Shown here: in pieces, positions 1-64,000 of the stretch
Layout of the letters: every line of letters begins with the position of its first letter
Position numbering within the stretch: the first letter of the stretch is position 1
Source: Persephonella hydrogeniphila
Lineage (GTDB): Bacteria > Aquificota > Aquificia > Aquificales > Hydrogenothermaceae
DNA length: 64,000 nucleotides
Direction of reading: 5' to 3'
Assembly: GCF_900215515.1 (NCBI RefSeq)
Contig: NZ_OBEI01000002.1
Span: forward strand, 186,001-250,000
Made by a program: the position numbers and the translations under genes
The notes under the pieces: generated by a model
Told to the model about the DNA's origin: nothing
What the model saw: only the letters and a program-made list of their open reading frames with translations
Databases searched by the model: none

Positions 1-2
1 AT

Positions 3-1433
3 GTTAAAAATCAGGAAAAAACTCCTCAGGTACTGTACAGTACAGGAGGAAGCTATAATCTACTGCTTGGTAGTAGAAGAGTAAATGCTGATAATCTACA
101 GGATCTGGTCTCGGTAAAAACAGATTTTGGAGAGGTAAAAATATCTAAGGTTGGAGGAAGAATTGTATCTATCTATATAGACAGATACAAAATCGATATA
201 ATCAGTGATTTTTCAAAAAGAAACAGGATTTTTCCCACTGAAATTATAACTACTGATCCTCAGATGACAGAGTTTGTTAATTTTAGCAGGTATGATTTCA
301 GAAAAGATGGAAATAGGCTTATCTTTACTCTCAAAAAAAATGGAATAAGGGTAGAAAAAGAGTTTATTATAGATGGTTCAATATTCCTGTTGAATATAAA
401 AACTGAAGGACTTGAAAAACTTGGACTCTCGGTTGTAAATGGAATTACACTTGAAGAAGCAGGGAAGGTTTTTGGACATTCCGGTGCTGTTATCAAAACA
501 GATAAAGAACTTATAAAAATTGATCAGGATATAGAAAGGGAGCAAATAATAAGAGGAAATATTCTCTGGGCTGGAGAGGAAAACAAGTATTTTATACAGA
601 TGCTTGCAACAAAAACAGGTTTTACAGCGACACATATTATTCCTGTAGCTAAGGAAAAAACTGTTGTTCTGTCTGAAATACCTCCGAGTATAAACGGATT
701 TTTCTTTGGAGGACCAAAACTTTACTCTTTACTTGAAAATTTAACAGATAAGTACAAAAAAGAATGGGGTAAAGATCTATCCCTGCAGGACACAGTAGAT
801 TTTGGTATTTTCGGTATACTTGGAAAACCTCTTTTTATAGTCCTCCATTTCTTCTACAACTACACGCATAACTGGGGAGTGGCAATAATTCTGCTTACAG
901 TTCTGATAAGAATAATCTTTTTCCCTCTGAACCATAAAAGTTTAAAAGCTATGAAAAAAATGGCAGATCTTGCCCCAGAGATCAAAAAACTTCAGAAAAA
1001 ATACAAAGATGATCCTCAGAAATTACAGCAGGAGATGATGAAACTGTACGCTGAGCATGGGGCAAATCCTATGTCTGGCTGTCTCCCTATAATTGTTCAG
1101 ATTCCTGTGTTTATAGCACTTTATAATGTGCTTATGGTTACTGTTGAACTGAAAAATGCACCTTTTATGCTGTGGATAACAGATCTGTCATCAAAAGATC
1201 CTTACTACATACTTCCTATACTTATGGGACTTTCAATGGTTGCCCAGCAGTGGATAACCCCTTCTTCCGATAAAAACCAGAAAATGATTATGTATATCAT
1301 GGCTGCAGTATTTACATTTATGTTTATGAACTTTCCGTCGGGACTTGTTTTGTACTGGTTAACGAATAATATATTAGGACTACTACAGAGCTATTTCATA
1401 AACAAAAAAATAGGTAGATATGAGAAAAAATAG
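3..1433 (+). CDS. yidC: Membrane protein insertase YidC (5' end cut by window)
   Basis: YidC inserts and folds inner-membrane proteins, alone or with SecYEG. The reading frame is open from the first bases of the window without a start codon, so the N terminus lies upstream; about 476 residues are visible. The first half is the beta-rich periplasmic domain of Gram-negative YidC. The second half holds the conserved insertase core, with hydrophobic segments, a charged cytoplasmic hairpin (APEIKKLQKKYKDD) and the hallmark GCLPIIVQIPVFIALY segment. A short lysine-rich tail ends the protein. mnmE starts 3 bases after the stop, matching the common bacterial order yidC-mnmE. Family assignment is firm; only the true start is unknown. 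Confidence 0.95.
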   Translation, partial: VKNQEKTPQVLYSTGGSYNLLLGSRRVNADNLQDLVSVKTDFGEVKISKVGGRIVSIYIDRYKIDIISDFSKRNRIFPTEIITTDPQMTEFVNFSRYDFRKDGNRLIFTLKKNGIRVEKEFIIDGSIFLLNIKTEGLEKLGLSVVNGITLEEAGKVFGHSGAVIKTDKELIKIDQDIEREQIIRGNILWAGEENKYFIQMLATKTGFTATHIIPVAKEKTVVLSEIPPSINGFFFGGPKLYSLLENLTDKYKKEWGKDLSLQDTVDFGIFGILGKPLFIVLHFFYNYTHNWGVAIILLTVLIRIIFFPLNHKSLKAMKKMADLAPEIKKLQKKYKDDPQKLQQEMMKLYAEHGANPMSGCLPIIVQIPVFIALYNVLMVTVELKNAPFMLWITDLSSKDPYYILPILMGLSMVAQQWITPSSDKNQKMIMYIMAAVFTFMFMNFPSGLVLYWLTNNILGLLQSYFINKKIGRYEKK

Positions 1434-1436
1434 TAG

Positions 1437-2786
1437 ATGTACAAAAAAGATACAATAGTTGCCAATGCTACACCGCTTATCCCTTCTGCTGTTGGCATTG
1501 TCAGGATAAGCGGTGAGGAAGCTCTTTCAATAGGAAAAAAACTGTTCTCCCTTCCTGAAAAAATCACAGAAAGAAAAGCTTATTTTGGAAAGATTTTAGA
1601 TAGGGAAGGGAATGTGATAGATGAGGGGCTGTTTCTGTTTTTTAAAGCTCCAAAAAGCTTTACAGGGGAAGATGTTGTAGAGATTTATCCCCATGGTAGT
1701 GTTCCTGTTATCAAAAAGATAATACAGGAAGCGATAGCTCTTGGTGCAAGGATAGCTGAACCGGGAGAGTTTACAAAAAGGGCATTTTTAAATGGAAAAA
1801 TTGACTTAACACAGGCTGAAGCAATAGCAGATCTTATAGAGGCAAAAACAGAGAAAGCCTCTAAAGCAGCGGTAAACCTTCTTGAAGGAAAACTGTCAGA
1901 AAAAGTCAAAAAACTGAGAGAAACAGTTATTGACCTGATTTCATTAATAGAGGCAGAGATAAATTTCCCAGAAGATGTAGAAGAAATAGAACCGTCTGTT
2001 ATAAAACTTAACTTAGAAAAAGTCATAAATCAGATCGAGAATCTAATGAAAACATACAAAAGAGGAGAGCTGATAAGGGAAGGTATAAAACTTGCCATAG
2101 TAGGAAAACCGAATGTAGGAAAATCTTCACTCTTTAATGCCCTTGTAGGATACGAAAGGGCGATTGTATCTGAGTATAGGGGAACCACCAGAGATTTTAT
2201 CGAAGAAAATCTTATGATAAATGGTATACCTGTAAGGCTTTTAGACACAGCAGGGATAAGAGATACAGAAGACAAAATAGAGAAAATAGGAATAGAAAAA
2301 GCTATACAGAAAATAAAGGAAGCAGATATTGTTCTTTTTGTATTTGATGCATCTGAGGGAGTTTCTCAAGAAGATATAGAGATATATGAACTAATTAAGG
2401 ATAAGGATCCATTAATAATTGGAAATAAATCGGATTTAGTACTTGATAAAAATAAAAAAAAGTATTATTTTAAAGATGTAATTCTTGTCAGTAGTAAAAC
2501 GTTAGAAAATTTTGATCTTTTAGAAAAAAGGATTCTCCAGAAGCTAAATCTTTTAGAAGAAAGTGACACGGATGTTTATATTAATCTCAGACATTACGAA
2601 TCTTTCAAAAAAGCAAAAGAGATACTGGAAAAGATAATAAAAAATATTGAATTTTATATAGAACAGAAAGAGATACTTATGTTAGAACTTTCAGAGGCAG
2701 AAAAATATCTTGAAGAAATAACAGGAGAAATAACCACAGAAGATGTTCTCGGGAATATTTTCAGTAGATTCTGTATCGGAAAATAA
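1437..2786 (+). CDS. mnmE: tRNA modification GTPase MnmE (TrmE)
   Basis: MnmE, with MnmG, installs the carboxymethylaminomethyl group on U34 of certain tRNAs in a GTP- and folate-dependent reaction in the cytoplasm. The 449 residues show the N-terminal folate-binding domain (PAVGIVRISG-type start, GEFTKRAFLNGKIDL), a helical domain, and an inserted G domain with P-loop GKPNVGKSS near residue 222, the DTAGIR switch motif and NKSD for guanine. The protein ends in FCIGK, the conserved C-terminal Cys motif needed for catalysis. Length is normal for the family. The ATG follows the yidC stop almost directly (TAGTAGATG), so translation is probably coupled. Confidence 0.97.
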   Translation: MYKKDTIVANATPLIPSAVGIVRISGEEALSIGKKLFSLPEKITERKAYFGKILDREGNVIDEGLFLFFKAPKSFTGEDVVEIYPHGSVPVIKKIIQEAIALGARIAEPGEFTKRAFLNGKIDLTQAEAIADLIEAKTEKASKAAVNLLEGKLSEKVKKLRETVIDLISLIEAEINFPEDVEEIEPSVIKLNLEKVINQIENLMKTYKRGELIREGIKLAIVGKPNVGKSSLFNALVGYERAIVSEYRGTTRDFIEENLMINGIPVRLLDTAGIRDTEDKIEKIGIEKAIQKIKEADIVLFVFDASEGVSQEDIEIYELIKDKDPLIIGNKSDLVLDKNKKKYYFKDVILVSSKTLENFDLLEKRILQKLNLLEESDTDVYINLRHYESFKKAKEILEKIIKNIEFYIEQKEILMLELSEAEKYLEEITGEITTEDVLGNIFSRFCIGK

Positions 2787-2816
2787 ATCAAAAATAATAA
2801 GGAGGTTTAGATAAAT

Positions 2817-4085
2817 ATGGCTACTCAAACTATATCTGTAGAAGAACTGAAAAAGATGACTCTTCAGGAACTGCAGAAATTAGGAAAGGAGATAGGTCTT
2901 CAAAGAACAACAGGTTTAAAAAAACAAGAGCTTATAGCCAAAATCCTCGAAAAAAAAGCAAAAGATGAAGGTCTCGATTTTATAAAAGGAGTTCTTGAAG
3001 TTCTTCCGGAAGGATACGGATTTATAAGATCTATAGAAAACAATTACGCTCCCCACTCTTCAGATATATATGTATCTCCTTCACAGATAAAAAAATTCGG
3101 GCTGAGAACCGGAGATTACATTATAGGTATTGCAAGACAGCCTAAAGATAATGAAAAGTACAGAGCTCTTATAAAGATAGAAGCTGTTAATACAGTAGAG
3201 CCGGAATATTCCAAGAAAAGACCGAGATTCGATTCTTTAGTACCATACCATCCAACAGAGAGATTTAATCTGGAATATGATCCTTCAGATCTGTCAACAA
3301 GAGTTGTAAGCCTTATAACCCCTGTTGGAAAAGGACAGAGAGGGCTTATTGTCGCTCCACCCAAAGCAGGAAAAACTGTTCTGATCCAGAGGCTTGCAAA
3401 AGCACTGATTAAGAACCATCCAGAAACACATCTTATCATTCTTCTTATAGATGAAAGACCTGAAGAAGTTACAGAGATGAGGCGGATAGTAGGTGAGGGA
3501 GCGGAAGTTGTAGCTTCTACTTTTGATGAACCACCAGAAAGACATATGCATGTTGCAGAGCTTATTATAGAAAGGGCTAAAAGACTTGTTGAACTTGGAC
3601 AGGATGTTGTTATTCTGCTTGATTCTATGACAAGGCTTGCCAGAGCATCAAACGCTATAACACCACCTTCAGGAAGAGTCCTTTCAGGTGGCCTTGAGGC
3701 TACAGCCCTCCAGAGACCTAAAAAATTCTTTGGTGCAGCAAGAAATATTGAAGATGGAGGAAGTTTAACAATACTGGCAACAGCCCTTGTAGAAACAGGT
3801 TCTAAGATGGATGATGTGATATTTGAAGAGTTTAAAGGAACAGGAAATATGGAGCTTTATTTAGATAGAAGACTTATGGAGAGAAGAATATTCCCTGCTA
3901 TCAATATTCCAAAATCAGGGACAAGAAAAGAAGAACTCCTTGTTGAAGACTGGGAGCTTCAGAGATTATGGATACTTAGAAAATTCCTGTCTACAATGGA
4001 CGAAGTTGAAGCTATGGAATTCCTTCTAAGTAAGCTTTCTAAATTTAAAACAAATGAAGAGTTTTTGAAATCTATGAATACTTGA
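2817..4085 (+). CDS. rho: Transcription termination factor Rho
   Basis: Rho is the hexameric RNA-dependent ATPase/helicase that ends transcription at C-rich rut sites. At 422 residues it has standard length. The N-terminal SAP-like helices (residues 8-48) are followed by the cold-shock-like RNA-binding domain ([16 protein letters not shown]), then the ATPase domain with Walker [10 protein letters not shown] near residue 180, Walker [15 protein letters not shown] and the Q/R-loop region. A strong ribosome site, GGAGG, precedes the ATG by 9 bases. It is co-directional with mnmE upstream and rpmE downstream. Rho-dependent ending may help explain why few intrinsic terminators are visible in this window, though that link is inference. 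Confidence 0.97.
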
Positions 4086-4170
4086 TACAGTTTTTTATAA
4101 AGGATAAAATATTAGTTTGCCTGATTTTTTAACAGGTATATATTTTAGGACGAAAAAAGGAGGTAGAAAA

Positions 4171-4371
4171 TTGAAAAAAGGTATACATCCTGAGCTTAAA
4201 CTTACGCATTTTGTTTGTGGTTGTGGGAATGAGTTTGATATTTTATCTACAAAGGGAGGAACTGTTTATCTTGAAGTGTGCAACCAGTGCCACCCATTTT
4301 ATACAGGAAAACTAAAAATAAAGCCTTTATTCCTTGAGATAAAAGGAGCGGTAGCACAAGAAAGTAAATAA
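4171..4371 (+). CDS. rpmE: 50S ribosomal protein L31 (zinc form)
   Basis: L31 bridges the large and small ribosomal subunits. I place the start at a TTG, not at the first in-frame start 54 bases upstream. The protein then begins MKKGIHPEL, as in the family, and a strong GGAGG (4159-4163) sits 7 bases before it. The 66-residue product carries CGC near the N terminus and [11 protein letters not shown], the four-Cys zinc-binding (C+) version of L31. The stop overlaps the prfA start by one base, giving a coupled rho-rpmE-prfA order that is widespread in bacteria. Confidence 0.93.
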
Positions 4372-5456
4372 TGCTTAACAAGCATATTATCGAAAGACTT
4401 GAGAATATAGAACCAAAACTAAAAAAATTAGAGGCGGCTTTATCTGATCCTGAAGTATTGAAAGATCAGAAAAAGCTCCAGCAGATTGCCAGAGAGCATA
4501 AAGAGACAGAACATCTGTATTCCCTGTATAAAGAGTACAAAAAAGTACAGAAAGATATTGAGGAAGCAAAATCCCTCCTCAACAGTTCTGATGAGGAGAT
4601 GAGAATTCTGGCAGAAGAAGAACTGAAACAGCTACAAAAAAGAAAAGAAGAACTTGAAAAAGAGATACAGTTAGAGCTTATACCTAAAGATCCGAATGAT
4701 GAGAAAAATGTAATATTAGAGATAAGGCAGGGAGCCGGTGGGGATGAGGCAGCTTTATTCGCCGGTGAGCTTTTCAGGATGTACCAGAGATATGCAGAGA
4801 GACATGGATGGAAAGTTGAGGTTCTCAGCATACATCCTACAGATAAAGGAGGAATCAAAGAAGTAATAGCCCTTATTAAAGGGAAAGGAGCTTATTCAAG
4901 GCTAAAGTACGAAAGTGGAGTTCACAGGGTTCAGAGAGTGCCGGAGACAGAAAGCTCCGGTAGGATACATACATCTACAGCAACAGTTGCTGTTCTTCCT
5001 GAAGCTGAAGAGGTTGATATAGAGATAAAACCGGAAGAGCTAAAGATTGAAACAATGAGAGCTTCTGGAGCAGGAGGACAGCATGTTAATACAACCGACT
5101 CTGCTGTAAGAATAACGCACCTGCCTACAGGGATAGTTGTGAGCTGTCAGGATGAAAGATCACAGCTCCAGAATAGAGCAAAAGCTATGCAGATTCTCAG
5201 GGCAAGACTCAAAGATTACTATGACAGATTAGAAAGGGAAAAGATAGAAAAAGAGAGAAGATCACAGGTAGGAACAGGGGACAGATCTGAAAAAATAAGA
5301 ACGTATAACTTTCCTCAAAACAGGGTGACAGATCACAGAATCGGATACACATCACACAGAATACATGAGATATTAGATGGAGATCTTGACGAGATAATAG
5401 ACAGATTAATAGCAAAAGAACAGGAACAGAAACTCCTCGCGATAGAAAATGAGTAA
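4371..5456 (+). CDS. prfA: Peptide chain release factor 1
   Basis: RF1 recognises UAA and UAG stop codons and triggers peptide release. The 361 residues contain a long N-terminal coiled-coil domain rich in Lys and Glu, the stop-codon-reading tripeptide region ([13 protein letters not shown], a PxT motif) and the catalytic GGQ loop in [15 protein letters not shown] near residue 230. The Gln of GGQ is the residue methylated by PrmC in other bacteria. The start overlaps the rpmE stop (TAATG), so the two are translationally coupled. Length and motifs match RF1, not RF2: the codon-reading motif is PxT where RF2 has SPF. Confidence 0.97.
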
Positions 5457-5461
5457 TCCTT

Positions 5462-5535
5462 GCGCCCGTAGCTCAACTGGATAGAGCACGTGACTACGGA
5501 TCACGAGGTTGGGGGTTCGAGTCCCTCCGGGCGCG
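5462..5535 (+). tRNA. tRNA-Arg (anticodon ACG)
   Basis: A full cloverleaf can be folded. The acceptor is GCGCCCG paired with CGGGCGC, the D-arm is GCTC/GAGC, and the anticodon stem CGTGA/TCACG holds loop CTACGGA. The T-arm GGGGG/CCCTC holds TTCGAGT. The loop gives anticodon ACG (Arg, presumably read as ICG). The discriminator is G and the 3' CCA is not encoded (CTA follows), so CCA must be added after transcription. It lies 5 bases after the prfA stop. Confidence 0.95.
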
Positions 5536-5612
5536 CTAAAAAATCTAATCGTAATCATATTTTCCCTTAAACGATCGGCTTATATTAAATCAAAAAACAA
5601 AAGGGCAGGATT

Positions 5613-5819
5613 ATGGATATAATTGTGGCTGGTTTTATAGCTGTTTCAACTAATCTGGCTTCAAATAAAAATGAAAAATGTTTTCAGATTGATATATGTG
5701 CCTGTAAAAAATATGAATGCAGGGTATTTCCAACAACATGTATTCCGGAAGGATGGAAAATAGAAGATTTTACAAAATGTGAAAACAAACCTGATAAAAT
5801 AAAGATTCCTATGCATTAA
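5613..5819 (+). CDS. Small cysteine-rich hypothetical protein
   Basis: A 68-residue ORF lies between two tRNA genes; I do not recognise the family. Residues 1-17 are mildly hydrophobic. The rest carries six cysteines (23, 29, 31, 36, 43, 56), including a CxC and a spacing that could bind a metal or form disulfides. A modest purine-rich ribosome site (GGGCAGGA) precedes the ATG by about 5 bases. It ends 22 bases before tRNA-Ala. The number of cysteines makes a chance ORF less likely in such AT-rich DNA, but there is no homology argument. Confidence 0.45.
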   Translation: MDIIVAGFIAVSTNLASNKNEKCFQIDICACKKYECRVFPTTCIPEGWKIEDFTKCENKPDKIKIPMH

Positions 5820-5825
5820 ACATAG

Positions 5826-5831
5826 TATAAT
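5826..5831 (+). promoter_or_regulatory. -10 element for tRNA-Ala
   Basis: A perfect TATAAT lies 10 bases before the first base of tRNA-Ala, the expected place for a start of transcription a few bases upstream of the mature 5' end. No good -35 box is visible at 17 bases. Confidence 0.45.
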
Positions 5832-5841
5832 AATGTTATAT

Positions 5842-5917
5842 GGGGTCGTAGCTCAGCTGGGAGAGCGTCGCCTCGGCATGGCGAAGGTCGCGGGTTCGAA
5901 TCCCGCCGACTCCACCA
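5842..5917 (+). tRNA. tRNA-Ala (anticodon GGC)
   Basis: The cloverleaf folds with acceptor GGGGTCG/CGACTCC (one G-T pair), D-arm GCTC/GAGC, and anticodon stem TCGCC/GGCGA. The loop TCGGCAT gives anticodon GGC, and the T-arm is GCGGG/CCCGC with TTCGAAT. The discriminator is A and CCA is encoded. The last base directly abuts the stop codon of the converging sulfur-transporter gene. Confidence 0.96.
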
Positions 5918-6493
5918 TTAACTAAAGACGCGACCTGTTTGAGGCTCTTCTTCTTTCAGAATATATTTTCTTTCAAGCTTATCAACAATAAAAGCCAGTA
6001 AAACAAAACTCATACCGATAGCCATTCCTACAACAGTTTTTGCTAAACCTTCAAGGCCAAAAAGATCTGTTAATGTAGGGGCTCCAAGAGTTGAACCATG
6101 TAAGAAAGAAGTATGATATACAGGGTAGTACATAGTAAAAATAATACCTCCTATTACACCTGATACTATCCCTATAAGAGCATCCATTCTACCTTCTCCG
6201 ACAGCTTCAGGCATACTTCCCGGACAGTATCCTACTATTACCATACCTATACCAAATAGAAAACCTCCGATAGCAATACCAACAGGGTAAAACGGTTTTA
6301 TATGGAAATGTATCAGACCAAAATGCTCTGCAGAATAAAGCATAATAGCGCCGGCTCCCATGGCGATTAGCAGAGCTTTAGGAATTGTAAGATCTTTAAG
6401 AAGAAAAGCTCCTATAACCTTAGAGAGTCTATCAAGAAAGCCAAGCTGCATTATAGCTCCAAAGATCATTCCTAAAATAAAAACCTTTATCAT
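5918..6493 (-). CDS. YeeE/YedE-family sulfur transporter half (second subunit)
   Basis: This is a predicted inner-membrane permease of the YeeE/YedE (DUF395, TsuA-like) family, whose characterised members import thiosulfate or move other sulfur compounds. I start it at MIKVF, 191 residues, because an AGGAGG lies 8 bases upstream and the ATG overlaps the stop of the preceding gene (ATGA). Several hydrophobic helices are visible, and the conserved Cys lies in GYCPGS (Cys90), the sulfur-handling motif of this family. It pairs with the upstream half-size protein. An earlier in-frame start about 100 residues upstream would overlap the other gene in another frame and is unlikely. Family is firm; the substrate is inferred. 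Confidence 0.85.
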   Translation of the reverse strand: MIKVFILGMIFGAIMQLGFLDRLSKVIGAFLLKDLTIPKALLIAMGAGAIMLYSAEHFGLIHFHIKPFYPVGIAIGGFLFGIGMVIVGYCPGSMPEAVGEGRMDALIGIVSGVIGGIIFTMYYPVYHTSFLHGSTLGAPTLTDLFGLEGLAKTVVGMAIGMSFVLLAFIVDKLERKYILKEEEPQTGRVFS

Positions 6494-6987
6494 TCTGTGT
6501 ACCTCCTTCTGTAAATCAGATGTGCTGCCAGTAATCCACCTGCAAAAGCAAATATTCCAAAAAGAAGCGAACTTACAGCAAGCTGCATACCTCCACTGAA
6601 CATATGCCCTGATGTGCATCCTCCTGCCATCCTCGCTCCAAATATAAGGAGAAAACCTCCAAGAAAAGCGAATATTATTCTCTGCTTTCTGCCAAGTTTC
6701 AATTTTCTTTCCCAGTAAACAGGAGTTAATGTAAATCTGAATGTTTTTGTAAGGACAGATGTAATTACAGCCCCTAAAAATCCACCTGCCAGAAACCACA
6801 ACTCCCATCTTCCAGCTTTCTCAATCTCAGGAAGGTATTCATTATTTATCACGGGGAATATTAGATTTCCCAGATAAGGAAAGGCTGTTGATGCCCCTAT
6901 TGGCCTTTGTTCTGTGATAAAAACGATAAGATTAATAAGAGCAAGAAGAACACCTGCCCAGAACCAGTTAATTATTGGTTTTTCCAA
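6490..6987 (-). CDS. YeeE/YedE-family sulfur transporter half (first subunit)
   Basis: This is the first of two half-size membrane proteins (165 residues) related to YeeE/YedE. In full-length members two such halves are fused. It has about four hydrophobic segments and the family Cys in GGCTSGH (Cys124). The start is a TTG, chosen because GGAGG lies 7 bases upstream and no ATG fits. The stop overlaps the ATG of the second half by four bases, so the two are coupled and probably form one transporter. An inverted repeat lies just upstream at 7001-7018. In a window with sox genes, uptake or exchange of thiosulfate or sulfane sulfur is a reasonable inference. Confidence 0.85.
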   Translation of the reverse strand: MEKPIINWFWAGVLLALINLIVFITEQRPIGASTAFPYLGNLIFPVINNEYLPEIEKAGRWELWFLAGGFLGAVITSVLTKTFRFTLTPVYWERKLKLGRKQRIIFAFLGGFLLIFGARMAGGCTSGHMFSGGMQLAVSSLLFGIFAFAGGLLAAHLIYRRRYTE

Positions 6988-7000
6988 TTGTAACCTCCGG

Positions 7001-7018
7001 TTAGTTTTTTCTAACTAA
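7001..7018. promoter_or_regulatory. Inverted repeat upstream of the sulfur transporter pair
   Basis: TTAGTT and AACTAA form a perfect 6-base inverted repeat with a 6-base spacer. It lies 13 bases before the TTG start of the first transporter gene, in the short region between the divergent transporter and proS genes. It could be an operator; the site is AT-rich, so chance cannot be excluded. Confidence 0.3.
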
Positions 7019-7078
7019 AATTTATCAAAATTAGTTCTTTTATGTGTTTTACTTTTTAAATAAGCAAATTAACAAATC

Positions 7079-7087
7079 TGATATAAT
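7079..7087 (+). promoter_or_regulatory. Extended -10 promoter for proS
   Basis: The TGATATAAT element (TGn plus a perfect TATAAT) ends 25 bases before the proS ATG. There is no good -35 box, which is usual for extended -10 promoters. A ribosome site AGGAGAGG follows. Confidence 0.55.
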
Positions 7088-7112
7088 CTAAAAAAAACAC
7101 AGGAGAGGCTTA

Positions 7113-8807
7113 ATGAGAGCATCCCAGTACTTTATACCTACATTGAAAGAAGCACCTGCAGAAGCAGAAGTCCCCAGCCATATTTTTTTGATAAGGGCAG
7201 GTTATATAAGACAGCTTGCTGCAGGTCTTTATGAGTATCTACCCCTTGGTTTTAGAGTTTTAAAAAAGATTGAGAATATAATCAGAAAGTATATGGATGA
7301 TGCAGGGGCGTTAGAAGTGCTTCTTCCTATTTTGACACCTGCAGAACTCTGGCAGGAGACAGGAAGATGGGATGTTTACGGTAAAGAACTTTTTAGGGTT
7401 GAAGACAGGAAAGGGAGACTTTTTGCACTTGGACCTACCCATGAAGAGACAATAACAGATCTTGTAAGAAAAAATATAAGGTCTTATAAAGATCTTCCTA
7501 AAAATTTCTATCAGATACAGACAAAATTTAGAGATGAGGCAAGACCAAGGTATGGTCTTATAAGGGGAAGGGAGTTCCTTATGAAAGATGCTTACTCTTT
7601 TGATGTATCTGAAGAGATGGCTGTTAAGTCTTATGAAACGATGAAAGAAACCTACAGGAAGATATTTGATGAACTGGGGTTTGATTACCTTATGGTTGAG
7701 GCTGATACAGGAGCAATTGGAGGTAAATTTTCCCATGAGTTTGTGGTAAAAGTCCCTAACGGAGAAGCCCACATAGTTTACTGTGAAAAATGCGGTTATG
7801 CTGCGAATATAGAGGCTGCAAAATACGAGTTTGAGCTTGATAAATTGCCTCCTGAAGAAGAAAAACCGTTAGAAAAGGTGCATACTCCATCTGTTTCCTC
7901 TGTAGAAGATGTTTCCCGTTTTTTAGGAGTAGACAGCAAAAAGATAGTAAAAACACTTGTTTACATACTTGATGACGGAACGGCTGTAGCTGTTTTGATA
8001 AGAGGAGACAGGGAACTTAATGAAACTAAACTGATTAATTACTTTAATGCTATTGATGCCCATCTAGCATCCTCTGAAGAACTTGAAAGGTTAGGTATTG
8101 TGGAAGGATTTGTGGGTCCGATAGGGCTTAACATTCCTGTTTATGCAGATGTATCTGTAAAAGATCTTCATAACTTTGTTGTAGGAGCCAACGAAAAAGA
8201 TTACCACTTTATAAACGTAAATATCCCGAGAGATTTTAAACCTGTAGATTTCGTTGATTTTTCAACAGCAAAAGAAGGAGATCCGTGTCCAGTGTGTAAA
8301 TCCCCACTGAAAGAAGCAACAGGTCTTGAAGTGGGGCATATATTCCTGCTTGGAACTAAATATTCTGAGTCTATGAAGGCATACTTTGTTGATAAAGATG
8401 GGAGGGAAAAACCGATTATAATGGGATGCTATGGGATAGGAGTAAGTAGATTAATGGCTGCAGCTGTTGAGCAGAATCATGATGAAAACGGTATTATATG
8501 GCCTGAAAGTATAGCTCCTTTTAAACTTCATATACTTGCATTAAACATAAAAGACAACCAGATTAAAGATATAGCGGAGAAGATATACGATGAAGCAAAG
8601 AAATTAGGAGTGGAAGTCCTTTACGATGATAGAGATATATCTCCTGGGGCGAAGTTTAAAGATGCAGATCTGATAGGAATTCCCTACAGAGTGGTAGTAG
8701 GTAAAAAAGTGAAAGAAGGGAAAGTAGAGTTTCAGGAGAGGAAAACAGGAAATAAAGAAGAAATAGAGATAGACAAAATAAATGAGCTGTTAAAAAGGCT
8801 CCTGTAG
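7113..8807 (+). CDS. proS: Prolyl-tRNA synthetase
   Basis: It charges tRNA-Pro with proline. At 564 residues it has the bacterial (long) architecture: class II catalytic core with motif 1 (GLYEYLPLG), motif 2 (FRDEARPRYGLIRGREFLMKDAYSF) and motif 3 (MGCYGIGVSRLMAA). Between motifs 2 and 3 an INS-type editing domain (about residues 225-385) is present. The C-terminal anticodon-binding domain begins near residue 470. The start has a strong AGGAGAGG and an extended -10 promoter just upstream. The next gene starts 6 bases after the stop. Confidence 0.97.
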   Translation: MRASQYFIPTLKEAPAEAEVPSHIFLIRAGYIRQLAAGLYEYLPLGFRVLKKIENIIRKYMDDAGALEVLLPILTPAELWQETGRWDVYGKELFRVEDRKGRLFALGPTHEETITDLVRKNIRSYKDLPKNFYQIQTKFRDEARPRYGLIRGREFLMKDAYSFDVSEEMAVKSYETMKETYRKIFDELGFDYLMVEADTGAIGGKFSHEFVVKVPNGEAHIVYCEKCGYAANIEAAKYEFELDKLPPEEEKPLEKVHTPSVSSVEDVSRFLGVDSKKIVKTLVYILDDGTAVAVLIRGDRELNETKLINYFNAIDAHLASSEELERLGIVEGFVGPIGLNIPVYADVSVKDLHNFVVGANEKDYHFINVNIPRDFKPVDFVDFSTAKEGDPCPVCKSPLKEATGLEVGHIFLLGTKYSESMKAYFVDKDGREKPIIMGCYGIGVSRLMAAAVEQNHDENGIIWPESIAPFKLHILALNIKDNQIKDIAEKIYDEAKKLGVEVLYDDRDISPGAKFKDADLIGIPYRVVVGKKVKEGKVEFQERKTGNKEEIEIDKINELLKRLL

Positions 8808-8813
8808 GATAAA

Positions 8814-9668
8814 ATGGAAGATTTTATTTATCAGCTTTCTAAAGAGATACTTTCAGATCTTCATCTTGAAAAGATGCTTATAAACATATCAGATAAGATA
8901 AAAAGCTATATAGGAGCAGAAAGGGCGTCTCTGTTTGTGTATGATGAGAATGATAATACCCTTAATTCTGTTGTTTTACTGGCTGATACAGGGAAGATAA
9001 AGTCTGTACAGATTCCCGTTTCAAAAGAGAGTATAGCAGGGTACACAGCCCTTTCAGGAAAAATTCTAAATATAAAAAATGTTCATGATTTTGATGAGCT
9101 TTACAGAATAGATAGAGAACTCAGGTACCACAGCCACTGGCTTTATATTCCTGAAGTTAAGACAGAATCTGTGATATCTGTACCTATAACAAGGGATAGA
9201 AAGGTAATAGGAGTATTTCAGGCTATTAATAAAGAAGGGGGATTCACAGAAGAAGATGAAAAAAAATTGAAAAAACTGTCTCCTTTAATTGCTCTTGCTA
9301 TAGATAGGGCTATCTATCTAAACAGATTAGAGATGTTAAGAAGTATAGAAAAAACTGTATTAGAGAATATAAGAGAAGGGGTTGCACTGGTAGATCTAAA
9401 CCTGAAGGTAAAAGAGGTTAACTCGTCTTTTATAGAAATGCTTGGTTACAGATTTACAGAGGAGGATATAAAAGAAAAAAATATCTTTGATATTATTCCC
9501 CGTCTGAAAGAGTACAAAAAAAAGATAGATTTTGTAGTGGAAAATCAGATATCAGAAGAGATATCCCTTGAAATCATGAGAATAAAGATTATACCTATAA
9601 ACTGGGAATGCTTTACCAGAAAAGATATAAAATATCTGGCGTTGATTTTTAATTTTCCCCACGGGTAA
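8814..9668 (+). CDS. GAF-PAS sensory protein
   Basis: This 284-residue soluble protein has two sensory domains and no visible output domain. A GAF domain (about 15-165, with YIGAERASLFVYDE, SVISVPITRDRKVIGVFQAINK) is followed by a PAS domain (about 175-284, VLENIREGVALVDLN and IEMLGYRFTEED). No transmembrane segment, kinase or GGDEF domain is present. It is packed between proS and a PilB/GspE ATPase with 3-6 base gaps, so it is probably co-transcribed with the ATPase and could modulate it, for example by binding a cyclic nucleotide or small ligand. That link is inference from position. Confidence 0.8.
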   Translation: MEDFIYQLSKEILSDLHLEKMLINISDKIKSYIGAERASLFVYDENDNTLNSVVLLADTGKIKSVQIPVSKESIAGYTALSGKILNIKNVHDFDELYRIDRELRYHSHWLYIPEVKTESVISVPITRDRKVIGVFQAINKEGGFTEEDEKKLKKLSPLIALAIDRAIYLNRLEMLRSIEKTVLENIREGVALVDLNLKVKEVNSSFIEMLGYRFTEEDIKEKNIFDIIPRLKEYKKKIDFVVENQISEEISLEIMRIKIIPINWECFTRKDIKYLALIFNFPHG

Positions 9669-9671
9669 GGA

Positions 9672-11402
9672 ATGAAGGTAAAGGTAAAAAGGGCTTCTCC
9701 AGAGAAAAGTTTTATAGAACTGATAACAGAAAGGTTAGGGCTTTCTCCTGAAGAGATACAGAGATTTCAACAGATTGCAAAAAAAGAGAAAAAAAGTCTA
9801 TTACAGGTTCTTATTGAGCAGGGCTATTCTGAAGAAGAAATAGCAAAAATAAAAGCTGATTACTTTGGATATAAGTTCGATAGGCTAACCAATTACGTTC
9901 CTCCTGAGGATATAATCGATATATTCAGCAAAGAATTCCTGAAGGAAAGGCTTGTTCTTCCCCTTAACTATGAGGGAGGCATCCTCAGAATTGCTATGGT
10001 TGAACCTACAGATATGGTCAGTATAAACGAGGTGATAGAAAGGCTGAAAAAACATGGTATAGAAATAAATGAAGTAGATATAGTAGTAACAACAAAAAAG
10101 CAGATTCTTGACAAAATAGAGCTTATTTTTGAAGAAACAAAAAAGATAGAAGAACTGCTTAGTATTTTAAAAAGTGAATCGGAAATTTCTGTTGAAGAGA
10201 TAACAAAAGAAGAATCTATATCAGAGAAATCTTCACCTATAATAGCCCTTGCAAATAAAATTGTTGAAGATGCCTATAAAAAAGGTGCTTCAGATATACA
10301 TATACAGCCAACAGAAAAAAGTTCTATTATAAGAATGAGGATAGATGGAGATCTTACAGATTATCTTGTTCTTCCCAAATATGCCCACGAACCTCTTATA
10401 ACAAGATTTAAAATAATGTCAAATATGAAAATAGACGAAAAAAGAGTTCCACAGGATGCAAGGATAAATTTTGAGAGGTACAATCCAAACATAAAAGTAG
10501 ATCTTAGGGTTTCTACAGTTCCTTCTATATATGGAGAAGACCTTGTAATGAGACTTCTTCTTAAAACAGGAGCTATACTTGATTTAACAAAGCTTGGTTT
10601 TTCAAAGAGACATCTTGATCTATACAGAGAAACAATTAGAAAGCCTTACGGGATAATCCTTCATGTGGGACCTACAGGCTCTGGAAAAACAACCACTCTT
10701 TACTCTGCTTTAAAGGAGATAGATACCCCAGAGAAAAAGATTATAACGGTAGAAGATCCGGTAGAGTATACACTGGGAGGCTCTATAGTACAGACAAGTA
10801 TAAATCCACTGGCAGGTTATACATTTGCAAAGGCAATAAAAGCGTTTCTCAGGCACGACCCTGATGTAATGCTTGTTGGAGAGATAAGAGATCTTGAAAC
10901 AGCAAGGATTGCTGTTGAGGCTTCTCTTACAGGACATCTGGTATTCTCCACGCTTCATACCAATGATGCAGTTTCGACTATAACGAGACTTGAGGAAATG
11001 GGAATAGAAAGCTATCTTCTTGCAGATTCTTTACTTCTTATATGTGCCCAGAGACTTGTTAAAAAGATATGTAATAACTGTAAAACAGAGTATAAACCAT
11101 CCAAAAAAGAAGAGATTGTGATAAAAAATGCCGGATTTGAGGTAAATGAGAACACAAAACTCTATAAAGGGTTAGGATGTAAAATATGCAATTTTACCGG
11201 ATATAAAGGAAGAACGGGAATACACGAGCTTTTAAAAGTAGATGAAGAGATAAAAGGTATGCTTATAGAGAAAAAATCAACGGAAGAGATCAAACAGACT
11301 GCTATACAGAAAGGGATGAAAACTCTAAGACAGGACGCTGTGATGAAGGCTCTTGAGGGGATTACAACAATAGATGAAGTGATTAAGGTAACTATACAGT
11401 GA
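9672..11402 (+). CDS. pilB: Type IV pilus / type II secretion assembly ATPase (PilB/GspE)
   Basis: This hexameric ATPase powers pilus extension or type II secretion. Its 576 residues begin with a MshEN/GSPII_E N-terminal domain (about 15-150). The core follows with Walker A GPTGSGKTTT near residue 334, the Asp box, Walker B (MLVGEIRDLETA) and the His box (STLHTNDA). A zinc-binding tetracysteine lies near 460-510 (CNNC and CKIC). Choosing PilB over GspE needs genome context, since no other pilus or secretion gene is in the window. The 3' end overlaps the converging TauE gene by 11 bases. Confidence 0.9.
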   Translation: MKVKVKRASPEKSFIELITERLGLSPEEIQRFQQIAKKEKKSLLQVLIEQGYSEEEIAKIKADYFGYKFDRLTNYVPPEDIIDIFSKEFLKERLVLPLNYEGGILRIAMVEPTDMVSINEVIERLKKHGIEINEVDIVVTTKKQILDKIELIFEETKKIEELLSILKSESEISVEEITKEESISEKSSPIIALANKIVEDAYKKGASDIHIQPTEKSSIIRMRIDGDLTDYLVLPKYAHEPLITRFKIMSNMKIDEKRVPQDARINFERYNPNIKVDLRVSTVPSIYGEDLVMRLLLKTGAILDLTKLGFSKRHLDLYRETIRKPYGIILHVGPTGSGKTTTLYSALKEIDTPEKKIITVEDPVEYTLGGSIVQTSINPLAGYTFAKAIKAFLRHDPDVMLVGEIRDLETARIAVEASLTGHLVFSTLHTNDAVSTITRLEEMGIESYLLADSLLLICAQRLVKKICNNCKTEYKPSKKEEIVIKNAGFEVNENTKLYKGLGCKICNFTGYKGRTGIHELLKVDEEIKGMLIEKKSTEEIKQTAIQKGMKTLRQDAVMKALEGITTIDEVIKVTIQ

Positions 11403-12126
11403 TACTTCTGTATATGAAGTATATACCAAACACTGTTATGCTTATAGATACACTTTCTTTGAATCTCTGGGTTGACAGTTTTCCTGTCAGCTTATTCCCT
11501 ATATAAGCCCCTGAGAAAACAGCCAGTACTCCCGGGAGTAGTATCTGTAGATCGAATAACTGGAGGAGTTGAGGGGATATGCTGTAAAAGAAAATTCTTT
11601 CTATGTTTAAAGCTGTAAAAATCAAAGATAAAAGGAATTTAAAATCTTTTTTGTTGTGGACTGTCTGATTAAGATAGAGGGCATACAGGGGACCTGCCCC
11701 TCCAGTCAAACCTGAGACTATTCCTCCTGATATTCCTGTCATGACTCCAAAAACAGTTTTATGTTTTCCCTGTATAAAAATCCTTTTCCTCTGTGCATAA
11801 AAATCGTACAGCCCTGTTAAAAAGACTATAATCCCAAAAATAAGCTCTATTTTTCTGTGATCTAACGCTTCCAAGAAAAAACTTCCTATTCCTACTCCTA
11901 TAAAAGAGAAAAATATAAGGAGTAAAGTATCTTTTAGGAAAAATTTCCCCCTGTAGTTTATAACCGTTAAATAAGCGGTTCCTAAAAGGGCTATAACAGA
12001 TAGAGATACGACAACCGTTTTAGGATCATAAAAAAATAGAAGTATCCCTGTTGATATTATTCCTGAGCCTATTCCCAGAAGACCCTGAACTATCCATCCG
12101 ACAAATATGGCTATAAACGGTATCAT
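11392..12126 (-). CDS. TauE/SafE-family membrane permease
   Basis: This 244-residue inner-membrane protein belongs to the TauE/SafE (DUF81) family, whose members export sulfite, sulfoacetate or related anions or move sulfur compounds. About eight hydrophobic segments are visible. The paired glycine-rich repeats typical of the family are GIGSGIISTGILL near the N terminus and GISGGIVSGLTGGAGPLYALYL in the middle. Its ATG directly follows the ychF stop, so the two are co-transcribed. In a Sox-bearing organism sulfite export is plausible, but the substrate cannot be read from sequence. Confidence 0.8.
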   Translation of the reverse strand: MIPFIAIFVGWIVQGLLGIGSGIISTGILLFFYDPKTVVVSLSVIALLGTAYLTVINYRGKFFLKDTLLLIFFSFIGVGIGSFFLEALDHRKIELIFGIIVFLTGLYDFYAQRKRIFIQGKHKTVFGVMTGISGGIVSGLTGGAGPLYALYLNQTVHNKKDFKFLLSLIFTALNIERIFFYSISPQLLQLFDLQILLPGVLAVFSGAYIGNKLTGKLSTQRFKESVSISITVFGIYFIYRSITV

Positions 12127-13239
12127 TTAGACATTAAATCTGAAATGTATTACATCACCATCCTGAACAACATAATCTTTCCCTTCTATTCTGAGTAGAC
12201 CTTTTTCCTTTGCTTTTTGCAGTGAACCGGCTTTTATAAGTTCTTCATAATTTATGACCTCTGCTGCTATGAAGCCCCTTTCGAAATCTGAATGGATCTC
12301 TCCTGCTGCCTGAGGAGCCTTTGTCCCCCTTTTAATAGTCCATGCCCTTGCCTCTTTTTCTCCTGCAGTAAAGTATGTAATAAGATCTAATAAACTGTAT
12401 CCTGTCCTGATCATTCTGTTCAGTCCCGGTTCAGATAAGCCGTAGGCTTCAAGCAGTTCTTTTCTCTCTTCCCTTGGTATTTCTACAAGCTCTTGCTCTA
12501 CTTTACCGCATAGAACAACAACAGGGGCATTTTCTTTTTCTGCCTTTTCTTTTATAGCTTTTACATGGGGATTATCTTTTCCTTCCGGTAGATCTTCTTC
12601 ACTTATGTTTGCGACATACATTACAGGCTTCAGTGTAAGGGGAAAAACTGTTTTTTTCAGGTATTCAATCTCTTCATCTTCAAATTTTTCTGTATGTGTT
12701 CTCAGAGGCTGGATCTCTTCAAGAATTTTTTTTGCCTTTTCTAATACAGCTGCTTCAAATTTTGCTTCTTTGTTTCCTGATTTTGCAGGCTTTATAACTT
12801 TTTCTAACCTTTTTTCGACAGTCTGTAAATCTGCAAGTATAAGCTCTGTTTCAATGATTTCTGCATCTCTAACAGGATTTACAGAACCTTCAACATGTAC
12901 AACGTCAGAGTCTTCAAAACACCTTACTACGTGGGCTATAGCAGATACATTTCTTATATTGGATAAGAACTGATTCCCAAGACCTTCCCCTTTGCTTGCA
13001 CCTTTAACCAGTCCTGCTATATCAACAAACTCTATATTAGCAGGGACTACTCTCTGGGAGTTTTCCATCTCTGCCAGTTTGTAAAGTCTTTCATCAGGCA
13101 CATCTACTACTCCCACATTGGGATCTATTGTACAGAAAGGGTAATTCGCGACTCCTGCTTTTGCTGTTTCTGTAAGTGCATTAAAAATTGTTGATTTACC
13201 TACGTTTGGAAGACCTACAATACCTACGTTAAGTTTCAT
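12127..13239 (-). CDS. ychF: Redox-regulated ATPase YchF (Obg-like)
   Basis: YchF is a ribosome-associated P-loop ATPase of the Obg/TRAFAC class. The 370 residues show the G1 loop GLPNVGKST near the start, the [17 protein letters not shown] switch, a coiled-coil insert and a C-terminal TGS domain. Where true GTPases have NKxD, this protein has ANISEED, the change that gives the family ATP preference. The ATG follows a GGAGG-like site by about 6 bases. Length and motifs are typical. Confidence 0.96.
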
Positions 13240-13290
13240 TTTGCCTCCTGATTAATTTTTGGGAGAAATTTATGATATTTGTATAAAATT

Positions 13291-13578
13291 TCAAACTGAT
13301 TGTACAGTTTCTTCACTGTTTTTATGTTCTTCCTGAGAAAATATTTTTTTGAGCCTTTTGTAGGCATCTGTTTTGTTTAGAAAAAGTGCTACCTTTCTTT
13401 CATCTGGGGTTTCGTATATCAGTTTGATCTGATGTTTTTTGATAGGTTTTAATACAAGATCAAATTTTGTGCTGTTTCTGTAACCGCTGATCCATATTTC
13501 TCCGGTTTTCTCATATATAAAAAAATGGTAACTGTTTTCTTCGGATATCTTTTTTAAAAATTTAGTTATCTTTTCCAT
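13291..13578 (-). CDS. Hypothetical protein, 95 residues
   Basis: I do not recognise this protein. It is small, soluble and basic, with alternating predicted strands and a C-terminal helix (DAYKRLKKIFSQEEH), no signal peptide and no cysteine. An AGGAGAG lies 6 bases before the ATG, which supports real translation. It is upstream of ychF on the same strand with a 51-base gap and divergent from the methyltransferase gene. Confidence 0.6.
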   Translation of the reverse strand: MEKITKFLKKISEENSYHFFIYEKTGEIWISGYRNSTKFDLVLKPIKKHQIKLIYETPDERKVALFLNKTDAYKRLKKIFSQEEHKNSEETVQSV

Positions 13579-13663
13579 TTCACTCTCCTGTTTAGTACAG
13601 TCCGGAATATAATATTATCAAAGGTTTTTTGTACGATTGCAAGCTAGATAAAGGAGTTTAAGG

Positions 13664-14293
13664 ATGAAAAGTTGTGGATGCAAAAGCAGATTTAATGCAT
13701 TTTTTATGAAAAATCTTGAGTGGTATTTGCATCATGTTTACGGTAATTATAAAAAATCTCTTTTTTCAAAATTAGGAAAGGATGTTTTAGAAATAGGAGC
13801 TGGAACAGGAACGAACCTTCCATATTACAGGCCACACACCAATCTTACTGTTGTTGAACCGAGCAGAGATATGCTCAATTACTTTTTAGAGAAGGCTGAA
13901 AAATATCCGTTAAATATACATGTGGTAGAAGGGTTTGCAGAAAGACTTCCATTTGAGGATAACAGTTTTGATGGTGTAGTTTCTACACTTGTTCTGTGCA
14001 GTGTAAGTTCACCTTCTCAGGTTTTGAAGGAAATAAAAAGGGTGTTAAAACCGGGAGGTGTATTTATTTTTATAGAGCATGTGAAAGCTCCTGAAAATAC
14101 TTTGACAGCAAAACTTCAGAATATAGTTTATCCGGGATGGAAATGGCTTTTTGAGGGATGTGATGTGAAGAGAGATACAGGAAGTATAATAAGTTCTTTC
14201 TTTCCTGATGCTACTTATAAAAAAATCAGATTTAACAGTCCTTTTATACCGGTAAACTACCATATTATAGGCTATGGAACAAAAAGGAATTGA
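13664..14293 (+). CDS. Class I SAM-dependent methyltransferase (METTL7/UbiE-like)
   Basis: This 209-residue methyltransferase has motif I EIGAGTGTN (residues 43-51), an acidic end of strand 2 (VVEPS), the FDGVVSTLVLCSV motif IV and the post-motif LKPGGVFIFIEH. The C-terminal WKWLFEGCDVKRDTG stretch resembles the METTL7/phospholipid-methyltransferase-like branch. An N-terminal CGC precedes the helix used as substrate cap. The substrate is not evident. It overlaps the M28 peptidase by 20 bases, so the pair is co-translated. Confidence 0.8.
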   Translation: MKSCGCKSRFNAFFMKNLEWYLHHVYGNYKKSLFSKLGKDVLEIGAGTGTNLPYYRPHTNLTVVEPSRDMLNYFLEKAEKYPLNIHVVEGFAERLPFEDNSFDGVVSTLVLCSVSSPSQVLKEIKRVLKPGGVFIFIEHVKAPENTLTAKLQNIVYPGWKWLFEGCDVKRDTGSIISSFFPDATYKKIRFNSPFIPVNYHIIGYGTKRN

Positions 14294-15131
14294 AAGGGTT
14301 TACAGAGATGTTGAATTTTTGACATCTTTAAGACCTTTCAGGAATTATCTTAATACAGATTCTCTAAATAAAGCTTCTCACTATATCTATGAAAGTTTCA
14401 AACAGTACTCAGACTGTGTCTCTTTTCAGGAGTTTGAAGCCTATGGGAATACTTATAGAAATGTTCTCTGCTCAATAAATACAGAAAAGGAAGAAAGGAT
14501 TATTATAGGAGCTCATTATGATGTTGCAGGAGATACTCCAGGGGCTGATGATAATGCAAGCTGTATTGCTGGTTTGCTTGAGATCCTAAGGCTTCTTTAC
14601 GATAAAAAAACCCGTCACCGTATAGATTTTGCAGCCTATGTTCTTGAAGAACCTCCTTTTTTTGGAACAGAAAAAATGGGTAGTTTTATACATGCAAAAA
14701 GTCTGTATGAGAACAGTGTGAAGATCAAAGTGATGATATCCCTTGAGATGATAGGATTTTTTTCAGATAAAAAAAACTCACAGCAGTTTCCTCTGCCTTT
14801 TATGAGGTTGTTTTATCCTGATACAGGTAACTTTATAGGAGTTGTAGGTAATACCTTTCAGCGTAAGATAACAGTAAGGATAAGGGATTTGATGAGAAAA
14901 GGTTCAGATATACCGGTTTATTCTTTAAATGCACCCTCTATAATTCCGGGAGTGGATTTTTCAGACCACAGAAATTTTTGGCGTTTTGGATATAATGCTG
15001 TGATGATAACAGATACGGCATTTTATAGAAATCCGAACTACCATAGAAGAACAGATACAATAGCAACACTGGATTTTGATAGGATGTACAGTGTTATAAA
15101 ATCGGTTGCTTACGCTGTGCTAAATCTGTGA
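14274..15131 (+). CDS. M28-family zinc peptidase
   Basis: This is a predicted co-catalytic zinc aminopeptidase of the M28 family (285 residues). The metal and catalytic residues can be followed: HYD (His81, Asp83), PGADDNAS (bridging Asp92/93), LEEPPFFGTE (Glu125/126) and a C-terminal His in NYHRRTDT. No signal peptide is obvious, so it may act in the cytoplasm, unlike many secreted relatives. The start lies inside the methyltransferase gene (20-base overlap). The 3' end overlaps the converging diguanylate cyclase gene by 12 bases. Confidence 0.82.
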   Translation: MEQKGIERVYRDVEFLTSLRPFRNYLNTDSLNKASHYIYESFKQYSDCVSFQEFEAYGNTYRNVLCSINTEKEERIIIGAHYDVAGDTPGADDNASCIAGLLEILRLLYDKKTRHRIDFAAYVLEEPPFFGTEKMGSFIHAKSLYENSVKIKVMISLEMIGFFSDKKNSQQFPLPFMRLFYPDTGNFIGVVGNTFQRKITVRIRDLMRKGSDIPVYSLNAPSIIPGVDFSDHRNFWRFGYNAVMITDTAFYRNPNYHRRTDTIATLDFDRMYSVIKSVAYAVLNL

Positions 15132-16388
15132 GCTATATACTACTATCCTGTTTCTACCTTTTATTTTTGCTTCGTAAAGTGCTTTGTCTGCTTTGTTAAT
15201 AAGTTCATCGATATTTCTCGTATTATCTGGAATTTCTGAGTATCCTCCTATACTGACTGTTATTTTTTTAAATGGGGAGCTCTGATGGGGAATGTTTTTA
15301 TTTAGAATATCATTATGAATCTCACCAGCTAAAATAGAGGCCTTGTTACCGTCTACATTAGAGAATACAACGACAAACTCTTCTCCTCCCCATCTGCTTG
15401 CTATATCTGTAGGTCTCCTTGTATGCTTTTTGATAATAGCTCCTACCTCTCTTAGAACCAGATCTCCCTTCAGATGTCCGTATTTGTCATTATAATTTTT
15501 GAAATAATCAATATCTATCATAAACACAGATACAGGGAAGTTTTCCCTTATAGCCCTCTTAAGCTCCCTTTCAAAGAACTCTTTTAGCTTTCTTCTGTTT
15601 GCAAGACCTGTAAGTTCATCATACTCAGACAGAACTTTTAGTTTTCCTGTTAATTTTTCTAACTCATTCTTATCTAAATAAATTTTTAAAGAAGATAAAA
15701 AGTCTTTTCTTATGTAATACTCTAAGATGTATCCTCCAATCATGCCTATTATGTTAGCTGAGCCGAGGAAGAAAAGGTTTGATATCAAATATTTAGAGTC
15801 TGAGCGCAAAAAATACAGGTCTACAGCAAGATATATAAGGATGATGATAAGAGAAGAGATAGAACTGTAAATAAATGGAATACCTGAGACGGTATACACA
15901 AAAAATATCACTAAAAATATACCTGCATAGTAAACCTGGGCTTCAAAAGGAGAGATTACGAACATCATTCCTATTATAGATAAACCTGCCATTACAGCTA
16001 TAAAACAGTACGCTACATACACTTTGAAATGGTCTTTGCTTAGAAAAAGATAAAAAATAAAGGGAGATAAAATAAGGAGAGTAAAAGCCCTTATACCCCA
16101 CAGCTGTCTGTATATATCTGGAAAAAGGATGAGATCAGCAATTCCAAAGAATATATAGATCATTATGCCAAAGATAAGCATTACTTTTATTCTGAATATA
16201 GATTTTGCAAAGTAGTATTCCTGAAAGAGTTCTTCAAGCTTTTCAGGAAAGCATATATAAATTCTGTTTTTTCTGGAAAGCTCTTTCTCTATTACATTTT
16301 TTAAGGATTCTATGTTGTAGTTCTTAAACAGATCATGATACCACCCTTTACTCTTATTTATTAGCTTGTCTATTTCTTTGTCAAGCAT
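15120..16388 (-). CDS. Membrane-anchored diguanylate cyclase (GGDEF)
   Basis: It makes cyclic di-GMP from two GTP. The 422 residues start with a soluble stretch of about 65 residues. About six hydrophobic segments (roughly 66-230) follow that could be a MASE-like sensor, then a short coiled region and a GGDEF domain (about 255-420). The active-site motif is GGEEF (near residue 336). An RPTD placed five residues before it is a canonical RxxD inhibitory site, so product feedback is likely. The substrate-binding DIDYFKNYND and LANRRKL segments are intact. The signal sensed is unknown. Confidence 0.9.
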   Translation of the reverse strand: MLDKEIDKLINKSKGWYHDLFKNYNIESLKNVIEKELSRKNRIYICFPEKLEELFQEYYFAKSIFRIKVMLIFGIMIYIFFGIADLILFPDIYRQLWGIRAFTLLILSPFIFYLFLSKDHFKVYVAYCFIAVMAGLSIIGMMFVISPFEAQVYYAGIFLVIFFVYTVSGIPFIYSSISSLIIILIYLAVDLYFLRSDSKYLISNLFFLGSANIIGMIGGYILEYYIRKDFLSSLKIYLDKNELEKLTGKLKVLSEYDELTGLANRRKLKEFFERELKRAIRENFPVSVFMIDIDYFKNYNDKYGHLKGDLVLREVGAIIKKHTRRPTDIASRWGGEEFVVVFSNVDGNKASILAGEIHNDILNKNIPHQSSPFKKITVSIGGYSEIPDNTRNIDELINKADKALYEAKIKGRNRIVVYSSQI

Positions 16389-16475
16389 ATTTTTCTCTTT
16401 TTTCTCTTTTTATTAGTTTTTAAATTTAACAGGAAAAACTTTATAAACAACCGTGATTTTTGTTATCCTTTAAAG

Positions 16476-17459
16476 ATGGGAAAGATAAGAGTTAAGCATT
16501 ATCTTATAAATGAAAAATATGAAGATCCGGGGATAGTTATAGAGGTAGATACCCTTGGAGAGTATATACTCTTTGATGTGGGGAATATAAGGAGATTGGA
16601 TAGACACCTTATCAAAAAGATAAATAAGGTTTTTATAACCCACACCCATATGGATCATTTTGTAGGCTTTGATACTTTGCTGAGGAATAAGATAGGAAAA
16701 GAAGAAACAGTAGAGATTTTTGGTATATCTCCACTTGCAGATAATGTTTACTGCAAGCTACAGGGATATACATGGAACCTCGTAGAGTACGAACCAAGGC
16801 TTGTATTCAAGCTTAAGCAGTATAACGAGGGACTTTTTGAAACATTCCAGTACGACATAAAAAGAAAGTTTGCAAAGGATTTTGTATCTGAAGAAAAGGT
16901 AAACACAGATACTATCTATGAAAATGATTTTTATCGGGTAAGATTTGCTGTTTTAGATCATAAGATACCTGTTATGGGGTACTCATTTGAGTATAAGGAC
17001 AGGCTTTTACTGAAAAAAGGGAAAATAGACGAGCTTCCACTAAAAGGCAGAGATATAGGAGAGTTTAAAAGATTTCTTCAGAATGAGGAAAATAAAGGAA
17101 AAACTTACAAAATAGGAGACAAAGAGTACAGCTGGGATTATTTAAGGAGCGAGTATGCCTATATTCAGAGAGGTATTAAAATCTCATATATAACAGATGT
17201 TGTATTTTCTGAAGAAAATGTAAAAAAGATTGTAAATCTTGTTAGAAGCTCTGATGTTCTGTACTGTGAAGCTGTTTTTCTTTCTAAAGATAAAGAACAG
17301 GCATCAAAAGTTTACCATCTGACAACAGATCAGACAGCGTATATAGCAAGAGAAGCAGGTGTAAAAAAACTTGTCGTTTTCCATTTTTCAAGGAGATACG
17401 GAAATAACAAAGAAAAGATCCTTAAGGAGATCAGGGAGTTTTTCCCTGAAGTTGAGTAG
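16476..17459 (+). CDS. Ribonuclease Z-like metallo-beta-lactamase hydrolase
   Basis: This 327-residue metallo-beta-lactamase-fold hydrolase is related to RNase Z. The zinc motif THTHMDH (His56, His58, Asp60, His61) is followed by a distal Asp in YITDVVFS and by HLTTDQTAYIAREAGVKKLVVFHFSRRY. That last segment matches the HST...AGVKKL...H.S.RY pattern at the RNase Z C terminus. Sequence between the motifs is longer and unusual, and the flexible exosite arm typical of RNase Z is not clear. It may process tRNA 3' ends or act on another phosphodiester. Confidence 0.7.
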   Translation: MGKIRVKHYLINEKYEDPGIVIEVDTLGEYILFDVGNIRRLDRHLIKKINKVFITHTHMDHFVGFDTLLRNKIGKEETVEIFGISPLADNVYCKLQGYTWNLVEYEPRLVFKLKQYNEGLFETFQYDIKRKFAKDFVSEEKVNTDTIYENDFYRVRFAVLDHKIPVMGYSFEYKDRLLLKKGKIDELPLKGRDIGEFKRFLQNEENKGKTYKIGDKEYSWDYLRSEYAYIQRGIKISYITDVVFSEENVKKIVNLVRSSDVLYCEAVFLSKDKEQASKVYHLTTDQTAYIAREAGVKKLVVFHFSRRYGNNKEKILKEIREFFPEVE

Positions 17460-17470
17460 GTTATTTCTAT

Positions 17471-19366
17471 CTAAGCTGATTTTTTTATAGGGATAGGTTC
17501 TTTCAGATAATACCCCTGACCGTATATAATCCCCATCTTGATAACTTTTTTCAGTATATACTCTGAGTGTATATACTCAGCTATAACATCAATGCCTAAT
17601 TCATCTGCAAAGTATTTGATCGCTTTAACAATTGCTATAGATCTTGGATTAATATCAATATCTTTGATGAGGGAACCGTCTATTTTTAAAAATTCCGGGT
17701 GTAGTTCTACAATATGTGCAAAATTTGAGTATCCTGTTCCAAAATCGTCTATTCCTATACTGCATCCTATATCTTTAATTCTCATTATTTTTTCTTTAAA
17801 ATAGCTGTAATCTTCTATATCTTCTGATTCTAATATTTCTATCGTCAGCCTACTGGCAAGTTTTTTGTTGATAATGAGAAAATCCAGATAATCCACTATG
17901 TCGTCATTGTATATATCAAGGGCTGAAAGATTCATGCTTATTCTCATATTTGGATTATCCAGTAAGGTTTTTATATTGTATTCAATCACTTTTTTTGTTA
18001 GATCTACATGTACGTAGGTTCTTCTTATAGAATTTAAGAACTGATGGGGATAAATGAGTTTTCCATCTTTTGAGACAATTCTTACAAGAGATTCAAATTT
18101 AACAACCTTTCCGGTTCTTAGATTATATATAGGCTGATACCAGCATACAACTCCGTTATGATCTATAGCTTCCTTTATAACAGATATACCTTTGTCGTTT
18201 GCTTCAAGCCCTTTATCATAAACTTCCACTCTATTTCTTCCGTTCTGTTTTGCCCTGTAAAGAGCCATGTCAGCTCTTTTAATAGCCTGATCTATATCTA
18301 TATTCTCTCTATACAGAGATATCCCTATGGAAACTGTCACTTTCATTTTTATTTTGTTGTAGGAGATTACATTTCGGGAAACCTCATTTTTTATCCTGTT
18401 TGCCAGCTGGATAATTTTGTATCTGTAATCTTCAGATAGGGGATTTGATCTGATAAAAAGAAGAAACTCCTCTCCTCCGTATCTGATCAGTATATCTTCA
18501 TCTTCTCTAATACAGCTTTTTAATCTTTTTGCCACTTCTTTAAGAACATAATCTCCAACATCATGTCCGTAGGTATCGTTGATCCTTTTAAAGAAATCTA
18601 TATCGATTACCATCACAGTATAGGGGTATTTTTTTATACTGTCTAAATTCTCATACATAAATAATCTGTTACAAACCCCAGTTAAAGGATCTATGTACAT
18701 TTTTTTTATATCTTTTTTATATCTTATAAACTGGTAAATGGATATCAGTATGGAAAAAACGATAAAGGCTGTTACAGCAAGAATAAACTCTCTTATCCTG
18801 TCTAAAATTCCCTGTATTTCCTTCAGTTTTTTGATAGAAAAATCAATAACAAATGCTCCTTTAACAGTACCTTTTTCTCTGATAGGTTTAATTAAAGTAA
18901 TCCATAAACCTGTGTAATCAGACTGTTTTATAACAACTGTTTCTTGTTTTTCTCTCAGCCTTTTAAAAGTATCTCCTAATGCATTAAAAGGTTGCCAGTA
19001 AGATGCTCTATCTTCTTTTGAAAAATCAGCAAGGTACCTTATTTTTCCATTTTTATCAAAGTAAAGTATGTAGGCGTACTTGACGTCGTCATTCAGAAAT
19101 ATAGAAATCCGGTCTTCTATCCATTCTCTGAATCTCTTATTTTTAAAGAGTTTTTTTAGACCAACCTTTGAGGCGTCATTTTCTATATGAACAATTACTT
19201 TGTCTAATCCTTTTGATACCGGAGGAATGATAGCATTTTTTATTATGCTATCTTCTATAATCTCCTGAACTTTAGGAACCATAAAGTAGATTGACATAAG
19301 AATTCCCAGTAAAATAAAAAAGATAGGTATATAATCAAAAAGCAGTCTGCGATCTCTTTTTTTCAC
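17471..19366 (-). CDS. Membrane GGDEF-EAL c-di-GMP enzyme with periplasmic sensor
   Basis: This 631-residue protein combines synthesis and breakdown domains for cyclic di-GMP. A first membrane helix (about 10-30), a periplasmic sensor domain (31-190) and a second helix (191-213) lead to GGDEF (about 225-385) and EAL (about 395-625). GGEEF (297-301) is intact, but the RxxD inhibitory site is not: EDED stands at its position. The EAL residues look intact: ESLVR (425-429), MNLS, IEILE, DDFGTGYS (540-547), KIDG, AE at 596-597 and QGYY. It is the last gene of a set with a TonB-type receptor and a small periplasmic protein, overlapping the latter by 4 bases. Confidence 0.9.
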   Translation of the reverse strand: MKKRDRRLLFDYIPIFFILLGILMSIYFMVPKVQEIIEDSIIKNAIIPPVSKGLDKVIVHIENDASKVGLKKLFKNKRFREWIEDRISIFLNDDVKYAYILYFDKNGKIRYLADFSKEDRASYWQPFNALGDTFKRLREKQETVVIKQSDYTGLWITLIKPIREKGTVKGAFVIDFSIKKLKEIQGILDRIREFILAVTAFIVFSILISIYQFIRYKKDIKKMYIDPLTGVCNRLFMYENLDSIKKYPYTVMVIDIDFFKRINDTYGHDVGDYVLKEVAKRLKSCIREDEDILIRYGGEEFLLFIRSNPLSEDYRYKIIQLANRIKNEVSRNVISYNKIKMKVTVSIGISLYRENIDIDQAIKRADMALYRAKQNGRNRVEVYDKGLEANDKGISVIKEAIDHNGVVCWYQPIYNLRTGKVVKFESLVRIVSKDGKLIYPHQFLNSIRRTYVHVDLTKKVIEYNIKTLLDNPNMRISMNLSALDIYNDDIVDYLDFLIINKKLASRLTIEILESEDIEDYSYFKEKIMRIKDIGCSIGIDDFGTGYSNFAHIVELHPEFLKIDGSLIKDIDINPRSIAIVKAIKYFADELGIDVIAEYIHSEYILKKVIKMGIIYGQGYYLKEPIPIKKSA

Positions 19367-19806
19367 AGGTTCTTTTCCGAATCTGCGAATTTTTTGTACT
19401 TGTCAGGTATGCTTATCCCATAATGCTTTAATCTCTCTTGTATAAAAATCAGATTAGGCCTCCCCTTATGCCAGTAAAATGCAGCGATTGCATTTTTGTA
19501 CTCTTTCAGTAGATAATATCTTGTAACTATCATTTTTTTGCCCCTGCATCTGTTATCTTTCAGTCTCTCTCCGGCTATTATTAAGTCTGCATTAATACAT
19601 TCATAAACAGGTAATAATATTTTAGAATATCTAAAAATATATTTCATGTTATCTGTGGTGTACACTTTTATTCCGTACTGTTTTCCTGTTATAACAGAGG
19701 ATACTTCGGAAAGAATTGCCGATTCTATTTTTTTGGCTTCCTCTCCCTGAAAAGCCCAAGCCCCTATTGTGTATATAATAAGAAGAATTTTTATTATTCT
19801 CCACAT
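19363..19806 (-). CDS. Small periplasmic protein (YfiR-like position and size)
   Basis: This 147-residue protein has an N-terminal signal peptide (IIKILLIIYTIGAWA) and no other membrane segment, so it is probably periplasmic. Its C-terminal half (TRYYLLKEY, IAAFYWHKGRPNLIFIQERL) resembles what I recall of small periplasmic partners of TonB receptors and GGDEF proteins. It recalls YfiR in size and location, but I cannot assign it to YfiR (DUF4154) with certainty. Two cysteines, in YECI and NRCRGK, might form a disulfide. It lies one base after the receptor gene and overlaps the GGDEF-EAL gene by four bases, so the three are surely co-expressed. Confidence 0.65.
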   Translation of the reverse strand: MWRIIKILLIIYTIGAWAFQGEEAKKIESAILSEVSSVITGKQYGIKVYTTDNMKYIFRYSKILLPVYECINADLIIAGERLKDNRCRGKKMIVTRYYLLKEYKNAIAAFYWHKGRPNLIFIQERLKHYGISIPDKYKKFADSEKNL

Positions 19807-19807
19807 A

Positions 19808-21670
19808 CTAAAATTCCTTTACAAATGTTAAAACAACTCTCCTATCCTCAAGGTTGTATCTAAAATCTGGGTCTTTAAAAGCTGGTGTTTTTAGTTCTTT
19901 GTTAAGCAGGTTATAACCCCTTATCTGTAAGGATGCATTCTTAAAAACTGTTAAACTGATTCCAGCGTCTAAATCATAACCGTTTTTTATATCTCTGTCT
20001 GAAAATTGGTATCCTTCTCTGTATATGAGCTCCGAAAAACAAGAAAACTTTCCGTTTTTGTAGCTTAATTTGAGAAATCCTCCTTTAGACGGCGCTGTTT
20101 TGTAATTTTTGTCGTTTAGATGAACAGAAAAATAGTTCGTTCTGATCTGAATATTCCCTATATTTTTTATATAATCGATAGAAAAAAATCTGTATTTTAG
20201 TACAACATCGGCGTTATAGTAGGTGTAGCTTACAGGATCTATCATAATGGAGTTATCTACTCTTATATATCCTCCTGTAAGTATAACTCTTCCCAGATTA
20301 TTTTTTACTGAGAGCTCTGCTGTTATAGATCTGTTTTTTTGTTTTGTTAGCTCTCTATTTGTAAATATTTCTACAAAATAGGGTGGTGTGTAATACTTTG
20401 AAAAGAATGTCTTAAAGTAATTCCCTTCAGAAAGTATAGAGATAAGACCTACCCTCCATAGGAAATTATCTATCTCTTTTCCGTATCTTCTGCTCATATT
20501 TTCGTATTTTATTCCTCCTACAATACCCGCTTTCGGAAAGATATTAAGAATATCTTCTATGAATATAGACCGGTAATACTCACTGTTTTCATCTTTTAAG
20601 ACTCCAGAATTTCTGATATCAACCAATTTGTAAGCTGTTCTCTGAAATTTTCCTCCAAAGGATAACAGATTTTTTTTAAATTTAATATTTCCGGAAAAAT
20701 CTGCCCCGACCTTGCTACTATTAATATCTCTACTCCAGTAAACCACCGGTTCTACTGGATTTACAGCTATAACTGGATTTTTTATATTTCCTTCCTGTAC
20801 TGTTTCAGTAGATATTCTGTCGGCGTAAAATCTTACCTTCAGATTTAGCTCCTTAGAGATTAACTTGCCTACAGATATATAACCGTGTGAATTCCTAAAA
20901 TCTGACATATCAGGTGAGTAATAAAGAGTATCCCCTCTAAATCTGTTTGAATCTTTTACGGCTATTCCTGTTTCGAGTAGCCAGCCGTTAAGGTAAAAAC
21001 TTGAGTACCCGTAGTAGTATCTGTCGTCTATTTCTGTCTCTTTACCAGAAAAGTATTTTTTACTTTTGTACAGCAGTTTGTTTATAAAAAAAGAAAAGGA
21101 AGATATATCTGAAAGCTCCCATCCTGTATAAAAATTCAATGAATAACCTCCCCGTGAATTAAGGGATAATCTTGATCTTCCCCCATTTTCCCTCTCTGGT
21201 TTTTTGGTGTAGATTTTTATTATCATACCGGCAGCTTCATTGTTGAATTTTATAGCCGATTCTCCCTGATATATCTCTATATGCTCTACAAAGTCCAGAG
21301 GTATATCTGCCCACAGTGGAAGTGCTGTTTTCCGGAATACAGCTGATATTTCATGGTCGTTAATGTATATTCTTACAGTTGAGTTCTCTAAAGGATAAAT
21401 TGTTGCGTAAGACAGTATTTTTTCTCCGTAATGATTTCTCTGAAGGGAAAAATATCTTAAAGATTTCAGCACATCAGAGAGTCTATGATACTGGTATCTT
21501 TTTATCTCTTCTCTGGTTATTATAATAAGATGACCTTCAGATTCCTGACGGGTCTGCTTGTAAAGTTTTGAGACATTTTCGTACTTGTACAACAGTTCTT
21601 CAAGGGATTGTCCATTTGATGAACAGATGATTGAAAGACTAAGTAAGATTATCCACCTTTTTTTCTCCAT
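19808..21670 (-). CDS. TonB-dependent receptor-like outer membrane protein
   Basis: This is a 620-residue predicted outer-membrane beta-barrel. After a signal peptide (residues 1-20), a plug domain (about 25-155) holds a segment reading LYKYENVSKLYKQT, then IIITREEIKRYQYHRLSDVLKSL, the pattern of plug domains in this group. The rest is rich in alternating aromatic strands and ends in Phe (TFVKEF), as barrel proteins do. No clear TonB box precedes the plug. Its coupling to a periplasmic protein and a GGDEF-EAL protein suggests a sensing role rather than only uptake. The 5' end overlaps mobA by 22 bases. Confidence 0.82.
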   Translation of the reverse strand: MEKKRWIILLSLSIICSSNGQSLEELLYKYENVSKLYKQTRQESEGHLIIITREEIKRYQYHRLSDVLKSLRYFSLQRNHYGEKILSYATIYPLENSTVRIYINDHEISAVFRKTALPLWADIPLDFVEHIEIYQGESAIKFNNEAAGMIIKIYTKKPERENGGRSRLSLNSRGGYSLNFYTGWELSDISSFSFFINKLLYKSKKYFSGKETEIDDRYYYGYSSFYLNGWLLETGIAVKDSNRFRGDTLYYSPDMSDFRNSHGYISVGKLISKELNLKVRFYADRISTETVQEGNIKNPVIAVNPVEPVVYWSRDINSSKVGADFSGNIKFKKNLLSFGGKFQRTAYKLVDIRNSGVLKDENSEYYRSIFIEDILNIFPKAGIVGGIKYENMSRRYGKEIDNFLWRVGLISILSEGNYFKTFFSKYYTPPYFVEIFTNRELTKQKNRSITAELSVKNNLGRVILTGGYIRVDNSIMIDPVSYTYYNADVVLKYRFFSIDYIKNIGNIQIRTNYFSVHLNDKNYKTAPSKGGFLKLSYKNGKFSCFSELIYREGYQFSDRDIKNGYDLDAGISLTVFKNASLQIRGYNLLNKELKTPAFKDPDFRYNLEDRRVVLTFVKEF

Positions 21671-22266
21671 AAATATTTGATCCTCTCATAATCCTCCGGC
21701 GTGTTTATACTCCAGTAAGTCAGAGCATCTTTATCTATTTTTTTTATCTCTCTTTCCTCTATTTTTTTAATATTCAGATTTTCCACCCATTTGTAAAGGG
21801 ATCTTACATTCTTTTCGTAAATACTCTCTCCAATTTCAATAGATTTTTGGGTGTATAGTGTATTTAAAAACTGGAGCTTTCCGCTTACTACAGGTATTAC
21901 TGCATCATAACTGTTTATTTTTCTGTAAAAAAATGGGATTAACTCCTGATTAAGAAAAGGTGTATCACAGGTGGCGATAAAAACAAGCTCATGTTTTATA
22001 TATTCCCTGCAGCTGATAATTCCGTTTAACGGTCCTGCATAAGGATTTTTATCTTTGATGAATGATATTTCAGCATCTATTTCTTTTAGATGGGAGAGGT
22101 ATAACTCTCCTTCCTTATTCCCTGATACTACTATCTGATTACAGTAAGTGGACAGTTTTTCTGCTATTATTCTGATAAATGCTTTTTTCCCTAATCTGAG
22201 GAAGGCTTTATCCTTCCCCATCCTCTTACTCTGGCCACCGGCAAGTAAAATGGCAGATATTTTCAT
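21649..22266 (-). CDS. mobA: Molybdenum cofactor guanylyltransferase MobA
   Basis: MobA attaches GMP to molybdopterin to make the guanine dinucleotide form used by DMSO-reductase-family enzymes. I start at MKISAILLAGG (205 residues). That ATG overlaps the fur-like stop (ATGA), and it places the nucleotide-binding signature LLAGGQSKRMGKDKA at the usual distance from the N terminus; an upstream ATG would add six residues inside the previous gene. The metal-site region FIATCDTPFL is present. It is embedded in the run between a Fur-family gene and a TonB-type receptor; mobB is elsewhere, at 47148. Confidence 0.9.
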   Translation of the reverse strand: MKISAILLAGGQSKRMGKDKAFLRLGKKAFIRIIAEKLSTYCNQIVVSGNKEGELYLSHLKEIDAEISFIKDKNPYAGPLNGIISCREYIKHELVFIATCDTPFLNQELIPFFYRKINSYDAVIPVVSGKLQFLNTLYTQKSIEIGESIYEKNVRSLYKWVENLNIKKIEEREIKKIDKDALTYWSINTPEDYERIKYLWRKKGG

Positions 22267-22694
22267 TTTTGGCAGTCTTTGCATAAACCAAATATCTCAA
22301 GTCTGTGAAACTCAGGTTTAAACTTGTATTTTTTACATATTTTGTTCTGGAGTTTTTCTATCTCTTCAGAATGAAACTCGATAATCTTTCCACATTTTCT
22401 GCATATTAGATGATCATGGTGTTCTTTAAGTGCAACTTCATAAATTGTTTTATTTTTGAACTTTATTACTTCGTTTACGTATCCTAAGTTTTTAAGAATA
22501 TCTAATGTTCTGTAAACTGTTGCCCTTGATACATCAATATTTTTTGATCTGATTTTATGAACAAGATCTTCTATCTCAAAATGTCCTTTGGTAGAAAGAA
22601 TAACTTTAAATATCTTTTCCCTCTGGGGGGTAAATTTCATTCCGGATTTTTTTATCGTTTCTTTGAACTCTTTTAAGGCTTTTCTTTTGTTCAT
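22263..22694 (-). CDS. Fur-family transcriptional regulator
   Basis: This 143-residue metal- or peroxide-sensing repressor of the Fur superfamily has a winged helix (residues 15-85, FTPQREKIFKVI, VSRATVYRTLDIL) and a dimer domain with metal ligands. These include the HHDH cluster (92-95), CRKC (98-101), EFHRLEIFG and a C-terminal CKDC (138-141). The two CxxC pairs form the structural zinc site as in Fur and PerR. Whether it is Fur, PerR or Zur cannot be decided from sequence alone. The gene overlaps mobA and lies 3 bases after a flavin reductase gene. Confidence 0.9.
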   Translation of the reverse strand: MNKRKALKEFKETIKKSGMKFTPQREKIFKVILSTKGHFEIEDLVHKIRSKNIDVSRATVYRTLDILKNLGYVNEVIKFKNKTIYEVALKEHHDHLICRKCGKIIEFHSEEIEKLQNKICKKYKFKPEFHRLEIFGLCKDCQK

Positions 22695-22697
22695 TCT

Positions 22698-23306
22698 TTA
22701 CTCCTTGTCTGGTCTTTTAAGTTCAAAGGTGTTATCAGCAGTAATGAGACAGTAGTTGGCTCCCCCCAGTCTTCCAACTATCTCAAGTTTTGTTGTATCT
22801 ACATATCCTTTTTCGTTAAGTATATCGTCTCTAACGTGGACATTTAGTATCTCTCCTAATACCACCCCCATCTTGCCGATCTCTATTATTTCGTATCTTC
22901 TGCACTCTACACTAACAGGGGATTCTTTTACTCTGGGAGGTTTTACCACAGTAGAAGGAACAGGGGTAAGACCTGCTTTTTCGAATTCGTCTACTTCTTC
23001 TTCAAAAGGAAGAGCTGTTATGTTCATCTCAGCAAGAACTTCTTTTGTAACCATATTAATGACAAACTCTCCTGTTTCTTCTATATTTTTCCATGTATCT
23101 TTTTTTTCTCCAGGAGATTTTGAGCCTATGGACACCATAATAAGAGGTGGTTCGCTGGAAATACCTCCAAAATAGCTGAAAGGGGCGAGGTTGTAAACTC
23201 CTTTTTTACTGACTGTGGAAATCCATGCTATGGGTCTTGGAACGATAATACTGGTCATAAGTTTGTATATCTGCTTTGGCTCAAGTTTTTTTACGTTTAT
23301 CTCCAT
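22698..23306 (-). CDS. Flavin reductase-like FMN-binding protein
   Basis: This 202-residue protein belongs to the flavin reductase-like domain family (FMN-binding split barrel). The N-terminal IVPRPIAWISTVSKKGVYNLAPFSYF and PPLIMVSIG segments are typical of FMN-binding members often annotated as flavoredoxin-like. It could supply reduced flavin or transfer electrons; the partner is unknown. It lies 8 bases after the PAS-GGDEF gene and 3 bases before the Fur-family gene, so it belongs to the same transcription unit. Confidence 0.85.
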   Translation of the reverse strand: MEINVKKLEPKQIYKLMTSIIVPRPIAWISTVSKKGVYNLAPFSYFGGISSEPPLIMVSIGSKSPGEKKDTWKNIEETGEFVINMVTKEVLAEMNITALPFEEEVDEFEKAGLTPVPSTVVKPPRVKESPVSVECRRYEIIEIGKMGVVLGEILNVHVRDDILNEKGYVDTTKLEIVGRLGGANYCLITADNTFELKRPDKE

Positions 23307-23314
23307 CTCAACCT

Positions 23315-24829
23315 CTAATCTGCTATTACAGTTTTATTTTTACCTGTTTTTTTCGCTTCGTAAAGAGCTGTGTCTGCTCTTCTGATTAGAGATTTTATAC
23401 TATCTCCCTCTTTATAAAAAGATATACCTATACTTATTGTAAGATGTTTTATATTCTCAAAAATATGATTTTCCACTGTTTTTCTTATTTTTTCTGCTAT
23501 TTTATAAGCATCTGCTTTATTTTTTATCGGGACAAGTACCATAAACTCTTCCCCTCCCCATCTGGCAAATATATCAGATCTCCTTATATGTTTTTTTATC
23601 ACCTGTACAATCTCTTTTAATACTTTGTCTCCCACCTGATGTCCATAAATATCGTTTATCTGTTTAAAGTTATCAATATCAAACATCAGTATTGCAAACT
23701 TTGTTCCGTATCTTTCTGCCCTGCTTATCTCTCTTTCTAAAAATCTCTCAAATGCATACCTGTTGTATATACCTGTCAGCTGGTCTACTGTAGCAAGATT
23801 TCTGAGATCCTCTTCAAGTTTTTTCCTGTCTGTAATATCAACAACACTTCCTATACCGCAATTTTTATCCCGAAAGGATATAGTCTGTGAAGTAATCTCT
23901 ACCCACTTTATTTTATTTTTGCCTGTAACTACTTTTATCACATATTTTTCTGTAAACCTCTCACCTGAGTTTCTCCTTTTCGCTATCTCTGCAACTTTTC
24001 CTCTGTATTCAGGATGTACAAAATCAAAAATACTTGAACCTATAAGACTTCCCGGTGTTGTTTCTAAAATAGATGCCATAGTAGGATTGATATACATAAA
24101 CCTTCCGCTGCACTGTAAGAATATCCCTACAGGTGTTGTCTCAAGCAAAACTCTGAATATCTCATCTCCTAAATCCATTTCTTTTTTTTCTATAAAACTC
24201 CACAGGAGAAAGCTGTTATCTAATACCGATTTTTTTACTGTGATATATCTGTTAGGAAAATGGAGAAGATACTCTTCTCCTTCAGGGATTTCTTCCTGTC
24301 GTGAAAAGATATCTTTTATCTCTTCTGGGAATAATGATCTTATTTTATCTATATGTTTATCAAAAAAGAAATCTGGCTCTTTTTTTATACCAAACATACT
24401 TAAAAATTTTTTGTTTGTATATCTGACTATTCCTTTTGTATCAAAAATGATAATTCCCTCTCCAAGAAGATCCAAGACTCTTTTAAAATCAGGAAGACTA
24501 AACTCTTTTTCTGCAAAAAATCGATGTTTTTGAATAAAAAAATCTTTATCTTTGATAACATTCATCAAAACGTATCTGTCACCACAGCTATTTAAATGGT
24601 ACAATCCTGTAAACTCTTTATTTTTTGTGTTCTTAAGAACCCTTATGGGACATACATACGGCATAACTTTGTAGCAAGGGGAAGATAGATTATTGAAAAC
24701 CTGATAACATTTTTTCCCCTCGATATTCCCGTAAATCTTTCTGGAATTTCTGTTAGAAAAAACTATATTAAAATCACGGTCTATAACAATTACAGGGTAA
24801 TTGCTATCATATTTTTTTGCAAAATCCAT
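23315..24829 (-). CDS. PAS-containing diguanylate cyclase
   Basis: This 504-residue soluble protein has PAS-like sensory modules followed by GGDEF. The first module (about 10-100) contains cysteines (KCYQVFN, CYKV, CPIRV) in the pattern of Cys-rich PAS domains. A second PAS lies near 110-210 (GEGIIIFDTKGIVRYTNKKF) and a third near 225-340 (TTPVGIFLQCSGRFMYINPTMASIL) with a PAC-like tail. The GGDEF domain starts near residue 350, with active-site GGEEF near 426 preceded by RRSD at the RxxD inhibitory position. No membrane helix is seen, so it probably senses a cytoplasmic or redox signal. It is the first gene of the seven-gene run. Confidence 0.9.
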   Translation of the reverse strand: MDFAKKYDSNYPVIVIDRDFNIVFSNRNSRKIYGNIEGKKCYQVFNNLSSPCYKVMPYVCPIRVLKNTKNKEFTGLYHLNSCGDRYVLMNVIKDKDFFIQKHRFFAEKEFSLPDFKRVLDLLGEGIIIFDTKGIVRYTNKKFLSMFGIKKEPDFFFDKHIDKIRSLFPEEIKDIFSRQEEIPEGEEYLLHFPNRYITVKKSVLDNSFLLWSFIEKKEMDLGDEIFRVLLETTPVGIFLQCSGRFMYINPTMASILETTPGSLIGSSIFDFVHPEYRGKVAEIAKRRNSGERFTEKYVIKVVTGKNKIKWVEITSQTISFRDKNCGIGSVVDITDRKKLEEDLRNLATVDQLTGIYNRYAFERFLEREISRAERYGTKFAILMFDIDNFKQINDIYGHQVGDKVLKEIVQVIKKHIRRSDIFARWGGEEFMVLVPIKNKADAYKIAEKIRKTVENHIFENIKHLTISIGISFYKEGDSIKSLIRRADTALYEAKKTGKNKTVIAD

Positions 24830-24889
24830 CTTATTCCTGTTATTCGTTTTAATGATAAATATATATTCAAAGGCGAAAATAAACCAGTT

Positions 24890-25657
24890 TTAGCTGTTTG
24901 AGGCTTTTCCCCTTTCACTTCTTGGGTAAAGAATCTTTGCCATTATTATTGATATCTCATAAAAAACTATCAAAGGCATAGCTAAAAAGACCTGACTTAC
25001 AACATCTGGAGGGGTTAAAACTGCAGCAAGAACAAAAGCACCTACAACAAAAAATGGTCTTCCTTTTACAAGTGTTTCTGGAGTGATGAGACCTAATCTC
25101 GATAAAAGAGAGAGTATGACAGGCAGCTCAAAAGTAATTCCAAAAGCAAGTAAGAGTCTTACCACGAAGGATATGTACGAACTAACGGAGATCATCGCTT
25201 CCACATCAAGCTGTGTATAGCCGAATGTCAGGAGGAATTTTATAGCAAGGGGAAGAACACCAAAAAAAGCAAAAAGTGTTCCTGATATAAAAAACAGCGT
25301 CGTAAAGAATACAAAAGGAACAACCAATCTTTTTTCCTCTTCGTACAGAGCAGGTTCTATAAATTTCCATATCTGGTAAAAAACATAAGGAGATGCAATT
25401 ACAAATCCTACGAGAAAGGATATTTTAAAAGCTGTAAAGAAAGATTCTGTTGGAGTAAGGGCAACGAGCTTTAGATCTGGAAAAACTTTATTTAAAGGTT
25501 CTTTAAATATATCAAAGAAAAAATCAACCTGAGTAAAAGCCCCAATCATTCCGATTATTATTGCTATCAGACTTCTAAAAAGCCTTACCCTCAGTTCTGC
25601 AAGATGTTCTGTTATTGGAGCTTCGTATTCCTCAGGATTTTTCTGGTTCTGACTCAT
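24890..25657 (-). CDS. tatC: Twin-arginine translocase subunit TatC
   Basis: TatC is the receptor for twin-arginine signal peptides in the inner membrane. The 255 residues show six hydrophobic helices, the N-terminal ITEHLAELRVRLFRS signature and YQIWKFIEPALYEEEKR in the first cytoplasmic loop with its conserved Glu residues. It overlaps tatB by 26 bases, with ribosome site GGGAGA. Likely clients in this window are SoxY and SoxB, which carry RR-type signals. Confidence 0.95.
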   Translation of the reverse strand: MSQNQKNPEEYEAPITEHLAELRVRLFRSLIAIIIGMIGAFTQVDFFFDIFKEPLNKVFPDLKLVALTPTESFFTAFKISFLVGFVIASPYVFYQIWKFIEPALYEEEKRLVVPFVFFTTLFFISGTLFAFFGVLPLAIKFLLTFGYTQLDVEAMISVSSYISFVVRLLLAFGITFELPVILSLLSRLGLITPETLVKGRPFFVVGAFVLAAVLTPPDVVSQVFLAMPLIVFYEISIIMAKILYPRSERGKASNS

Positions 25658-25967
25658 TTACTTTTTCTCCCTTTTTGAAGGATATCTTTTCCCTCTTAGG
25701 TTCGGCATGGTGGTTTTTCTTTTCTTTTTTGATCTCTTTATCAAGTTCATCTTCTAAATCGTCTATCTTTGAAAGTTTTTCTTCTACCGGAGGTGTATGG
25801 GGTTTTGGTTCTTCTATTACTACTTCTTTAACTTCATCAACTGTAGATTTTATCTCTCTGTAGAACTTTCCCAGTGTTTTTGCCACTTCAGGAAGCCTTT
25901 TGGGTCCTAAAACAAGTAGGGCAACTATAAATATAACTATCAGTTCAGTAAAGCCAATTCCAAACAT
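25632..25967 (-). CDS. tatB: Sec-independent translocase TatB/TatA
   Basis: This is a single-helix Tat subunit. I start at MFGIGFTEL (111 residues), not at the ATG 39 bases upstream, because AGAGG lies 8 bases before it and all TatA/B proteins begin here. The hydrophobic helix with Glu8 and the LVLGPKRLPE hinge is followed by an amphipathic helix and a long charged tail with Pro- and Lys-rich stretches. Glu8 and the GP hinge favour TatB, but a combined TatA/B function is possible. Confidence 0.88.
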   Translation of the reverse strand: MFGIGFTELIVIFIVALLVLGPKRLPEVAKTLGKFYREIKSTVDEVKEVVIEEPKPHTPPVEEKLSKIDDLEDELDKEIKKEKKNHHAEPKREKISFKKGEKVNESEPEKS

Positions 25968-26002
25968 AACAAACCTCTTTGTGAGATATTTTCCATTATA
26001 TC

Positions 26003-28546
26003 TCAAAATAGGGTATTTATACTAAATTCCAACCTGTACAGACTCTCTTCTTTCTTTTTGTCTAATTTAAATGCCACATCAAAAAGGAAAGAGCCTACAG
26101 GTGTTGGTAGATATATCCCTGTTCCGGCAGTTTTTCTCATCTTTAGTTTTTTCAGTGTCGAAAAGTTATAGTAAACATTTCCTAAATCCACGAAGGAAAA
26201 ACCGTAAAGATTAAAAGATGGAAAAAGGGGATATCTTATTTCCGAGTTAAGGAGGAATAAAGAGTTTCCTCCTTCTTTTTTCTCTCCTGAAACCTCCTCA
26301 TAACCGAAGCCCCTTAGACTGGATATTCCTCCCAGGAAAAATCTTTCTGAAGGAGGAAGTTTTTTTGTCTTCTTAAGAATATACCCCAGACTGATTTTCT
26401 GTGTAAAAACAAAAAACAGGAATTTTTTGTAGTATCTTCCACTACCGTAAACTTTAATAAAGTCAATATCTTTAAAATCTTTTTCTATCAGTCCAGATAG
26501 ATAGTAGCCTTTATACGGATTGATATCAGGCTTTCTGTGATTATCAATAATAGAAAATCTAAGCTTGAGAGTATTAAAGTCTGTATCCGGATAAACAGAC
26601 TGATTTTTCAATGTGTTATTTACATAAGAGAGTTCTACAGTATGTTTTATCCATCTGTTTGGTTTTCTACTCAGTTTTATATCTAATCCCTGATTCTCTA
26701 TATCGTATATCCTGTGGTACTGATAGGATTTGAGTAAAGAGAGAAAAGCTCCTGTTCTTTTAGGAAGCATCCTGTTTCCTGCAGTCAATCTGTAAAACAG
26801 CCCTAAATCTGTTCTTTCTGCATAACCGGAAAACTCAAAACCATACTTTAGCAGATTTTTAAGACTGATAGCAGCAGAAAGTTTTAATTTCTGCTCACTG
26901 CTGTATCCTATTATTCCCTGAAAAGAACCTCTTTTATCTTCGTGGAGAACATACTCTTTGTTTACTGTTTTATTTTTTTTGTCAATAAGCAGGTACGGAT
27001 TAACAGAATCGAAAACAGACGTGTAGTAAAGAAAATCAAGCTCATTGTCAAAATCTTCTTTTGTGTAATAAGGTTCTTTGGAAAGGTTGTTTTCTATGAC
27101 TTCAGGAACTAAATGCCATGTTCCATAGATAAACGTAATACCGTTTATGTATCTTTTTCCTTTTTTTGTTTTTATTTTTGCATCGGCATACATAAATCCG
27201 TTTTTTTCATGGAAATCAACCTCAAGATAAGCATCACCATCAAGATACCCATCGTTTTTTATCTTTTTCTTTACAGCAGACAGTACCTGTATCAGTTCTT
27301 CTGGTCTGTACTCTTTTGGAAGGTCAAGCTCTAAATCTAACTTTACACCTTGAATATTTAAAGAATTTAAAATGAACTTTTTTCCTCTGTGGAAATTTAT
27401 CAGAAGATCCACTGTTTTATTTTCTCTGTTTATCTTTCTCTCTACAGAGTAATGGGTGTTGAGGTAACCCTGCATATAAAATCTGTCTGACAGCTCCTGC
27501 AGTTTGTTCTTTATAAATCCTTCTCTGTATACCTGATTTTTTAGCCTTTTAAGTAAAGTTCTGACTGGAGGATAATCAGTTTTTATATTTACATCTCTAA
27601 CTGTATACCTTTTTCCTTCATATATATTCAGGTATATATCAGTTTCCATCTTTTTGTAATCTTCTAAAAATGACGGGATAACCTTTACATCAAGAAATCC
27701 TTCATTCCTGTAAAAATTCTCTATATTTTGTGTTGAACTGATAAGCTGGTAGTAGTTAAACCCGTTTTCTCTGAAGGTAAGAAAGTTTTTCAGTCTTTCC
27801 TCTGAAAAATGCCTGTTTCCATCAAAATGGATTTTGTATTTCATACCAAAATCTATATATATCAATATGTTTACTCTATCTTCTTCAGGCTTAAGACTGA
27901 TTAGATTTACAAAAGAGTCAAAATAATCAAGATCGTATAAAAACTGCTGGATCCTATCTATACTGTTTGTTACTTCAGTCAGTTTAAAGGTCTCTCCTTT
28001 CTCTAATTTGGATGCTTTTACAATTTTTTTCTTCAGGTTTTTATCAATTTCCTTAGAGCCGTATATCAGTAAATCACCTATCTTGCCTTCTTTCCCTTCT
28101 TTTATTTTAAGCGTAACATAAGCATTTCCAGAGATGTCTATTTTTGTATCTAAAACCATATCAACAAAGGGAAATCCATTGTCCATGTAGAACTTTTTTA
28201 ATCTTGTATATATATTGTGGAGAACTTTAGTGTCTACAGGATAACCCTCAATAAGACCGGTTACAGCAAGTATTTCCCTCCTCCAGAAAGATTTATTCCC
28301 TGTAATGTGAACTTTTTTCAGTCTGAGTTTTCTGTAAAGATAAAGTTTCCCATTTTTGTAGAGTACCTTTTCAAAATCTCCTGTTTTTTTTAAAAAATCA
28401 ATAATAAGCTCTATATCTCCTGTTTTTTTGAAAATCTTCTGTATGTTGTTTTGTGGGAGAGGGTAATTTGATTCTATTTCTAAGTTTTTTTCTGCCCCGT
28501 AGGAAAAGCACCATAAAAAAATAAAAACCAAAAAAACTATTACCAT
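26003..28546 (-). CDS. Omp85-family outer membrane protein (BamA-like)
   Basis: This 847-residue outer-membrane protein has a signal peptide (about 1-17), then several POTRA-like repeats over roughly residues 70-500 (LKKVHITGNKSFWRR, KIHFDGNRHFSEERL, LNSLNIQG), and a C-terminal beta-barrel. The Omp85 hallmark lies about 100 residues from the end, in ERFFLGGISSLRGFGYEE, where RGF is the loop-6 motif. The chain ends in Phe. It probably folds or inserts outer-membrane proteins (BamA) or exports proteins (TamA-like). Its POTRA region is longer than in standard BamA. Confidence 0.9.
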   Translation of the reverse strand: MVIVFLVFIFLWCFSYGAEKNLEIESNYPLPQNNIQKIFKKTGDIELIIDFLKKTGDFEKVLYKNGKLYLYRKLRLKKVHITGNKSFWRREILAVTGLIEGYPVDTKVLHNIYTRLKKFYMDNGFPFVDMVLDTKIDISGNAYVTLKIKEGKEGKIGDLLIYGSKEIDKNLKKKIVKASKLEKGETFKLTEVTNSIDRIQQFLYDLDYFDSFVNLISLKPEEDRVNILIYIDFGMKYKIHFDGNRHFSEERLKNFLTFRENGFNYYQLISSTQNIENFYRNEGFLDVKVIPSFLEDYKKMETDIYLNIYEGKRYTVRDVNIKTDYPPVRTLLKRLKNQVYREGFIKNKLQELSDRFYMQGYLNTHYSVERKINRENKTVDLLINFHRGKKFILNSLNIQGVKLDLELDLPKEYRPEELIQVLSAVKKKIKNDGYLDGDAYLEVDFHEKNGFMYADAKIKTKKGKRYINGITFIYGTWHLVPEVIENNLSKEPYYTKEDFDNELDFLYYTSVFDSVNPYLLIDKKNKTVNKEYVLHEDKRGSFQGIIGYSSEQKLKLSAAISLKNLLKYGFEFSGYAERTDLGLFYRLTAGNRMLPKRTGAFLSLLKSYQYHRIYDIENQGLDIKLSRKPNRWIKHTVELSYVNNTLKNQSVYPDTDFNTLKLRFSIIDNHRKPDINPYKGYYLSGLIEKDFKDIDFIKVYGSGRYYKKFLFFVFTQKISLGYILKKTKKLPPSERFFLGGISSLRGFGYEEVSGEKKEGGNSLFLLNSEIRYPLFPSFNLYGFSFVDLGNVYYNFSTLKKLKMRKTAGTGIYLPTPVGSFLFDVAFKLDKKKEESLYRLEFSINTLF

Positions 28547-28599
28547 AAGCTCTCCTGTTTATGTATTATCATTATTATATTATTTATCGAGGAGTTTTT

Positions 28600-29391
28600 A
28601 TGGTTCACAAAGCTTTAACTATCGCAGGTTCAGATAACAGTGGAGGTGCTGGTATACAGGCAGACCTTAAGGTTTTTTCGGCATTTGGTGTTTACGGAAT
28701 GAGTGCTATCAGCTCAATCACAGTTCAGAACAGTATGGGAGTCCAAAACTCATATCCTGTTTCACCAGATATAGTGTATCAGCAGATACAGTCTGTGGCA
28801 GAAGATATAAAAATTGATGCTTTTAAGACAGGCATGCTACAGACAGAAGAGAATGTAATAGCTGTTTATCAGGCTGTAAAAGATTTTAAACTTAAAAATT
28901 TTGTTGTAGATACTGTTATAAGATCAAAAAATGGTAGATTTCTTCTTGATAAAGACGCTGTGGAAACTTTTGTAAAAAGGATTATTCCTATCTGTGATGT
29001 GATAACGCCAAATATAGATGAAGCTGAAGAGATAACAGGAAAAAGAATTAAGAATATAGATGATATGAAAAAAGCTGCTGTAGAGATATCAAAAATAGGA
29101 GCAAAGGCAGTCGTTATTAAAGGAGGGCATCTTCCACAGGAAAATAAAGTTACAGATGTGATCTACTACAGAGGAGATTTTGTATTACTCGAATACCCTT
29201 TTGTTAAAACGAAAAACACCCACGGTACAGGATGTACATTTTCTGCAGCTATAACTGCCTGTCTTGCCAAAGGTATAGATACAATAAAATCAATAAGGAT
29301 AGCAAGGGCTTATACTCAAGGGGCAATAGAGAATTCTATTACGACAGGTAAGGGAGTAGGAAGCTTAAACCACTTCTGGACGGTTTTATGA
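28600..29391 (+). CDS. thiD: Hydroxymethylpyrimidine/phosphomethylpyrimidine kinase
   Basis: ThiD phosphorylates HMP and HMP-P for thiamine synthesis. I start at MVHKALTIAGSD (263 residues), with GAGGAG 5 bases upstream; an earlier ATG adds 13 residues with no ribosome site. Ribokinase-fold motifs are present: TIAGSDNSGGAGIQADLK for substrate and a C-terminal NTHGTGCTFSAA with the catalytic Cys/Asp-loop anion hole. The stop overlaps the next start (ATGA). No TPP riboswitch fits in the 53 bases between this start and the divergent upstream gene. Confidence 0.95.
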   Translation: MVHKALTIAGSDNSGGAGIQADLKVFSAFGVYGMSAISSITVQNSMGVQNSYPVSPDIVYQQIQSVAEDIKIDAFKTGMLQTEENVIAVYQAVKDFKLKNFVVDTVIRSKNGRFLLDKDAVETFVKRIIPICDVITPNIDEAEEITGKRIKNIDDMKKAAVEISKIGAKAVVIKGGHLPQENKVTDVIYYRGDFVLLEYPFVKTKNTHGTGCTFSAAITACLAKGIDTIKSIRIARAYTQGAIENSITTGKGVGSLNHFWTVL

Positions 29392-30050
29392 GATTTCTTA
29401 ACGGGATATTTCCTGCAAAATGCGTTATATGCGAGAATCTTTTTGTATTTGAAGATCAGAACTTGTTCTGTAATCTGTGTCTGTCTACTGTAAAAAAAGA
29501 AAAAATTTACTACTGCAACAGTTGTGGTGATAAAGTTGAAAACTGCCAGAAATGTCTGAAAAAAAGAGTTTTTGACAGGATAGAGATATTCAAAAGTAAT
29601 GACAGGTATATAACAGAAATTCTGTATTATATGAAAATAAAAGGGTTTAAAAATTTATCTCGCACGATATCACAGAAAATAGAAGAAGATATAACAGGTT
29701 TTGTAAAAAAGAAAAAAATAGACCTGATCACCTATATTCCCCTTGACAGAAAAACATACAGGAAGAGAACTTTCAATCATTTAGAGGAGATATTGAGAGA
29801 AATATTTCCATCTTACATTATAGATAGTGTTGTAGAAAAAACAAGAGAAACAAGACTTCAGATGGAATTAAACAGGGAAGAAAGGTTAAAAAACTTAAAA
29901 GGTGCCTTTAATCTTAAAAAGGATATAAAAGGTAAAAAGATACTTATATTTGACGACATTATGACGACAGGTTCTACAATGTTTGAGATGTATAAAACTA
30001 TAAAAAAAGGGAATCCAGAAAGGATATACGGGTACGTTATTGCAAGATAG
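29388..30050 (+). CDS. comF: ComF-family phosphoribosyltransferase-like protein
   Basis: This 220-residue protein has the ComF layout: an N-terminal zinc finger with pairs CVIC, CNLC, CNSC and CQKC, then a phosphoribosyltransferase fold with the PRPP loop ILIFDDIMTTGSTM. ComF proteins act in DNA uptake for natural transformation. It is coupled to thiD by an ATGA overlap. A pilus-type ATPase (9672) and a comM gene (32068) are also in the window, so transformation is plausible, but this needs the rest of the genome. Confidence 0.85.
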   Translation: MRFLNGIFPAKCVICENLFVFEDQNLFCNLCLSTVKKEKIYYCNSCGDKVENCQKCLKKRVFDRIEIFKSNDRYITEILYYMKIKGFKNLSRTISQKIEEDITGFVKKKKIDLITYIPLDRKTYRKRTFNHLEEILREIFPSYIIDSVVEKTRETRLQMELNREERLKNLKGAFNLKKDIKGKKILIFDDIMTTGSTMFEMYKTIKKGNPERIYGYVIAR

Positions 30051-31073
30051 CTACTCCTTTCTCACTTCGTTGTCCATTAAAACCGCTATCCATCTCGTCT
30101 CATCCCTTAATTCAAATGCCATTTTTGCGATGATAGTGAGGGGAATAGAGAGGAACATCCCCACAGTTCCTAATACCCATCCCCAAAAAACCAGAGATAA
30201 AAGGACAACAAGAGGAGAAAGTCCTACACCTTTTCCCATAAATTTAGGCTCAAGTATATTTCCAATAACCATGTTTATCGCAAGGTACCATACGGATACA
30301 GCAATAGCATAGCCTATACCACCGTCTATCAGAGCTATTATCACAGGGGGAACTGCTGCTATTATAGAGCCTATTGTAGGTATATAATTGAGCAGGAAAG
30401 CAAGAATTCCCCACAACAATGAGAAATCAACCCCTAATATAAACAAAAAAATCCATGCCATAAATCCTGTGAGAGCAGACATAACGGTTTTTATTTTCAT
30501 ATACTCTATAACACTCTCGAAAAATTCATCAACAAGAGCTTTCGCTTTTTTACCTTTTGATATAACTTTTAATTTCTCAGCAAATATATCACTTTCCAGA
30601 AGAATAAAAACAACAAGAATTATTATAAAAAGCGCGTTTGCAAGTATATTTCCAAAACTGAGTAAGGAGTTCGACAAAAACTGGAGGATAACATTGGGGT
30701 TCAGTATATCCAAAGATATATTCTCAGGTATAGATATACCTAATAATTTTAAGATTTTATAGCTCTCGTTAATGTATATATTAAGCTTTTGCTGGTACTC
30801 ACTGAGATTATCCCTGAGCTCGTTAACAGATGTTATCACAGTCAGGGAAAGCAGGTATATAAATGCAAGGTTTATAAATAGAACAAAAATCAAAGACAGC
30901 CATTTAGGTATTTTTTTAGATACAAAAAATTTGAATATAGGCAGAAACATCACAGCAAAAAAGAGAGCGAGTAAAAATTGAACAACTATATCCTGAGCTG
31001 CTTTTAGACCGGCTATTATTACAACAATTGATGCAAGAGAAACAAGTATAATGGAAATCTTATATCTGTCCAT
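30051..31073 (-). CDS. AI-2E family transporter (PerM/YdiK type)
   Basis: This 340-residue inner-membrane protein has about eight hydrophobic segments in the order of the AI-2E (UPF0118) family. Two N-terminal helices are followed by a long periplasmic or coiled stretch (about 80-150), then a C-terminal group with GILAFLLNYIPTIGSIIAAVPPV, the family signature. Members are linked to quorum-signal export or Na+/H+ antiport; the substrate here is unknown. Its stop codon directly follows the stop of the converging comF gene. Confidence 0.85.
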   Translation of the reverse strand: MDRYKISIILVSLASIVVIIAGLKAAQDIVVQFLLALFFAVMFLPIFKFFVSKKIPKWLSLIFVLFINLAFIYLLSLTVITSVNELRDNLSEYQQKLNIYINESYKILKLLGISIPENISLDILNPNVILQFLSNSLLSFGNILANALFIIILVVFILLESDIFAEKLKVISKGKKAKALVDEFFESVIEYMKIKTVMSALTGFMAWIFLFILGVDFSLLWGILAFLLNYIPTIGSIIAAVPPVIIALIDGGIGYAIAVSVWYLAINMVIGNILEPKFMGKGVGLSPLVVLLSLVFWGWVLGTVGMFLSIPLTIIAKMAFELRDETRWIAVLMDNEVRKE

Positions 31074-31128
31074 TTGTTCCTTTTTGATTTAAAGATACAG
31101 CAAAAATAGGAATTTGAAAAGGTTTTTC

Positions 31129-31221
<93 letters not shown>

Positions 31222-31264
31222 AAAGAGCAGATATATTATATCCTAAAGGATATTTTTTTCAAAT

Positions 31265-32032
31265 CTACAGAAAAAATAGAAAAAAGACAATACCTACAAC
31301 TATTCTATAAATCCCAAACGGAATAAATGTATGGGTTTTTATAAATCTTAGGAAAAACTTTATCGCTATAACAGCAAACAGAAAAGCAGTTATAAATCCT
31401 ACACCTAAATTTAACCAGTTCTCAGTCTCAAAATGATGGTAGTTTTTCATCAGATCGTATGCTGTTGCGACAAACATAGTAGGAACTGCAAGTAAAAAAG
31501 AAAATTCTGCAGCGGTTTTCCTGTCAAATCCGAGAAGTAACCCACCTATTATTGTAGCTCCTGATCGCGATGTCCCTGGAATCATAGCAATGGACTGGAA
31601 AACACCAATAAAAAAAGCTTTTATATAGGAGATATCCTCTAAATCTCTTATCTGGTGTTCTTTCTCTTTGTAAAACATTTCGATGAGGATAAAAACTACT
31701 CCTCCGGCAATAAGCATAAAGGCCACAGTAGAGGGACTATCAAAAAAAGATTTTATTGTCTTGTAGAATACAAAACCTAAAAATCCTGTAGGTATGAAAG
31801 CTACAATAAGTTTTTTCCACAGCTCTATGTCCTTGAAAAGCCGATTCCTGTAAAGGAAAACAACAGCAAGTATAGAACCAAGCTGTATCACAACCTCAAA
31901 TGTTTTATGAACATCTGACTGGGGTATTCCCATCAGATGAGAGGCAAGTATCAGGTGTCCTGTTGAAGAGATAGGAAGAAATTCTGTAAGACCTTCAATA
32001 ACCCCAAGAATGAAAGACTCAAAAACTGTCAA
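31265..32032 (-). CDS. uppP: Undecaprenyl-diphosphatase UppP (BacA)
   Basis: UppP recycles the cell-wall lipid carrier by cleaving undecaprenyl diphosphate. The 255 residues are strongly hydrophobic with about eight helices. The family signatures are both present: GLTEFLPISSTGHL near the N terminus, with catalytic Glu and Ser, and IPGTSRSGATIIGG in the middle. Length is normal. Confidence 0.95.
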   Translation of the reverse strand: MTVFESFILGVIEGLTEFLPISSTGHLILASHLMGIPQSDVHKTFEVVIQLGSILAVVFLYRNRLFKDIELWKKLIVAFIPTGFLGFVFYKTIKSFFDSPSTVAFMLIAGGVVFILIEMFYKEKEHQIRDLEDISYIKAFFIGVFQSIAMIPGTSRSGATIIGGLLLGFDRKTAAEFSFLLAVPTMFVATAYDLMKNYHHFETENWLNLGVGFITAFLFAVIAIKFFLRFIKTHTFIPFGIYRIVVGIVFFLFFL

Positions 32033-32067
32033 ACCAAACTCCTGTTTTTCTTTTATTTTAGCATTAT

Positions 32068-33587
32068 TCAGGAGTAAAGCTCATCTGAAAGCCTAAAGTT
32101 AAGCGCTTCAACTATATGTTTAAGCTTTATTATATCTGAGCTTTCCAGATCTGCTATAGTTCTTGCCACTTTCAAAATTCTGTGGTATCCCCTTGCAGAA
32201 ATTCCGTATTTTTTGGCCGATATCTTCAGTGCATTTTCTGCAGGACTGTCCAACTTTACAAAATTCTCAATCATAGAAGGACTCATCTCACTGTTAAAAT
32301 TTACAGACAGATCTTTAAATCTTTTCTTCTGTATCTCTATCGCCTTAAGTACCCTGTTTCTTATACTTTTTGAACTTTCCCCTGATTTCATTGATGAAAG
32401 TTCCTCAGGTGGAACGCTGCTGACATAGCTGATTATATCTATCCTATCAACAATAGGTCCTGAGAGTTTATTCCTGTATCTTTTTATTTCTTGAGGGCTA
32501 CACCGACACTCTTTTGTCTGATCATTTTTGTATCCGCAGGGACACGGATTTGCAGCAGCCAACAGCTGAAATTTTGAAGGAAATCTAAATCTACCTGTTG
32601 CCCTTGATATAACAACCTCTCTATCTTCCATAGGCTGTCTCAAGACCTCAAGGGATGACCTTTTAAACTCAGGAAACTCATCAAGAAATAAAACTCCGTT
32701 GTGGGCAAGGGATACCTCTCCCGGTCTTGGGATAGATCCTCCTCCTACAAGAGCAACATCGGATATAGTGTGATGAGGACTCCTATATGGTCTACTTTTT
32801 ACTATAAAATCATCGAGTATACCGGCTACGCTGTGTATTTTTGTAGTCTCTATCGCTTCATCAAAAGAAATAGGAGGAAGTATTGATGGAAAAGCTTTTG
32901 CCATCATAGATTTTCCTGAACCGGGAGAACCGACCATCAGTACATTATGAAAACCTGCTGCGGCTATCTCAAGGGCTCTTTTGGTAAGATACTGTCCTTT
33001 TATCTCTGAAAAATCAGGGTAGGATGAGTAATCAACAAATAAAGAGCTAGTTTCAGGAATAACAGTTTTTTTTCTATATCGCCGTTTAAAAAATCTACTA
33101 TCTCATTAAGTGTGGAAAATCCATACACATTAATCCCTTCAATAAGGGAAGCTTCAAATGCATTTTCTTCAGGTATAATGAGATTTTTTATTCCTTTATT
33201 TTTAAGACCAGAAGATATAGCAAGTGCACCTCTGATCTGTCTGAGGGAACCATCTAAAGCAAGCTCCCCAACAAAAGCAAAATCTGAAATGCTTTCATTT
33301 TTAATTGTGTTAGTTGAGGAAAGAATACCTATAGCTATAGGAAGATCATAAAGTGTTCCCTGTTTTGGTATATCTGCAGGGGCAAGATTTACTATTATTT
33401 TTCTTAAAGGAAATGAAAACCCACTGTTAATAATTGCAGATTTAACCCTTTCTTTGCTCTCTTTAACTGCGGTGTCTGGAAGGCCAACAGTTATAAACTG
33501 AGGAAGTCCCTGTGATATATTTACCTCTACATCAATAGAGTATCCATCTATACCTAATACTCCCCCACTTTTAACAACAGAAAGCAT
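32068..33587 (-). pseudogene. comM: ComM/YifB Mg-chelatase-like ATPase, split by a frameshift
   Basis: The gene encodes a ComM/YifB-type AAA+ helicase that helps incoming DNA recombine during transformation. The N-terminal part (33587 down to about 33066) has the Lon-like domain (SGGVLGIDGYSIDVEV, NLAPADIPKQGTLYDLP). The frame is then lost at a run of eight A (read on the - strand). A -1 shift there restores a full protein of about 505 residues. It continues through the peptide IPETSSLFVDYSS to Walker A GSPGSGKSMMAK, Walker B LFLDEFPEF and the zinc-like CPCG...CRCS region. Without the shift the first part ends after 195 residues. Each part is well conserved, so a base-call error, recoding or a very recent loss are all possible. 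Confidence 0.88.
33066..33073 (-). other. A8 homopolymer frameshift/slippage site in comM
   Basis: The plus strand shows eight T here, so the coding strand reads eight A before CTG. One more A, or a -1 slip on the A run, joins the two comM frames. A nine-A run would give an uninterrupted gene. Confidence 0.8.
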
Positions 33588-33613
33588 ACACCCCCCTCCA
33601 CTTTAAATGAGTA

Positions 33614-35014
33614 CTAATCTAAACTGTAAACCTTTATATTATCGTAGTGTACATCTTCTAATCTTCTTCCGAAACATATATAACCTGCTGTGCTCATACC
33701 AGGATCATTATCATTGATATCAATAACAAGTCTGCCATTTGCATAGATTTTGAGGTTACTATTATTCATAATTACTTTTACATGAGTCCAGTTGTTTACA
33801 GGTTTAATGTCTTTTACCTGAACACTTGCGATCTGTACAGAACTATTTCCTGCGACTTTGTCAACGGAAAATTTACCGCATCCTGTAAGATGAAGTCTGT
33901 AAGCTATAATTGGGTTTTCTCTTACTCTCAGGTATATATACCCAGCATCACAGTAGTTATGTACAACGCTGTAATCTGCCTCAAGAATTAGATTTTTTAA
34001 CTTAAGATTTTTATTGCAGATTTTTCCGCTTCCTCTGAGGACAACAGCCTTTGTTATTCTTTTATTTGCATCAACAACGGTAGCAACACTTGCATTATTC
34101 CCTGTAAAATCACCTATAGGAGGTGTCTGTCCTATACCATAGCTCTCAAAATCCTCACTAAAAATAAGTTTACCTTCAGGCTGTGTTGCAGGTGTAGCTG
34201 GTGTAGCTACCTGTGTAGTTTGCTCAGATGGTGCTGTTGCCACAGGTTTTGCCTGAGTTGGAGCTTCGCTACCTTTATATCGGTAGTAGCTTTCTGGAAC
34301 ATATTTTTCTATTGCTTTTACCGCATTATCAATCAGCACCATAACAGCTTTTTCCATAGGTGTGTTCTTATAAACCTCAAGGCCTCCACCTAAAGGAATA
34401 GTTCCTAATATACCTCCTCCAAGACCACCTATGCTGAAACTTGATGCTTTTCCCTCAACTCTTGTTGAATTTATAATTCTTCCTGTTCTTACGTCAATAA
34501 ATCTGAGGGTAAGGGCTATATAAGCATCCTCTTTCCCGAGTTTTACACCCCCTATAAGTGGTATTTTAGGAATAAGTCCTCCTACACCACCCTTTATACC
34601 GCCAGCATTAGGCTCAAAGGCTACGATGGAGCCTACGACAAGTATATCTGCTCCTTCAAGAAGTCCCGGCTGGGGAGCTTTTCCTGGTTGAACAAGACCA
34701 GACTGACCCAATTCTAACTCTTTTTTAATCTCTTCAAGACCCTCTCCTCTTTCAAGGACAATAAATTTGCCTGTTCTGACTAAAGCATCAACAAGCATAT
34801 CTCTGATTCCACTTCCTATACGACCGCCACACTTTGCTGCCTTACATTTAAAGTTTGCTACAGCTATTCTTGCCTTGGGACCTTCATATTTTACAGGCTC
34901 ATTGAAGCTCTGTTCTGTAGTCTGGACTGATGTTGTTGATACACCAGCACATCCTGAGATATAAAAGAATACAAATAGCAGTAAAAAACCCCCTATCCAC
35001 TTCCAGCTGCGCAT
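33614..35014 (-). CDS. CsgG-family lipoprotein fused to a LamG/jelly-roll-like domain
   Basis: This 466-residue predicted lipoprotein has lipobox ISGC (Cys22). A CsgG-like domain (about 45-245) follows, with ARIAVANFKCKAAKCGGRIGSG, TGKFIVLER and a glycine-rich strand region. CsgG forms the outer-membrane secretion pore for curli subunits, and related proteins act in holdfast or other export. A linker rich in Pro, Thr, Ala and Gln (about 248-285) joins it to a C-terminal beta-sandwich (about 287-466). In that sandwich, FSEDFESYGIGQTP, NNWTHVKVIMNNSNLKIYANGRLVID and the closing YDNIKVYSLD are typical of LamG/3-keto-disaccharide-hydrolase-like folds. No curli subunit gene is nearby. The fusion is unusual. 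Confidence 0.8.
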   Translation of the reverse strand: MRSWKWIGGFLLLFVFFYISGCAGVSTTSVQTTEQSFNEPVKYEGPKARIAVANFKCKAAKCGGRIGSGIRDMLVDALVRTGKFIVLERGEGLEEIKKELELGQSGLVQPGKAPQPGLLEGADILVVGSIVAFEPNAGGIKGGVGGLIPKIPLIGGVKLGKEDAYIALTLRFIDVRTGRIINSTRVEGKASSFSIGGLGGGILGTIPLGGGLEVYKNTPMEKAVMVLIDNAVKAIEKYVPESYYRYKGSEAPTQAKPVATAPSEQTTQVATPATPATQPEGKLIFSEDFESYGIGQTPPIGDFTGNNASVATVVDANKRITKAVVLRGSGKICNKNLKLKNLILEADYSVVHNYCDAGYIYLRVRENPIIAYRLHLTGCGKFSVDKVAGNSSVQIASVQVKDIKPVNNWTHVKVIMNNSNLKIYANGRLVIDINDNDPGMSTAGYICFGRRLEDVHYDNIKVYSLD

Positions 35015-35142
35015 TTCTATCCTCCTTTTGTATAGTTCAATTTTAATTTACTTTAGAAATATATAATCAGCAAGAATTTATGACATCTATTCTAATAATC
35101 AGACAGATGAGAGTATAAAATCTCAAAATAAAAAGGAGAAAT

Positions 35143-37188
35143 ATGATGCCAAATAGATTAATAAATGAGAAAAGTCCATATCTAAAACAGCACGCCAGCA
35201 ATCCTGTTGACTGGTATCCGTGGAGTAAAGAAGCTTTTGAGAAAGCCATAAAAGAAGATAAACCTATTTTTCTATCTATCGGTTACTCAACATGCCACTG
35301 GTGCCACGTTATGGAAAAGGAGTCTTTTGAAGATAAGGAGATAGCAGAAATTCTTAATGAAAATTTTGTTTCTATAAAAGTAGATAGGGAAGAAAGACCA
35401 GATATAGACAGCATATATATGAATGTATGTATGATGATGACAGGAAGAGGAGGATGGCCTCTAACTATCTTTATGACACCAGATAAAAGACCTTTTTACG
35501 CAGGAACATATTTTCCTAAAGAGGGAAGTTATACAAGAATCGGTCTTAAAGAACTTTTATTAAACATATCCAAGCTCTGGAAAGAGGACAGAAAAAAATT
35601 ATTAGACAGGGCTGAAGTAGTCGTTGACCACCTGAAAAAACTATCTGAGAAAAGTTCTGAAGAAAAGCTTACCGAAAACATAACAGAGATGTTATACCAA
35701 AAACTCAAAGATATATTTGATCCTTATTATGGAGGATTTGGAAGAAGACCAAAATTTCCTGTGCCCCACAACCTACTTTTCTTAATGAGGTATCACTACA
35801 GCACTGGTAAAGAGAACAGTATAGAGATGGTTAAACATACACTTACCAATATGAGACTTGGAGGGATCCATGACCATATCGGCTATGGATTTCACAGATA
35901 CTCTACAGATGAAAGATGGTTTTTACCACATTTTGAAAAAATGCTGTATGATCAGGCTACGCTTTTAATGGCTTACACCGAAGCGTTTCAGATAACAGGA
36001 GAGTCTCTATACAAACAGACTGTAGAAGAGATAATCCAGTATCTTACAAGGAATATGCTTTCTCCAGAGGGAGGATTTTATTCTGCGGAAGATGCAGACA
36101 GCGAAGGAGAAGAAGGGAAATTTTACGTATGGAGTTATGATGAACTTAAAGAAATAGTTGAAGATATTGATCTGTTTGAAGATATTTTTGGTATTACTCA
36201 AGAAGGAAATTACAGAGAAGAGCATACAGGAAGACCTACAGGAAAGAATATTCTTTATATGAGGAAAACACTTACTGATATATCAAAAGAAACAGGAATA
36301 TCTGAAGAAAAGCTAAGTCTAAAAATTTCTAACTGGAGGAAAAAACTATTTTCTGAAAGGAAAAAAAGAGTTCACCCTTTAAAAGATACAAAAATCCTAA
36401 CAGACTGGAATGGTCTTGTAATAGCAGGTCTGTCAAAGGCTTCTGTAATAAATCCAGAGTATATAAAGATAGCAAAAAATACAGCAGATTTTATACTCTC
36501 AAAGATGAAGACAAAAAATGGAACAGTTTTCCACAGATATAAAGATGGAGACGCTGATATAGATGGTTTTTTATCAGATTACTCTTATCTTGTGTGGGGA
36601 CTTATTGAATTGTACCAGCACTCATTTGAAGAAAAATATCTTATAGAGGCTGTAGAACTGACAGACAAGATGATAAAGCATTTTTGGGATAAAAAAGGGG
36701 GTTTTTATGACACCCCTGATTTTGGAGAGGAACTTATAGTAAGACCTAAAGAAGGGTATGATGGGGCTATTCCTTCTGGAAACTCTGTTGCTGTATATAA
36801 CCTTTTTAGACTATACAGGATAACAGGTAACACAGAATACAGGGATAGAGCTCTTAAAACAATTGAGTTTTTCGCAGAAAAGATAAAGAGCATACCATCC
36901 GGGTACAGTATGATGATTTTGGGTTTTGATTTTTACATAAGAGACGGAAAAGATATAGTGATTTCCGGAAAAGATTTCCTACAGGTAGAAAAAATATTAA
37001 AACAAACATTTGATCCCTATAGAACAGTGGTAATTAAAAAAGATGAATCTCTAAACAATCTCATACCACACCTCAGAGAGATTCCTGTAAAAGAAAGGAG
37101 CGAAGTATATATATGCGAAAATTTTAGCTGTGGTCTTCCTTTAACAGATATAGAAGAAATCTCCGAAAAATTGATTAGGAAAAGTTAA
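35143..37188 (+). CDS. Thioredoxin-domain YyaL/SPATA20-like protein (DUF255)
   Basis: This 681-residue protein of the YyaL/DUF255 family has an N-terminal thioredoxin-like domain (about 1-165) with the conserved NPVDWYPW and [11 protein letters not shown] (CxxC). An alpha/alpha-barrel region resembling N-acylglucosamine epimerase or glycosidase (about 180-600; [28 protein letters not shown]) and a small C-terminal domain follow. Function is unknown in all organisms to my knowledge. An AAGGAG precedes two adjacent ATG codons, so the start may be either. A CcsA-like gene follows 47 bases later. Confidence 0.9.
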
Positions 37189-37235
37189 TACGGTAGTTTT
37201 ATAATAATTTTTAAAAACTATATCAGGGTGGTATT

Positions 37236-38036
37236 TTGTTAAAATTACTGATTGTTGTAATCTTAATGTCTTACTTCATATCCTCTATAGGGTTCTGGGT
37301 TTATCTGTTCACCAAAAAAGACGCAGGAAAGAAGTTTGGGTTCAGTTTTTACGGGATAGGTTTTCTTTTACAGCTCATTTATATAGGAATTAAAGATTAT
37401 CAGGCAAAAAGTTTTGCTATGGCAACAGAAAGAGAACTACCATTTTTTCTGGCTTTTTCTATAGCTATAGTTTTTTTCGGACTGTCCTGGAAATACAAGA
37501 AACAGCTCAGAGATTTTGGTTCTCTGTTTGCCCCGATAAATGTTTTTCTTGTTGCTCTGACGCTTCCCTATTATGGAGAAATCACAACAGAGTATAAAAA
37601 TATCTGGTTCTATGCCCATGTTATCCTTTCAATGATGGCATATGCTTTCATAATTGCTGGAGCAGTAGTTGCTTTTGTTTACATTCTTACACAGAGAGAT
37701 CTTAAAAGGAAAAAGCTTGACTCATTTTTTGTCTCAAAATTTTCTTCATCATTAATGCTTCTACAGGATATAGAGTACAAATCAAATGTAATTGCATTTA
37801 TTATGCTTTCTCTTGCATTGATAGCATCATCTGTATGGTCAAGTGTTTATCTGGGAAAACACTGGATATGGGATCCTAAACAGATAGCTCTTTCTCTTCT
37901 GTGGGTATACTACGGTTTTATAATTCATATGATGGTAATAAAACATGAAAAGGGGAAGAAAGCCTCCTATCTAACAGTTCTTGGAGGCTTTTTTGCATTT
38001 GTTATCTACTGGTTTATTAAGCATCCTAACTATTGA
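37236..38036 (+). CDS. ccsA: Cytochrome c assembly protein, CcsA/ResC-like
   Basis: This 266-residue inner-membrane protein of the heme-handling (HHP) family delivers heme for cytochrome c maturation (System II). It has about eight hydrophobic helices, a tryptophan-rich heme-binding motif (WSSVYLGKHWIWDPKQ) related to the WWD domain, and likely heme His residues in WFYAHVIL and HMMVIKHE. The start is TTG with GGGTGG 5 bases before. It would serve the Sox cytochromes. CcsB, its usual partner, is not in the window. The end overlaps converging pyrE by 11 bases. Confidence 0.85.
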   Translation: MLKLLIVVILMSYFISSIGFWVYLFTKKDAGKKFGFSFYGIGFLLQLIYIGIKDYQAKSFAMATERELPFFLAFSIAIVFFGLSWKYKKQLRDFGSLFAPINVFLVALTLPYYGEITTEYKNIWFYAHVILSMMAYAFIIAGAVVAFVYILTQRDLKRKKLDSFFVSKFSSSLMLLQDIEYKSNVIAFIMLSLALIASSVWSSVYLGKHWIWDPKQIALSLLWVYYGFIIHMMVIKHEKGKKASYLTVLGGFFAFVIYWFIKHPNY

Positions 38037-38577
38037 GAAGTTCAGATATTTTAAAAACAGGGTAGAAATCAAACCCTTCGTTTTTGATATTTTCTTCTCC
38101 TCCTTCTTCCCTATCAACGAGAGCTATAATACCAAGTATCTCAAGACCATAATCTTTTGCCACCTTTGCAGCTTTTAGAGAAGAACCTGCTGTTGTTACA
38201 ACATCTTCAACAATAAAAACTTTTTCTCCAGGCTTTACATTTCCCTCTATCTGTTTTCCTGTTCCATGGCCTTTTGGCTCTTTTCTGACTACGAAAGGTT
38301 TTACAGGCTGTTTATTCAGATAAGAGATAATAGAAGTTGCATAGGATATAGGGTCTGCTCCTAATGTCAGACCACCGATAGCATCTGGATTTCTCCCTTT
38401 TATCATATTAAATATGAGATTTCCTATTATATATCCCCCTTCAGGGTCTAAAGTTATAGTTCTCAAATCAATGTAGTATGTGCTCATCTTTCCAGAAGAT
38501 AATTTGAAAATTGGCTTGTCTGATACTTTTAATGCCCTTTCAAGTATCATTGTTTTTAGTTTTTCTCTATAGTCCAA
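38026..38577 (-). CDS. pyrE: Orotate phosphoribosyltransferase
   Basis: PyrE joins orotate and PRPP to OMP in pyrimidine synthesis. The 183 residues show the PRPP-binding FIVEDVVTTAGSSLKAA and the catalytic-loop RKEPKGHGTGKQIEG. Length is normal for the short bacterial/archaeal form. A 49-base gap separates it from ligA upstream on the same strand. Confidence 0.95.
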   Translation of the reverse strand: MDYREKLKTMILERALKVSDKPIFKLSSGKMSTYYIDLRTITLDPEGGYIIGNLIFNMIKGRNPDAIGGLTLGADPISYATSIISYLNKQPVKPFVVRKEPKGHGTGKQIEGNVKPGEKVFIVEDVVTTAGSSLKAAKVAKDYGLEILGIIALVDREEGGEENIKNEGFDFYPVFKISELLNS

Positions 38578-38626
38578 TCCTTAATCTCCTCAACAGTTTT
38601 TTAAATAGATTATACCCTGCCGTGAG

Positions 38627-40771
38627 TTATATATTCACCTTTCCCCTCAGATCTTCAGGTATATGGTTCTTGATCATATCTATAAACTCTTCTTCGTTTA
38701 TCGTTTTTATTCCAAGCTGCATTGCTTTCCTGTATTTTGAACCGGGATTTTCTCCAACTACAACGTAGCTTGTTTTCCGGCTTACAGAGTTCGTGGCATG
38801 TCCTCCTAATCTTTCAACTATTTCCTGTGCAACTTCCCGTGAGCAACACTGTAATGCTCCTGTGAATACAAAAGTCTTTCCTTCAAATAGATGCTCTACT
38901 TTTTCTTCTTTTTCTTTACATGTGTTTACGCCAAGTTCTTTGAGCTCGTAGATCATTTTTATATTTTGCTCATTATGGAAAAAGTCGTATATACTTCTTG
39001 CAACCACATAACCTATGTCTGGCAGCTTTTCAAGATCTTCCACTGACCAGTCTTTTAGATCTTCAACGCATTTTATATGTTCCGATAAAGTTTTTGCTGT
39101 TACTTTTCCTACGTATCTTATACCAAGTCCGGTAATCAGTCTGTTGATAGGTCTGTGCTTTGATTCTTCTACAGCCTGTTTCAGATTTTCAACAGACTTT
39201 TCTCCCCATCCTTCAAGTTTTTTAATCCTGTCGTACGGAAGTCTGTATATATCAGGTATCGATCTTAAGAATCCAAGATCGTAAAATCTTCTTACTATCG
39301 CTTCTCCTAGACCCCTTATATCCATAGCGTCCTTTGATGCAAAATATATGATTCTTTCTACAACCTGTGCAGGACAGTTTATGTTTACACATCTCCATAC
39401 AGCTTCTCCTGGAGGTCTTACAAGTGGAGAACCGCAGGCAGGACAGTTTTTAGGGAACTCAATGGGTTTTTCTTTACCTGTCCTTGCTTCTTTTATAACT
39501 TTGACTACATAGGGAATAACATCACCAGCCCTCTCTATTAAAACAAGATCCCCTACCCTGATATCTTTCTCTTTTATGAAGTCTTCATTTATAAGTGAAA
39601 CAGAAGATACAGTAACTCCACCTATCTCTACAGGTTCAAGTTTTGCAACAGGGGTTACAGCTCCGGTTCTTCCTACCTGAAACACTACTTTTATTATTCT
39701 GGTGGTTGCCTGCCTTGCTCTGAATTTGAAAGCTATAGCCCATCTTGGATGGTGGGATGTTACACCTAATTTATCATAAAGGGAGATATCATTTACCTTT
39801 ACCACCATCCCATCAAGTTCATAAGGATACTCATCTCTTTTTTGCTCCCACTCTTTACAGTACTCTATAACCTCTTTAATCCCTTTGCATACCTTTATCT
39901 CTTTGTAGGGTGACCTAAAGCCTAATTCATAAAGCATCTTTATAGATTCATTATGTTTCCTTATTTTTGTACCAAGTAGATTGTTGTTATTTTCATCTAC
40001 AGCGTATGTGATCTGGTATACAAATGCTTCAAGATTTCTTTTTGCAACTTCCTTAGGATCCTGTAGTCTTATTGAACCGGCTGCAGCGTTTCTTGGATTT
40101 GCAAATAGTGGAAGTCCTTCTTCAAGCCTCTCCTGATTTATTTTTTTAAAGATATCTTTTCTTATAAGGACTTCTCCCCTGATTTCTATCTTATTTATAC
40201 CGTAGCTTTCAAAGTCTGCAGATAATGGGATTGTTTTTATTGTCCTCAGGTTGTTTGTTATATCTTCGCCAACTATACCATCTCCTCTTGTTGCTCCTCT
40301 GACAAATAGATTGTTTTCATAAACCAGAGATATCCCTGCTCCGTCAAACTTTGGTTCTACAGAGTACTCTACAATATCAAGACCTGTTGCTTCCCTTACC
40401 CTCCTGTCAAAATCTCTGAGATCCTCCTCATTGTAAGAGTTATCTAAAGATAGCATAGGAGCAAGATGTTTTACCTGTGGAAACTCTTTTGTAAGACCGG
40501 AAGCCACTCTCTGTGTCGGTGAATCTGGTGTAATAAGTTCTGGGAACTTTCTTTCTATCTTTTTCAGCAGATGAAATAGCTTGTCGTATTCATAGTCAGA
40601 AATAACAGGATTGGCCAGAACATAGTATCTCCAGTCATGGTATCTGATGACTTCTCTAAGATCTTTTACTATTTTTTCTGCATCTTTTATATTTTTTATC
40701 TGATCTATACTTATCTTTAGCAGTTCTTTTGTTTTCTGTATCAGTTCTCTCTGTTTTTCTTCTGTGTACAT
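38627..40771 (-). CDS. ligA: NAD-dependent DNA ligase
   Basis: LigA seals nicks in replication and repair using NAD. The 714 residues run through the NAD-binding Ia domain (YYVLANPVISDYEYD), the nucleotidyltransferase with active-site Lys in VEPKFDGAGISL, an OB fold, a four-Cys zinc finger (CPACG...CVNINCP), helix-hairpin-helix repeats and a C-terminal BRCT domain (GKTFVFTGAL). It is slightly longer than the usual ~670 residues. The start lies one base after the deoC stop, so it is transcribed with the dnaJ-hspR group. Confidence 0.97.
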   Translation of the reverse strand: MYTEEKQRELIQKTKELLKISIDQIKNIKDAEKIVKDLREVIRYHDWRYYVLANPVISDYEYDKLFHLLKKIERKFPELITPDSPTQRVASGLTKEFPQVKHLAPMLSLDNSYNEEDLRDFDRRVREATGLDIVEYSVEPKFDGAGISLVYENNLFVRGATRGDGIVGEDITNNLRTIKTIPLSADFESYGINKIEIRGEVLIRKDIFKKINQERLEEGLPLFANPRNAAAGSIRLQDPKEVAKRNLEAFVYQITYAVDENNNNLLGTKIRKHNESIKMLYELGFRSPYKEIKVCKGIKEVIEYCKEWEQKRDEYPYELDGMVVKVNDISLYDKLGVTSHHPRWAIAFKFRARQATTRIIKVVFQVGRTGAVTPVAKLEPVEIGGVTVSSVSLINEDFIKEKDIRVGDLVLIERAGDVIPYVVKVIKEARTGKEKPIEFPKNCPACGSPLVRPPGEAVWRCVNINCPAQVVERIIYFASKDAMDIRGLGEAIVRRFYDLGFLRSIPDIYRLPYDRIKKLEGWGEKSVENLKQAVEESKHRPINRLITGLGIRYVGKVTAKTLSEHIKCVEDLKDWSVEDLEKLPDIGYVVARSIYDFFHNEQNIKMIYELKELGVNTCKEKEEKVEHLFEGKTFVFTGALQCCSREVAQEIVERLGGHATNSVSRKTSYVVVGENPGSKYRKAMQLGIKTINEEEFIDMIKNHIPEDLRGKVNI

Positions 40772-40772
40772 T

Positions 40773-41429
40773 TTAACGCCCCTTGATTATATCAATACTG
40801 TGACTTGAACCTATCCTGTCAGCACCTGCTTTTATCATTTCGACAGCGGTTTTATAATCCCTAATTCCTCCTGCAGCTTTAATTTTTATTTTTCCGTCGG
40901 CTATCTTTTTCCACAGTTTTATATCTTCTATCTTGGCTCCGGAGGGAGCAAAGCTTGTGGATGTTTTTATAAATTCTGCTCCTGCATTTATAACTATATC
41001 TAAGGCGATCCTTTTTTCTTCTTCTGACAGATAAGCTGTTTCTACAATTATTTTGTGAACTGCATCTTTTGTGTATGATATTATCGTTTTTAGTTCATTT
41101 TCAACAAAACTGTAATCTCCTGATTTGAAAGCTCCTATATTCCACACAATATCAAGCTCATCTGCCCCATCATTAATGGCTGTAGAGGCTTCAACAAGTT
41201 TGGTTTTTGGAGTGTTTGCCCCAAGAGGAAATCCTACAACACTACACACTTTAACATTTGAACCGTTTAGCATTGTTTTAGCGTATTTTACATAAAAAGG
41301 GTTAACGCATACAGAATGAAATCTATAGTGGACGGCTTCTTTACACAGGATTTCTATATCTTCAAAGGTGGCGTAAGGTTTCAGATTAGAATGATCTATG
41401 TACTTACTTATGTCTAAAAACGAATCCAT
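40773..41429 (-). CDS. deoC: Deoxyribose-phosphate aldolase
   Basis: DeoC cleaves deoxyribose 5-phosphate to glyceraldehyde 3-phosphate and acetaldehyde. The 218-residue TIM barrel has the Schiff-base Lys in AEFIKTSTSF, the substrate Asp in DELDIVWNIG and the second conserved Lys in IKAAGGIRDY. The gene overlaps prmA by 26 bases and precedes ligA by one base. Confidence 0.95.
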   Translation of the reverse strand: MDSFLDISKYIDHSNLKPYATFEDIEILCKEAVHYRFHSVCVNPFYVKYAKTMLNGSNVKVCSVVGFPLGANTPKTKLVEASTAINDGADELDIVWNIGAFKSGDYSFVENELKTIISYTKDAVHKIIVETAYLSEEEKRIALDIVINAGAEFIKTSTSFAPSGAKIEDIKLWKKIADGKIKIKAAGGIRDYKTAVEMIKAGADRIGSSHSIDIIKGR

Positions 41430-42237
41430 ACCATAACTCCCCTTCCTTTCCTTCTTCCGGCTGTGAGAGCTCTTTTACAGGGATAAGTTTGCTTTTATCA
41501 GCCATCTTTAGTATATCTGTTTTTTCTTTTTCTTTAAATATACCGCTTATGATCAGGTATCTGTTAAATAGAGAGGCTATAGTTTTGAAATGTTTTCTAA
41601 ATATATCTATCTGCAGATTCGCAAGTACAGTATCGTACTTTTTATCGATCTCTTCCACTGATTTTTTTTGACAGTTTATTTTTACCTCATTTTCCCAGGC
41701 ATTTTGCTGGCATTCTTCAACGGCTTCTTCCTGTATATCGATAGCGTCAACAAAAGCTCCTATCTTTGCTGCAGCTATTGCCAGTATCCCTGAGCCTGTT
41801 CCTATGTCTAAGATATACTCTCCTTTATTCACGTATTCTGGAATAAGTCTAAGCATGATCTGTGTTGTTGGGTGGAGACCTGTACCAAAAGCCATACCGG
41901 GTTTTATTTTTATAGGTATAAGGTCATTTCCTGTGTAGACTTCCCACTCAGGTATTATTATAAAAGGGGGAATTCTGATAGGCTGGAAGTTCTCTTTCCA
42001 TTTTTCTTCCCAGTTTTCTTCTGTAATATCTTCTTCTAATATGAGAGTTCCTCCTCCTAAATCTTCAAATATCTCATTGATGGAGTTTTTTATTCCCTCC
42101 ACCTCTTCATTCTGTGCATATATCGCAAAAACAACTTCATTTTCATCCCTGTTAAGGATCTCAAAACCGTATCCATTAAACTCCACAACAAAAATCTCAA
42201 ATAATGATGCAGGAAGAGAATAAATGAGTTTTTTCAT
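41404..42237 (-). CDS. prmA: Ribosomal protein L11 methyltransferase
   Basis: PrmA trimethylates ribosomal protein L11. The 277 residues have a short N-terminal substrate-recognition domain and a SAM domain with the family signature PGMAFGTGLHPTTQ, motif I LDIGTGSGILAIAA and the NLQIDIF loop. The ATG overlaps the stop of the upstream small gene by one base. PrmA next to DnaJ is a common order in bacteria. Confidence 0.94.
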   Translation of the reverse strand: MKKLIYSLPASLFEIFVVEFNGYGFEILNRDENEVVFAIYAQNEEVEGIKNSINEIFEDLGGGTLILEEDITEENWEEKWKENFQPIRIPPFIIIPEWEVYTGNDLIPIKIKPGMAFGTGLHPTTQIMLRLIPEYVNKGEYILDIGTGSGILAIAAAKIGAFVDAIDIQEEAVEECQQNAWENEVKINCQKKSVEEIDKKYDTVLANLQIDIFRKHFKTIASLFNRYLIISGIFKEKEKTDILKMADKSKLIPVKELSQPEEGKEGELWYGFVFRHK

Positions 42238-42662
42238 TATTCTACCTTTTCAAAAGTGAATATCAGATTTCCGTAAGTATCGTACTCTATTTTTATGAGA
42301 AATTTTTTTCCGTCAATGTCTTTCTCTGTTTGTATGTAATTGTACACATCTACCTTTCCGTTGCTTTTTATCTTAATTTTCCTTATCTGTTTAGCTTCAT
42401 CAACAGTCAGGGAATATACTATTTTCAGATGTATACCGTCGTTGTGTTCTATCTCTTCGATCTTTTCTAACTCAGGTAAAGGAGCAGAGTCTATCTTGTC
42501 AATCCAATCTTCATAAAGGTCTTCAAGCTCTACAGATATTTTAGTTCCGTCTTCTATTTTGTCAGAATCGGTAGAACTCAGTTCTTCTTCTAAGATTGTT
42601 TTTATGTAAGAAAAAACCTCTTTAAAATTACTTTCTACTTCTTTTCGGAGGCCTTCTTCCAA
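42237..42662 (-). CDS. Hypothetical acidic protein, 141 residues
   Basis: I do not recognise this family. It is a soluble, acidic protein with an N-terminal helix (about 1-30), a Ser/Asp-rich stretch, then a beta-rich C-terminal half (IHLKIVYSLTVDEAKQI, KIKSNGKVDVYNYI). No cysteine, signal or membrane segment is present. It lies 2 bases after hspR and overlaps prmA by one base, so it is part of the heat-shock-type operon. A role in protein quality control is possible by position only. Confidence 0.7.
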   Translation of the reverse strand: MEEGLRKEVESNFKEVFSYIKTILEEELSSTDSDKIEDGTKISVELEDLYEDWIDKIDSAPLPELEKIEEIEHNDGIHLKIVYSLTVDEAKQIRKIKIKSNGKVDVYNYIQTEKDIDGKKFLIKIEYDTYGNLIFTFEKVE

Positions 42663-42664
42663 TA

Positions 42665-43108
42665 TTATTCACCTTCCTCTTCTTTTCTGTAATTATTATA
42701 CATATACTCTTCTATCCTTGTTATTTCTACCTTTGGAATCCTCATTAGAGCATTTTTTTGTTCTTCTGCACTTTCAGCGTATCTTCTCTTTATCTCTTCC
42801 TGTATATATTCCAGCAGGTATTCAATCTGTTTCTGCATCTGCATCATCTGCTCTCTCATTCTCAAAATTGCATCTACACCTGCCAGATTGACCCCTAACT
42901 CCCTTGTAAGGAAAAGTATAAACTCTAATTTTTCTATATCTTCCTGAGAGTACAGTCTTGTTTTTCCTTCTGTTCTGGAAGGGGTAAGAAGTCCTTCCCT
43001 CTCATAAAGCCTTAATGTCTGGGGATGTATATTAAACATTCTTGAAACAGCACCTATCATATATAAAGGCTCTTTTTTGTTTTTCTTGTTTTTCTTCATC
43101 TTCACCAC
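42665..43108 (-). CDS. hspR: HspR-type MerR-family heat-shock regulator
   Basis: HspR represses dnaK/dnaJ-type operons until heat stress, often with DnaK as co-repressor. The 147 residues begin with a basic stretch, then the MerR helix-turn-helix PLYMIGAVSRMFNIHPQTLRLYEREGLLTPSR, the signature of this group, and a coiled-coil dimer region with many Met and Gln. It sits 5 bases after dnaJ, the usual place for autoregulation. No clear HAIR box (CTTGAGT-N7-ACTCAAG) is seen upstream of dnaJ, so the binding site may differ. Confidence 0.88.
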   Translation of the reverse strand: MVKMKKNKKNKKEPLYMIGAVSRMFNIHPQTLRLYEREGLLTPSRTEGKTRLYSQEDIEKLEFILFLTRELGVNLAGVDAILRMREQMMQMQKQIEYLLEYIQEEIKRRYAESAEEQKNALMRIPKVEITRIEEYMYNNYRKEEEGE

Positions 43109-43113
43109 CTCTT

Positions 43114-44247
43114 TTAAGGTTTTTCAAACCTTGTTGTAGGTTTTGGAATTTCTTTATTAAGCTCTTCTACAAGTTTTTTAGCTTTTCTTGAAAGCTCCTT
43201 CTTTGAAGGAATGATCACGTTAACCACTACAACAAGGTCTCCATATCCTGAAGATTTTAATCTGGGCATACCTTTTCCGTGTATTCTGATCTGCTGTCCG
43301 CTCTGTGTACCTTCCGGTATTTTTACCTTTTCAGTTTTTCCGTCTATTGTAGGTATTTCTATCTCTGTTCCTAATATAGCTTCGGTAATATTTAGATTAA
43401 CCTTTACATATAGATTATCTCCTTTTCTTTCGTACAACCAGTGTGGTTGAACATTAACTATGATCCACAGATCCCCCGGAGGACCACCGAATCTTCCACT
43501 GTGTCCTTTTCCGGGAACTCTCAGCTTTGTTCCGTTATCGACACCGGGAGGTATTCTCACTTTTACTGTTTCTGTTTTCATAACAAGCCCACGGCCATTA
43601 CAAACATCGCAGGCTTCCTGTATGTATCCTGCTCCTTTACATCTCGGACATGTTTGTGATATATGCATGAAACCTGAAGAGTATGTTATCTGCCCTGTTC
43701 CTCCACATTCAGGACAAACAACTGGTTGACTTCCTGGTTTTTCTCCTGTTCCAGCACATTTTTCGCATATAACGTATCTTGGAACTTCTATACTAAGTGT
43801 GGTTCCTCTGTATGCATCTTCAAGGGATATGGTTACTGTCTGGTATATATCTTCTCCTCTTTCGCTCCTGTATGTTTTTTTCCTTTCCTGGTATGTTCTT
43901 CTTTTGCTTCCTCCAAAAAAGTCAGAAAAATTAAACAGATCTTCTAATATATCGTCTATATTCATACCAAATCCGCCGAAACCTTCAAACCCTGTACTTT
44001 CTCTTCCAGCACCTGCACCTGTAAATGCAGCGTGTCCAAACTGATCGTATAGTTTTCTTTTTTCCGGATCAGACAGAATCTGATATGCTTCGCTTATCTC
44101 CTTAAATTTTTCTTCAGCTTCCTTATTATTTGGGTTCAGGTCAGGATGGTACTTTCTTGCGAGTCTTCTGTAAGCCTTTTTTATCTCATCCTGTGTTGCG
44201 TTTCTACTTACTCCAAGAATTTCGTAGTAATCTTTTTTTGCTGCCAT
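43114..44247 (-). CDS. dnaJ: Chaperone protein DnaJ
   Basis: DnaJ delivers unfolded proteins to DnaK and stimulates its ATPase. The 377 residues have a J domain (1-70) with the HPD motif in YHPDLNPN, a Gly/Phe-rich region, four CxxCxGxG zinc repeats ([32 protein letters not shown]) and C-terminal substrate domains. It is the first gene of dnaJ-hspR-orf-prmA-deoC-ligA, behind a good promoter at 44282-44310. dnaK and grpE are not in this window. Confidence 0.96.
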
Positions 44248-44281
44248 TGGCGCCTCTTCAACAGATTTTATTATTACTTTA

Positions 44282-44310
44282 AATATATAACTTTAGTATG
44301 GTATTGTCAA
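44282..44310 (-). promoter_or_regulatory. Sigma-70-type promoter for the dnaJ operon
   Basis: Read on the - strand, a perfect TTGACA (44305-44310) is followed by 17 bases and TATATT (44282-44287). It lies about 35 bases before the dnaJ ATG. This is one of the best housekeeping promoters in the window. Confidence 0.7.
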
Positions 44311-44335
44311 ATTTTGTCAGGTTATTACTGAAAGT

Positions 44336-44347
44336 TACAGTTCTGTA
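44336..44347. promoter_or_regulatory. Palindrome upstream of the dnaJ promoter
   Basis: TACAG-TT-CTGTA is a perfect 12-base palindrome about 25 bases upstream of the -35 box, between hisD and dnaJ. It might be an operator for HspR or another regulator. The sequence does not match the known HAIR consensus. Confidence 0.3.
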
Positions 44348-44351
44348 CTGA

Positions 44352-45638
44352 TTATATATTTTTTAGTCTGACTTCTACACCTAACTTATGGGCTTCAAGT
44401 CCTTCTGCTTCAGCTATTTTTCTTGCATATTTTTCTACTCTTTTGAACCCTTCTTGATTCACGTAAATAACTGAAGATCTTTTGATAAAGTCATAAACCC
44501 CTAACGGAGAAGAAAATCTTGCAGCTCTTCCTGTTGGTAAAACATGGTTAGGACCCAAGACATAATCTCCAAGTGGTTCTGTTGAGTATTCTCCTAAGAA
44601 TATAGCTCCTGCATGCTTTATTTTCTCAAGGGCTGAGAAAGGATCTTTTATTATTATTTCAAGATGTTCTGGAGCGATGTAGTTAGATATGTCAATAGCT
44701 GTTTCAATATTGTCTACAATAAATATGTGCCCGTAGTTTTCAAGAGATTTTTTTGCTATATCTTCTCTGGAAAAATTCACAAGGTATCTGTTGTAAAGGA
44801 TATTTTTTACTTCTTTGGCTAATTTTTCAGAGGTAGTTATAAGTATTGATGCAGCAAGTTCATCGTGTTCCGCCTGCGATAAAAGGTCTGCTGCAACCCA
44901 TTCAGGATTTGCTGTGTCGTCTGCTATAACAAGTATTTCTGAAGGACCTGCTATTGAATCTATATCTACATATCCGTAAACATTTTTCTTCGCGAGGGCT
45001 ACAAATATATTTCCAGGACCTACTATCTTATCTACTTTTTTTATCGTTTTTGTACCGTATGCCATTGCTCCTATAGCCTGAGCACCTCCTATCCTGTAAA
45101 CCTCTCCTATGCCACAGATATAGGCTGTAGCGAGGGTGTATCTGTTTGGATTAGGTGAGCATATTATCAGTTCTTTTACTCCGGCAACTATGGCAGGAGC
45201 AGCGTTCATTACGACTGTTGATGGATATGCTGCTTTTCCACCGGGAACATAAAGTCCAGCCCTTTCCATAGGAATAACTTTTTGACCTAAAATCATACCT
45301 TCTTCTTCAACAAAAAATGATTTTTCTATCTGGGCTTCGTGGAATTTTTTTACTCTTTCAAAAGCAACTTCTAAAGCAAATCTTGTATCTTCATCAAGGC
45401 TTTCATAGGCTTTTTCTAATTCTTCAAAAGGGACAAGGAATTCTTCAGGCTTTAAGCGAACTCCGTCAAACTTTTCTGTATACTGGATAATAGCTTCATC
45501 ACCCTTTTCTTTTACATCTTTCAGTATATTTTTGACAGACTCTTCAAACTGTTCTACTTCCATTTCACTCCTTTTTATAAGCAGTTCAAGCTCTCTACTT
45601 TTTAGATAGTTTTTTCCTCTTAAATCAACTGTTTTCAT
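44352..45638 (-). CDS. hisD: Histidinol dehydrogenase
   Basis: HisD performs the last two oxidations of histidine synthesis with NAD and zinc. The 428 residues contain the family signature region (IDSIAGPSEILVIADDTANP, LLSQAEHDELAASILIT) with zinc ligands Gln and His in QAEHDE, and the catalytic APEHLEI near the C terminus. Length is normal. It is divergent from pgeF with a 50-base gap. Confidence 0.96.
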   Translation of the reverse strand: MKTVDLRGKNYLKSRELELLIKRSEMEVEQFEESVKNILKDVKEKGDEAIIQYTEKFDGVRLKPEEFLVPFEELEKAYESLDEDTRFALEVAFERVKKFHEAQIEKSFFVEEEGMILGQKVIPMERAGLYVPGGKAAYPSTVVMNAAPAIVAGVKELIICSPNPNRYTLATAYICGIGEVYRIGGAQAIGAMAYGTKTIKKVDKIVGPGNIFVALAKKNVYGYVDIDSIAGPSEILVIADDTANPEWVAADLLSQAEHDELAASILITTSEKLAKEVKNILYNRYLVNFSREDIAKKSLENYGHIFIVDNIETAIDISNYIAPEHLEIIIKDPFSALEKIKHAGAIFLGEYSTEPLGDYVLGPNHVLPTGRAARFSSPLGVYDFIKRSSVIYVNQEGFKRVEKYARKIAEAEGLEAHKLGVEVRLKNI

Positions 45639-45688
45639 CTTTACCCTCTATTTAAGAAAATATTTCAAAATATGATAACATTATTGAA

Positions 45689-46318
45689 ATGAAACATTTA
45701 AGATTTGGCGCACTTAATATCGTTTTTACAGAGAAGGTTGACGGAAATCAAAGAGACGAGGAAAACAGGCAGAAAGTTATAAGTAAATTTAAGCTGAACT
45801 CTGTTTTTATACCGAGACAGAAGCACACATCTGTAATAACAACCCCTGAAAATTTGGATATAGATGCAGATGGAATATACATATCACAAAAAAATACAGC
45901 GGCGGGTGTTTTAACAGCAGACTGTCTTCCGGTTGTGATAACTGATTATAAAAGGGTTGCTGTTGTTCATGCAGGATGGAGAGGTCTTGTTAACGGTATA
46001 ATTGAAAATGCGTTACAGTTTTTTAAAGATGAAATTTTCTGTTTTATAGGTCCGTCTGCAGGGAAATGCTGTTATGAAGTAGGAGAGGAGTTTGTTGAAA
46101 ATATGTTGAAAAAAGGAATAGACAGCAGATATTTTTACAGTAATGGGAGCAAAATCACCTTCTCCCTTAAAGATCTGGCAGCAGATAAGATGAAAAGGTA
46201 TGGAGTCAAACAGATTTTTGATATATCTTTATGTTCAATATGCTCAGAAGATTTTTTCTCTTATAGAAAAGGAGATTTTGATAAAAGAATTCTTACTTTT
46301 TCTTGGTTGGAGGAATAA
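45689..46318 (+). CDS. pgeF: Laccase-domain protein YfiH/PgeF
   Basis: This 209-residue multi-copper-like protein is of the YfiH/PgeF (peptidoglycan editing factor, LACC1-like) family. Characterised members act as purine nucleoside enzymes or keep wrong residues out of peptidoglycan. Family motifs with likely metal residues are present: PRQKHTSV, LTADCLPVV, VVHAGWRGL and a Cys pair in GKCCYEVG. The accD start directly follows the stop. At 209 residues it is slightly shorter than the usual ~240, missing part of the N terminus. Confidence 0.9.
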   Translation: MKHLRFGALNIVFTEKVDGNQRDEENRQKVISKFKLNSVFIPRQKHTSVITTPENLDIDADGIYISQKNTAAGVLTADCLPVVITDYKRVAVVHAGWRGLVNGIIENALQFFKDEIFCFIGPSAGKCCYEVGEEFVENMLKKGIDSRYFYSNGSKITFSLKDLAADKMKRYGVKQIFDISLCSICSEDFFSYRKGDFDKRILTFSWLEE

Positions 46319-47155
46319 ATGGGACTGAAAGATCTGATCAGCAAAATAAAAGGAAGGAAAAAACTTCAGGTAGAAAGGGGAGAATGGATAAAATGTGAAA
46401 AATGTAAGACTCTCCTCTACAGTGAAGACCTGAAAAAAAATATGAAGATATGTCCCCACTGTGGATACAACTTCAGAATGAATGCAAAAGAAAGAGTTGA
46501 CATGTTTTTAGATGAGATTTATGAGTATGATCTTTTCCCAAAAATATCTCCTGTAGATATTTTAGGCTTTAAGGATACAAAAAAGTATAAAGAAAGAATA
46601 AAACAGGCTCAGGAAAAAACAGGTCTAAAAGATGCAATCATAATAGCCTATGGAAAGATATATGATAGGGAAGTGATACTTGCCCCAATGGACTTCAGAT
46701 TTATGGGGGGAAGTATGGGAAGTGTTGTGGGTGCAAAGTTTGTCAGGGGCGCAGAGTTTGCTATAGAGAAAAAGATACCTTTTATAGCAATAACAGCTTC
46801 TGGTGGAGCAAGAATGCAGGAAAGTATAGTTTCCCTGATGCAGATGGCAAAAACCTCAATAGCTGTTGATAAGATGAACAAAGCAGGGGTTTTATACATC
46901 TCAATCCTTACAGACCCTACTATGGGAGGTGTTTCTGCAAGCTTCGCATTTTTAGGAGATATTATAATAGCAGAACCGGAATCCTTAATTGGATTTGCAG
47001 GACCCAGAGTTATAGAGCAAACAATAAGACAGCAGCTTCCTGAGGGCTTTCAAAAGTCAGAATTTCTTTTAGAAAAAGGTCAGATTGATATGGTAGTAGA
47101 CAGAAGAAATCTGAAGAAAACAGTTTACACATTGATAAAGCAGTTAAATGGATAA
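46319..47155 (+). CDS. accD: Acetyl-CoA carboxylase carboxyltransferase subunit beta
   Basis: AccD, with AccA, transfers the carboxyl group from biotin to acetyl-CoA for fatty-acid synthesis. The 278 residues have the N-terminal four-Cys zinc finger (CEKCKTLLYSEDL...CPHCGYNFRM) and the crotonase-like core with TASGGARMQESIVSLMQM and DPTMGGVSASFAFLGD. It overlaps mobB by eight bases. Confidence 0.96.
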   Translation: MGLKDLISKIKGRKKLQVERGEWIKCEKCKTLLYSEDLKKNMKICPHCGYNFRMNAKERVDMFLDEIYEYDLFPKISPVDILGFKDTKKYKERIKQAQEKTGLKDAIIIAYGKIYDREVILAPMDFRFMGGSMGSVVGAKFVRGAEFAIEKKIPFIAITASGGARMQESIVSLMQMAKTSIAVDKMNKAGVLYISILTDPTMGGVSASFAFLGDIIIAEPESLIGFAGPRVIEQTIRQQLPEGFQKSEFLLEKGQIDMVVDRRNLKKTVYTLIKQLNG

Positions 47156-47663
47156 AAAGATACCTGTTATAAGTATAGTTGGCATACATAATAGTGGTAA
47201 AACAACATTTATTGAAAGGATTATAAAAATTTTGTCAGAAAAAGGCTACAAAGTAGGTACAATCAAGCATGACCCCAAAGGTAAAGCAAAGACAGATACA
47301 CCCGGTAAAGACAGTTACAGAATGTTTAATGCAGGGGCAAGGCAGGTGGTACTTGCTTCTCCGAAGAAAATAACATCTTACATAAGAGATGATGATTACG
47401 ATCCTTCAGACATCATAGAAAAGTATATGGTTTCTGATCTTGATATCATCATTATAGAAGGATTTAAAGGCTACAGGAATACGGACAAATTTGAGGTAAT
47501 AAGAAAAGAAGAAGATAGAGATCTTGTTATCTCTGAAAAGGAAGGTTTAAAAGGTGTTATAACCGATTACTACCCTTATCCTCTGAAATTTGATGTTAAC
47601 AGACCTGAAGATTTTGCAGAATATATCGAAAAACATTATATAAAAGCCGAAAAACATTTATAA
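47148..47663 (+). CDS. mobB: Molybdopterin-guanine dinucleotide biosynthesis protein MobB
   Basis: MobB is a small GTP-binding protein that aids MobA in guanine dinucleotide cofactor assembly. The 171 residues have P-loop GIHNSGKTTFIERI near the N terminus, the GTIKHDPKGKAKTDTPGKDSYR stretch typical of the family and DIIIIEGFKGY (Walker B). It overlaps accD and precedes acyP by 31 bases. mobA lies far away, at 21649-22266. Confidence 0.92.
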   Translation: MDKKIPVISIVGIHNSGKTTFIERIIKILSEKGYKVGTIKHDPKGKAKTDTPGKDSYRMFNAGARQVVLASPKKITSYIRDDDYDPSDIIEKYMVSDLDIIIIEGFKGYRNTDKFEVIRKEEDRDLVISEKEGLKGVITDYYPYPLKFDVNRPEDFAEYIEKHYIKAEKHL

Positions 47664-47694
47664 TATTTAGCCTATAAACAGTAGGGGAACAAAA

Positions 47695-47964
47695 ATGAGG
47701 CTATACGCTATTTTTGCAGGGACAGTTCAGGGAGTAGGTTTCAGGTATTTTGTAAGGAATATAGCAAAAAAAATGGGAGTAAAAGGGTACGTCAGGAATT
47801 TACCAGATGGAACTGTAGAAGTTGTGGCAGAAGCTGACGAAGAGACTTTAAGAAAGTTTTTTAAAGAGATAGAAAAAGGACCGCCTCTCGCAGAGGTGAC
47901 AGATATAAGATACCAGTTTGAAGATAAAGATGGGGGTTTTACAGACTTTGAGATTCTTTATTAA
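47695..47964 (+). CDS. acyP: Acylphosphatase
   Basis: Acylphosphatase hydrolyses acyl phosphates. The 89-residue alpha/beta sandwich has the signature GTVQGVGFRYFVRNIA with the catalytic Arg in FRYFV and GYVRNLPDGTVEV with the catalytic Asn. A GGGGAAC lies a few bases before the ATG. The end overlaps the LysM/M23 gene in another frame. Confidence 0.94.
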   Translation: MRLYAIFAGTVQGVGFRYFVRNIAKKMGVKGYVRNLPDGTVEVVAEADEETLRKFFKEIEKGPPLAEVTDIRYQFEDKDGGFTDFEILY

Positions 47965-48997
47965 GTTTTCTTTTTTGATTTTTCTTATTATCACAACCAC
48001 AACCTATGCGCTTACATATACTGTAAAAAGAGGAGATAATTTAGGAAAAATAGCTAAAAAGTATGGAGTTTCTGTAAGAGATATTATTAGAGAAAACAAT
48101 CTGAGGAAACCTTACATAATAAGACCGGGGCAAAAACTTAAAATTCCTGTAAAGAATAAAGCTCAAAAGGGGCAGTGTATTCTTAAACATAAAGTAAAGA
48201 GAGGGGAATCTTTAATAAAAATAGCCAAAAAGTACCATGTATGGGTAAAAGATCTAAGAAAAATAAACAATTTAAAATCCGATAAACTCTATGTTGGTCA
48301 GATTCTGTGTATAAAAGTAGGTAAGTCTCGTACACAAGGAAAAAAAATAGGAACAAAAAAAGATGAAAAGGATTTTTATATAAAAAAGAAAAAAGTAGTA
48401 ACAAAAAGGATTATAACTTACAGGGTAAAAAAGGGAGATAACCTCTCTAAGATAGCAAAGAGATATAACACTACTGTCAGCAAGATCATAAAGCTGAACA
48501 ATCTGAAAAAACCTTACATAATAAGACCGGGGCAGAGGTTGAAAATAGAAAAGAGGGAAGTAACTTACATCGAAGAAGTGGTAAAGAGAAGAACTGTCCC
48601 TTTCGGGTTTATATGGCCTGTTGATGGAAAGATTATAAATCCATTTGTAAATAACGCGAAAAAAAGACATCTGGGGATTGATATACAGACAGAATGCTCC
48701 GTGCCTATAAAAGCTGCAGAAGACGGAAAAGTGATATTTGCAGGAGACAGCATAAAAGCATACGGTAATCTGATAATTATAAAACATGCAAAAAGATTTA
48801 ACACAGTGTACGGTCATGTAGGTAGAATAGCAGTAAAAGAAGGACAGACCGTCAAAAAAGGAGAAACAATCGGATACACAGGAAAACTCAACGGACTTGA
48901 TAAATGCGGTATATATTTTGAAGTAAGGAAAAATGCTATTCCAGTTGATCCCCTTGTTTTTCTAAACAAAAAAAATGCTATTAGAAAGCTTAACTGA
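47930..48997 (+). CDS. LysM/M23 peptidoglycan-binding protein (NlpD/EnvC-like)
   Basis: This is a predicted exported protein. It has a hydrophobic signal (FFIKFSFLIFLIITTTTYA), three LysM repeats (TYTVKRGDNLGKIAKKYGV, KHKVKRGESLIKIAKKYHV, TYRVKKGDNLSKIAKRYNT) and a C-terminal M23/LytM domain. In that domain HLGIDI and the HVGR strand are present. The catalytic HxH (usually HLHFE) is replaced by GIYFE, so zinc hydrolysis is unlikely. It may act as an activator of amidases, as NlpD and EnvC do. The start is uncertain: the ATG used here has no strong ribosome site, and a TTG at 47948 would leave a shorter signal peptide. It lies between acyP and the aminotransferase. Confidence 0.82.
   Translation: MGVLQTLRFFIKFSFLIFLIITTTTYALTYTVKRGDNLGKIAKKYGVSVRDIIRENNLRKPYIIRPGQKLKIPVKNKAQKGQCILKHKVKRGESLIKIAKKYHVWVKDLRKINNLKSDKLYVGQILCIKVGKSRTQGKKIGTKKDEKDFYIKKKKVVTKRIITYRVKKGDNLSKIAKRYNTTVSKIIKLNNLKKPYIIRPGQRLKIEKREVTYIEEVVKRRTVPFGFIWPVDGKIINPFVNNAKKRHLGIDIQTECSVPIKAAEDGKVIFAGDSIKAYGNLIIIKHAKRFNTVYGHVGRIAVKEGQTVKKGETIGYTGKLNGLDKCGIYFEVRKNAIPVDPLVFLNKKNAIRKLN
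48107..48132 (+). repeat. 26-base direct repeat, copy 1 (LysM repeat 1)
   Basis: This stretch is identical to 48509-48534. It encodes the KPYIIRPGQ segment at the end of the first LysM repeat and shows recent duplication or conversion within the gene. Confidence 0.85.
48509..48534 (+). repeat. 26-base direct repeat, copy 2 (LysM repeat 3)
   Basis: Identical to 48107-48132. It encodes the matching segment of the third LysM repeat, while the middle LysM repeat differs at this place. Confidence 0.85.
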
Positions 48998-49029
48998 TAG
49001 AATATTAATAATATCTAACAGAGGTAAAA

Positions 49030-50262
49030 ATGGAAGGTAGGAAGTATCAAGAGTTTCCCAGAATAAAAAGGTTACCTGAGTATGTTTTTGCTATTGTAAA
49101 TGACCTTAAAGCGAGGCTGAGGAAAGAAGGAGAGGATATTATAGATTTTGGTATGGGAAATCCTGATCTTAGACCTGCACAGCATATAATAGATAAGCTG
49201 TGTGAATCTGCAAGGAAAAAAACAACTCATAGATACTCAATGTCTCAGGGAATTCCCAGATTGAGGAAAGCTATATGTGATTTTTATAAAATCCGCTTTG
49301 ATGTAGAGTTGAATCCGGAAGAAGAGGCAATTGTAACAATCGGTTCGAAGGAAGGACTATCCCATTTGATGCTGGCAATGCTCTCTCCTGGAGATATGGT
49401 TCTTGTTCCTTCACCAAGATACCCTATCCATTACTACGCACCTGTTATTGCAGGAGCTTCTGTTTTAACGGTTCCCCTTCCCCTTGAAGGATCTGATAGT
49501 GAAAAGCAGGAACAGTTTTTGAGGAATATATATGAGTCTTACAAAGACAGTTATCCTGAACCAAAAGTACTTATCTTGAACTTTCCTAACAATCCAACTA
49601 CTATGACTGTTAATATTGAGTTTTTTAAAGAGATAGTTAAGTTTGCCAAAGAAAAAGGAATGTGGATTATACATGATTTTGCCTATGCTGATCTTTGTTT
49701 TGATGGTTATAAGGCACCAAGTATCCTTCAGGTAGAAGGTGCTAAGGATATTGCCGTAGAGACTTACTCCCTCACAAAGGGGTTCTCTATGGCAGGTTGG
49801 AGAGTAGGTTTTGTTTTAGGAAATCCAACCCTCATATACAATCTGAAAAGGCTAAAAAGCTATTTAGACTACGGAACATTTACTCCAATTCAGGTTGCAA
49901 GTATTATAGCCCTCGAAAGTGATTACTCAATAGTAGAGGAAGCAAGGGATGTTTATAACGAAAGACTTGAAGTTCTTGTAGACGGACTCAATAAAGCTGG
50001 ATGGTCTGTAGAAAAGCCTAAGGCAACTATGTTTCTCTGGGCAAGGATACCTGAAGATTTTCAACATCTTGGTTCTATTGAGTTCAGTAAACTTCTGTTG
50101 ACAGAAGCAAATGTGGCTGTAGCACCGGGAGTAGGTTTTGGTGAACATGGGGAAGGGTATGTAAGATTTGCCGTTGTTGAAAACACAAAAAGGATAAGGC
50201 AGGCTGTCAGGAATATAAAGAAATTTTTCAAAAAATACAGACAACAGGCAACTGTTAAATGA
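49030..50262 (+). CDS. Class I/II aminotransferase (AlaC-like)
   Basis: This 410-residue PLP-dependent aminotransferase is of the group containing AlaC and LL-diaminopimelate aminotransferase. FGMGNPDLRPAQHI at the N terminus, LNFPNNPTTMTV and the PLP Lys in YSLTKGFSMAGWRVGF are clear. AlaC makes alanine from pyruvate; DapL-type activity in lysine synthesis is the alternative and cannot be excluded. The stop overlaps lptB by four bases (ATGA). Confidence 0.9.
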   Translation: MEGRKYQEFPRIKRLPEYVFAIVNDLKARLRKEGEDIIDFGMGNPDLRPAQHIIDKLCESARKKTTHRYSMSQGIPRLRKAICDFYKIRFDVELNPEEEAIVTIGSKEGLSHLMLAMLSPGDMVLVPSPRYPIHYYAPVIAGASVLTVPLPLEGSDSEKQEQFLRNIYESYKDSYPEPKVLILNFPNNPTTMTVNIEFFKEIVKFAKEKGMWIIHDFAYADLCFDGYKAPSILQVEGAKDIAVETYSLTKGFSMAGWRVGFVLGNPTLIYNLKRLKSYLDYGTFTPIQVASIIALESDYSIVEEARDVYNERLEVLVDGLNKAGWSVEKPKATMFLWARIPEDFQHLGSIEFSKLLLTEANVAVAPGVGFGEHGEGYVRFAVVENTKRIRQAVRNIKKFFKKYRQQATVK

Positions 50263-50993
50263 GAAAAATTTCTACACTTGAAGTAAAACATCTGAAAAAA
50301 AAATACAAAGATAGAACTGTTGTTGATGATGTTTCCCTTTATGTACAGGAGGGGGAAATTGTAGGTCTCCTTGGACCTAATGGAGCAGGAAAAACAACAA
50401 CATTTAGAATGCTTCTCGGGTTTATAAAACCAGATCAGGGAAATATATTCCTGAATGATGAAGATATTACTGAACTTCCTGTTTATGAAAGGGCACGGAA
50501 AGGTATATCTTTTCTCCCACAGGAGTCGTCTATATTCAAAGATCTAACGGTGTGGGAAAATATTGTTATGTTTTTAGAGTTTCAGACAGATGATCCGGTT
50601 GAAATAAGAGAAAAAGCCGAATCTTTACTTAATGAGTTTGGCATTTTTCATCTTAGGGATCAAAAGGCATCTACACTCTCTGGAGGAGAAAGAAGAAGAC
50701 TGGAAATAGCAAGATCCCTTATTATCAATCCTTCATTTCTTCTACTTGATGAGCCTTTTGCAGGAGTTGATCCTGTCTCTGTTCAGGATATAAACCATCT
50801 TATAAAGGATCTTATAAAAAGGGATATAGGGATTGTGGTAACAGACCACAATGTAAGAGAAACACTAAAAATAACAGACAGGGCTTATATTCTTGCCCAT
50901 GGAAAGGTAATATCAGAAGGTAGACCGGAAGATATAGTGCAGGATCCTACAGTAAGAAAAATATTCTTAGGGGAAGAATTCACCCTATCTTAA
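50259..50993 (+). CDS. lptB: LPS export ABC transporter ATP-binding protein
   Basis: LptB powers extraction of lipopolysaccharide from the inner membrane. The 244-residue ATPase has Walker A LLGPNGAGKTTTFRML, Q-loop in FLPQESSIFKDL, signature LSGGERRRLEIAR, Walker B LLLDEPFAGVDPVS and a switch His (DHNVRETL). The FLPQ(E)xSIFK segment is typical of LptB. LptA, LptC and LptFG are not in the window. Its end overlaps the converging small gene by four bases. Confidence 0.94.
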   Translation: MRKISTLEVKHLKKKYKDRTVVDDVSLYVQEGEIVGLLGPNGAGKTTTFRMLLGFIKPDQGNIFLNDEDITELPVYERARKGISFLPQESSIFKDLTVWENIVMFLEFQTDDPVEIREKAESLLNEFGIFHLRDQKASTLSGGERRRLEIARSLIINPSFLLLDEPFAGVDPVSVQDINHLIKDLIKRDIGIVVTDHNVRETLKITDRAYILAHGKVISEGRPEDIVQDPTVRKIFLGEEFTLS

Positions 50994-51367
50994 GGACATT
51001 TGAGAATAATTACTTTTCCTGTGTATTTGACTTCAAGCTTTATTTCTCTTATAGGTCTGAACTTCTCAAGGATTACGATATTTCCTCCTGCTTTGACAGC
51101 TTTATTTCTTCCTATTATCTCTATCTCCTTGTCCCACAGGAGAGATTCCGGATACTCTTTAGCTGAAGGTGGGATAATTTTTTCTTTTAGAATAATTCTG
51201 CATCCTTTTTCCTTCTCAAGTCTGAAAAGAACTCTTTCTGCATGGTCAAAAGCCTCCAATACAGTTATATTTTCTGAACCGGGAAGGGGTTTTACTTTAG
51301 AATGAGCAGCACATGAAATCTCTACAAGGAAAAACAGAAAAACCCAAAATGACCTCTTGCCTCCCAT
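50990..51367 (-). CDS. Hypothetical exported protein, possible lipoprotein
   Basis: I do not recognise this family. I start at the ATG (125 residues) rather than a TTG 12 bases upstream. A hydrophobic N-terminal stretch (WVFLFFLVEISC) followed by Cys could be a signal peptide with a poor lipobox (EISC). The mature part contains mixed strands and helices (VLEAFDHAERVLFRLEKEKGCRIIL, EIKLEVKYTGKVIILKCP) and three cysteines in all. It is convergent with lptB (4-base overlap), which hints at an envelope role but is not proof. Confidence 0.55.
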   Translation of the reverse strand: MGGKRSFWVFLFFLVEISCAAHSKVKPLPGSENITVLEAFDHAERVLFRLEKEKGCRIILKEKIIPPSAKEYPESLLWDKEIEIIGRNKAVKAGGNIVILEKFRPIREIKLEVKYTGKVIILKCP

Positions 51368-51428
51368 AACCAACCCCAATTAAATTTGTGTTTATAATAT
51401 AAAAACATATTTTTTATGAAATTATTAT

Positions 51429-51451
51429 GATTTATTTAATAATAATAAATC
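51429..51451. repeat. AT-only inverted repeat
   Basis: GATTTATT and AATAAATC form a perfect 8-base stem with a 7-base loop in the 108-base gap between two - strand genes. It is too AT-rich to be a stable terminator; it could be a weak regulatory hairpin. I see nothing else in this gap. Confidence 0.35.
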
Positions 51452-51475
51452 AATTTGTATAACTACTGTAGTTTC

Positions 51476-51826
51476 TTATATCTCTTCTTCTTTTTGGTAT
51501 TCGAATATTATTTCTATAACAAGCATAACTATTGATATAACATTTGCAACAGCTGCTCCAATGGCAAGACCTATAGCAAGAGGGACGTGTGTTTCTAAGA
51601 AATAAAGGATTGTAGCTGGAATGAGATGAAGATCAGCAACAAGAGCTGTAGCCAGAAGTTCAGCAGCAAGTATTTTCTTTGCTCCGAATTTTAAGACAGT
51701 TGCAAGGAGATTAACACTTATAGCTATTATAAGCTGGTAAGGGTCATGGCTGAAAATAAAACCTACATTACTTGTAAGGGCAAGGAATATGAAAAAATCA
51801 GACCATACTTTTCCCCAGTTTATCAT
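51476..51826 (-). CDS. DUF6394-like small membrane protein
   Basis: This 116-residue protein has about four hydrophobic helices, an N-terminal NWGKVWSDFFIFLALTSNVGFIF and an acidic C-terminal tail (EYQKEEEI). I believe it belongs to the uncharacterised DUF6394 group, small proteins that occur next to RCK potassium channels. Its ATG overlaps the channel stop by four bases, so it is probably an accessory subunit or regulator of that channel. Function is unknown. Confidence 0.7.
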   Translation of the reverse strand: MINWGKVWSDFFIFLALTSNVGFIFSHDPYQLIIAISVNLLATVLKFGAKKILAAELLATALVADLHLIPATILYFLETHVPLAIGLAIGAAVANVISIVMLVIEIIFEYQKEEEI

Positions 51827-52980
51827 CCTTCTGCTACCTCTTCCTTTTCTTTAATATGATTTTCAAAAAACTCTGCAGCTCTTTTTAGAGCTTTAGGATG
51901 CCCCAGTATTATAAGGGAATCTCCTTCTTTTATCTGTGTTTCTCCTGAAGGGGCTATTTTCATTTTACCGTCTGCTCTTACAATTGCAACAATAGTTGCT
52001 CCAGTCTCCTGTCTCATTTTTATATCTTTTAATTTTTTTCCTATAAGATCAGAGTTTTCATCAATTTTTATCTCCATTATATCTATATCTGTCCTTTCTC
52101 CGTAAGCTATTTTCTCTAAAAATCCGGATAATACAGGAGATGGAGGATGGAGAACAAACGATGTCATTCTCCTTCCAACAGAAACATCAGGAACAATTAC
52201 TTCGTTTGCTCCAAGTAATTTCATCTTCTCAGCAGCCCCCTCTGTTGTTGCAGTTGCAAATATCATAAACTCATCTTTATCAGGTCTTATCAGTCTTGCT
52301 GTTACTATTACAGATAAGTCCTGTGTGTTTTCTTCAAATGCTGTTATAAGACCCTTTGCTTCTTCTATACCAACACCAAGAAGAACACTTCTTTTATGGG
52401 GTTCATCTATAACGTAAAAATCTACACCAAAATTTTTTATTTCTTCTTCAAGGGCTGGGTCTGGTTCTATAAGGACAAATTTTATACCTCTTTTACGAAG
52501 GTTTTTCATAAGTTCTCTTGTTATCCCATTAAATCTACAGATTATGTAATGGTTTTTCAACTGTTCCATAGCTTTGTACATCCTCCAGTAGTTATAAATT
52601 TCTCCTATATTACTGTTTATAAAAACATTAACAGTTGTAACAAGGCCGTACATATAAACAAGGGGTATTGTGATTGTGATAAATATTGTTGTAAAAAATC
52701 TGTTTAACATAAGATGCTGAGGGTCAGTATCGTACCCTTCTGTGTAACCTACTGTGGAAAAAGTAATAATCGTGTGGAAAAAGTAGTTCAGAACGCTTTT
52801 TCCATCACTCTTCTGATTGAGTATCATAAGCATCAGTACGCCTAATGTTGTGAAAAAAATAACAGTCATAAGGGGGTATCTTAGCTGGAAAAGAATGTCG
52901 TAGAACTTTTCTTCGTAGATAGCCCTGTAGTTTTTGGGCTTAACGTTCCCGTAATGTTTCTGCTTTTTCTTTTTTCTCAA
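51823..52980 (-). CDS. RCK/TrkA-domain potassium channel-like protein
   Basis: This 385-residue protein has two membrane helices flanking a pore loop (about 35-110), a TrkA-N (RCK) domain (HYIICRFNGITRELMKNL, Rossmann fold) and a TrkA-C domain at the C terminus. It is built like MthK or KchA channels. The selectivity filter reads STVGYTEG where standard channels have TVGYGD: Thr-Val-Gly-Tyr is kept but Gly-Asp is Thr-Glu (80-81). The channel could be K+ selective with altered gating, or less selective. It lies 12 bases after ribE and overlaps the DUF6394-like gene. Confidence 0.85.
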   Translation of the reverse strand: MRKKKKQKHYGNVKPKNYRAIYEEKFYDILFQLRYPLMTVIFFTTLGVLMLMILNQKSDGKSVLNYFFHTIITFSTVGYTEGYDTDPQHLMLNRFFTTIFITITIPLVYMYGLVTTVNVFINSNIGEIYNYWRMYKAMEQLKNHYIICRFNGITRELMKNLRKRGIKFVLIEPDPALEEEIKNFGVDFYVIDEPHKRSVLLGVGIEEAKGLITAFEENTQDLSVIVTARLIRPDKDEFMIFATATTEGAAEKMKLLGANEVIVPDVSVGRRMTSFVLHPPSPVLSGFLEKIAYGERTDIDIMEIKIDENSDLIGKKLKDIKMRQETGATIVAIVRADGKMKIAPSGETQIKEGDSLIILGHPKALKRAAEFFENHIKEKEEVAEG

Positions 52981-52992
52981 TGCTTTACCTTA

Positions 52993-53619
52993 TCAGAAGT
53001 TTTCTAACAGATCTTCAAGTTTACTTATTTTGTTCTTTGACAGCATTCTTTTTACATACTTTCCTAAGATATCAAACTCTATATTTACAGCTTCTCCAGT
53101 TTTTCTATTTTTTAGATTTGTGTTTTGTATGGTGTGAGGGATGATATTTATTGATATCTCATTACCGTATACCTCATTTATTGTCAGGCTGATACCATCA
53201 ATAGCTATTGAACCTTTTTCTACAACGAAATCCTGAAATTCTTCTGGAAAGTGTATAACAAACTCTGTGTGCTCTCCCTTTGGTATAATTCTTTTTACAG
53301 TTCCTACAGTATCAACATGTCCCTGTACAATATGCCCTCCTAATCTATCAGAGAGTTTTAAGGCTCTTTCTATATTAACCAGATCTCCATTTCTCAACTG
53401 ACCTATATTGGATCTTCTGACTGTTTCCTGTGAAACATCGAAACTGATGGTATCTCCCTGTATACCTGTTACCGTGAGACATACACCGTTAACGGCAACT
53501 GAATCTCCAACTTTTATATCATCGGTTATCTTCTTTACCTGTACTTGAATTGTAAGACCCCCTGTAGAGGTTTTAACAGTTTTTATCTTTCCAACCTCTT
53601 CTACTAAACCTGTAAACAT
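52993..53619 (-). CDS. ribE: Riboflavin synthase (alpha subunit)
   Basis: This enzyme forms riboflavin from two lumazine molecules. The 208 residues contain the N-terminal MFTGLVEEVG, the repeated lumazine-binding domains with VNGVCLTV and IDGISLTINEV, and GGHIVQGHVD between them. The start lies immediately after the SLT gene stop, and no FMN riboswitch is possible here. Other riboflavin genes are not in the window. Confidence 0.95.
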   Translation of the reverse strand: MFTGLVEEVGKIKTVKTSTGGLTIQVQVKKITDDIKVGDSVAVNGVCLTVTGIQGDTISFDVSQETVRRSNIGQLRNGDLVNIERALKLSDRLGGHIVQGHVDTVGTVKRIIPKGEHTEFVIHFPEEFQDFVVEKGSIAIDGISLTINEVYGNEISINIIPHTIQNTNLKNRKTGEAVNIEFDILGKYVKRMLSKNKISKLEDLLENF

Positions 53620-55374
53620 CTACTTTCCCTTGTACAGTTTCTGGTATGCTCTGTAGTTTGTGTACACATACTTAACATAATACCTTGTTTCTCTAAAAGG
53701 AAGAAACTCTATAAACTCCTCTATATCTCTGATTCTGTTCTTTTTCAGAACTTTTTTTACATTTGCTGGACCACAGTTATACGCTGCCATACTATAAAAT
53801 ATATTACCTCTAAATTTTTTCAGTAGATACTGTATGTACCATCTCCCGTAATCGATATTTTTTTCAGGTATAAAAAGCTGTGTTATATCAAATTTCTTAT
53901 CTTTTCTTTTTTTGGCAATCCATCTGGCAGTAGATGGGATTATCTGCATTAATCCTACAGCATTTGATACAGATATAGCGTAAGGGTTGAAAAAACTTTC
54001 TCTCCTCATAAATGCATACACAAGATTTTTGCTTTCTATATTTTTAAATGGTTTAGGATATGATAGAACTGATATACTGTTGCGGTTTGAGAAATAAACA
54101 GCTGTTAGTTCAGGCATAACAGAGGAGAGAGTTATTTTATCTTTGTTTGTTTTCAAGTAGTACTTTCCTTCTATGTATGCAAATCTGTACAGATATTTTT
54201 TTAGCTTTTCTATCATTCTCAGTTCTCTGTTTTTTGTTATCTTCGGGTCTGAAATCTTGAATAGCTTCCTTTTTAACTTTTCCCTCGCTCTGACTGCGTA
54301 AAAGCTATTTCTTTCTATATCTGCTGCCTTTTTTAGATATATTTCTGCTTTTTTTGTTCCTTTAAAGGAAAGGTATAGCCAGTAGTAGATCTTTTCTTTG
54401 TCTTTGAAGTACCTTTTTCTTTTTTCGAGATATATCCCTGCCTTTTTCCTGTCTTTTTTGTATATTTTCAAAAACCTGTACCATATAACATCTGAATAAA
54501 GGGATGAACTTTCCGGAATAAAACTGCTGTAGTACGAAAAATCTTCCCATTTTTCCCTGTAAAAGGCTCTTTTCATCATAAAATCTGCAGCCTTTATCAT
54601 AAGCTTTTTATTTTTTGTTTCTTTCAGTATCTGAAAAATAGCTCCCTGTATAGGGTATGCAGGATTAATTCTTATCAGTTGATACGCTGCTTCTGCCCTG
54701 TAGTTGTTTTTTAGAAGGATTAGATAACTGAAAGCTTTACTGAAATCTCGAATCCTGCCGTATAAAATAGCCTTGTAAAAAATTTTTCTCTGTGAATTGG
54801 ATAAAAACTCTGTTATGTATAGCGCTCTTTTATACATTCTTTTTCTAATAAGATTTTCAATAGATATGTACAGTTCTTTTTCTGTTAAATCTTTTATTTT
54901 GTTTTTCAGTGTATAAAACCCGTAGTATCGGTTGTAGGGAAAGTGTACAGCTAATTTTTTCTCATATTTTTTGTAACTTTCATCTCCGTTTCTTCTCAGT
55001 ATTTCAGCCTTTAGATAGTAGTAAAAAGGGAGATCTTCTTTTAAAAGGGCTTTTTCGTCTATTTTTTTCAGATAATCTTCTGCCTTTTCAGGCTGTGAAA
55101 ACCTTGTTACAGAAGAAAGGTAAAGGTATGTATAACTGTAGATTGCTGTGTTTTTATATCTTTCTAACTCTTTTAGATAAGGAGTATTCCTTTCATAAAA
55201 ACTGTCTATTAAAATCCTGAAATAAATCGAATACGGATACAATGGCTCATCACTGTTTATCTTCTGAAGGCATCTGTATGCTTCTGTATATTTTTCTTGA
55301 TTAAAAAGCTCTATACATTTTTCGAACCCGAATGAATAACTGAATATGAATAGAATTAGTATTAATTTTTTCAT
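53620..55374 (-). CDS. Soluble lytic murein transglycosylase (Slt70-like)
   Basis: This 584-residue exported enzyme cleaves peptidoglycan glycan strands. It has a signal peptide (KKLILILFIFSYSFG), a long helical superhelix region (about 20-430) and a C-terminal SLT domain. In that domain FMRRESFFNPYAISVSNAVGLMQIIPSTA (near 450-480) contains the catalytic Glu in RRES. The GLMQ(I/L)xPxTA and YNCGPANV motifs confirm the family. Overlap of four bases with the histidine kinase gene upstream suggests co-expression. Confidence 0.92.
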   Translation of the reverse strand: MKKLILILFIFSYSFGFEKCIELFNQEKYTEAYRCLQKINSDEPLYPYSIYFRILIDSFYERNTPYLKELERYKNTAIYSYTYLYLSSVTRFSQPEKAEDYLKKIDEKALLKEDLPFYYYLKAEILRRNGDESYKKYEKKLAVHFPYNRYYGFYTLKNKIKDLTEKELYISIENLIRKRMYKRALYITEFLSNSQRKIFYKAILYGRIRDFSKAFSYLILLKNNYRAEAAYQLIRINPAYPIQGAIFQILKETKNKKLMIKAADFMMKRAFYREKWEDFSYYSSFIPESSSLYSDVIWYRFLKIYKKDRKKAGIYLEKRKRYFKDKEKIYYWLYLSFKGTKKAEIYLKKAADIERNSFYAVRAREKLKRKLFKISDPKITKNRELRMIEKLKKYLYRFAYIEGKYYLKTNKDKITLSSVMPELTAVYFSNRNSISVLSYPKPFKNIESKNLVYAFMRRESFFNPYAISVSNAVGLMQIIPSTARWIAKKRKDKKFDITQLFIPEKNIDYGRWYIQYLLKKFRGNIFYSMAAYNCGPANVKKVLKKNRIRDIEEFIEFLPFRETRYYVKYVYTNYRAYQKLYKGK

Positions 55375-56966
55375 TTTAGCCTGAAGTCTATAATAAACTT
55401 TGTTCCCCTTCCTTCTTCTGTTTCCATGCTTATAGCTCCGTTATGGCTGAATATTATCTTGTACACCATAGGTAGCCCCAGACCTGTACCTTTAGGTTTT
55501 GTTGTAAAAAACGGCTGAAAAATTTTGTCTCTGTGTTCTCTGGATATACCTGTTCCATTGTCTTCAACTATTATCCTTGCAATCTCTCTGTCGCTCATCT
55601 TTATATATTCGGTCTTTATCTTTATAAATTTATCTTTTGAATCTTTTTCTCTAAGGGCATCTATACTATTCAGCACAAGATTGAAAATGACCTGTTTCAT
55701 CAAGTTTTTATCGAAGGAAAAATCTGGTAGTTTTTCATCAAATTCAAGGAGTAGTTTTATATTTTCATAATCCATATCTGGTTTTAGAAGCATAACAGAG
55801 TTATTGATTTCTTTATTTAGATTTCCTTTCTCAAAAACAGGTTCAATAAGCTTTGAAAAATTAAGAAAAGATACAGTCATTTTGTTCAGTCTGTTTACTT
55901 CTTCCTTTATAACTCCGGAGAACTCTCTGACAAGGTCATTTTCTATATTGTTTCTAAGGTAATTTGCTGCATTTCCTATCGCATAAAGGGCGTTTTTTAC
56001 CTCGTGGGCGATTTTCGCACTCATCTCACCCATTGTTGCCATACAGTTAAGTGTTTCTCTTTCTCTGTGGGCTTCATCTAACTTTCTCAGGTATTCTTTT
56101 AATGAGGCTACCATCATGTAGAATGAGTAATTTAGCTGGTGTATTTCATCTCCTGAAAGTTGCTTAAATTTTTCGCAAACCGAGCATTCTTTGAGGGATT
56201 TATCTCCAAGGGACAACAGTATATCTCCTGCATTTTCAGATATCAGCCAGCAAGCCTCTGATATTTCTTTTATGCATTTTTTATCTGGATTTATTGCATC
56301 TACAGGTTTTAGGTCAATCTCAGAACTATCAATATATGTTGTTGTTATCTTTGTTATCTTATTTTTGAGATTTATGAGAGGTTTTACCATATATCCAGAT
56401 ATAACAAAAACACCGGCGAAAGACACAAGAATAACCAGAGATGCTATCGCAAGTGTCTGGAGCAGTATCTTGAGTATTTCTCTATCTATTGTGTACTTCA
56501 GTATATCGAGATTGTATTTGGAGACAACAAATCCTATATTTTCTGTATCTATTTTAACAGGATAGTAAAAGGAAATTATATTTTTATCTTTTTTTATAGC
56601 AGGTTCTTTATTAAACTCTTGTAGTAGTTTTTTGTTTACAAATCCTAAATTTGATATTTCTGTATCTCCTATAATTCTACCGTCAACATCCAGTACAGAA
56701 ACATAAAATACCGAGGGCAGCTCGTCTATCTTTTTTATCATTTCATCAATTTTTTCTAAATTTCTGAGGACAAAGCTGTCTTTATAACTTTCAATAATAT
56801 TTTTTATGTTTTCTACAATATTCTGATTTTTTTCCTTCAAAAGCTTTTGTTCAAAACTGAACGCTGTAAAAAATATAGCTCCAAGGAGTACAAAGAGAAT
56901 ATAAATAGATGTTGCAAGGGCAACTTTCCATCTTATAGATAGCTTTTTAAAGTAATCTAATGTCAT
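55371..56966 (-). CDS. NtrB-like sensor histidine kinase with Cys-rich HAMP-proximal insert
   Basis: This is a 531-residue membrane kinase. Helix 1 (about 15-37) and helix 2 (about 168-192) enclose a periplasmic sensor. After a HAMP-like linker there is an insert with Cys231, Cys239, Cys261 and Cys264 (CxxC), then the dimerisation domain with phospho-acceptor His321 (IAHEVKNALYAIG) and a HATPase domain with DNGTGIS and FFTTKPKGTGLGLPMV. It is the likely partner of the sigma-54 regulator at 58905. It overlaps the SLT gene and lies 3 bases after the PhnD-like gene. The cysteine insert may bind a metal or respond to redox; this is inference. Confidence 0.88.
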   Translation of the reverse strand: MTLDYFKKLSIRWKVALATSIYILFVLLGAIFFTAFSFEQKLLKEKNQNIVENIKNIIESYKDSFVLRNLEKIDEMIKKIDELPSVFYVSVLDVDGRIIGDTEISNLGFVNKKLLQEFNKEPAIKKDKNIISFYYPVKIDTENIGFVVSKYNLDILKYTIDREILKILLQTLAIASLVILVSFAGVFVISGYMVKPLINLKNKITKITTTYIDSSEIDLKPVDAINPDKKCIKEISEACWLISENAGDILLSLGDKSLKECSVCEKFKQLSGDEIHQLNYSFYMMVASLKEYLRKLDEAHRERETLNCMATMGEMSAKIAHEVKNALYAIGNAANYLRNNIENDLVREFSGVIKEEVNRLNKMTVSFLNFSKLIEPVFEKGNLNKEINNSVMLLKPDMDYENIKLLLEFDEKLPDFSFDKNLMKQVIFNLVLNSIDALREKDSKDKFIKIKTEYIKMSDREIARIIVEDNGTGISREHRDKIFQPFFTTKPKGTGLGLPMVYKIIFSHNGAISMETEEGRGTKFIIDFRLK

Positions 56967-56969
56967 AGC

Positions 56970-57788
56970 TTACTGCAGTAAAGGGTATTGGGATAGTATA
57001 TCATTGTAATCCTTTATTATCCTGAACATATCTTTATCTGGTTTTTCGAATCCATCAATACCAAGCCTATTAAGTGTTTTTTTATCCCTTAATGAGTAAA
57101 GTATCTCCATTATTTTTTTCTGCAAATTTTTCGGGAGATCTCCATGGATCGCAACAACATATCTGGGAACATAAGGAGATTTTGCTATTATTTTTATGCC
57201 TTTATTTAAGAACTTTTCGGCACTTTCCTCTTTCACCCCTGCTGCATCTGCAAGACCCGATATAACAGACAGAATTGCAGCTTTATCACTTCCTGAGCTC
57301 CACATATCAGGAATATCGGTGTATTTTATACCGTTCTTACTCAATATATAAAGAGGCATAATACAGTTGCTGGCACATATACTACTTCCAAGGGTAAGTT
57401 TTTTTCCTTTTATATCCTGTACAGAATGTATGTTACTGTCTTTCCTTACTACGATAACACCTGCTTCCATAACATGTCCCTTTATCTTTATGACAGCTGC
57501 CGGTATTACATTATGCTTTTCTTGAATTTTGTAATAAACAACAGGACAGGATATAGATATATCAACTGTATTTTCTTCGTAGAACTGTAAAAGGTCTTTG
57601 TATTTCCCAAATATTTTTAGCTGAATTTCCCTTCCTAATTTCTCAGAGAGGTAAGAAGATAATGCTTTAAATCTTTTGTACTCTTCTACAGGATTTCCAG
57701 AAGAAAGAACGGCCAGAATCAGCCGTTCAGATGCAAAGGAGGAATAAATGAAGATAAAAAAAGCAACGAGCCCTACCGGGAGTTTCAT
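56970..57788 (-). CDS. PhnD-like periplasmic substrate-binding protein
   Basis: This 272-residue protein of the phosphate/phosphite/phosphonate-binding (PhnD, pfam12974) group has a signal peptide (1-20). Where phosphonate binders usually have an STSGYL-type Ser/Thr ligand loop after the DLKGK motif, this protein reads SSICASNCIMP (135-145), placing Cys138 and Cys142 in a CxxxC. Cys81 is a third. No permease or ATPase gene is nearby; instead a sensor kinase follows 3 bases later, so it probably serves as a sensor subunit. Related PhnD-like domains sense tetrathionate or thiosulfate in TtrS/ThsS kinases, which suggests a sulfur oxyanion here. Confidence 0.85.
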   Translation of the reverse strand: MKLPVGLVAFFIFIYSSFASERLILAVLSSGNPVEEYKRFKALSSYLSEKLGREIQLKIFGKYKDLLQFYEENTVDISISCPVVYYKIQEKHNVIPAAVIKIKGHVMEAGVIVVRKDSNIHSVQDIKGKKLTLGSSICASNCIMPLYILSKNGIKYTDIPDMWSSGSDKAAILSVISGLADAAGVKEESAEKFLNKGIKIIAKSPYVPRYVVAIHGDLPKNLQKKIMEILYSLRDKKTLNRLGIDGFEKPDKDMFRIIKDYNDILSQYPLLQ

Positions 57789-58297
57789 TTTTTCTTACCG
57801 TATTTTTCTTTTACCGGTTTAAAATTATGCACTATCGCCGGAACTAATCTGTAACCTTCTTCCTGTAAAGCTGCAAGCTTTGCAACACCTGCAGGGGTAA
57901 GTATTACAAACGGAAAAAAATCTTCTTTATCAAAACCAAATGCCCTTGCAGCGTTATAACATACATAAAATTTTATCCCGTAACTATCATGGAAATTTTT
58001 CAACCTTTCTACTGTTTTCTGGAATACTTTTTCGTTTTGCTTGGCAAAGACAGGTATTTCTGCTCCATGACTTACAATAACAATTTCTACCTCTTCAAGG
58101 GGGGCATACTCTGAGTAAGCTTTAAGGTGGTTCCTTATATAATTGAGAGCTTTATCTACCGCCTCTGGTCCTTGGAGATTCCAGTCGTAAACAACTTTTA
58201 CAGAAGGATAAGTGCTTTCTGAGATCTCAAGTTTTGCTCCTTTTTCTTCTCCAGAAGCGAATAAAAATACAAGAAGGAAAACTATCAATACCTTCAT
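57785..58297 (-). CDS. Exported DsrE-like protein 1
   Basis: This 170-residue DsrE-superfamily protein has an N-terminal signal (FLLVFLFASG). DsrE/TusD-like proteins carry sulfane sulfur on a conserved Cys; here Cys113 in FYVCYNAARAFGF is in the expected place. The VEIVIVSHGAEIP strand-loop and the C-terminal TPAGVAKLAALQEEGYRLVP are typical of the exported DsrE-like group. It overlaps the PhnD-like gene by four bases and follows a second DsrE-like gene by 11 bases. Confidence 0.82.
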   Translation of the reverse strand: MKVLIVFLLVFLFASGEEKGAKLEISESTYPSVKVVYDWNLQGPEAVDKALNYIRNHLKAYSEYAPLEEVEIVIVSHGAEIPVFAKQNEKVFQKTVERLKNFHDSYGIKFYVCYNAARAFGFDKEDFFPFVILTPAGVAKLAALQEEGYRLVPAIVHNFKPVKEKYGKKK

Positions 58298-58308
58298 AGT
58301 ACGCCTCC

Positions 58309-58779
58309 TTATTCAAATAGCATATAAGCGTATCCTAGGTTCTGCCAGTGAACTATTCCTTTTAAAGCTGAGTAAACAGGCTTTACGAAAGGGTAAAGGT
58401 TGTCAATTGAAATACCTCTTGCTTTTAATCCAGCTTCACATATCTCAAATTTTACACCGTAGAACTTTACAAGATTCTCAAGCCGTTCCCTGAACTCTTT
58501 TTGCCTTTTCTTCAACTCTTTATCATCCCTGTAAGGAGATTTGTCAAGATTTTTTATGAAAAATTTGTACCCATTTCCATGTACAACAACTACAACTTTT
58601 AGTTCTTTCAGGCTGTTTCTGTAATGCTGAATATTGTTTACAACACCTTTAAGGAGGTAAAACTCGAATTTTTCAATACTTCCTGTCCTAAAATCAATGA
58701 CAACTTTTTCAACTTCTTCTGAGGAAACAGGCAGATACACAAACAAAATAAAAATAATAGATATAAAAAACCTGCCCAT
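58309..58779 (-). CDS. Exported DsrE-like protein 2
   Basis: This 156-residue protein is also of the exported DsrE-like type. It has a signal peptide (ISIIFILFVYLPVSS), strand KVVVVVHGNGYKF, conserved Cys114 in FEICEAGLKARGI and the end VYSALKGIVHWQNLGYAYML. It is related to its neighbour but clearly diverged, so the two may form a heteromer that binds or hands on sulfur in the periplasm. It is the first gene of a - strand run through the PhnD-like protein and the sensor kinase. Confidence 0.82.
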   Translation of the reverse strand: MGRFFISIIFILFVYLPVSSEEVEKVVIDFRTGSIEKFEFYLLKGVVNNIQHYRNSLKELKVVVVVHGNGYKFFIKNLDKSPYRDDKELKKRQKEFRERLENLVKFYGVKFEICEAGLKARGISIDNLYPFVKPVYSALKGIVHWQNLGYAYMLFE

Positions 58780-58823
58780 ATCTACTCTCCTTTACAGTGT
58801 TTATATTTTTTATATGAAATATA

Positions 58824-58852
58824 ACATTATGAACTGTGTATATAATTGTCAA
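58824..58852 (-). promoter_or_regulatory. Sigma-70-type promoter for the DsrE-PhnD-kinase operon
   Basis: On the - strand a perfect TTGACA (58847-58852) is followed 17 bases later by TAATGT (58824-58829), about 45 bases upstream of the first DsrE-like ATG. The -35 box is strong and the -10 box is weak. No sigma-54 site is visible on this side, so the sensor genes may be expressed at a steady basal level. Confidence 0.45.
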
Positions 58853-58904
58853 ATTATTTAAATAGGAATAAACTATTACTGATAAAATCAACAGAGGGTT
58901 AGTA

Positions 58905-60239
58905 ATGGGGTACAGAGTATTATTAATAGATGATGAGGAGAGTATTCTTAAAGTAATAAAGAAATTTCTTGAAGATAAAGGCTTTTACGTAGATACAGCA
59001 AAAACAAAGTCTCAGGCACTGAATCAAATATCCCGCTGTAATTACAGTATTATACTGAGTGATTTCAGATTACCTGATGGAACAGGGATAGATATATTAG
59101 AGGATTTTAGAAAGAGAGACAAAGAAACACCATTTGTGATAATAACAGCCTATGGTTCAATAAATGGAGCTGTCGAAGCTATACAGAAAGGAGCTTCCCA
59201 TTATATTGCAAAACCAATTGATGCTGAGAATCTTCTGAAGATAATTCAGTTTTTGATACAGAAAAAAGAAAAAAAAGGATTTGATAGTAAAGAGGAGTTT
59301 GCAGGAATAATAGGAAGATCTCCTCTGATGAGAGAGCTTTTTAAAGAGATAGATATAGTGAGCAAAAGTGAATCTACCGTCCTTATAGAAGGAGAAAGCG
59401 GAACGGGTAAAGAGCTTGTGGCTAAAGCTATTCATAAGCTTTCAAAAAGAAAAGACAAGCCTTTCGTAGCGGTGAACTGCTCAGCTATTCCTGTAGAGCT
59501 TTTTGAAAATGAACTTTTTGGGCACGAGAAAGGTGCCTATACTGGTGCTGTTGGGCAGGGAAAGGGAAAGATAGAGCTTGCAGGAGAAGGAACTCTTTTT
59601 CTTGATGAGATAGGAGAGTTAGATCTTGTTTTACAGGCCAAGCTGTTAAGGGTATTGCAGGAAAAGGAATTCTATAGATTAGGAGGCTCAAAAACAGTTC
59701 CTGTCAAGTGCAGGATAATAGCTGCTACAAATAGAGATTTAGAAAAGATGGTATCCGAAGGAAAATTTAGAGAAGACCTATTTTATAGAATCAATGTGGT
59801 TCATCTTAAAGTTCCTCCTCTCAGGGCAAGGAAAGAAGATATTCCCCTCCTCGCAAAACACTTTCTTAAAAAATACAGTGAGATAAACGGGAAAAACATA
59901 CTTGATATAGATAGAGAGGCTGTTGAGATATTGATGAACTATGAGTGGAAGGGAAATGTTAGAGAGTTGGAGAATGCGATAGAGAGGGCTGTTGTTATGT
60001 GCCAGCAGGATATTATCCTACCTGAACATCTTCCACCGAGAATAACAGGTGCAGACAAAAGAAAAGATGAATATGATTTCTCTGGTGAAATAAATCTTTT
60101 AGAGTTAGAAAAAAAAGTAATACTAAAGGTATTAGAAGAAACCGGATGGAATCAAACAAAGACAGCTGAGAAATTGGGTATATCCAGAAAACAACTCAGG
60201 ACAAAAATGAAAAACTTTGGTCTACTACGGACATCTTAA
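58905..60239 (+). CDS. Sigma-54-dependent response regulator (NtrC family)
   Basis: This 444-residue activator has a receiver domain (1-120) with phospho-acceptor Asp53 (IILSDFRLPDG), then an AAA+ domain with Walker A GESGTGKE (163-170). Its sigma-54 contact loop is GAYTGA (210-215), a Tyr version of GAFTGA. Walker B is LFLDEIGE and an Arg finger region follows. The C-terminal Fis-type helix-turn-helix (about 410-440) is WNQTKTAEKLGISRKQLRTKM. It opens sigma-54 promoters after phosphorylation. Its gene is divergent from the DsrE-PhnD-kinase operon and directly upstream of sox, with two dyads and a -24/-12 promoter right after its stop codon. Confidence 0.95.
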   Translation: MGYRVLLIDDEESILKVIKKFLEDKGFYVDTAKTKSQALNQISRCNYSIILSDFRLPDGTGIDILEDFRKRDKETPFVIITAYGSINGAVEAIQKGASHYIAKPIDAENLLKIIQFLIQKKEKKGFDSKEEFAGIIGRSPLMRELFKEIDIVSKSESTVLIEGESGTGKELVAKAIHKLSKRKDKPFVAVNCSAIPVELFENELFGHEKGAYTGAVGQGKGKIELAGEGTLFLDEIGELDLVLQAKLLRVLQEKEFYRLGGSKTVPVKCRIIAATNRDLEKMVSEGKFREDLFYRINVVHLKVPPLRARKEDIPLLAKHFLKKYSEINGKNILDIDREAVEILMNYEWKGNVRELENAIERAVVMCQQDIILPEHLPPRITGADKRKDEYDFSGEINLLELEKKVILKVLEETGWNQTKTAEKLGISRKQLRTKMKNFGLLRTS

Positions 60240-60240
60240 C

Positions 60241-60256
60241 TGTCCCAAATGGAACA
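60241..60256. promoter_or_regulatory. Upstream activator dyad 1 for sox
   Basis: TGTCCC-AAAT-GGAACA is a near-perfect 16-base dyad (one mismatch between half-sites), starting 2 bases after the regulator stop codon. It matches dyad 2 at 60274 and is centred about 140 bases upstream of the expected sox start. Confidence 0.7.
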
Positions 60257-60273
60257 GTAAACAGATATTAAAC

Positions 60274-60289
60274 TGTCCTAAAAGGAACA
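60274..60289. promoter_or_regulatory. Upstream activator dyad 2 for sox
   Basis: TGTCCT-AAAA-GGAACA repeats the design of dyad 1 with 33 bases between centres, about three helical turns, so both would lie on nearly the same face of DNA. It is centred about 107 bases upstream of the expected start, a standard distance for a sigma-54 activator. Confidence 0.7.
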
Positions 60290-60362
60290 ACTCCTGATAT
60301 TAGTCTGTCTATTAAGTCTATTTTTCATTTTATTCCAATAACTTAGAAGATGGCACTCTTTT

Positions 60363-60378
60363 TGGCATATCTATTGCA
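60363..60378 (+). promoter_or_regulatory. Sigma-54 (-24/-12) promoter of the sox operon
   Basis: TGGCAT-N5-TTGCA has GG and GC at the required spacing (GG at 60364-60365, GC at 60376-60377). Transcription would start near 60389, 25 bases before the soxX ATG, with GGAGG (60402-60406) in between. A second TGGCAC at 60351 overlaps but does not have the right spacing to a GC. Confidence 0.75.
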
Positions 60379-60413
60379 ACAGATAAAAAACAAAAATAAA
60401 CGGAGGTTAAGAA

Positions 60414-60938
60414 ATGAGAATGAATTATCTTTACAGCCTGATTGCAGGGGTTATTGGCTTACTTCTGATAACAGCTGATTCTAAAGCTGGAAAAATAGAG
60501 TTTGAGCATCCTGATGCAAAAGAGATAATGCTTAAAGATATTCCTCCTGGACCAAGACATTATGCTATCCCGTCAAACTGCAAACTGGATAATCCTGATT
60601 TTATCAAAAAGATGGCTCCAAAAGGGAAAAAACTTTTTAACAACAAAAAAGCCGCCAACTGTGTTGCCTGTCACTGTGCTCCCGGTTCAAAAGGATGTGG
60701 AAATATAGGACCAAATCTTGCCCACTATAAAAATACACTTATGAAAGCTCCTTATCTTGGAGGACAGAAAAAAACAGTTTCATGGCTTTTTCAGAGAGTT
60801 GCCGATTACAGAGTTCAGATACCACCTGAGTATAAAAATGAACCTTATTTCAACATAATGACTGTTAACCTTACAACAGGAAAGCTCTCTTACGACGATG
60901 TATGTGCTATAACAGCATTCCTTTTAACTCTGGAGTAA
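60414..60938 (+). CDS. soxX: Sulfur oxidation c-type cytochrome SoxX
   Basis: SoxX with SoxA attaches thiosulfate to the SoxY carrier in the periplasm and takes up the electrons. The 174 residues have a signal peptide (about 1-25), one heme site CVACH (Cys83, Cys86, His87) followed by a Cys-rich CAPGSKGCGNIGPNL, and a likely distal heme ligand Met149 in FNIMTVN. It is the first gene of the sox operon, behind the sigma-54 promoter. A thioredoxin-like gene follows after 3 bases. Confidence 0.93.
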   Translation: MRMNYLYSLIAGVIGLLLITADSKAGKIEFEHPDAKEIMLKDIPPGPRHYAIPSNCKLDNPDFIKKMAPKGKKLFNNKKAANCVACHCAPGSKGCGNIGPNLAHYKNTLMKAPYLGGQKKTVSWLFQRVADYRVQIPPEYKNEPYFNIMTVNLTTGKLSYDDVCAITAFLLTLE

Positions 60939-60941
60939 AGG

Positions 60942-61379
60942 ATGAGATCTGTTGTTGTTTTCCTTCTTTTAGTCTTTAGCATTTCTTATGGAGATGTAAA
61001 GTGGTACGGATTAAACGATGGATTTAAAAAAGCTCAAAAGGAGAAAAAGTTGGTGATGATTTATATCTATTCTCCGAAATGCCATTACTGCAAGGAGATG
61101 GATGCAACAACATTTAAGGATAAAAAAGTACAGGATACGATAAACAGGTATTTTGTACCTATTAAGGTTAGAAAGTGCAGTGAAGACGGGATGTTTGTGA
61201 GGGCTGAATACGGATACCTTGGTACTCCAACGTTCCACTTTATTACACCGACTGGAGAAAAGATAAAAAGTATCTTTGGGGCATGGCCTAAAGAGGACTT
61301 TTTAAAAATCCTCAAGTATTTCTATTCAGGGGCTTATAAAACAAAGCCTATGACAGAGTACTTTATGGAAGAACAATAA
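60942..61379 (+). CDS. Thioredoxin-like protein in the sox operon (SoxW-like)
   Basis: This 145-residue exported protein has a signal peptide (about 1-17) and a thioredoxin fold with active site CHYC (Cys47, Cys50) and the cis-Pro loop LGTPTFHF. It resembles the periplasmic thioredoxins (SoxW/SoxS, thioredoxin_7) that keep the SoxY thiol reduced and usable. CHYC instead of CGPC suggests a tuned redox potential. It sits between soxX and soxY with short gaps. Confidence 0.85.
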   Translation: MRSVVVFLLLVFSISYGDVKWYGLNDGFKKAQKEKKLVMIYIYSPKCHYCKEMDATTFKDKKVQDTINRYFVPIKVRKCSEDGMFVRAEYGYLGTPTFHFITPTGEKIKSIFGAWPKEDFLKILKYFYSGAYKTKPMTEYFMEEQ

Positions 61380-61396
61380 AAGGAGGTATAAAAAAG

Positions 61397-61858
61397 ATGA
61401 ACAGAAGAAAATTTCTGAAGATGACAGCTGTTGCAGGGGCTGTCGTTGCAGTAAGTCCATCAATACCTGTTGACAGCTTTAAGGTTAACGCCCAGCCCAA
61501 AAAAAGAAGCTTCGAAGATGCTTTAAAGGAAATAACTAAGGGTAAAACTCCGGTGGAAGCACCAAATGAGGTAAAACTTATAGCCCCATCTATAGCTGAG
61601 AACGGAGCCGTTGTTCCTATAAAAGTTGAAGTAAAGAAACCGATCAAGGATGTTAAAGCAATACATATACTTGCAGACAAAAACTTTGATCCGTGGACGT
61701 GTAGTGTTCATCTAACTCCTCAAAATGGAAAACCTTATTTTGCTACAAGAATCAGACTTGCAAAAACAATGAATGTTTATGCTGTTGCAGAGCTTTCTGA
61801 CGGTTCATTCATAATGACAAAAAAGCCTGTAAAAGTCACTATAGGTGGATGTGGTTAA
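61397..61858 (+). CDS. soxY: Thiosulfate oxidation carrier protein SoxY
   Basis: SoxY carries sulfur intermediates on a C-terminal Cys. The 153 residues have a twin-arginine signal (NRRKFLKMTAVAGAVV), an Ig-like beta-sandwich and the C-terminal swinging arm. The arm ends VTIGGCG (Cys152) and the stop follows at once, whereas the usual SoxY ends GGCGG. Ribosome site AGGAGG is strong. It acts as a pair with SoxZ. Confidence 0.93.
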   Translation: MNRRKFLKMTAVAGAVVAVSPSIPVDSFKVNAQPKKRSFEDALKEITKGKTPVEAPNEVKLIAPSIAENGAVVPIKVEVKKPIKDVKAIHILADKNFDPWTCSVHLTPQNGKPYFATRIRLAKTMNVYAVAELSDGSFIMTKKPVKVTIGGCG

Positions 61859-61882
61859 TAAAAAATAAAGGAGGAAATAAAG

Positions 61883-62212
61883 ATGGCGAGAACAGCTTTA
61901 ATAAAACTCAGACCAAGAAGATATAAAAAAGGAGACCTTGTAAGAGTTGATTCTGTTATTATGCACCCTATGCATACAGGTCTTGTTAAAGACAAGAAAA
62001 CAGGAAAAATCATACCTCCCCATTATATAACAAAGGTTGAGGTTTATTACGGAGACGAACTTGTGACATCAATTGATGTAAATGCATCTGTCAGTGCTAA
62101 CCCTTACTTCTCATTCTATATAAAGGCTGATAAAACAGCTCCTCTAAAAATGGTATGGAAGGATAATAAAGGGGAAGTGACTGAAAAAACTGTAAAAATC
62201 AAGCCACATTAA
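61883..62212 (+). CDS. soxZ: Thiosulfate oxidation carrier complex protein SoxZ
   Basis: SoxZ is the small beta-sandwich partner of SoxY. The 109 residues have no signal peptide, as usual, since SoxZ is exported with Tat-targeted SoxY. The family pattern LIKLRPRRYKKGDLVRVDSVIMHPMHTGL and the C-terminal WKDNKGEVTEKT are clear. A GGAGG lies 7 bases before the ATG. Confidence 0.95.
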   Translation: MARTALIKLRPRRYKKGDLVRVDSVIMHPMHTGLVKDKKTGKIIPPHYITKVEVYYGDELVTSIDVNASVSANPYFSFYIKADKTAPLKMVWKDNKGEVTEKTVKIKPH

Positions 62213-62223
62213 GGAGGGTAAAG

Positions 62224-63021
62224 ATGAGGATGAAATATATTTTTTTAGGCTTGTCAGCGGCTCTTTTTACAGGAGCTTTAGCTGAAGAAGCAGGACAGGC
62301 TATATCTCCTGAAGACTGGAAGCTTTACGAAGAAGGAATTAATCCCGGTGAGGTCTTTGCTGAAGAAGTAGGAGGAACCCTTTTTGAAAAACCTATGGGA
62401 CCCAAAAAAATATCCTGTGCCTCCTGCCATGCAAAAAATGGAGATATAGAAGAGAGAGTGGCAACAGCTGCAGCCTACTATCCTAAATACGACAAAGATG
62501 CAGGGATGATAATAAACTTAGAACAGAGAATCCAGATATGCCAGTCAAAACATATGGATATGAAACCTTTTAAACTAAAAAGCAAGGAAAATACAGCTAT
62601 CACAACATACCTGTACTACCTTGCACAGGGAACAAAGATAAATGTTGATACCCAATCTCCAATGGCGAAAGAGTACCTCAAATACGGAAGGTATATTTTC
62701 ACATTGAAAAGAGGTGTAAGGAATCTTTCCTGTCAGGTATGTCATGAGTTTGCTGCCGGAAAAGTTCTCAGAATGCAGTGGCTTAAACCACTGGGATTTG
62801 AGTACAACGGTATAAAAGGAACAACAGCAGCAGATCACTGGCCTGCTTTCAGAATGACAAAAAATAAAGTCCAGACATTACAGCAGAGATTTCAGGGCTG
62901 TCAGAAACAGGGAGGACAGAAAAAACTTCCTCTCGGTTCTAAGGAGATGGTAGCCCTTGAACTGTATGTAAAATCCCTCTCAAACGGAGCAGAACTGAAA
63001 ACACCTGGGTTGAGAAGATAG
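62224..63021 (+). CDS. soxA: Diheme c-type cytochrome SoxA
   Basis: SoxA is the catalytic partner of SoxX. The 265 residues have a signal peptide (about 1-20) and two heme sites, CASCH (65-69) and CQVCH (170-174), so this is the diheme form. Cys106 (QICQSKHM) would ligate the first heme. Cys226 in RFQGCQKQ is the active-site ligand that becomes a persulfide, equivalent to the RCxGC motif. A GGAGGG ribosome site precedes the ATG. Confidence 0.94.
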   Translation: MRMKYIFLGLSAALFTGALAEEAGQAISPEDWKLYEEGINPGEVFAEEVGGTLFEKPMGPKKISCASCHAKNGDIEERVATAAAYYPKYDKDAGMIINLEQRIQICQSKHMDMKPFKLKSKENTAITTYLYYLAQGTKINVDTQSPMAKEYLKYGRYIFTLKRGVRNLSCQVCHEFAAGKVLRMQWLKPLGFEYNGIKGTTAADHWPAFRMTKNKVQTLQQRFQGCQKQGGQKKLPLGSKEMVALELYVKSLSNGAELKTPGLRR

Positions 63022-63030
63022 GAGGATAAG

Positions 63031-64000
63031 ATGAATCTGAGCAGAAGAGATTTTTTAGAACTTGCAGCTATAGCCGGTATTTCACTAACAGGGGGAAATG
63101 CCCTTGCCCAACTAAACAAGCTTTCTCCTGAAAAATTGATGGAGTTTAGACCGGTTGGAAATGTTACACTCCTTCATATATGTGATATGCATGCCCATCT
63201 CAAACCTCTTTACTGGAGGGAACCATCAACCCTTCTTTCTCATCCATCTCTTGTAGGAGAACCGGGATTTTTATGCGGTAAAGCTTTTCTTGAGTATTAC
63301 GGTATAAAACCAGGAACTCTGAGGGCTTACTTTGATACATACATAGATTTTGAGGAGCTCGCCCACAAATACGGAAAAATGGGTGGTGCTGCCTACATGG
63401 CAACTCTTGTTAAGCAGATAATAGCAGAAAGAGGAAAAGATAAGGTTCTTTTTATGGATTCAGGAGATACATGGCAGGGAACTGCCGTTGCTCTATTCAC
63501 AAAGGGAAAAGCTATAGTTGATGTCCAGAATGCCCTTGGAATAGATGTAATGGTAGGACACTGGGAGTTTACATATGGTAAGGAAAGAGTGCTTGAACTT
63601 GTGGAGAACCATCTGAAAGCAGATTTTATAGCCCAGAATATCGCCGATGAGATGTGGGAAGAGCTTGTTTTCGCCCCTTATGTAATAAAAGAAGTTGGTG
63701 GTACAAAGATAGGTATAATCGGAAATGCATTTCCTTACACACCTATAGCAAATCCAAAACAGTTTACACAGGGATGGACTTTTGGTATTCAGCCTGAAAG
63801 ACTCCAGCAGTTTGTTAACGAACTGAGGGAGGAAAAGAAGGTAGATCTTGTTGTTTTACTATCCCATGATGGATTTGCACTGGATCAGGCTCTGGCAAAG
63901 ATGATCAAAGGCATAGATATCATCTTCAGTGGTCATACACATGACCCTGCTCCAAAGCCGATATTTGTAAATAACACAATGATAGTAATAGCTGGCTCCC
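63031..64000 (+). CDS. soxB: Thiosulfohydrolase SoxB (3' end cut by window)
   Basis: SoxB cleaves sulfate from the SoxY-bound intermediate with two metal ions. The frame is open from the ATG to the last base, giving 323 residues of a protein usually about 560 long. It has a twin-arginine signal (SRRDFLELAAIAG) and the metallophosphatase-type motifs ICDMHAHL, DSGDTWQG, GHWEFTYG, LSHDG and SGHTHD. GHWEFTYG replaces the GNHEFDYG of ordinary 5'-nucleotidases, as SoxB does. AGGAGG lies 6 bases before the start. Confidence 0.95.
   Translation, partial: MNLSRRDFLELAAIAGISLTGGNALAQLNKLSPEKLMEFRPVGNVTLLHICDMHAHLKPLYWREPSTLLSHPSLVGEPGFLCGKAFLEYYGIKPGTLRAYFDTYIDFEELAHKYGKMGGAAYMATLVKQIIAERGKDKVLFMDSGDTWQGTAVALFTKGKAIVDVQNALGIDVMVGHWEFTYGKERVLELVENHLKADFIAQNIADEMWEELVFAPYVIKEVGGTKIGIIGNAFPYTPIANPKQFTQGWTFGIQPERLQQFVNELREEKKVDLVVLLSHDGFALDQALAKMIKGIDIIFSGHTHDPAPKPIFVNNTMIVIAGS

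Follow-up and report, generated by a model that had tools for sequence, protein, structure and literature searches.

A conserved triad of TonB-receptor-like, YfiR-like and sensor-GGDEF-EAL proteins as a candidate transenvelope relay in Aquificota and Campylobacterota

Introduction

Only a few systems are understood by which the inner membrane is told about events at the outer membrane. The closest to the case described here is YfiBNR (TpbB/DgcN) of Pseudomonas aeruginosa and E. coli, in which one cluster encodes an outer-membrane protein, a secreted protein of YfiR fold and a GGDEF enzyme of the inner membrane whose sensor is periplasmic. YfiB is an OmpA-like, peptidoglycan-binding lipoprotein, and YfiN is composed of CHASE8, HAMP and GGDEF domains without an EAL domain. 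According to the YfiR structure paper, the conserved partner-binding face of YfiR is made of a hairpin, a helix and a loop, and 3lkv and 3lft are its structural neighbors (PMC4655355).

Other systems share single features with the triad. FecA-FecR-FecI also uses a TonB-type receptor to signal across the periplasm; the triad, however, has no STN domain, anti-sigma factor or sigma factor, and its output is c-di-GMP or a kinase. In NspS-MbaA, the polyamine signaling system of Vibrio cholerae, a GGDEF-EAL enzyme in the membrane is acted on by a secreted adaptor resembling a binding protein. This adaptor, NspS, has the full length of a binding protein, and the system is not known to include an outer-membrane receptor, whereas the adaptor of the triad is modeled as one YfiR-type lobe of 147 residues rather than a two-lobed binding protein. 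No earlier description of the triad was found in the literature library searched.

Organization of the Triad Locus

The window analyzed here, that is, the whole 64-kb stretch of DNA, comes from the heat-loving bacterium Persephonella hydrogeniphila. On its minus strand, genes for a TonB-receptor-like protein, a secreted protein of 147 residues and a sensor-GGDEF-EAL protein are arranged head to tail in this order. A previous reading made from the sequence only had placed a 1-base gap between the first two genes and a 4-base overlap between the last two, and the coordinates bear this out.

17471..19366, minus: inner-membrane sensor-GGDEF-EAL protein, 631 aa, GTG start (Pfam GGDEF and EAL)
17495..18178, minus: EAL domain, residues 397–624, eight catalytic residues kept (Pfam, motif inspection)
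18230..18697, minus: GGDEF domain, residues 224–379, GGEEF at 18464–18478 (Pfam, motif inspection)
18722..19366, minus: two long helices around a periplasmic PAS/Cache-type sensor domain, residues 1–215 (AlphaFold2 pLDDT 92.1, WalK likeness)
19363..19806, minus: 147-aa small secreted protein, modeled as one lobe of YfiR type (AlphaFold2 pLDDT 93.1, YfiR matches by Foldseek and VIA-align)
19405..19491, minus: most conserved stretch of the small protein, residues 106–134, a beta hairpin (W112, G115, R116, P117), then a helix and a loop to P134 (column counts over 135 sequences, secondary structure of the model)
19753..19806, minus: signal peptide of the small protein, residues 1–18 (read by eye)
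19808..21670, minus: TonB-dependent-receptor-like outer-membrane protein, 620 aa, with signal peptide, N-terminal signature and plug (Plug PF07715 E 5.6e-7, alignment with 115 relatives)
21227..21547, minus: Plug domain, residues 42–148 (Pfam match)
21527..21607, minus: signature conserved near the receptor N terminus, roughly residues 22–48, where a TonB box would sit (motif counts, linked versus control receptors)
21649..22284, minus: MobA-like nucleotidyltransferase, 22-base overlap with the receptor gene, order kept in other genomes of the genus
22263..22694, minus: Fur-family regulator, 22-base overlap with the MobA-like gene

Neither the Fur and MobA neighbors in the genus nor the LepA- and ComF-like genes recognized by eye upstream of the triad in Sulfurimonas give a firm hint of its ligand.

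Distribution and Conservation

Relatives of the small protein are found in 43 of 136 Aquificota genomes and in at least 54 of 298 Campylobacterota genomes, the latter being a lower bound as up to 13 candidates were scored per genome; plasmid records gave no match. Among 139 distinct copies obtained after removal of duplicate sequences, 127 have a receptor gene directly upstream on the same strand, so that the linkage is not a matter of chance, and 103 have the sensor-GGDEF-EAL gene directly downstream. Thus, the genes are not usually found apart, which is what the previous reading had proposed to check by a search for neighborhood conservation. The flanking genes vary: they fall into 58 similarity groups on the upstream side (120 loci) and 54 on the downstream side (111 loci), duplicates being kept in this grouping. 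Five loci whose small ORF was missed by the gene caller (L075, L076, L184, L193, L197) and two for which no small ORF was called (L130, L135) were left out of the counts. From 64 Campylobacterota matches, three (G411, second of G404, G405) were also left out, and the match in G136 is the locus already numbered L099.

Pairwise distances among the three proteins correlate at 0.84–0.86 over 104 triads; besides contact, such a correlation is also expected from linkage and species history. In a wider scan of genome contigs, all of the 52 loci found were assigned by title to Aquificota or Campylobacterota, the scan requiring one peptide pattern and thus not implying absence elsewhere.

Components of the Triad

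The receptor matches the Plug domain above the cut-off, and this is the sole domain listed by Pfam at E ≤ 1; neither an STN domain nor the TonB-dependent barrel PF00593 is listed in the window protein at this level. Its C-terminal part is probably a barrel, judging from the length, the C-terminal Phe and the relatives. Of the plug and barrel proposed previously, therefore, the plug stands, while the barrel is not recognized by the Pfam model and is deduced otherwise. The signature T..[ED]..G is present in 109 of 115 triad-linked receptors versus 1 of 58 control plug receptors. Conversely, a VTA-like TonB box is seen in 8 of the 115 versus 37 of the 58, although a divergent box is possible and the controls, mostly the best-scoring plug matches, lean toward canonical receptors. 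Triad receptors thus appear to have no ordinary-looking TonB box, as far as the sequences tell. TonB and ExbD are encoded in the host genome.

The small protein was expected to have a signal peptide and a single small domain. Indeed, a signal peptide is visible and the confident model forms one YfiR-type lobe. Of the 18 best Foldseek ranks for this model, 13 are taken by YfiR chains (best E 4.8e-4). VIA-align superposes it on YfiR 4xjy_D with Z 9.8 and an rmsd of 3.3 over 122 aligned residues; the two structures named as neighbors of YfiR itself score level with this, 3lkv at Z 10.1 and 3lft at Z 10.0. The conserved hairpin, helix and loop correspond to the partner-binding elements of YfiR as described in the structure paper (PMC4655355). 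Sequence searches are much less telling. Pfam lists nothing at E ≤ 1 for the window protein, Pfam and NCBIfam scans gave no meaningful match, and none of 32 family members is recognized as DUF4154 by Pfam. The PF13689 model has no match in the host genome or in any of 136 Aquificota genomes, and the profile of the small protein retrieved nothing convincing from the sequences of PDB chains (best E 0.18). Compared with the DUF4154 profile after removal of signal peptides, it scores 25.8 over 123 columns with a probability of 18, where the best of 60 column shuffles reaches 17.2 and the reversed profile 14.4. A probability of 92 obtained with the signal peptides kept was set aside, being partly due to the common signal peptide. 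These scores weakly support a remote relationship to YfiR/DUF4154. Judged by its model, the small protein resembles YfiR in fold and does not look like a transport component; an unrelated transport component was the outcome named beforehand as speaking against the previous reading.

The previous reading also held that the enzyme has a periplasmic sensor between two helices with intact GGEEF and EAL residues, and both the confident model of this region and the complete motifs agree. The Pfam matches are strong (GGDEF E 9.4e-42, EAL E 2.8e-55), and GGEEF corresponds to residues 297–301. The EAL motif itself reads ESL, and the catalytic set is complete with E425, N479, E510, D540, D541, K561, E597 and Q617; these eight positions are presumably the right ones, the set being that of RocR, placed on the enzyme by spacing. 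A motif search found no RxxD product-inhibition motif in the window enzyme, and Pfam lists neither CHASE8 nor HAMP in it at E ≤ 1. Both GGDEF and EAL are intact in 94 of 102 dual-domain relatives, as counted from an alignment. The sensor-domain model superposes on the extracellular domain of WalK (Z 13.7, rmsd 2.8, 141 aligned) and its fold also resembles ligand-binding Cache domains.

Exchange of Outputs and Adaptors

The same sensor is mostly joined to GGDEF-EAL, but it is joined to GGDEF alone in nine loci, and in one locus (L170) to a histidine kinase followed by a receiver-EAL gene. The partners are exchanged as well. The small protein is present in 42 of 53 sensor-bearing Aquificota genomes, and five of the remaining 11 have a different small secreted protein in that position; the alternative found before the same enzyme in five Aquificaceae genomes has 123–127 residues. 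Two genomes (G072 and G073) have the sensor enzyme without receptor or small protein. The YfiR-like protein is thus dispensable to the sensor enzyme, since the enzyme occurs alone in these two genomes and with another secreted protein in the five. The alternative protein was considered as a YfiR relative and dropped (profile score 14.7 over 23 columns); it may be a part of a phosphate-type binding protein. Receptor and small-protein genes also occur as pairs without an adjacent sensor in two loci, L172 and L175.

Comparison With Related Gene Sets

The triad can be regarded as a variation on YfiBNR-type signaling. It differs in that a TonB-type Plug receptor is found instead of the lipoprotein YfiB, the gene order is receptor-small protein-enzyme, the enzyme has an additional EAL domain and no CHASE8 or HAMP listed by Pfam, and the small protein lies outside Pfam DUF4154 (YfiR/HmsC-like). 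True DUF4154 genes in Campylobacterota also adjoin genes for TonB receptors and for GGDEF or kinase proteins (for example, at L138). In these sets, as in the triad, genes for a TonB receptor and a membrane output protein accompany one of the YfiR family, and an SL.ELL-type stretch follows the signal peptide in 7 of the 11 receptor-like neighbors listed. Unlike the triad, they have the true DUF4154 sequence, a canonical Pfam barrel in many cases, variable gene order and sensor domains of other kinds, CHASE8 being present in 4 of 37 neighbors.

A Possible Transenvelope Relay and Its Alternatives

We propose, with a probability of about 0.68, that the triad is a three-part transenvelope relay working like YfiBNR with a TonB-type receptor in the place of YfiB. 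The likeness to YfiBNR noticed in the previous reading is now stronger than that reader could know, because the genes stay together amid unrelated flanks and the small protein has a predicted YfiR-type fold. This proposal is based on conserved gene order, predicted folds, intact catalytic residues, co-inheritance and exchange of outputs behind one sensor, and from it we infer the contacts among the proteins, a ligand and the direction of the change in c-di-GMP. At the outer membrane, the receptor would encounter a ligand or state, and its periplasmic side, namely the N-terminal signature and plug, would then alter its grip on the YfiR-like protein. The latter may bind the enzyme at its periplasmic domain of PAS/Cache type and thereby set how far c-di-GMP is made or degraded. 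If YfiR is a guide, the enzyme is most likely held in check by the small protein, and this hold is lifted by the receptor. Against the proposal count the sensor enzymes found without the YfiR-like protein, the two receptor-small protein pairs with no sensor beside them and the low probability of the comparison with DUF4154. A constraint on such a model is that YfiB and YfiN are proposed in the structure paper to bind one common face of YfiR (PMC4655355).

It is unlikely, though worth weighing, that the triad relays a ligand like NspS-MbaA, in which case the receptor would import it by TonB, the small protein would bind it with its one lobe and the loaded form would switch the enzyme. The fold of the small protein is also that of half an ABC-type binding protein, as the 3lkv and 3lft matches indicate, the GGDEF-EAL layout is that of MbaA, and TonB and ExbD are available in the host. 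However, a single lobe offers no interlobe cleft, an ordinary-looking TonB box is rare in the linked receptors, and the conserved residues of the small protein lie on the hairpin and helix used for partner binding in YfiR (PMC4655355). A nutrient-uptake cassette, in which receptor and import helper work together and the c-di-GMP enzyme is co-regulated without being under their control, is improbable. The Plug domain, the overlapping Fur-family and MobA-like genes upstream in the genus and the two receptor-small protein pairs without a neighboring sensor would suit it; against it, the sensor stays constant while outputs change, the triad stays constant while flanks vary, and the small protein has a regulator fold. 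Very improbable is direct sensing of a small molecule by the PAS/Cache domain, with receptor and small protein tuning something else in the same pathway. The Cache-like as well as WalK-like fold of this domain and the two genomes with the enzyme alone agree with this, whereas most sensor-bearing Aquificota genomes also have the small protein and in five of the others its position is taken by another secreted protein.

Beyond the three-part relay itself, a more general and rather tentative idea, which we hold with less than even confidence, is that the triad belongs to an undescribed class of relays, each built from a barrel in the outer membrane, a secreted adaptor of one lobe and a PAS/Cache sensor spanning the inner membrane, whose output (GGDEF-EAL, GGDEF or histidine kinase) can be exchanged. 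The receptors would be dedicated signalers in which a helix-like L..LL...T..E..G stretch replaces the TonB box and docks the adaptor, and the front half would be swappable, as in the five Aquificaceae with another barrel-like protein and the unrelated secreted protein of 123–127 residues.

An unannotated protein family is thereby given a predicted fold and a testable role. The triad would tie a TonB-type receptor to c-di-GMP, the switch between sessile and motile life, in Aquificota and Campylobacterota. Since output and receptor-adaptor pair are both exchanged in nature, these exchanges would allow the interfaces to be mapped, and the triad may provide a candidate input for many GGDEF-EAL proteins that have none.

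Organization of the locus

The triad belongs to a run of minus-strand genes in a 1,995,795-base Aquificota genome, which are read in this order:

21649-22694, minus strand: Fur-family gene, then MobA-like gene
19808-21670, minus strand: receptor gene (620 residues)
19363-19806, minus strand: small protein gene (147 residues)
17471-19366, minus strand: sensor-GGDEF-EAL gene (631 residues)

Neighbouring genes overlap by 22 and again by 22 bases, are then separated by 1 base and finally overlap by 4; the last two values, from gene coordinates, are the spacing that the sequence-only reading had described for the triad. Its account of the plug, GGDEF and EAL domains is also borne out: Pfam finds a Plug domain in the receptor (E 5.6e-7) and GGDEF and EAL domains in the last protein, in which GGEEF and 8/8 EAL catalytic residues (a set that we take to be that of RocR, positioned by spacing) are intact. 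The periplasmic sensor expected between two helices appears in a model of residues 1–220 of the enzyme (pLDDT 92.1) as a PAS/Cache-type domain set between a pair of long helices; its closest fold is that of WalK's extracellular domain (Z 13.7, rmsd 2.8, 141 aligned). A motif check found no RxxD inhibition motif in the enzyme, and the small protein has no Pfam match at E<=1.

The Fur-family and MobA-like genes overlap one another and the receptor gene, a weak hint of a metal-related signal; among the loci read for Aquificota, the Fur/MobA/receptor order is seen only within the genus. Two more GGDEF genes flank the triad on both sides (window 15120-16388 and 23315-24829), one encoding a multi-helix membrane part and one PAS domains. 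The same genome harbors a second, diverged triad (locus L031, G000:C3:60000-76000, at ~3576-9777) with two receptor genes in tandem ahead of the small protein gene and one in-frame stop in the sensor-GGDEF-EAL gene, so this copy may be broken or its sequence may contain an error.

Conservation of gene order

The small protein as query gave 54 matches in 43 of 136 Aquificota genomes. Scanning species genomes returned 52 loci (17 in Aquificota and 35 in Campylobacterota, phylum being assigned from titles), and a profile search finds the protein in at least 54 of 298 Campylobacterota genomes. Neighbourhoods were read for all 54 Aquificota matches, 35 Campylobacterota contigs and 60 of 64 further Campylobacterota matches, and removal of identical sequences left 139 small proteins (51 Aquificota, 88 Campylobacterota). 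For 127 of the 139, the receptor gene lies directly upstream on the same strand; thus, the genes are not usually apart, in line with the earlier proposal that they act together. In 103, the next gene downstream is the sensor-GGDEF-EAL gene. The small proteins outside the 127 comprise five at contig ends and seven others, including three loci (L034, L054, and L182) where the receptor or small gene is broken or miscalled. Genes outside the triad are not conserved, falling into 58 groups over 120 loci upstream and 54 groups over 111 loci downstream. Relatives keeping the order share as little as 22% identity with the window small protein, so recent descent alone does not account for the common order. 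At L175 and L172, receptor and small protein genes have no adjoining sensor gene, and one genome (G213) has three small-protein loci, among them L193 with a sensor-GGDEF gene nearby.

Over 104 triads, pairwise distances are correlated between receptor and small protein (0.84), small protein and sensor (0.84), and receptor and sensor (0.86); this demonstrates joint inheritance of the three as one unit rather than contact. The set includes four genomes of the same genus that each have two triads, and their copies differ by 0.72–0.77 in all three proteins. Over all eight genomes with more than one triad, the three proteins often, though not always, find their nearest relatives at one and the same locus.

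The small protein and YfiR

The small protein model, from a 38-sequence alignment, has a mean pLDDT of 93.1. Its top Foldseek match in the PDB is YfiR (4zhu_B, E 4.8e-4), and YfiR chains occupy 13 of the 18 top ranks, the rest going to a Rhodothermus binding protein (4) and 3lkv; this speaks against the small protein being an unrelated transport component. VIA-align scores are tied among 3lkv (Z 10.1, rmsd 6.6, 139 aligned), 3lft (Z 10.0, rmsd 5.5, 132 aligned) and YfiR 4xjy_D (Z 9.8, rmsd 3.3, 122 aligned). According to the YfiR structure paper (PMC4655355), the structures closest to YfiR are likewise 3LFT and 3LKV.

Although the folds are alike, the small-protein family stands outside DUF4154, the YfiR family, by sequence (0/32 members matched). 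After trimming of signal peptides, profile comparison with 28 DUF4154 sequences gave a score of 25.8 (probability 18), with 123 columns aligned in order, vs at most 17.2 for 60 column shuffles, 14.4 for the reversed alignment and 12–15 for three other families. Remote homology to DUF4154/YfiR is likely, not proven, from this profile signal. The best-conserved columns (A108, W112, R116, P117, L126, I131, and P134) map in the predicted structure to the final hairpin and to the helix and loop that come after it. A conserved partner face is described for YfiR in the same paper (PMC4655355), and these three elements would correspond to elements of that face, as matched by element order, not by residue-level superposition.

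True DUF4154 genes were found in 22 of 298 Campylobacterota genomes, and 37 neighbour proteins from their loci include TonB barrels (14), GGDEF (13), CHASE8 (4) and HATPase (3). At L138, receptor, DUF4154 and hybrid kinase genes lie side by side. Together, these show that the pairing of YfiR-type proteins with TonB receptors goes beyond the triad, as a wider theme. In the L138 arrangement (L138:4752-9819, Sulfurimonas), the TonB receptor is divergent from the true DUF4154 gene, and the gene after the latter encodes a PAS hybrid histidine kinase.

A YfiBNR-like relay bearing a TonB-type receptor, which the known system lacks, is the best-supported reading (probability 0.68), and the likeness drawn by the sequence-only reading is supported by the YfiR-like fold (4xjy_D, Z 9.8). 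Searches on YfiR/YfiBNR with TonB, and on DUF4154, found no such system by title or abstract start, in a scope with subscription journals mostly outside.

The receptor N-terminus

In 115 linked receptors, mean conservation is 2.25 for the stretch after the signal peptide, 2.36 for the plug and 1.61 for the barrel. Compared with 58 other plug receptors, which lean to canonical ones, the linked receptors are rich in T..[ED]..G (109/115 vs 1/58) and L..LL (73/115 vs 4/58) and poor in a VTA-like TonB-box motif (8/115 vs 37/58). A SL.ELL-like stretch occurs at the same place in 7 of 11 receptor-like proteins adjoining true DUF4154 genes. We infer that this N-terminal element is the part presented to the partner; alternatively, it may be a divergent TonB box. 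TonB and ExbD are encoded in the window's genome.

Variation in partners and outputs

The sensor profile is found in 53 of 136 Aquificota genomes, 42 of which also have the small protein; of the other 11, all but G096 were examined. In five (G059, G061, G062, G014, and G024), sensor-GGDEF-EAL lies directly behind a secreted protein of 123–127 residues, which has no family match and is unrelated to the YfiR-like small protein by profile comparison. The preceding gene, where complete, encodes 343–358 residues, with a weak, sub-threshold Porin_O_P match in L293 (E 0.0063) and none in L298. Where visible, the protein encoded ahead of the secreted one at these swapped-adaptor loci (L293:2761-6112, L294, L295, L298, and L299) is barrel-like. 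The enzyme of G072 and G073 comes after an efflux-type outer-membrane protein and MobA, at loci that have neither the receptor nor the small protein. G066, G013 and one G012 locus stop at a contig edge, and the other G012 locus has neither receptor nor small protein by the sensor gene. That the enzyme can exist without this adaptor, and that the adaptor slot can be refilled, argues for a modular receptor-adaptor-enzyme set.

At most loci the triad sensor is joined to GGDEF-EAL, and among 102 complete dual proteins GG[DE]EF is intact in 96, the set of eight EAL residues in 99 and both sites in 94. Nine complete Campylobacterota genes have sensor and GGDEF alone. A GGDEF gene matching the sensor profile is located upstream of the receptor at L033, L040 and L078, all from one Aquificaceae genus, and at L034, which has a split receptor gene. 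At L162 a kinase takes the place of the sensor-enzyme, its sensor part giving no match to the sensor profile, and the L125 kinase, truncated by the contig end, is under Pfam cut-offs. In L170, the triad sensor is joined to a histidine kinase:

L170, 59-3438: sensor-kinase (HisKA and HATPase), with a receiver-EAL protein directly after

L177, L181 and L191 have a similar layout, the domain scan behind HisKA/HATPase being that of L170 only. Such a sensor-kinase with a receiver-EAL protein would link the same receptor pair to breakdown of c-di-GMP by a two-component path.

Follow-up and report, generated by a model that had tools for sequence, protein, structure and literature searches.

What controls the sox genes of Persephonella hydrogeniphila, and are the sites for this control located in the short gap between a regulator gene and soxX? 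We analysed a window of 64,000 nt (the whole stretch of DNA under study), in which 174 bases separate the regulator gene from the soxX ATG at position 60414. Two dyads in this gap would let the adjacent regulator activate the soxX operon via sigma-54, which would make the gap the sox control region. We assign a probability of about 0.92 to this reading. A TspR-type switch for sox genes is known from acid-loving sulfur bacteria; new is its predicted extension to the Aquificota.

The gap harbors two candidate activator dyads, TGTCCCAAATGGAACA and TGTCCTAAAAGGAACA, and a predicted -24/-12 promoter, TTGGCATATCTATTGCA (Table 1). The first-pass annotation had described two copies of TGTYCC-N4-GGAACA. 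Both dyads are real, but the second copy reads TGTCCT, and the corrected motif is TGTCCY-N4-GGAACA. Direct reading confirmed the geometry described there: the dyads are 33 bases apart, the first one starts at the second base past the regulator stop codon, and the promoter, noted as a properly spaced TGGCAT-N5-TTGCA, is present with 12 bp between its GG and GC. Measured from the -24 GG, the centre of dyad 1 is located about 115 bp and that of dyad 2 about 82 bp upstream, within the 80-120 bases that had been claimed. These dimensions would suit an enhancer that holds two dimers in phase, 82-115 bp away from the GG of the promoter. The pattern TGTYCY-N4-RGRACA occurred twice in the window versus 0.06 expected, and 0 of 100 shuffles reached two. 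TTGGCA-N6-TTGC occurred once and is expected 0.13 times per window; the promoter by itself is therefore weak evidence.

Table 1. Features of the window and, in the last three lines, candidate small RNA loci of relatives (positions in the respective locus).
Feature	Position	Strand	Basis or remark
Membrane histidine kinase, probable TspS-type partner	55371-56966	-	HisKA and HATPase_c
PhnD-family periplasmic binding protein, probable signal receptor	56970-57788	-	PF12974, E 2.9e-53
DsrE-family protein, signal-peptide-like N-terminus	57785-58297	-	PF02635
Second DsrE-family protein, signal-peptide-like N-terminus	58309-58779	-	PF02635
Regulator, TspR-type: receiver, sigma-54 AAA+, Fis-type HTH	58905-60239	+	Pfam, orthologues, helix ISRKQLRTKM
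Regulator stop codon TAA	60237-60239		read directly
Activator dyad 1 (candidate)	60241-60256	not assigned	begins second base past stop
Activator dyad 2 (candidate)	60274-60289	not assigned	33 bp from dyad 1
-24/-12 (sigma-54) promoter of soxX, predicted	60362-60378	+	conserved in relatives
soxX, cytochrome c, first gene of predicted controlled operon	60414-60938	+	PF00034; position before soxY, soxZ, soxA
Thioredoxin-like gene	60942-61379	+	PF13098
soxY	61397-61858	+	PF13501
soxZ	61883-62212	+	PF08770
soxA	62224-63021	+	PF21342
soxB, continues beyond window	63031-64000	+	open frame; named by position and 5'-nucleotidase-like motifs
Candidate small RNA, L196, L199, L205, L216, L218, L220, L222	1366-1515	-	
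Candidate small RNA, L198	220-369	-	
Candidate small RNA, L197; L208	1568-1717; 1600-1749	+	

The gene order regulator-soxX-trx-soxYZA(B) places the regulator upstream of a sox cluster that starts with soxX. The regulator matched PF00072, PF00158 and PF02954, each above the cut-off. On the other strand, the two neighboring DsrE-family genes (57785-58779) share a divergent operon with the genes for the PhnD-type receptor and the kinase. The relatives of the PhnD-family protein with solved structures included PtxB, ArrX and HtxB and, weakly, an AioX-type protein. The kinase has 28% identity over its full length to a kinase encoded beside a TspR-like gene in Nitrospiraceae. Its sensor domain matched sCache_3_2 weakly (E 0.15), and the related Nitrospiraceae kinase matched this domain at 4e-11. 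An sCache_3_2 sensor domain is reported for TspS.

The dyads were conserved among relatives and travelled with soxX even away from the regulator. Orthologues of the regulator were present in 24 relatives (66-88% identity), together with one decayed copy, and stood well clear of most paralogues, whose full-length identity was about 47% or less. SoxX was found in 27 genomes of the Hydrogenothermaceae, counting that of the window, and the dyad pair followed by a -24/-12 site was present at 24 of the 27 soxX loci; these loci are mutually non-independent, and the weaker second sites in G002-G004, G007, G008 and G013 are less certain. Outside the 24 were the loci of G005 (pair at the end of another contig, L012), G026 (no upstream sequence) and G037 (interrupted). 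All 25 relatives with intact and sequenced DNA upstream of soxX had the pair. It was kept where soxX adjoins the regulator and also where soxX sits elsewhere in the genome. Since soxX and the pair are not adjacent to the regulator in many relatives, we concluded that the sites serve soxX. Within the 136 Aquificota genomes the tandem motif was found at 15 places, 13 of them before soxX, and the reversed control gave 0.

The spacing of the dyads was 32-35 bp in 13 loci, 21-23 bp in 11 loci and 31 bp in G005. Intermediate spacings were absent, though 18-40 bp was permitted in the search. The spacings would thus correspond to about two or three helix turns. This strengthened the earlier view that the phasing is close to three turns, with the addition that relatives use either about two or about three.

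Two genomes show decay or interruption at this locus. The regulator and soxX of G015 (L027, L178/L179) are both stop-ridden or broken, and the dyads and the promoter are still intact. G037 lacks TspR, and its intact pair and its soxX, each on a different contig, are separated by a TnpB-type element; in L171 and L193/L219 this IS200/IS605-like element splits the dyads and the promoter from the soxX side. G037 is a natural break of the circuit.

We built a weight matrix from 32 dyads of relatives, with the sites of the window excluded, and scanned 1.92 Mb of the 2.00 Mb genome (96%). Dyad 1 (25.5 bits) and dyad 2 (20.4 bits) ranked first and second, and no other strong dyad in the scanned 1.92 Mb had a full-consensus -24/-12 site at a distance of 30-150 bp. 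The predicted regulon would therefore be essentially the sox operon. Single degenerate dyads were not enriched genome-wide (4 versus 6 for the reversed control) and, being at chance level, were rejected as evidence; the case thus stands on the pair, the promoter and the conservation together. The exact TGTYCC-N4-GGAACA of the first-pass annotation occurred once in the genome. By their matrix ranks the dyads are not scattered, and what is unique in the genome is the strong tandem pair together with the promoter. The proposal thus withstood both conditions that the first-pass annotation had named as refuting it, lack of conservation in relatives and random occurrence across the genome. The genome encodes RpoN. 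Conservation, matrix ranks and RpoN make it the best reading that the regulator probably binds the dyads as a sigma-54 activator of soxX, as had been proposed.

What the computations show is the sites and the promoter, their conservation and their uniqueness in the genome, and their co-occurrence with the regulator and with the recognition helix of this protein. A helix-turn-helix of the TspR type (E below 1e-16) was found in 26 of 136 Aquificota genomes and the dyad and promoter pattern in 27 of 136, in both cases all Hydrogenothermaceae; the reversed control gave no match. The pattern was present in 25 of the 26 genomes with this HTH versus 2 of the 110 without it (Fisher p=7e-24 for the overlap of 25 genomes, shared ancestry ignored). 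The exceptions were G002 (regulator with a weaker site), G037 (regulator lost) and G040 (site without regulator). All intact regulator orthologues have the recognition helix GISRKQLRTKM in common. TspR-like proteins of Nitrospirota and of one Desulfobulbaceae genome also carry it, with one S/T variant, and were joined with the TspR of Hydrogenothermaceae in the tree (support 93/87). A tandem site like that of the window was found in Desulfobulbaceae L042 (6329-6518) and in Nitrospiraceae L144 (6844-8000) and L096 (5100-6900). In L096 a CTGGCA-N6-TTGC promoter precedes a cluster including a TauE-type exporter and a molybdopterin oxidoreductase. TspR-like regulators in Nitrospirota and Desulfobulbaceae probably control other sulfur genes. 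In L203 of G011, where TspR was present and soxX was undetected, dyads and a -24/-12 promoter precede a DsrE-family gene and then a porin-like frame, which may represent a further type of target.

From the matches listed in the global contig pattern scan we kept just those few that came with TspR-like genes or with -24/-12 sites. Among the matches listed, most were seemingly unrelated tandem palindromes in Rhodobacteraceae, Bacteroidota and Planctomycetes. In these groups (Cypionkella, Tateyamaria and Salipiger among the Rhodobacteraceae), tandem TGTCCC-N4-GGRACA was frequent, often with several copies per genome, and located away from -24/-12 sites; it is probably another operator or a repeat. 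The 369 genomes sampled from the class of Marinobacterium contained the tandem site only in the seed genome, and a plasmid search retrieved only ordinary paralogues (46% or less).

For Acidithiobacillus caldus, phosphorylated TspR is reported to bind TGTCCCAAATGGGACA before a sox cluster starting with soxX (Li et al. 2017, as described in PMC6335251 and PMC12194929). Dyad 1 has 15 of 16 bases in common with this reported sequence and dyad 2 has 13 of 16 (PMC6335251), a match that the first-pass annotation had not mentioned. TGTCCCAAATGGGACA itself, or its reverse complement, was found before soxX in several relatives. Because dyad 1 is one base from TGTCCCAAATGGGACA and the exact form occurs in relatives, the window is predicted to hold a TspR-type sigma-54 sox switch; site and domain layout liken this putative circuit to that of A. 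caldus TspR. As described, the A. caldus system (sox-II cluster) shares with the window a receiver-AAA+-Fis regulator next to a sox cluster with soxX as first gene, sigma-54 dependence (predicted here) and the TGTCCCAAATGGGACA-like activator site. In contrast to TspS/TspR of A. caldus, the system of the window belongs to another phylum, its kinase is divergent and encoded with a PhnD-type and two DsrE proteins, and a thioredoxin-like gene is located between soxX and soxY.

Similarities to other sigma-54 systems were also considered. AioR is a sigma-54 activator, and AioX/AioS/AioR and ArrX-type systems resemble the window in having a PhnD-family receptor that is encoded with a kinase and a regulator and plausibly senses an oxyanion. 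Unlike in AioX/AioS/AioR, the target is sox and not arsenite oxidase, and the sites are of the TspR type; an AioXSR arsenite system was rejected because the genes beside the regulator are sox genes. Upstream activator sites of the NifA type have the form TGT-N10-ACA, with the same letters in the outer half-sites and the same length of 16 bp. The window differs by largely fixed inner CCY/RGR bases, a receiver instead of GAF and sox as target. A NifA system (GAF-AAA+-HTH, nif genes) was rejected for this receiver in place of GAF and for the sox neighbors.

We infer the following circuit, both its steps (phosphotransfer, binding, looping and activation) and the nature of its signal. The divergently encoded kinase would phosphorylate the regulator, the TspR of Aquificota. 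Once phosphorylated, the regulator would occupy both dyads in dimeric form, with the dimers on the same side of the helix, and assemble an AAA+ ring there. A DNA loop of 80-115 bp would then bring this ring into contact with sigma-54 RNA polymerase waiting at the -24/-12 site, and promoter opening for soxX-trx-soxYZAB would be powered by ATP. The input, probably thiosulfate or a related sulfur oxyanion, would be detected by the PhnD-type binding protein. PhnD, kinase and TspR likely form one sensory unit, since their genes are contiguous in this order in Sulfurihydrogenibium (L063) and Nitrospiraceae (L144). In TtrS, a PhnD-like domain was proposed to bind tetrathionate, a feature that also served to find thiosulfate sensors (PMC5408782). 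TtrS and ThsS, sensors of tetrathionate and thiosulfate, resemble the system of the window in this PhnD-like domain, for which one or the other compound was proposed as the ligand (PMC5408782); theirs is part of the kinase, whereas that of the window is a separate protein. Based on the TtrS proposal and on the ArrX/AioX-type relatives, thiosulfate or a similar oxyanion is the likely signal.

The dyads could instead bind another regulator, a different sigma-54 activator or a repressor, with the adjacent regulator working elsewhere. G040 has a dyad and promoter without a TspR orthologue, so the site is not strictly bound to the regulator, and unrelated bacteria also have palindromes of such form, where they probably serve other proteins. 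We consider this explanation unlikely: the ISRKQLRTKM helix was found in 0 of the 6 other EBP-like genes examined in the genome of the window, the sites track the adjacent regulator across the Aquificota, and A. caldus TspR is reported to bind a nearly identical sequence (PMC6335251).

A role of the dyads in repressing soxX or in adjusting expression of the regulator gene itself (acting, for instance, at the 3' end of the regulator transcript), with soxX expressed from another promoter, is suggested by the position of dyad 1 directly behind the regulator stop codon and, in G001, within the last codons of the regulator gene. We regard this as very improbable, since in many relatives soxX and the pair are located away from the regulator, and since sites that lie 82-115 bp ahead of a -24/-12 promoter have the geometry of an activator. 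Least credible of all is that dyads and promoter are a chance or an inherited neutral resemblance. The relatives do have a common ancestry, and single degenerate dyads are at chance level; against this, the sites are conserved and the bases between them are not, genera differ in the spacing by one helical turn, the motif accompanies soxX to other locations, and the same tandem site is also found near TspR-like genes in other phyla. The relatives compared here already contradict neutral resemblance.

The dyads and -24/-12 promoter head no gene in ten genomes (G001, G003, G004, G005, G013, G016, G034, G036, G038 and G040). A conserved non-coding stretch of about 65-95 nt is present there; it carries the conserved boxes CCTGCTGCT and ACCTACCTCC and ends in a terminator, a hairpin plus T run. 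No ORF was found in this stretch, and an Rfam search assigned it to no known family. It is located downstream of one shared O-methyltransferase gene in at least 7 genomes. G033 has the stretch and the promoter with a decayed dyad; in G040, which lacks both TspR and soxX, L222 has dyad, promoter and a stretch resembling the small RNA. A candidate in the genome of the window was rejected, as both the promoter and the boxes are missing from the matching locus. New ncRNAs were predicted in Aquifex aeolicus by Lechner et al. 2014. The box sequences CCUGCUGCU and ACCUACCUCC are the complement of a Shine-Dalgarno sequence and of the Ala-rich signal-peptide codons behind it; in the genome of the window, several sequences that match the boxes by chance lie antisense to gene starts of this kind. 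This suggests, without proof, that the candidate small RNA may have targets among exported proteins. We somewhat favor the view that, in Hydrogenothermaceae, a small regulatory RNA is a further target of the TspR-type activator.

With the predicted circuit, a sulfur-oxidation switch known from a few proteobacteria would also operate in the Aquificota, its site and its recognition helix being preserved between phyla. The locus would provide a defined operator and promoter for studying thiosulfate sensing by vent chemolithotrophs. It also offers a natural record of enhancer turnover, with spacings of two or three turns, moves together with soxX, the decay in G015 and the inserted element in G037. 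Finally, it brings to light a candidate small RNA that would depend on sigma-54. In vibrios, the Qrr RNAs are transcribed under sigma-54; if the small RNA is confirmed as a target, induction of sox would be coupled in a similar way to post-transcriptional control of exported proteins.
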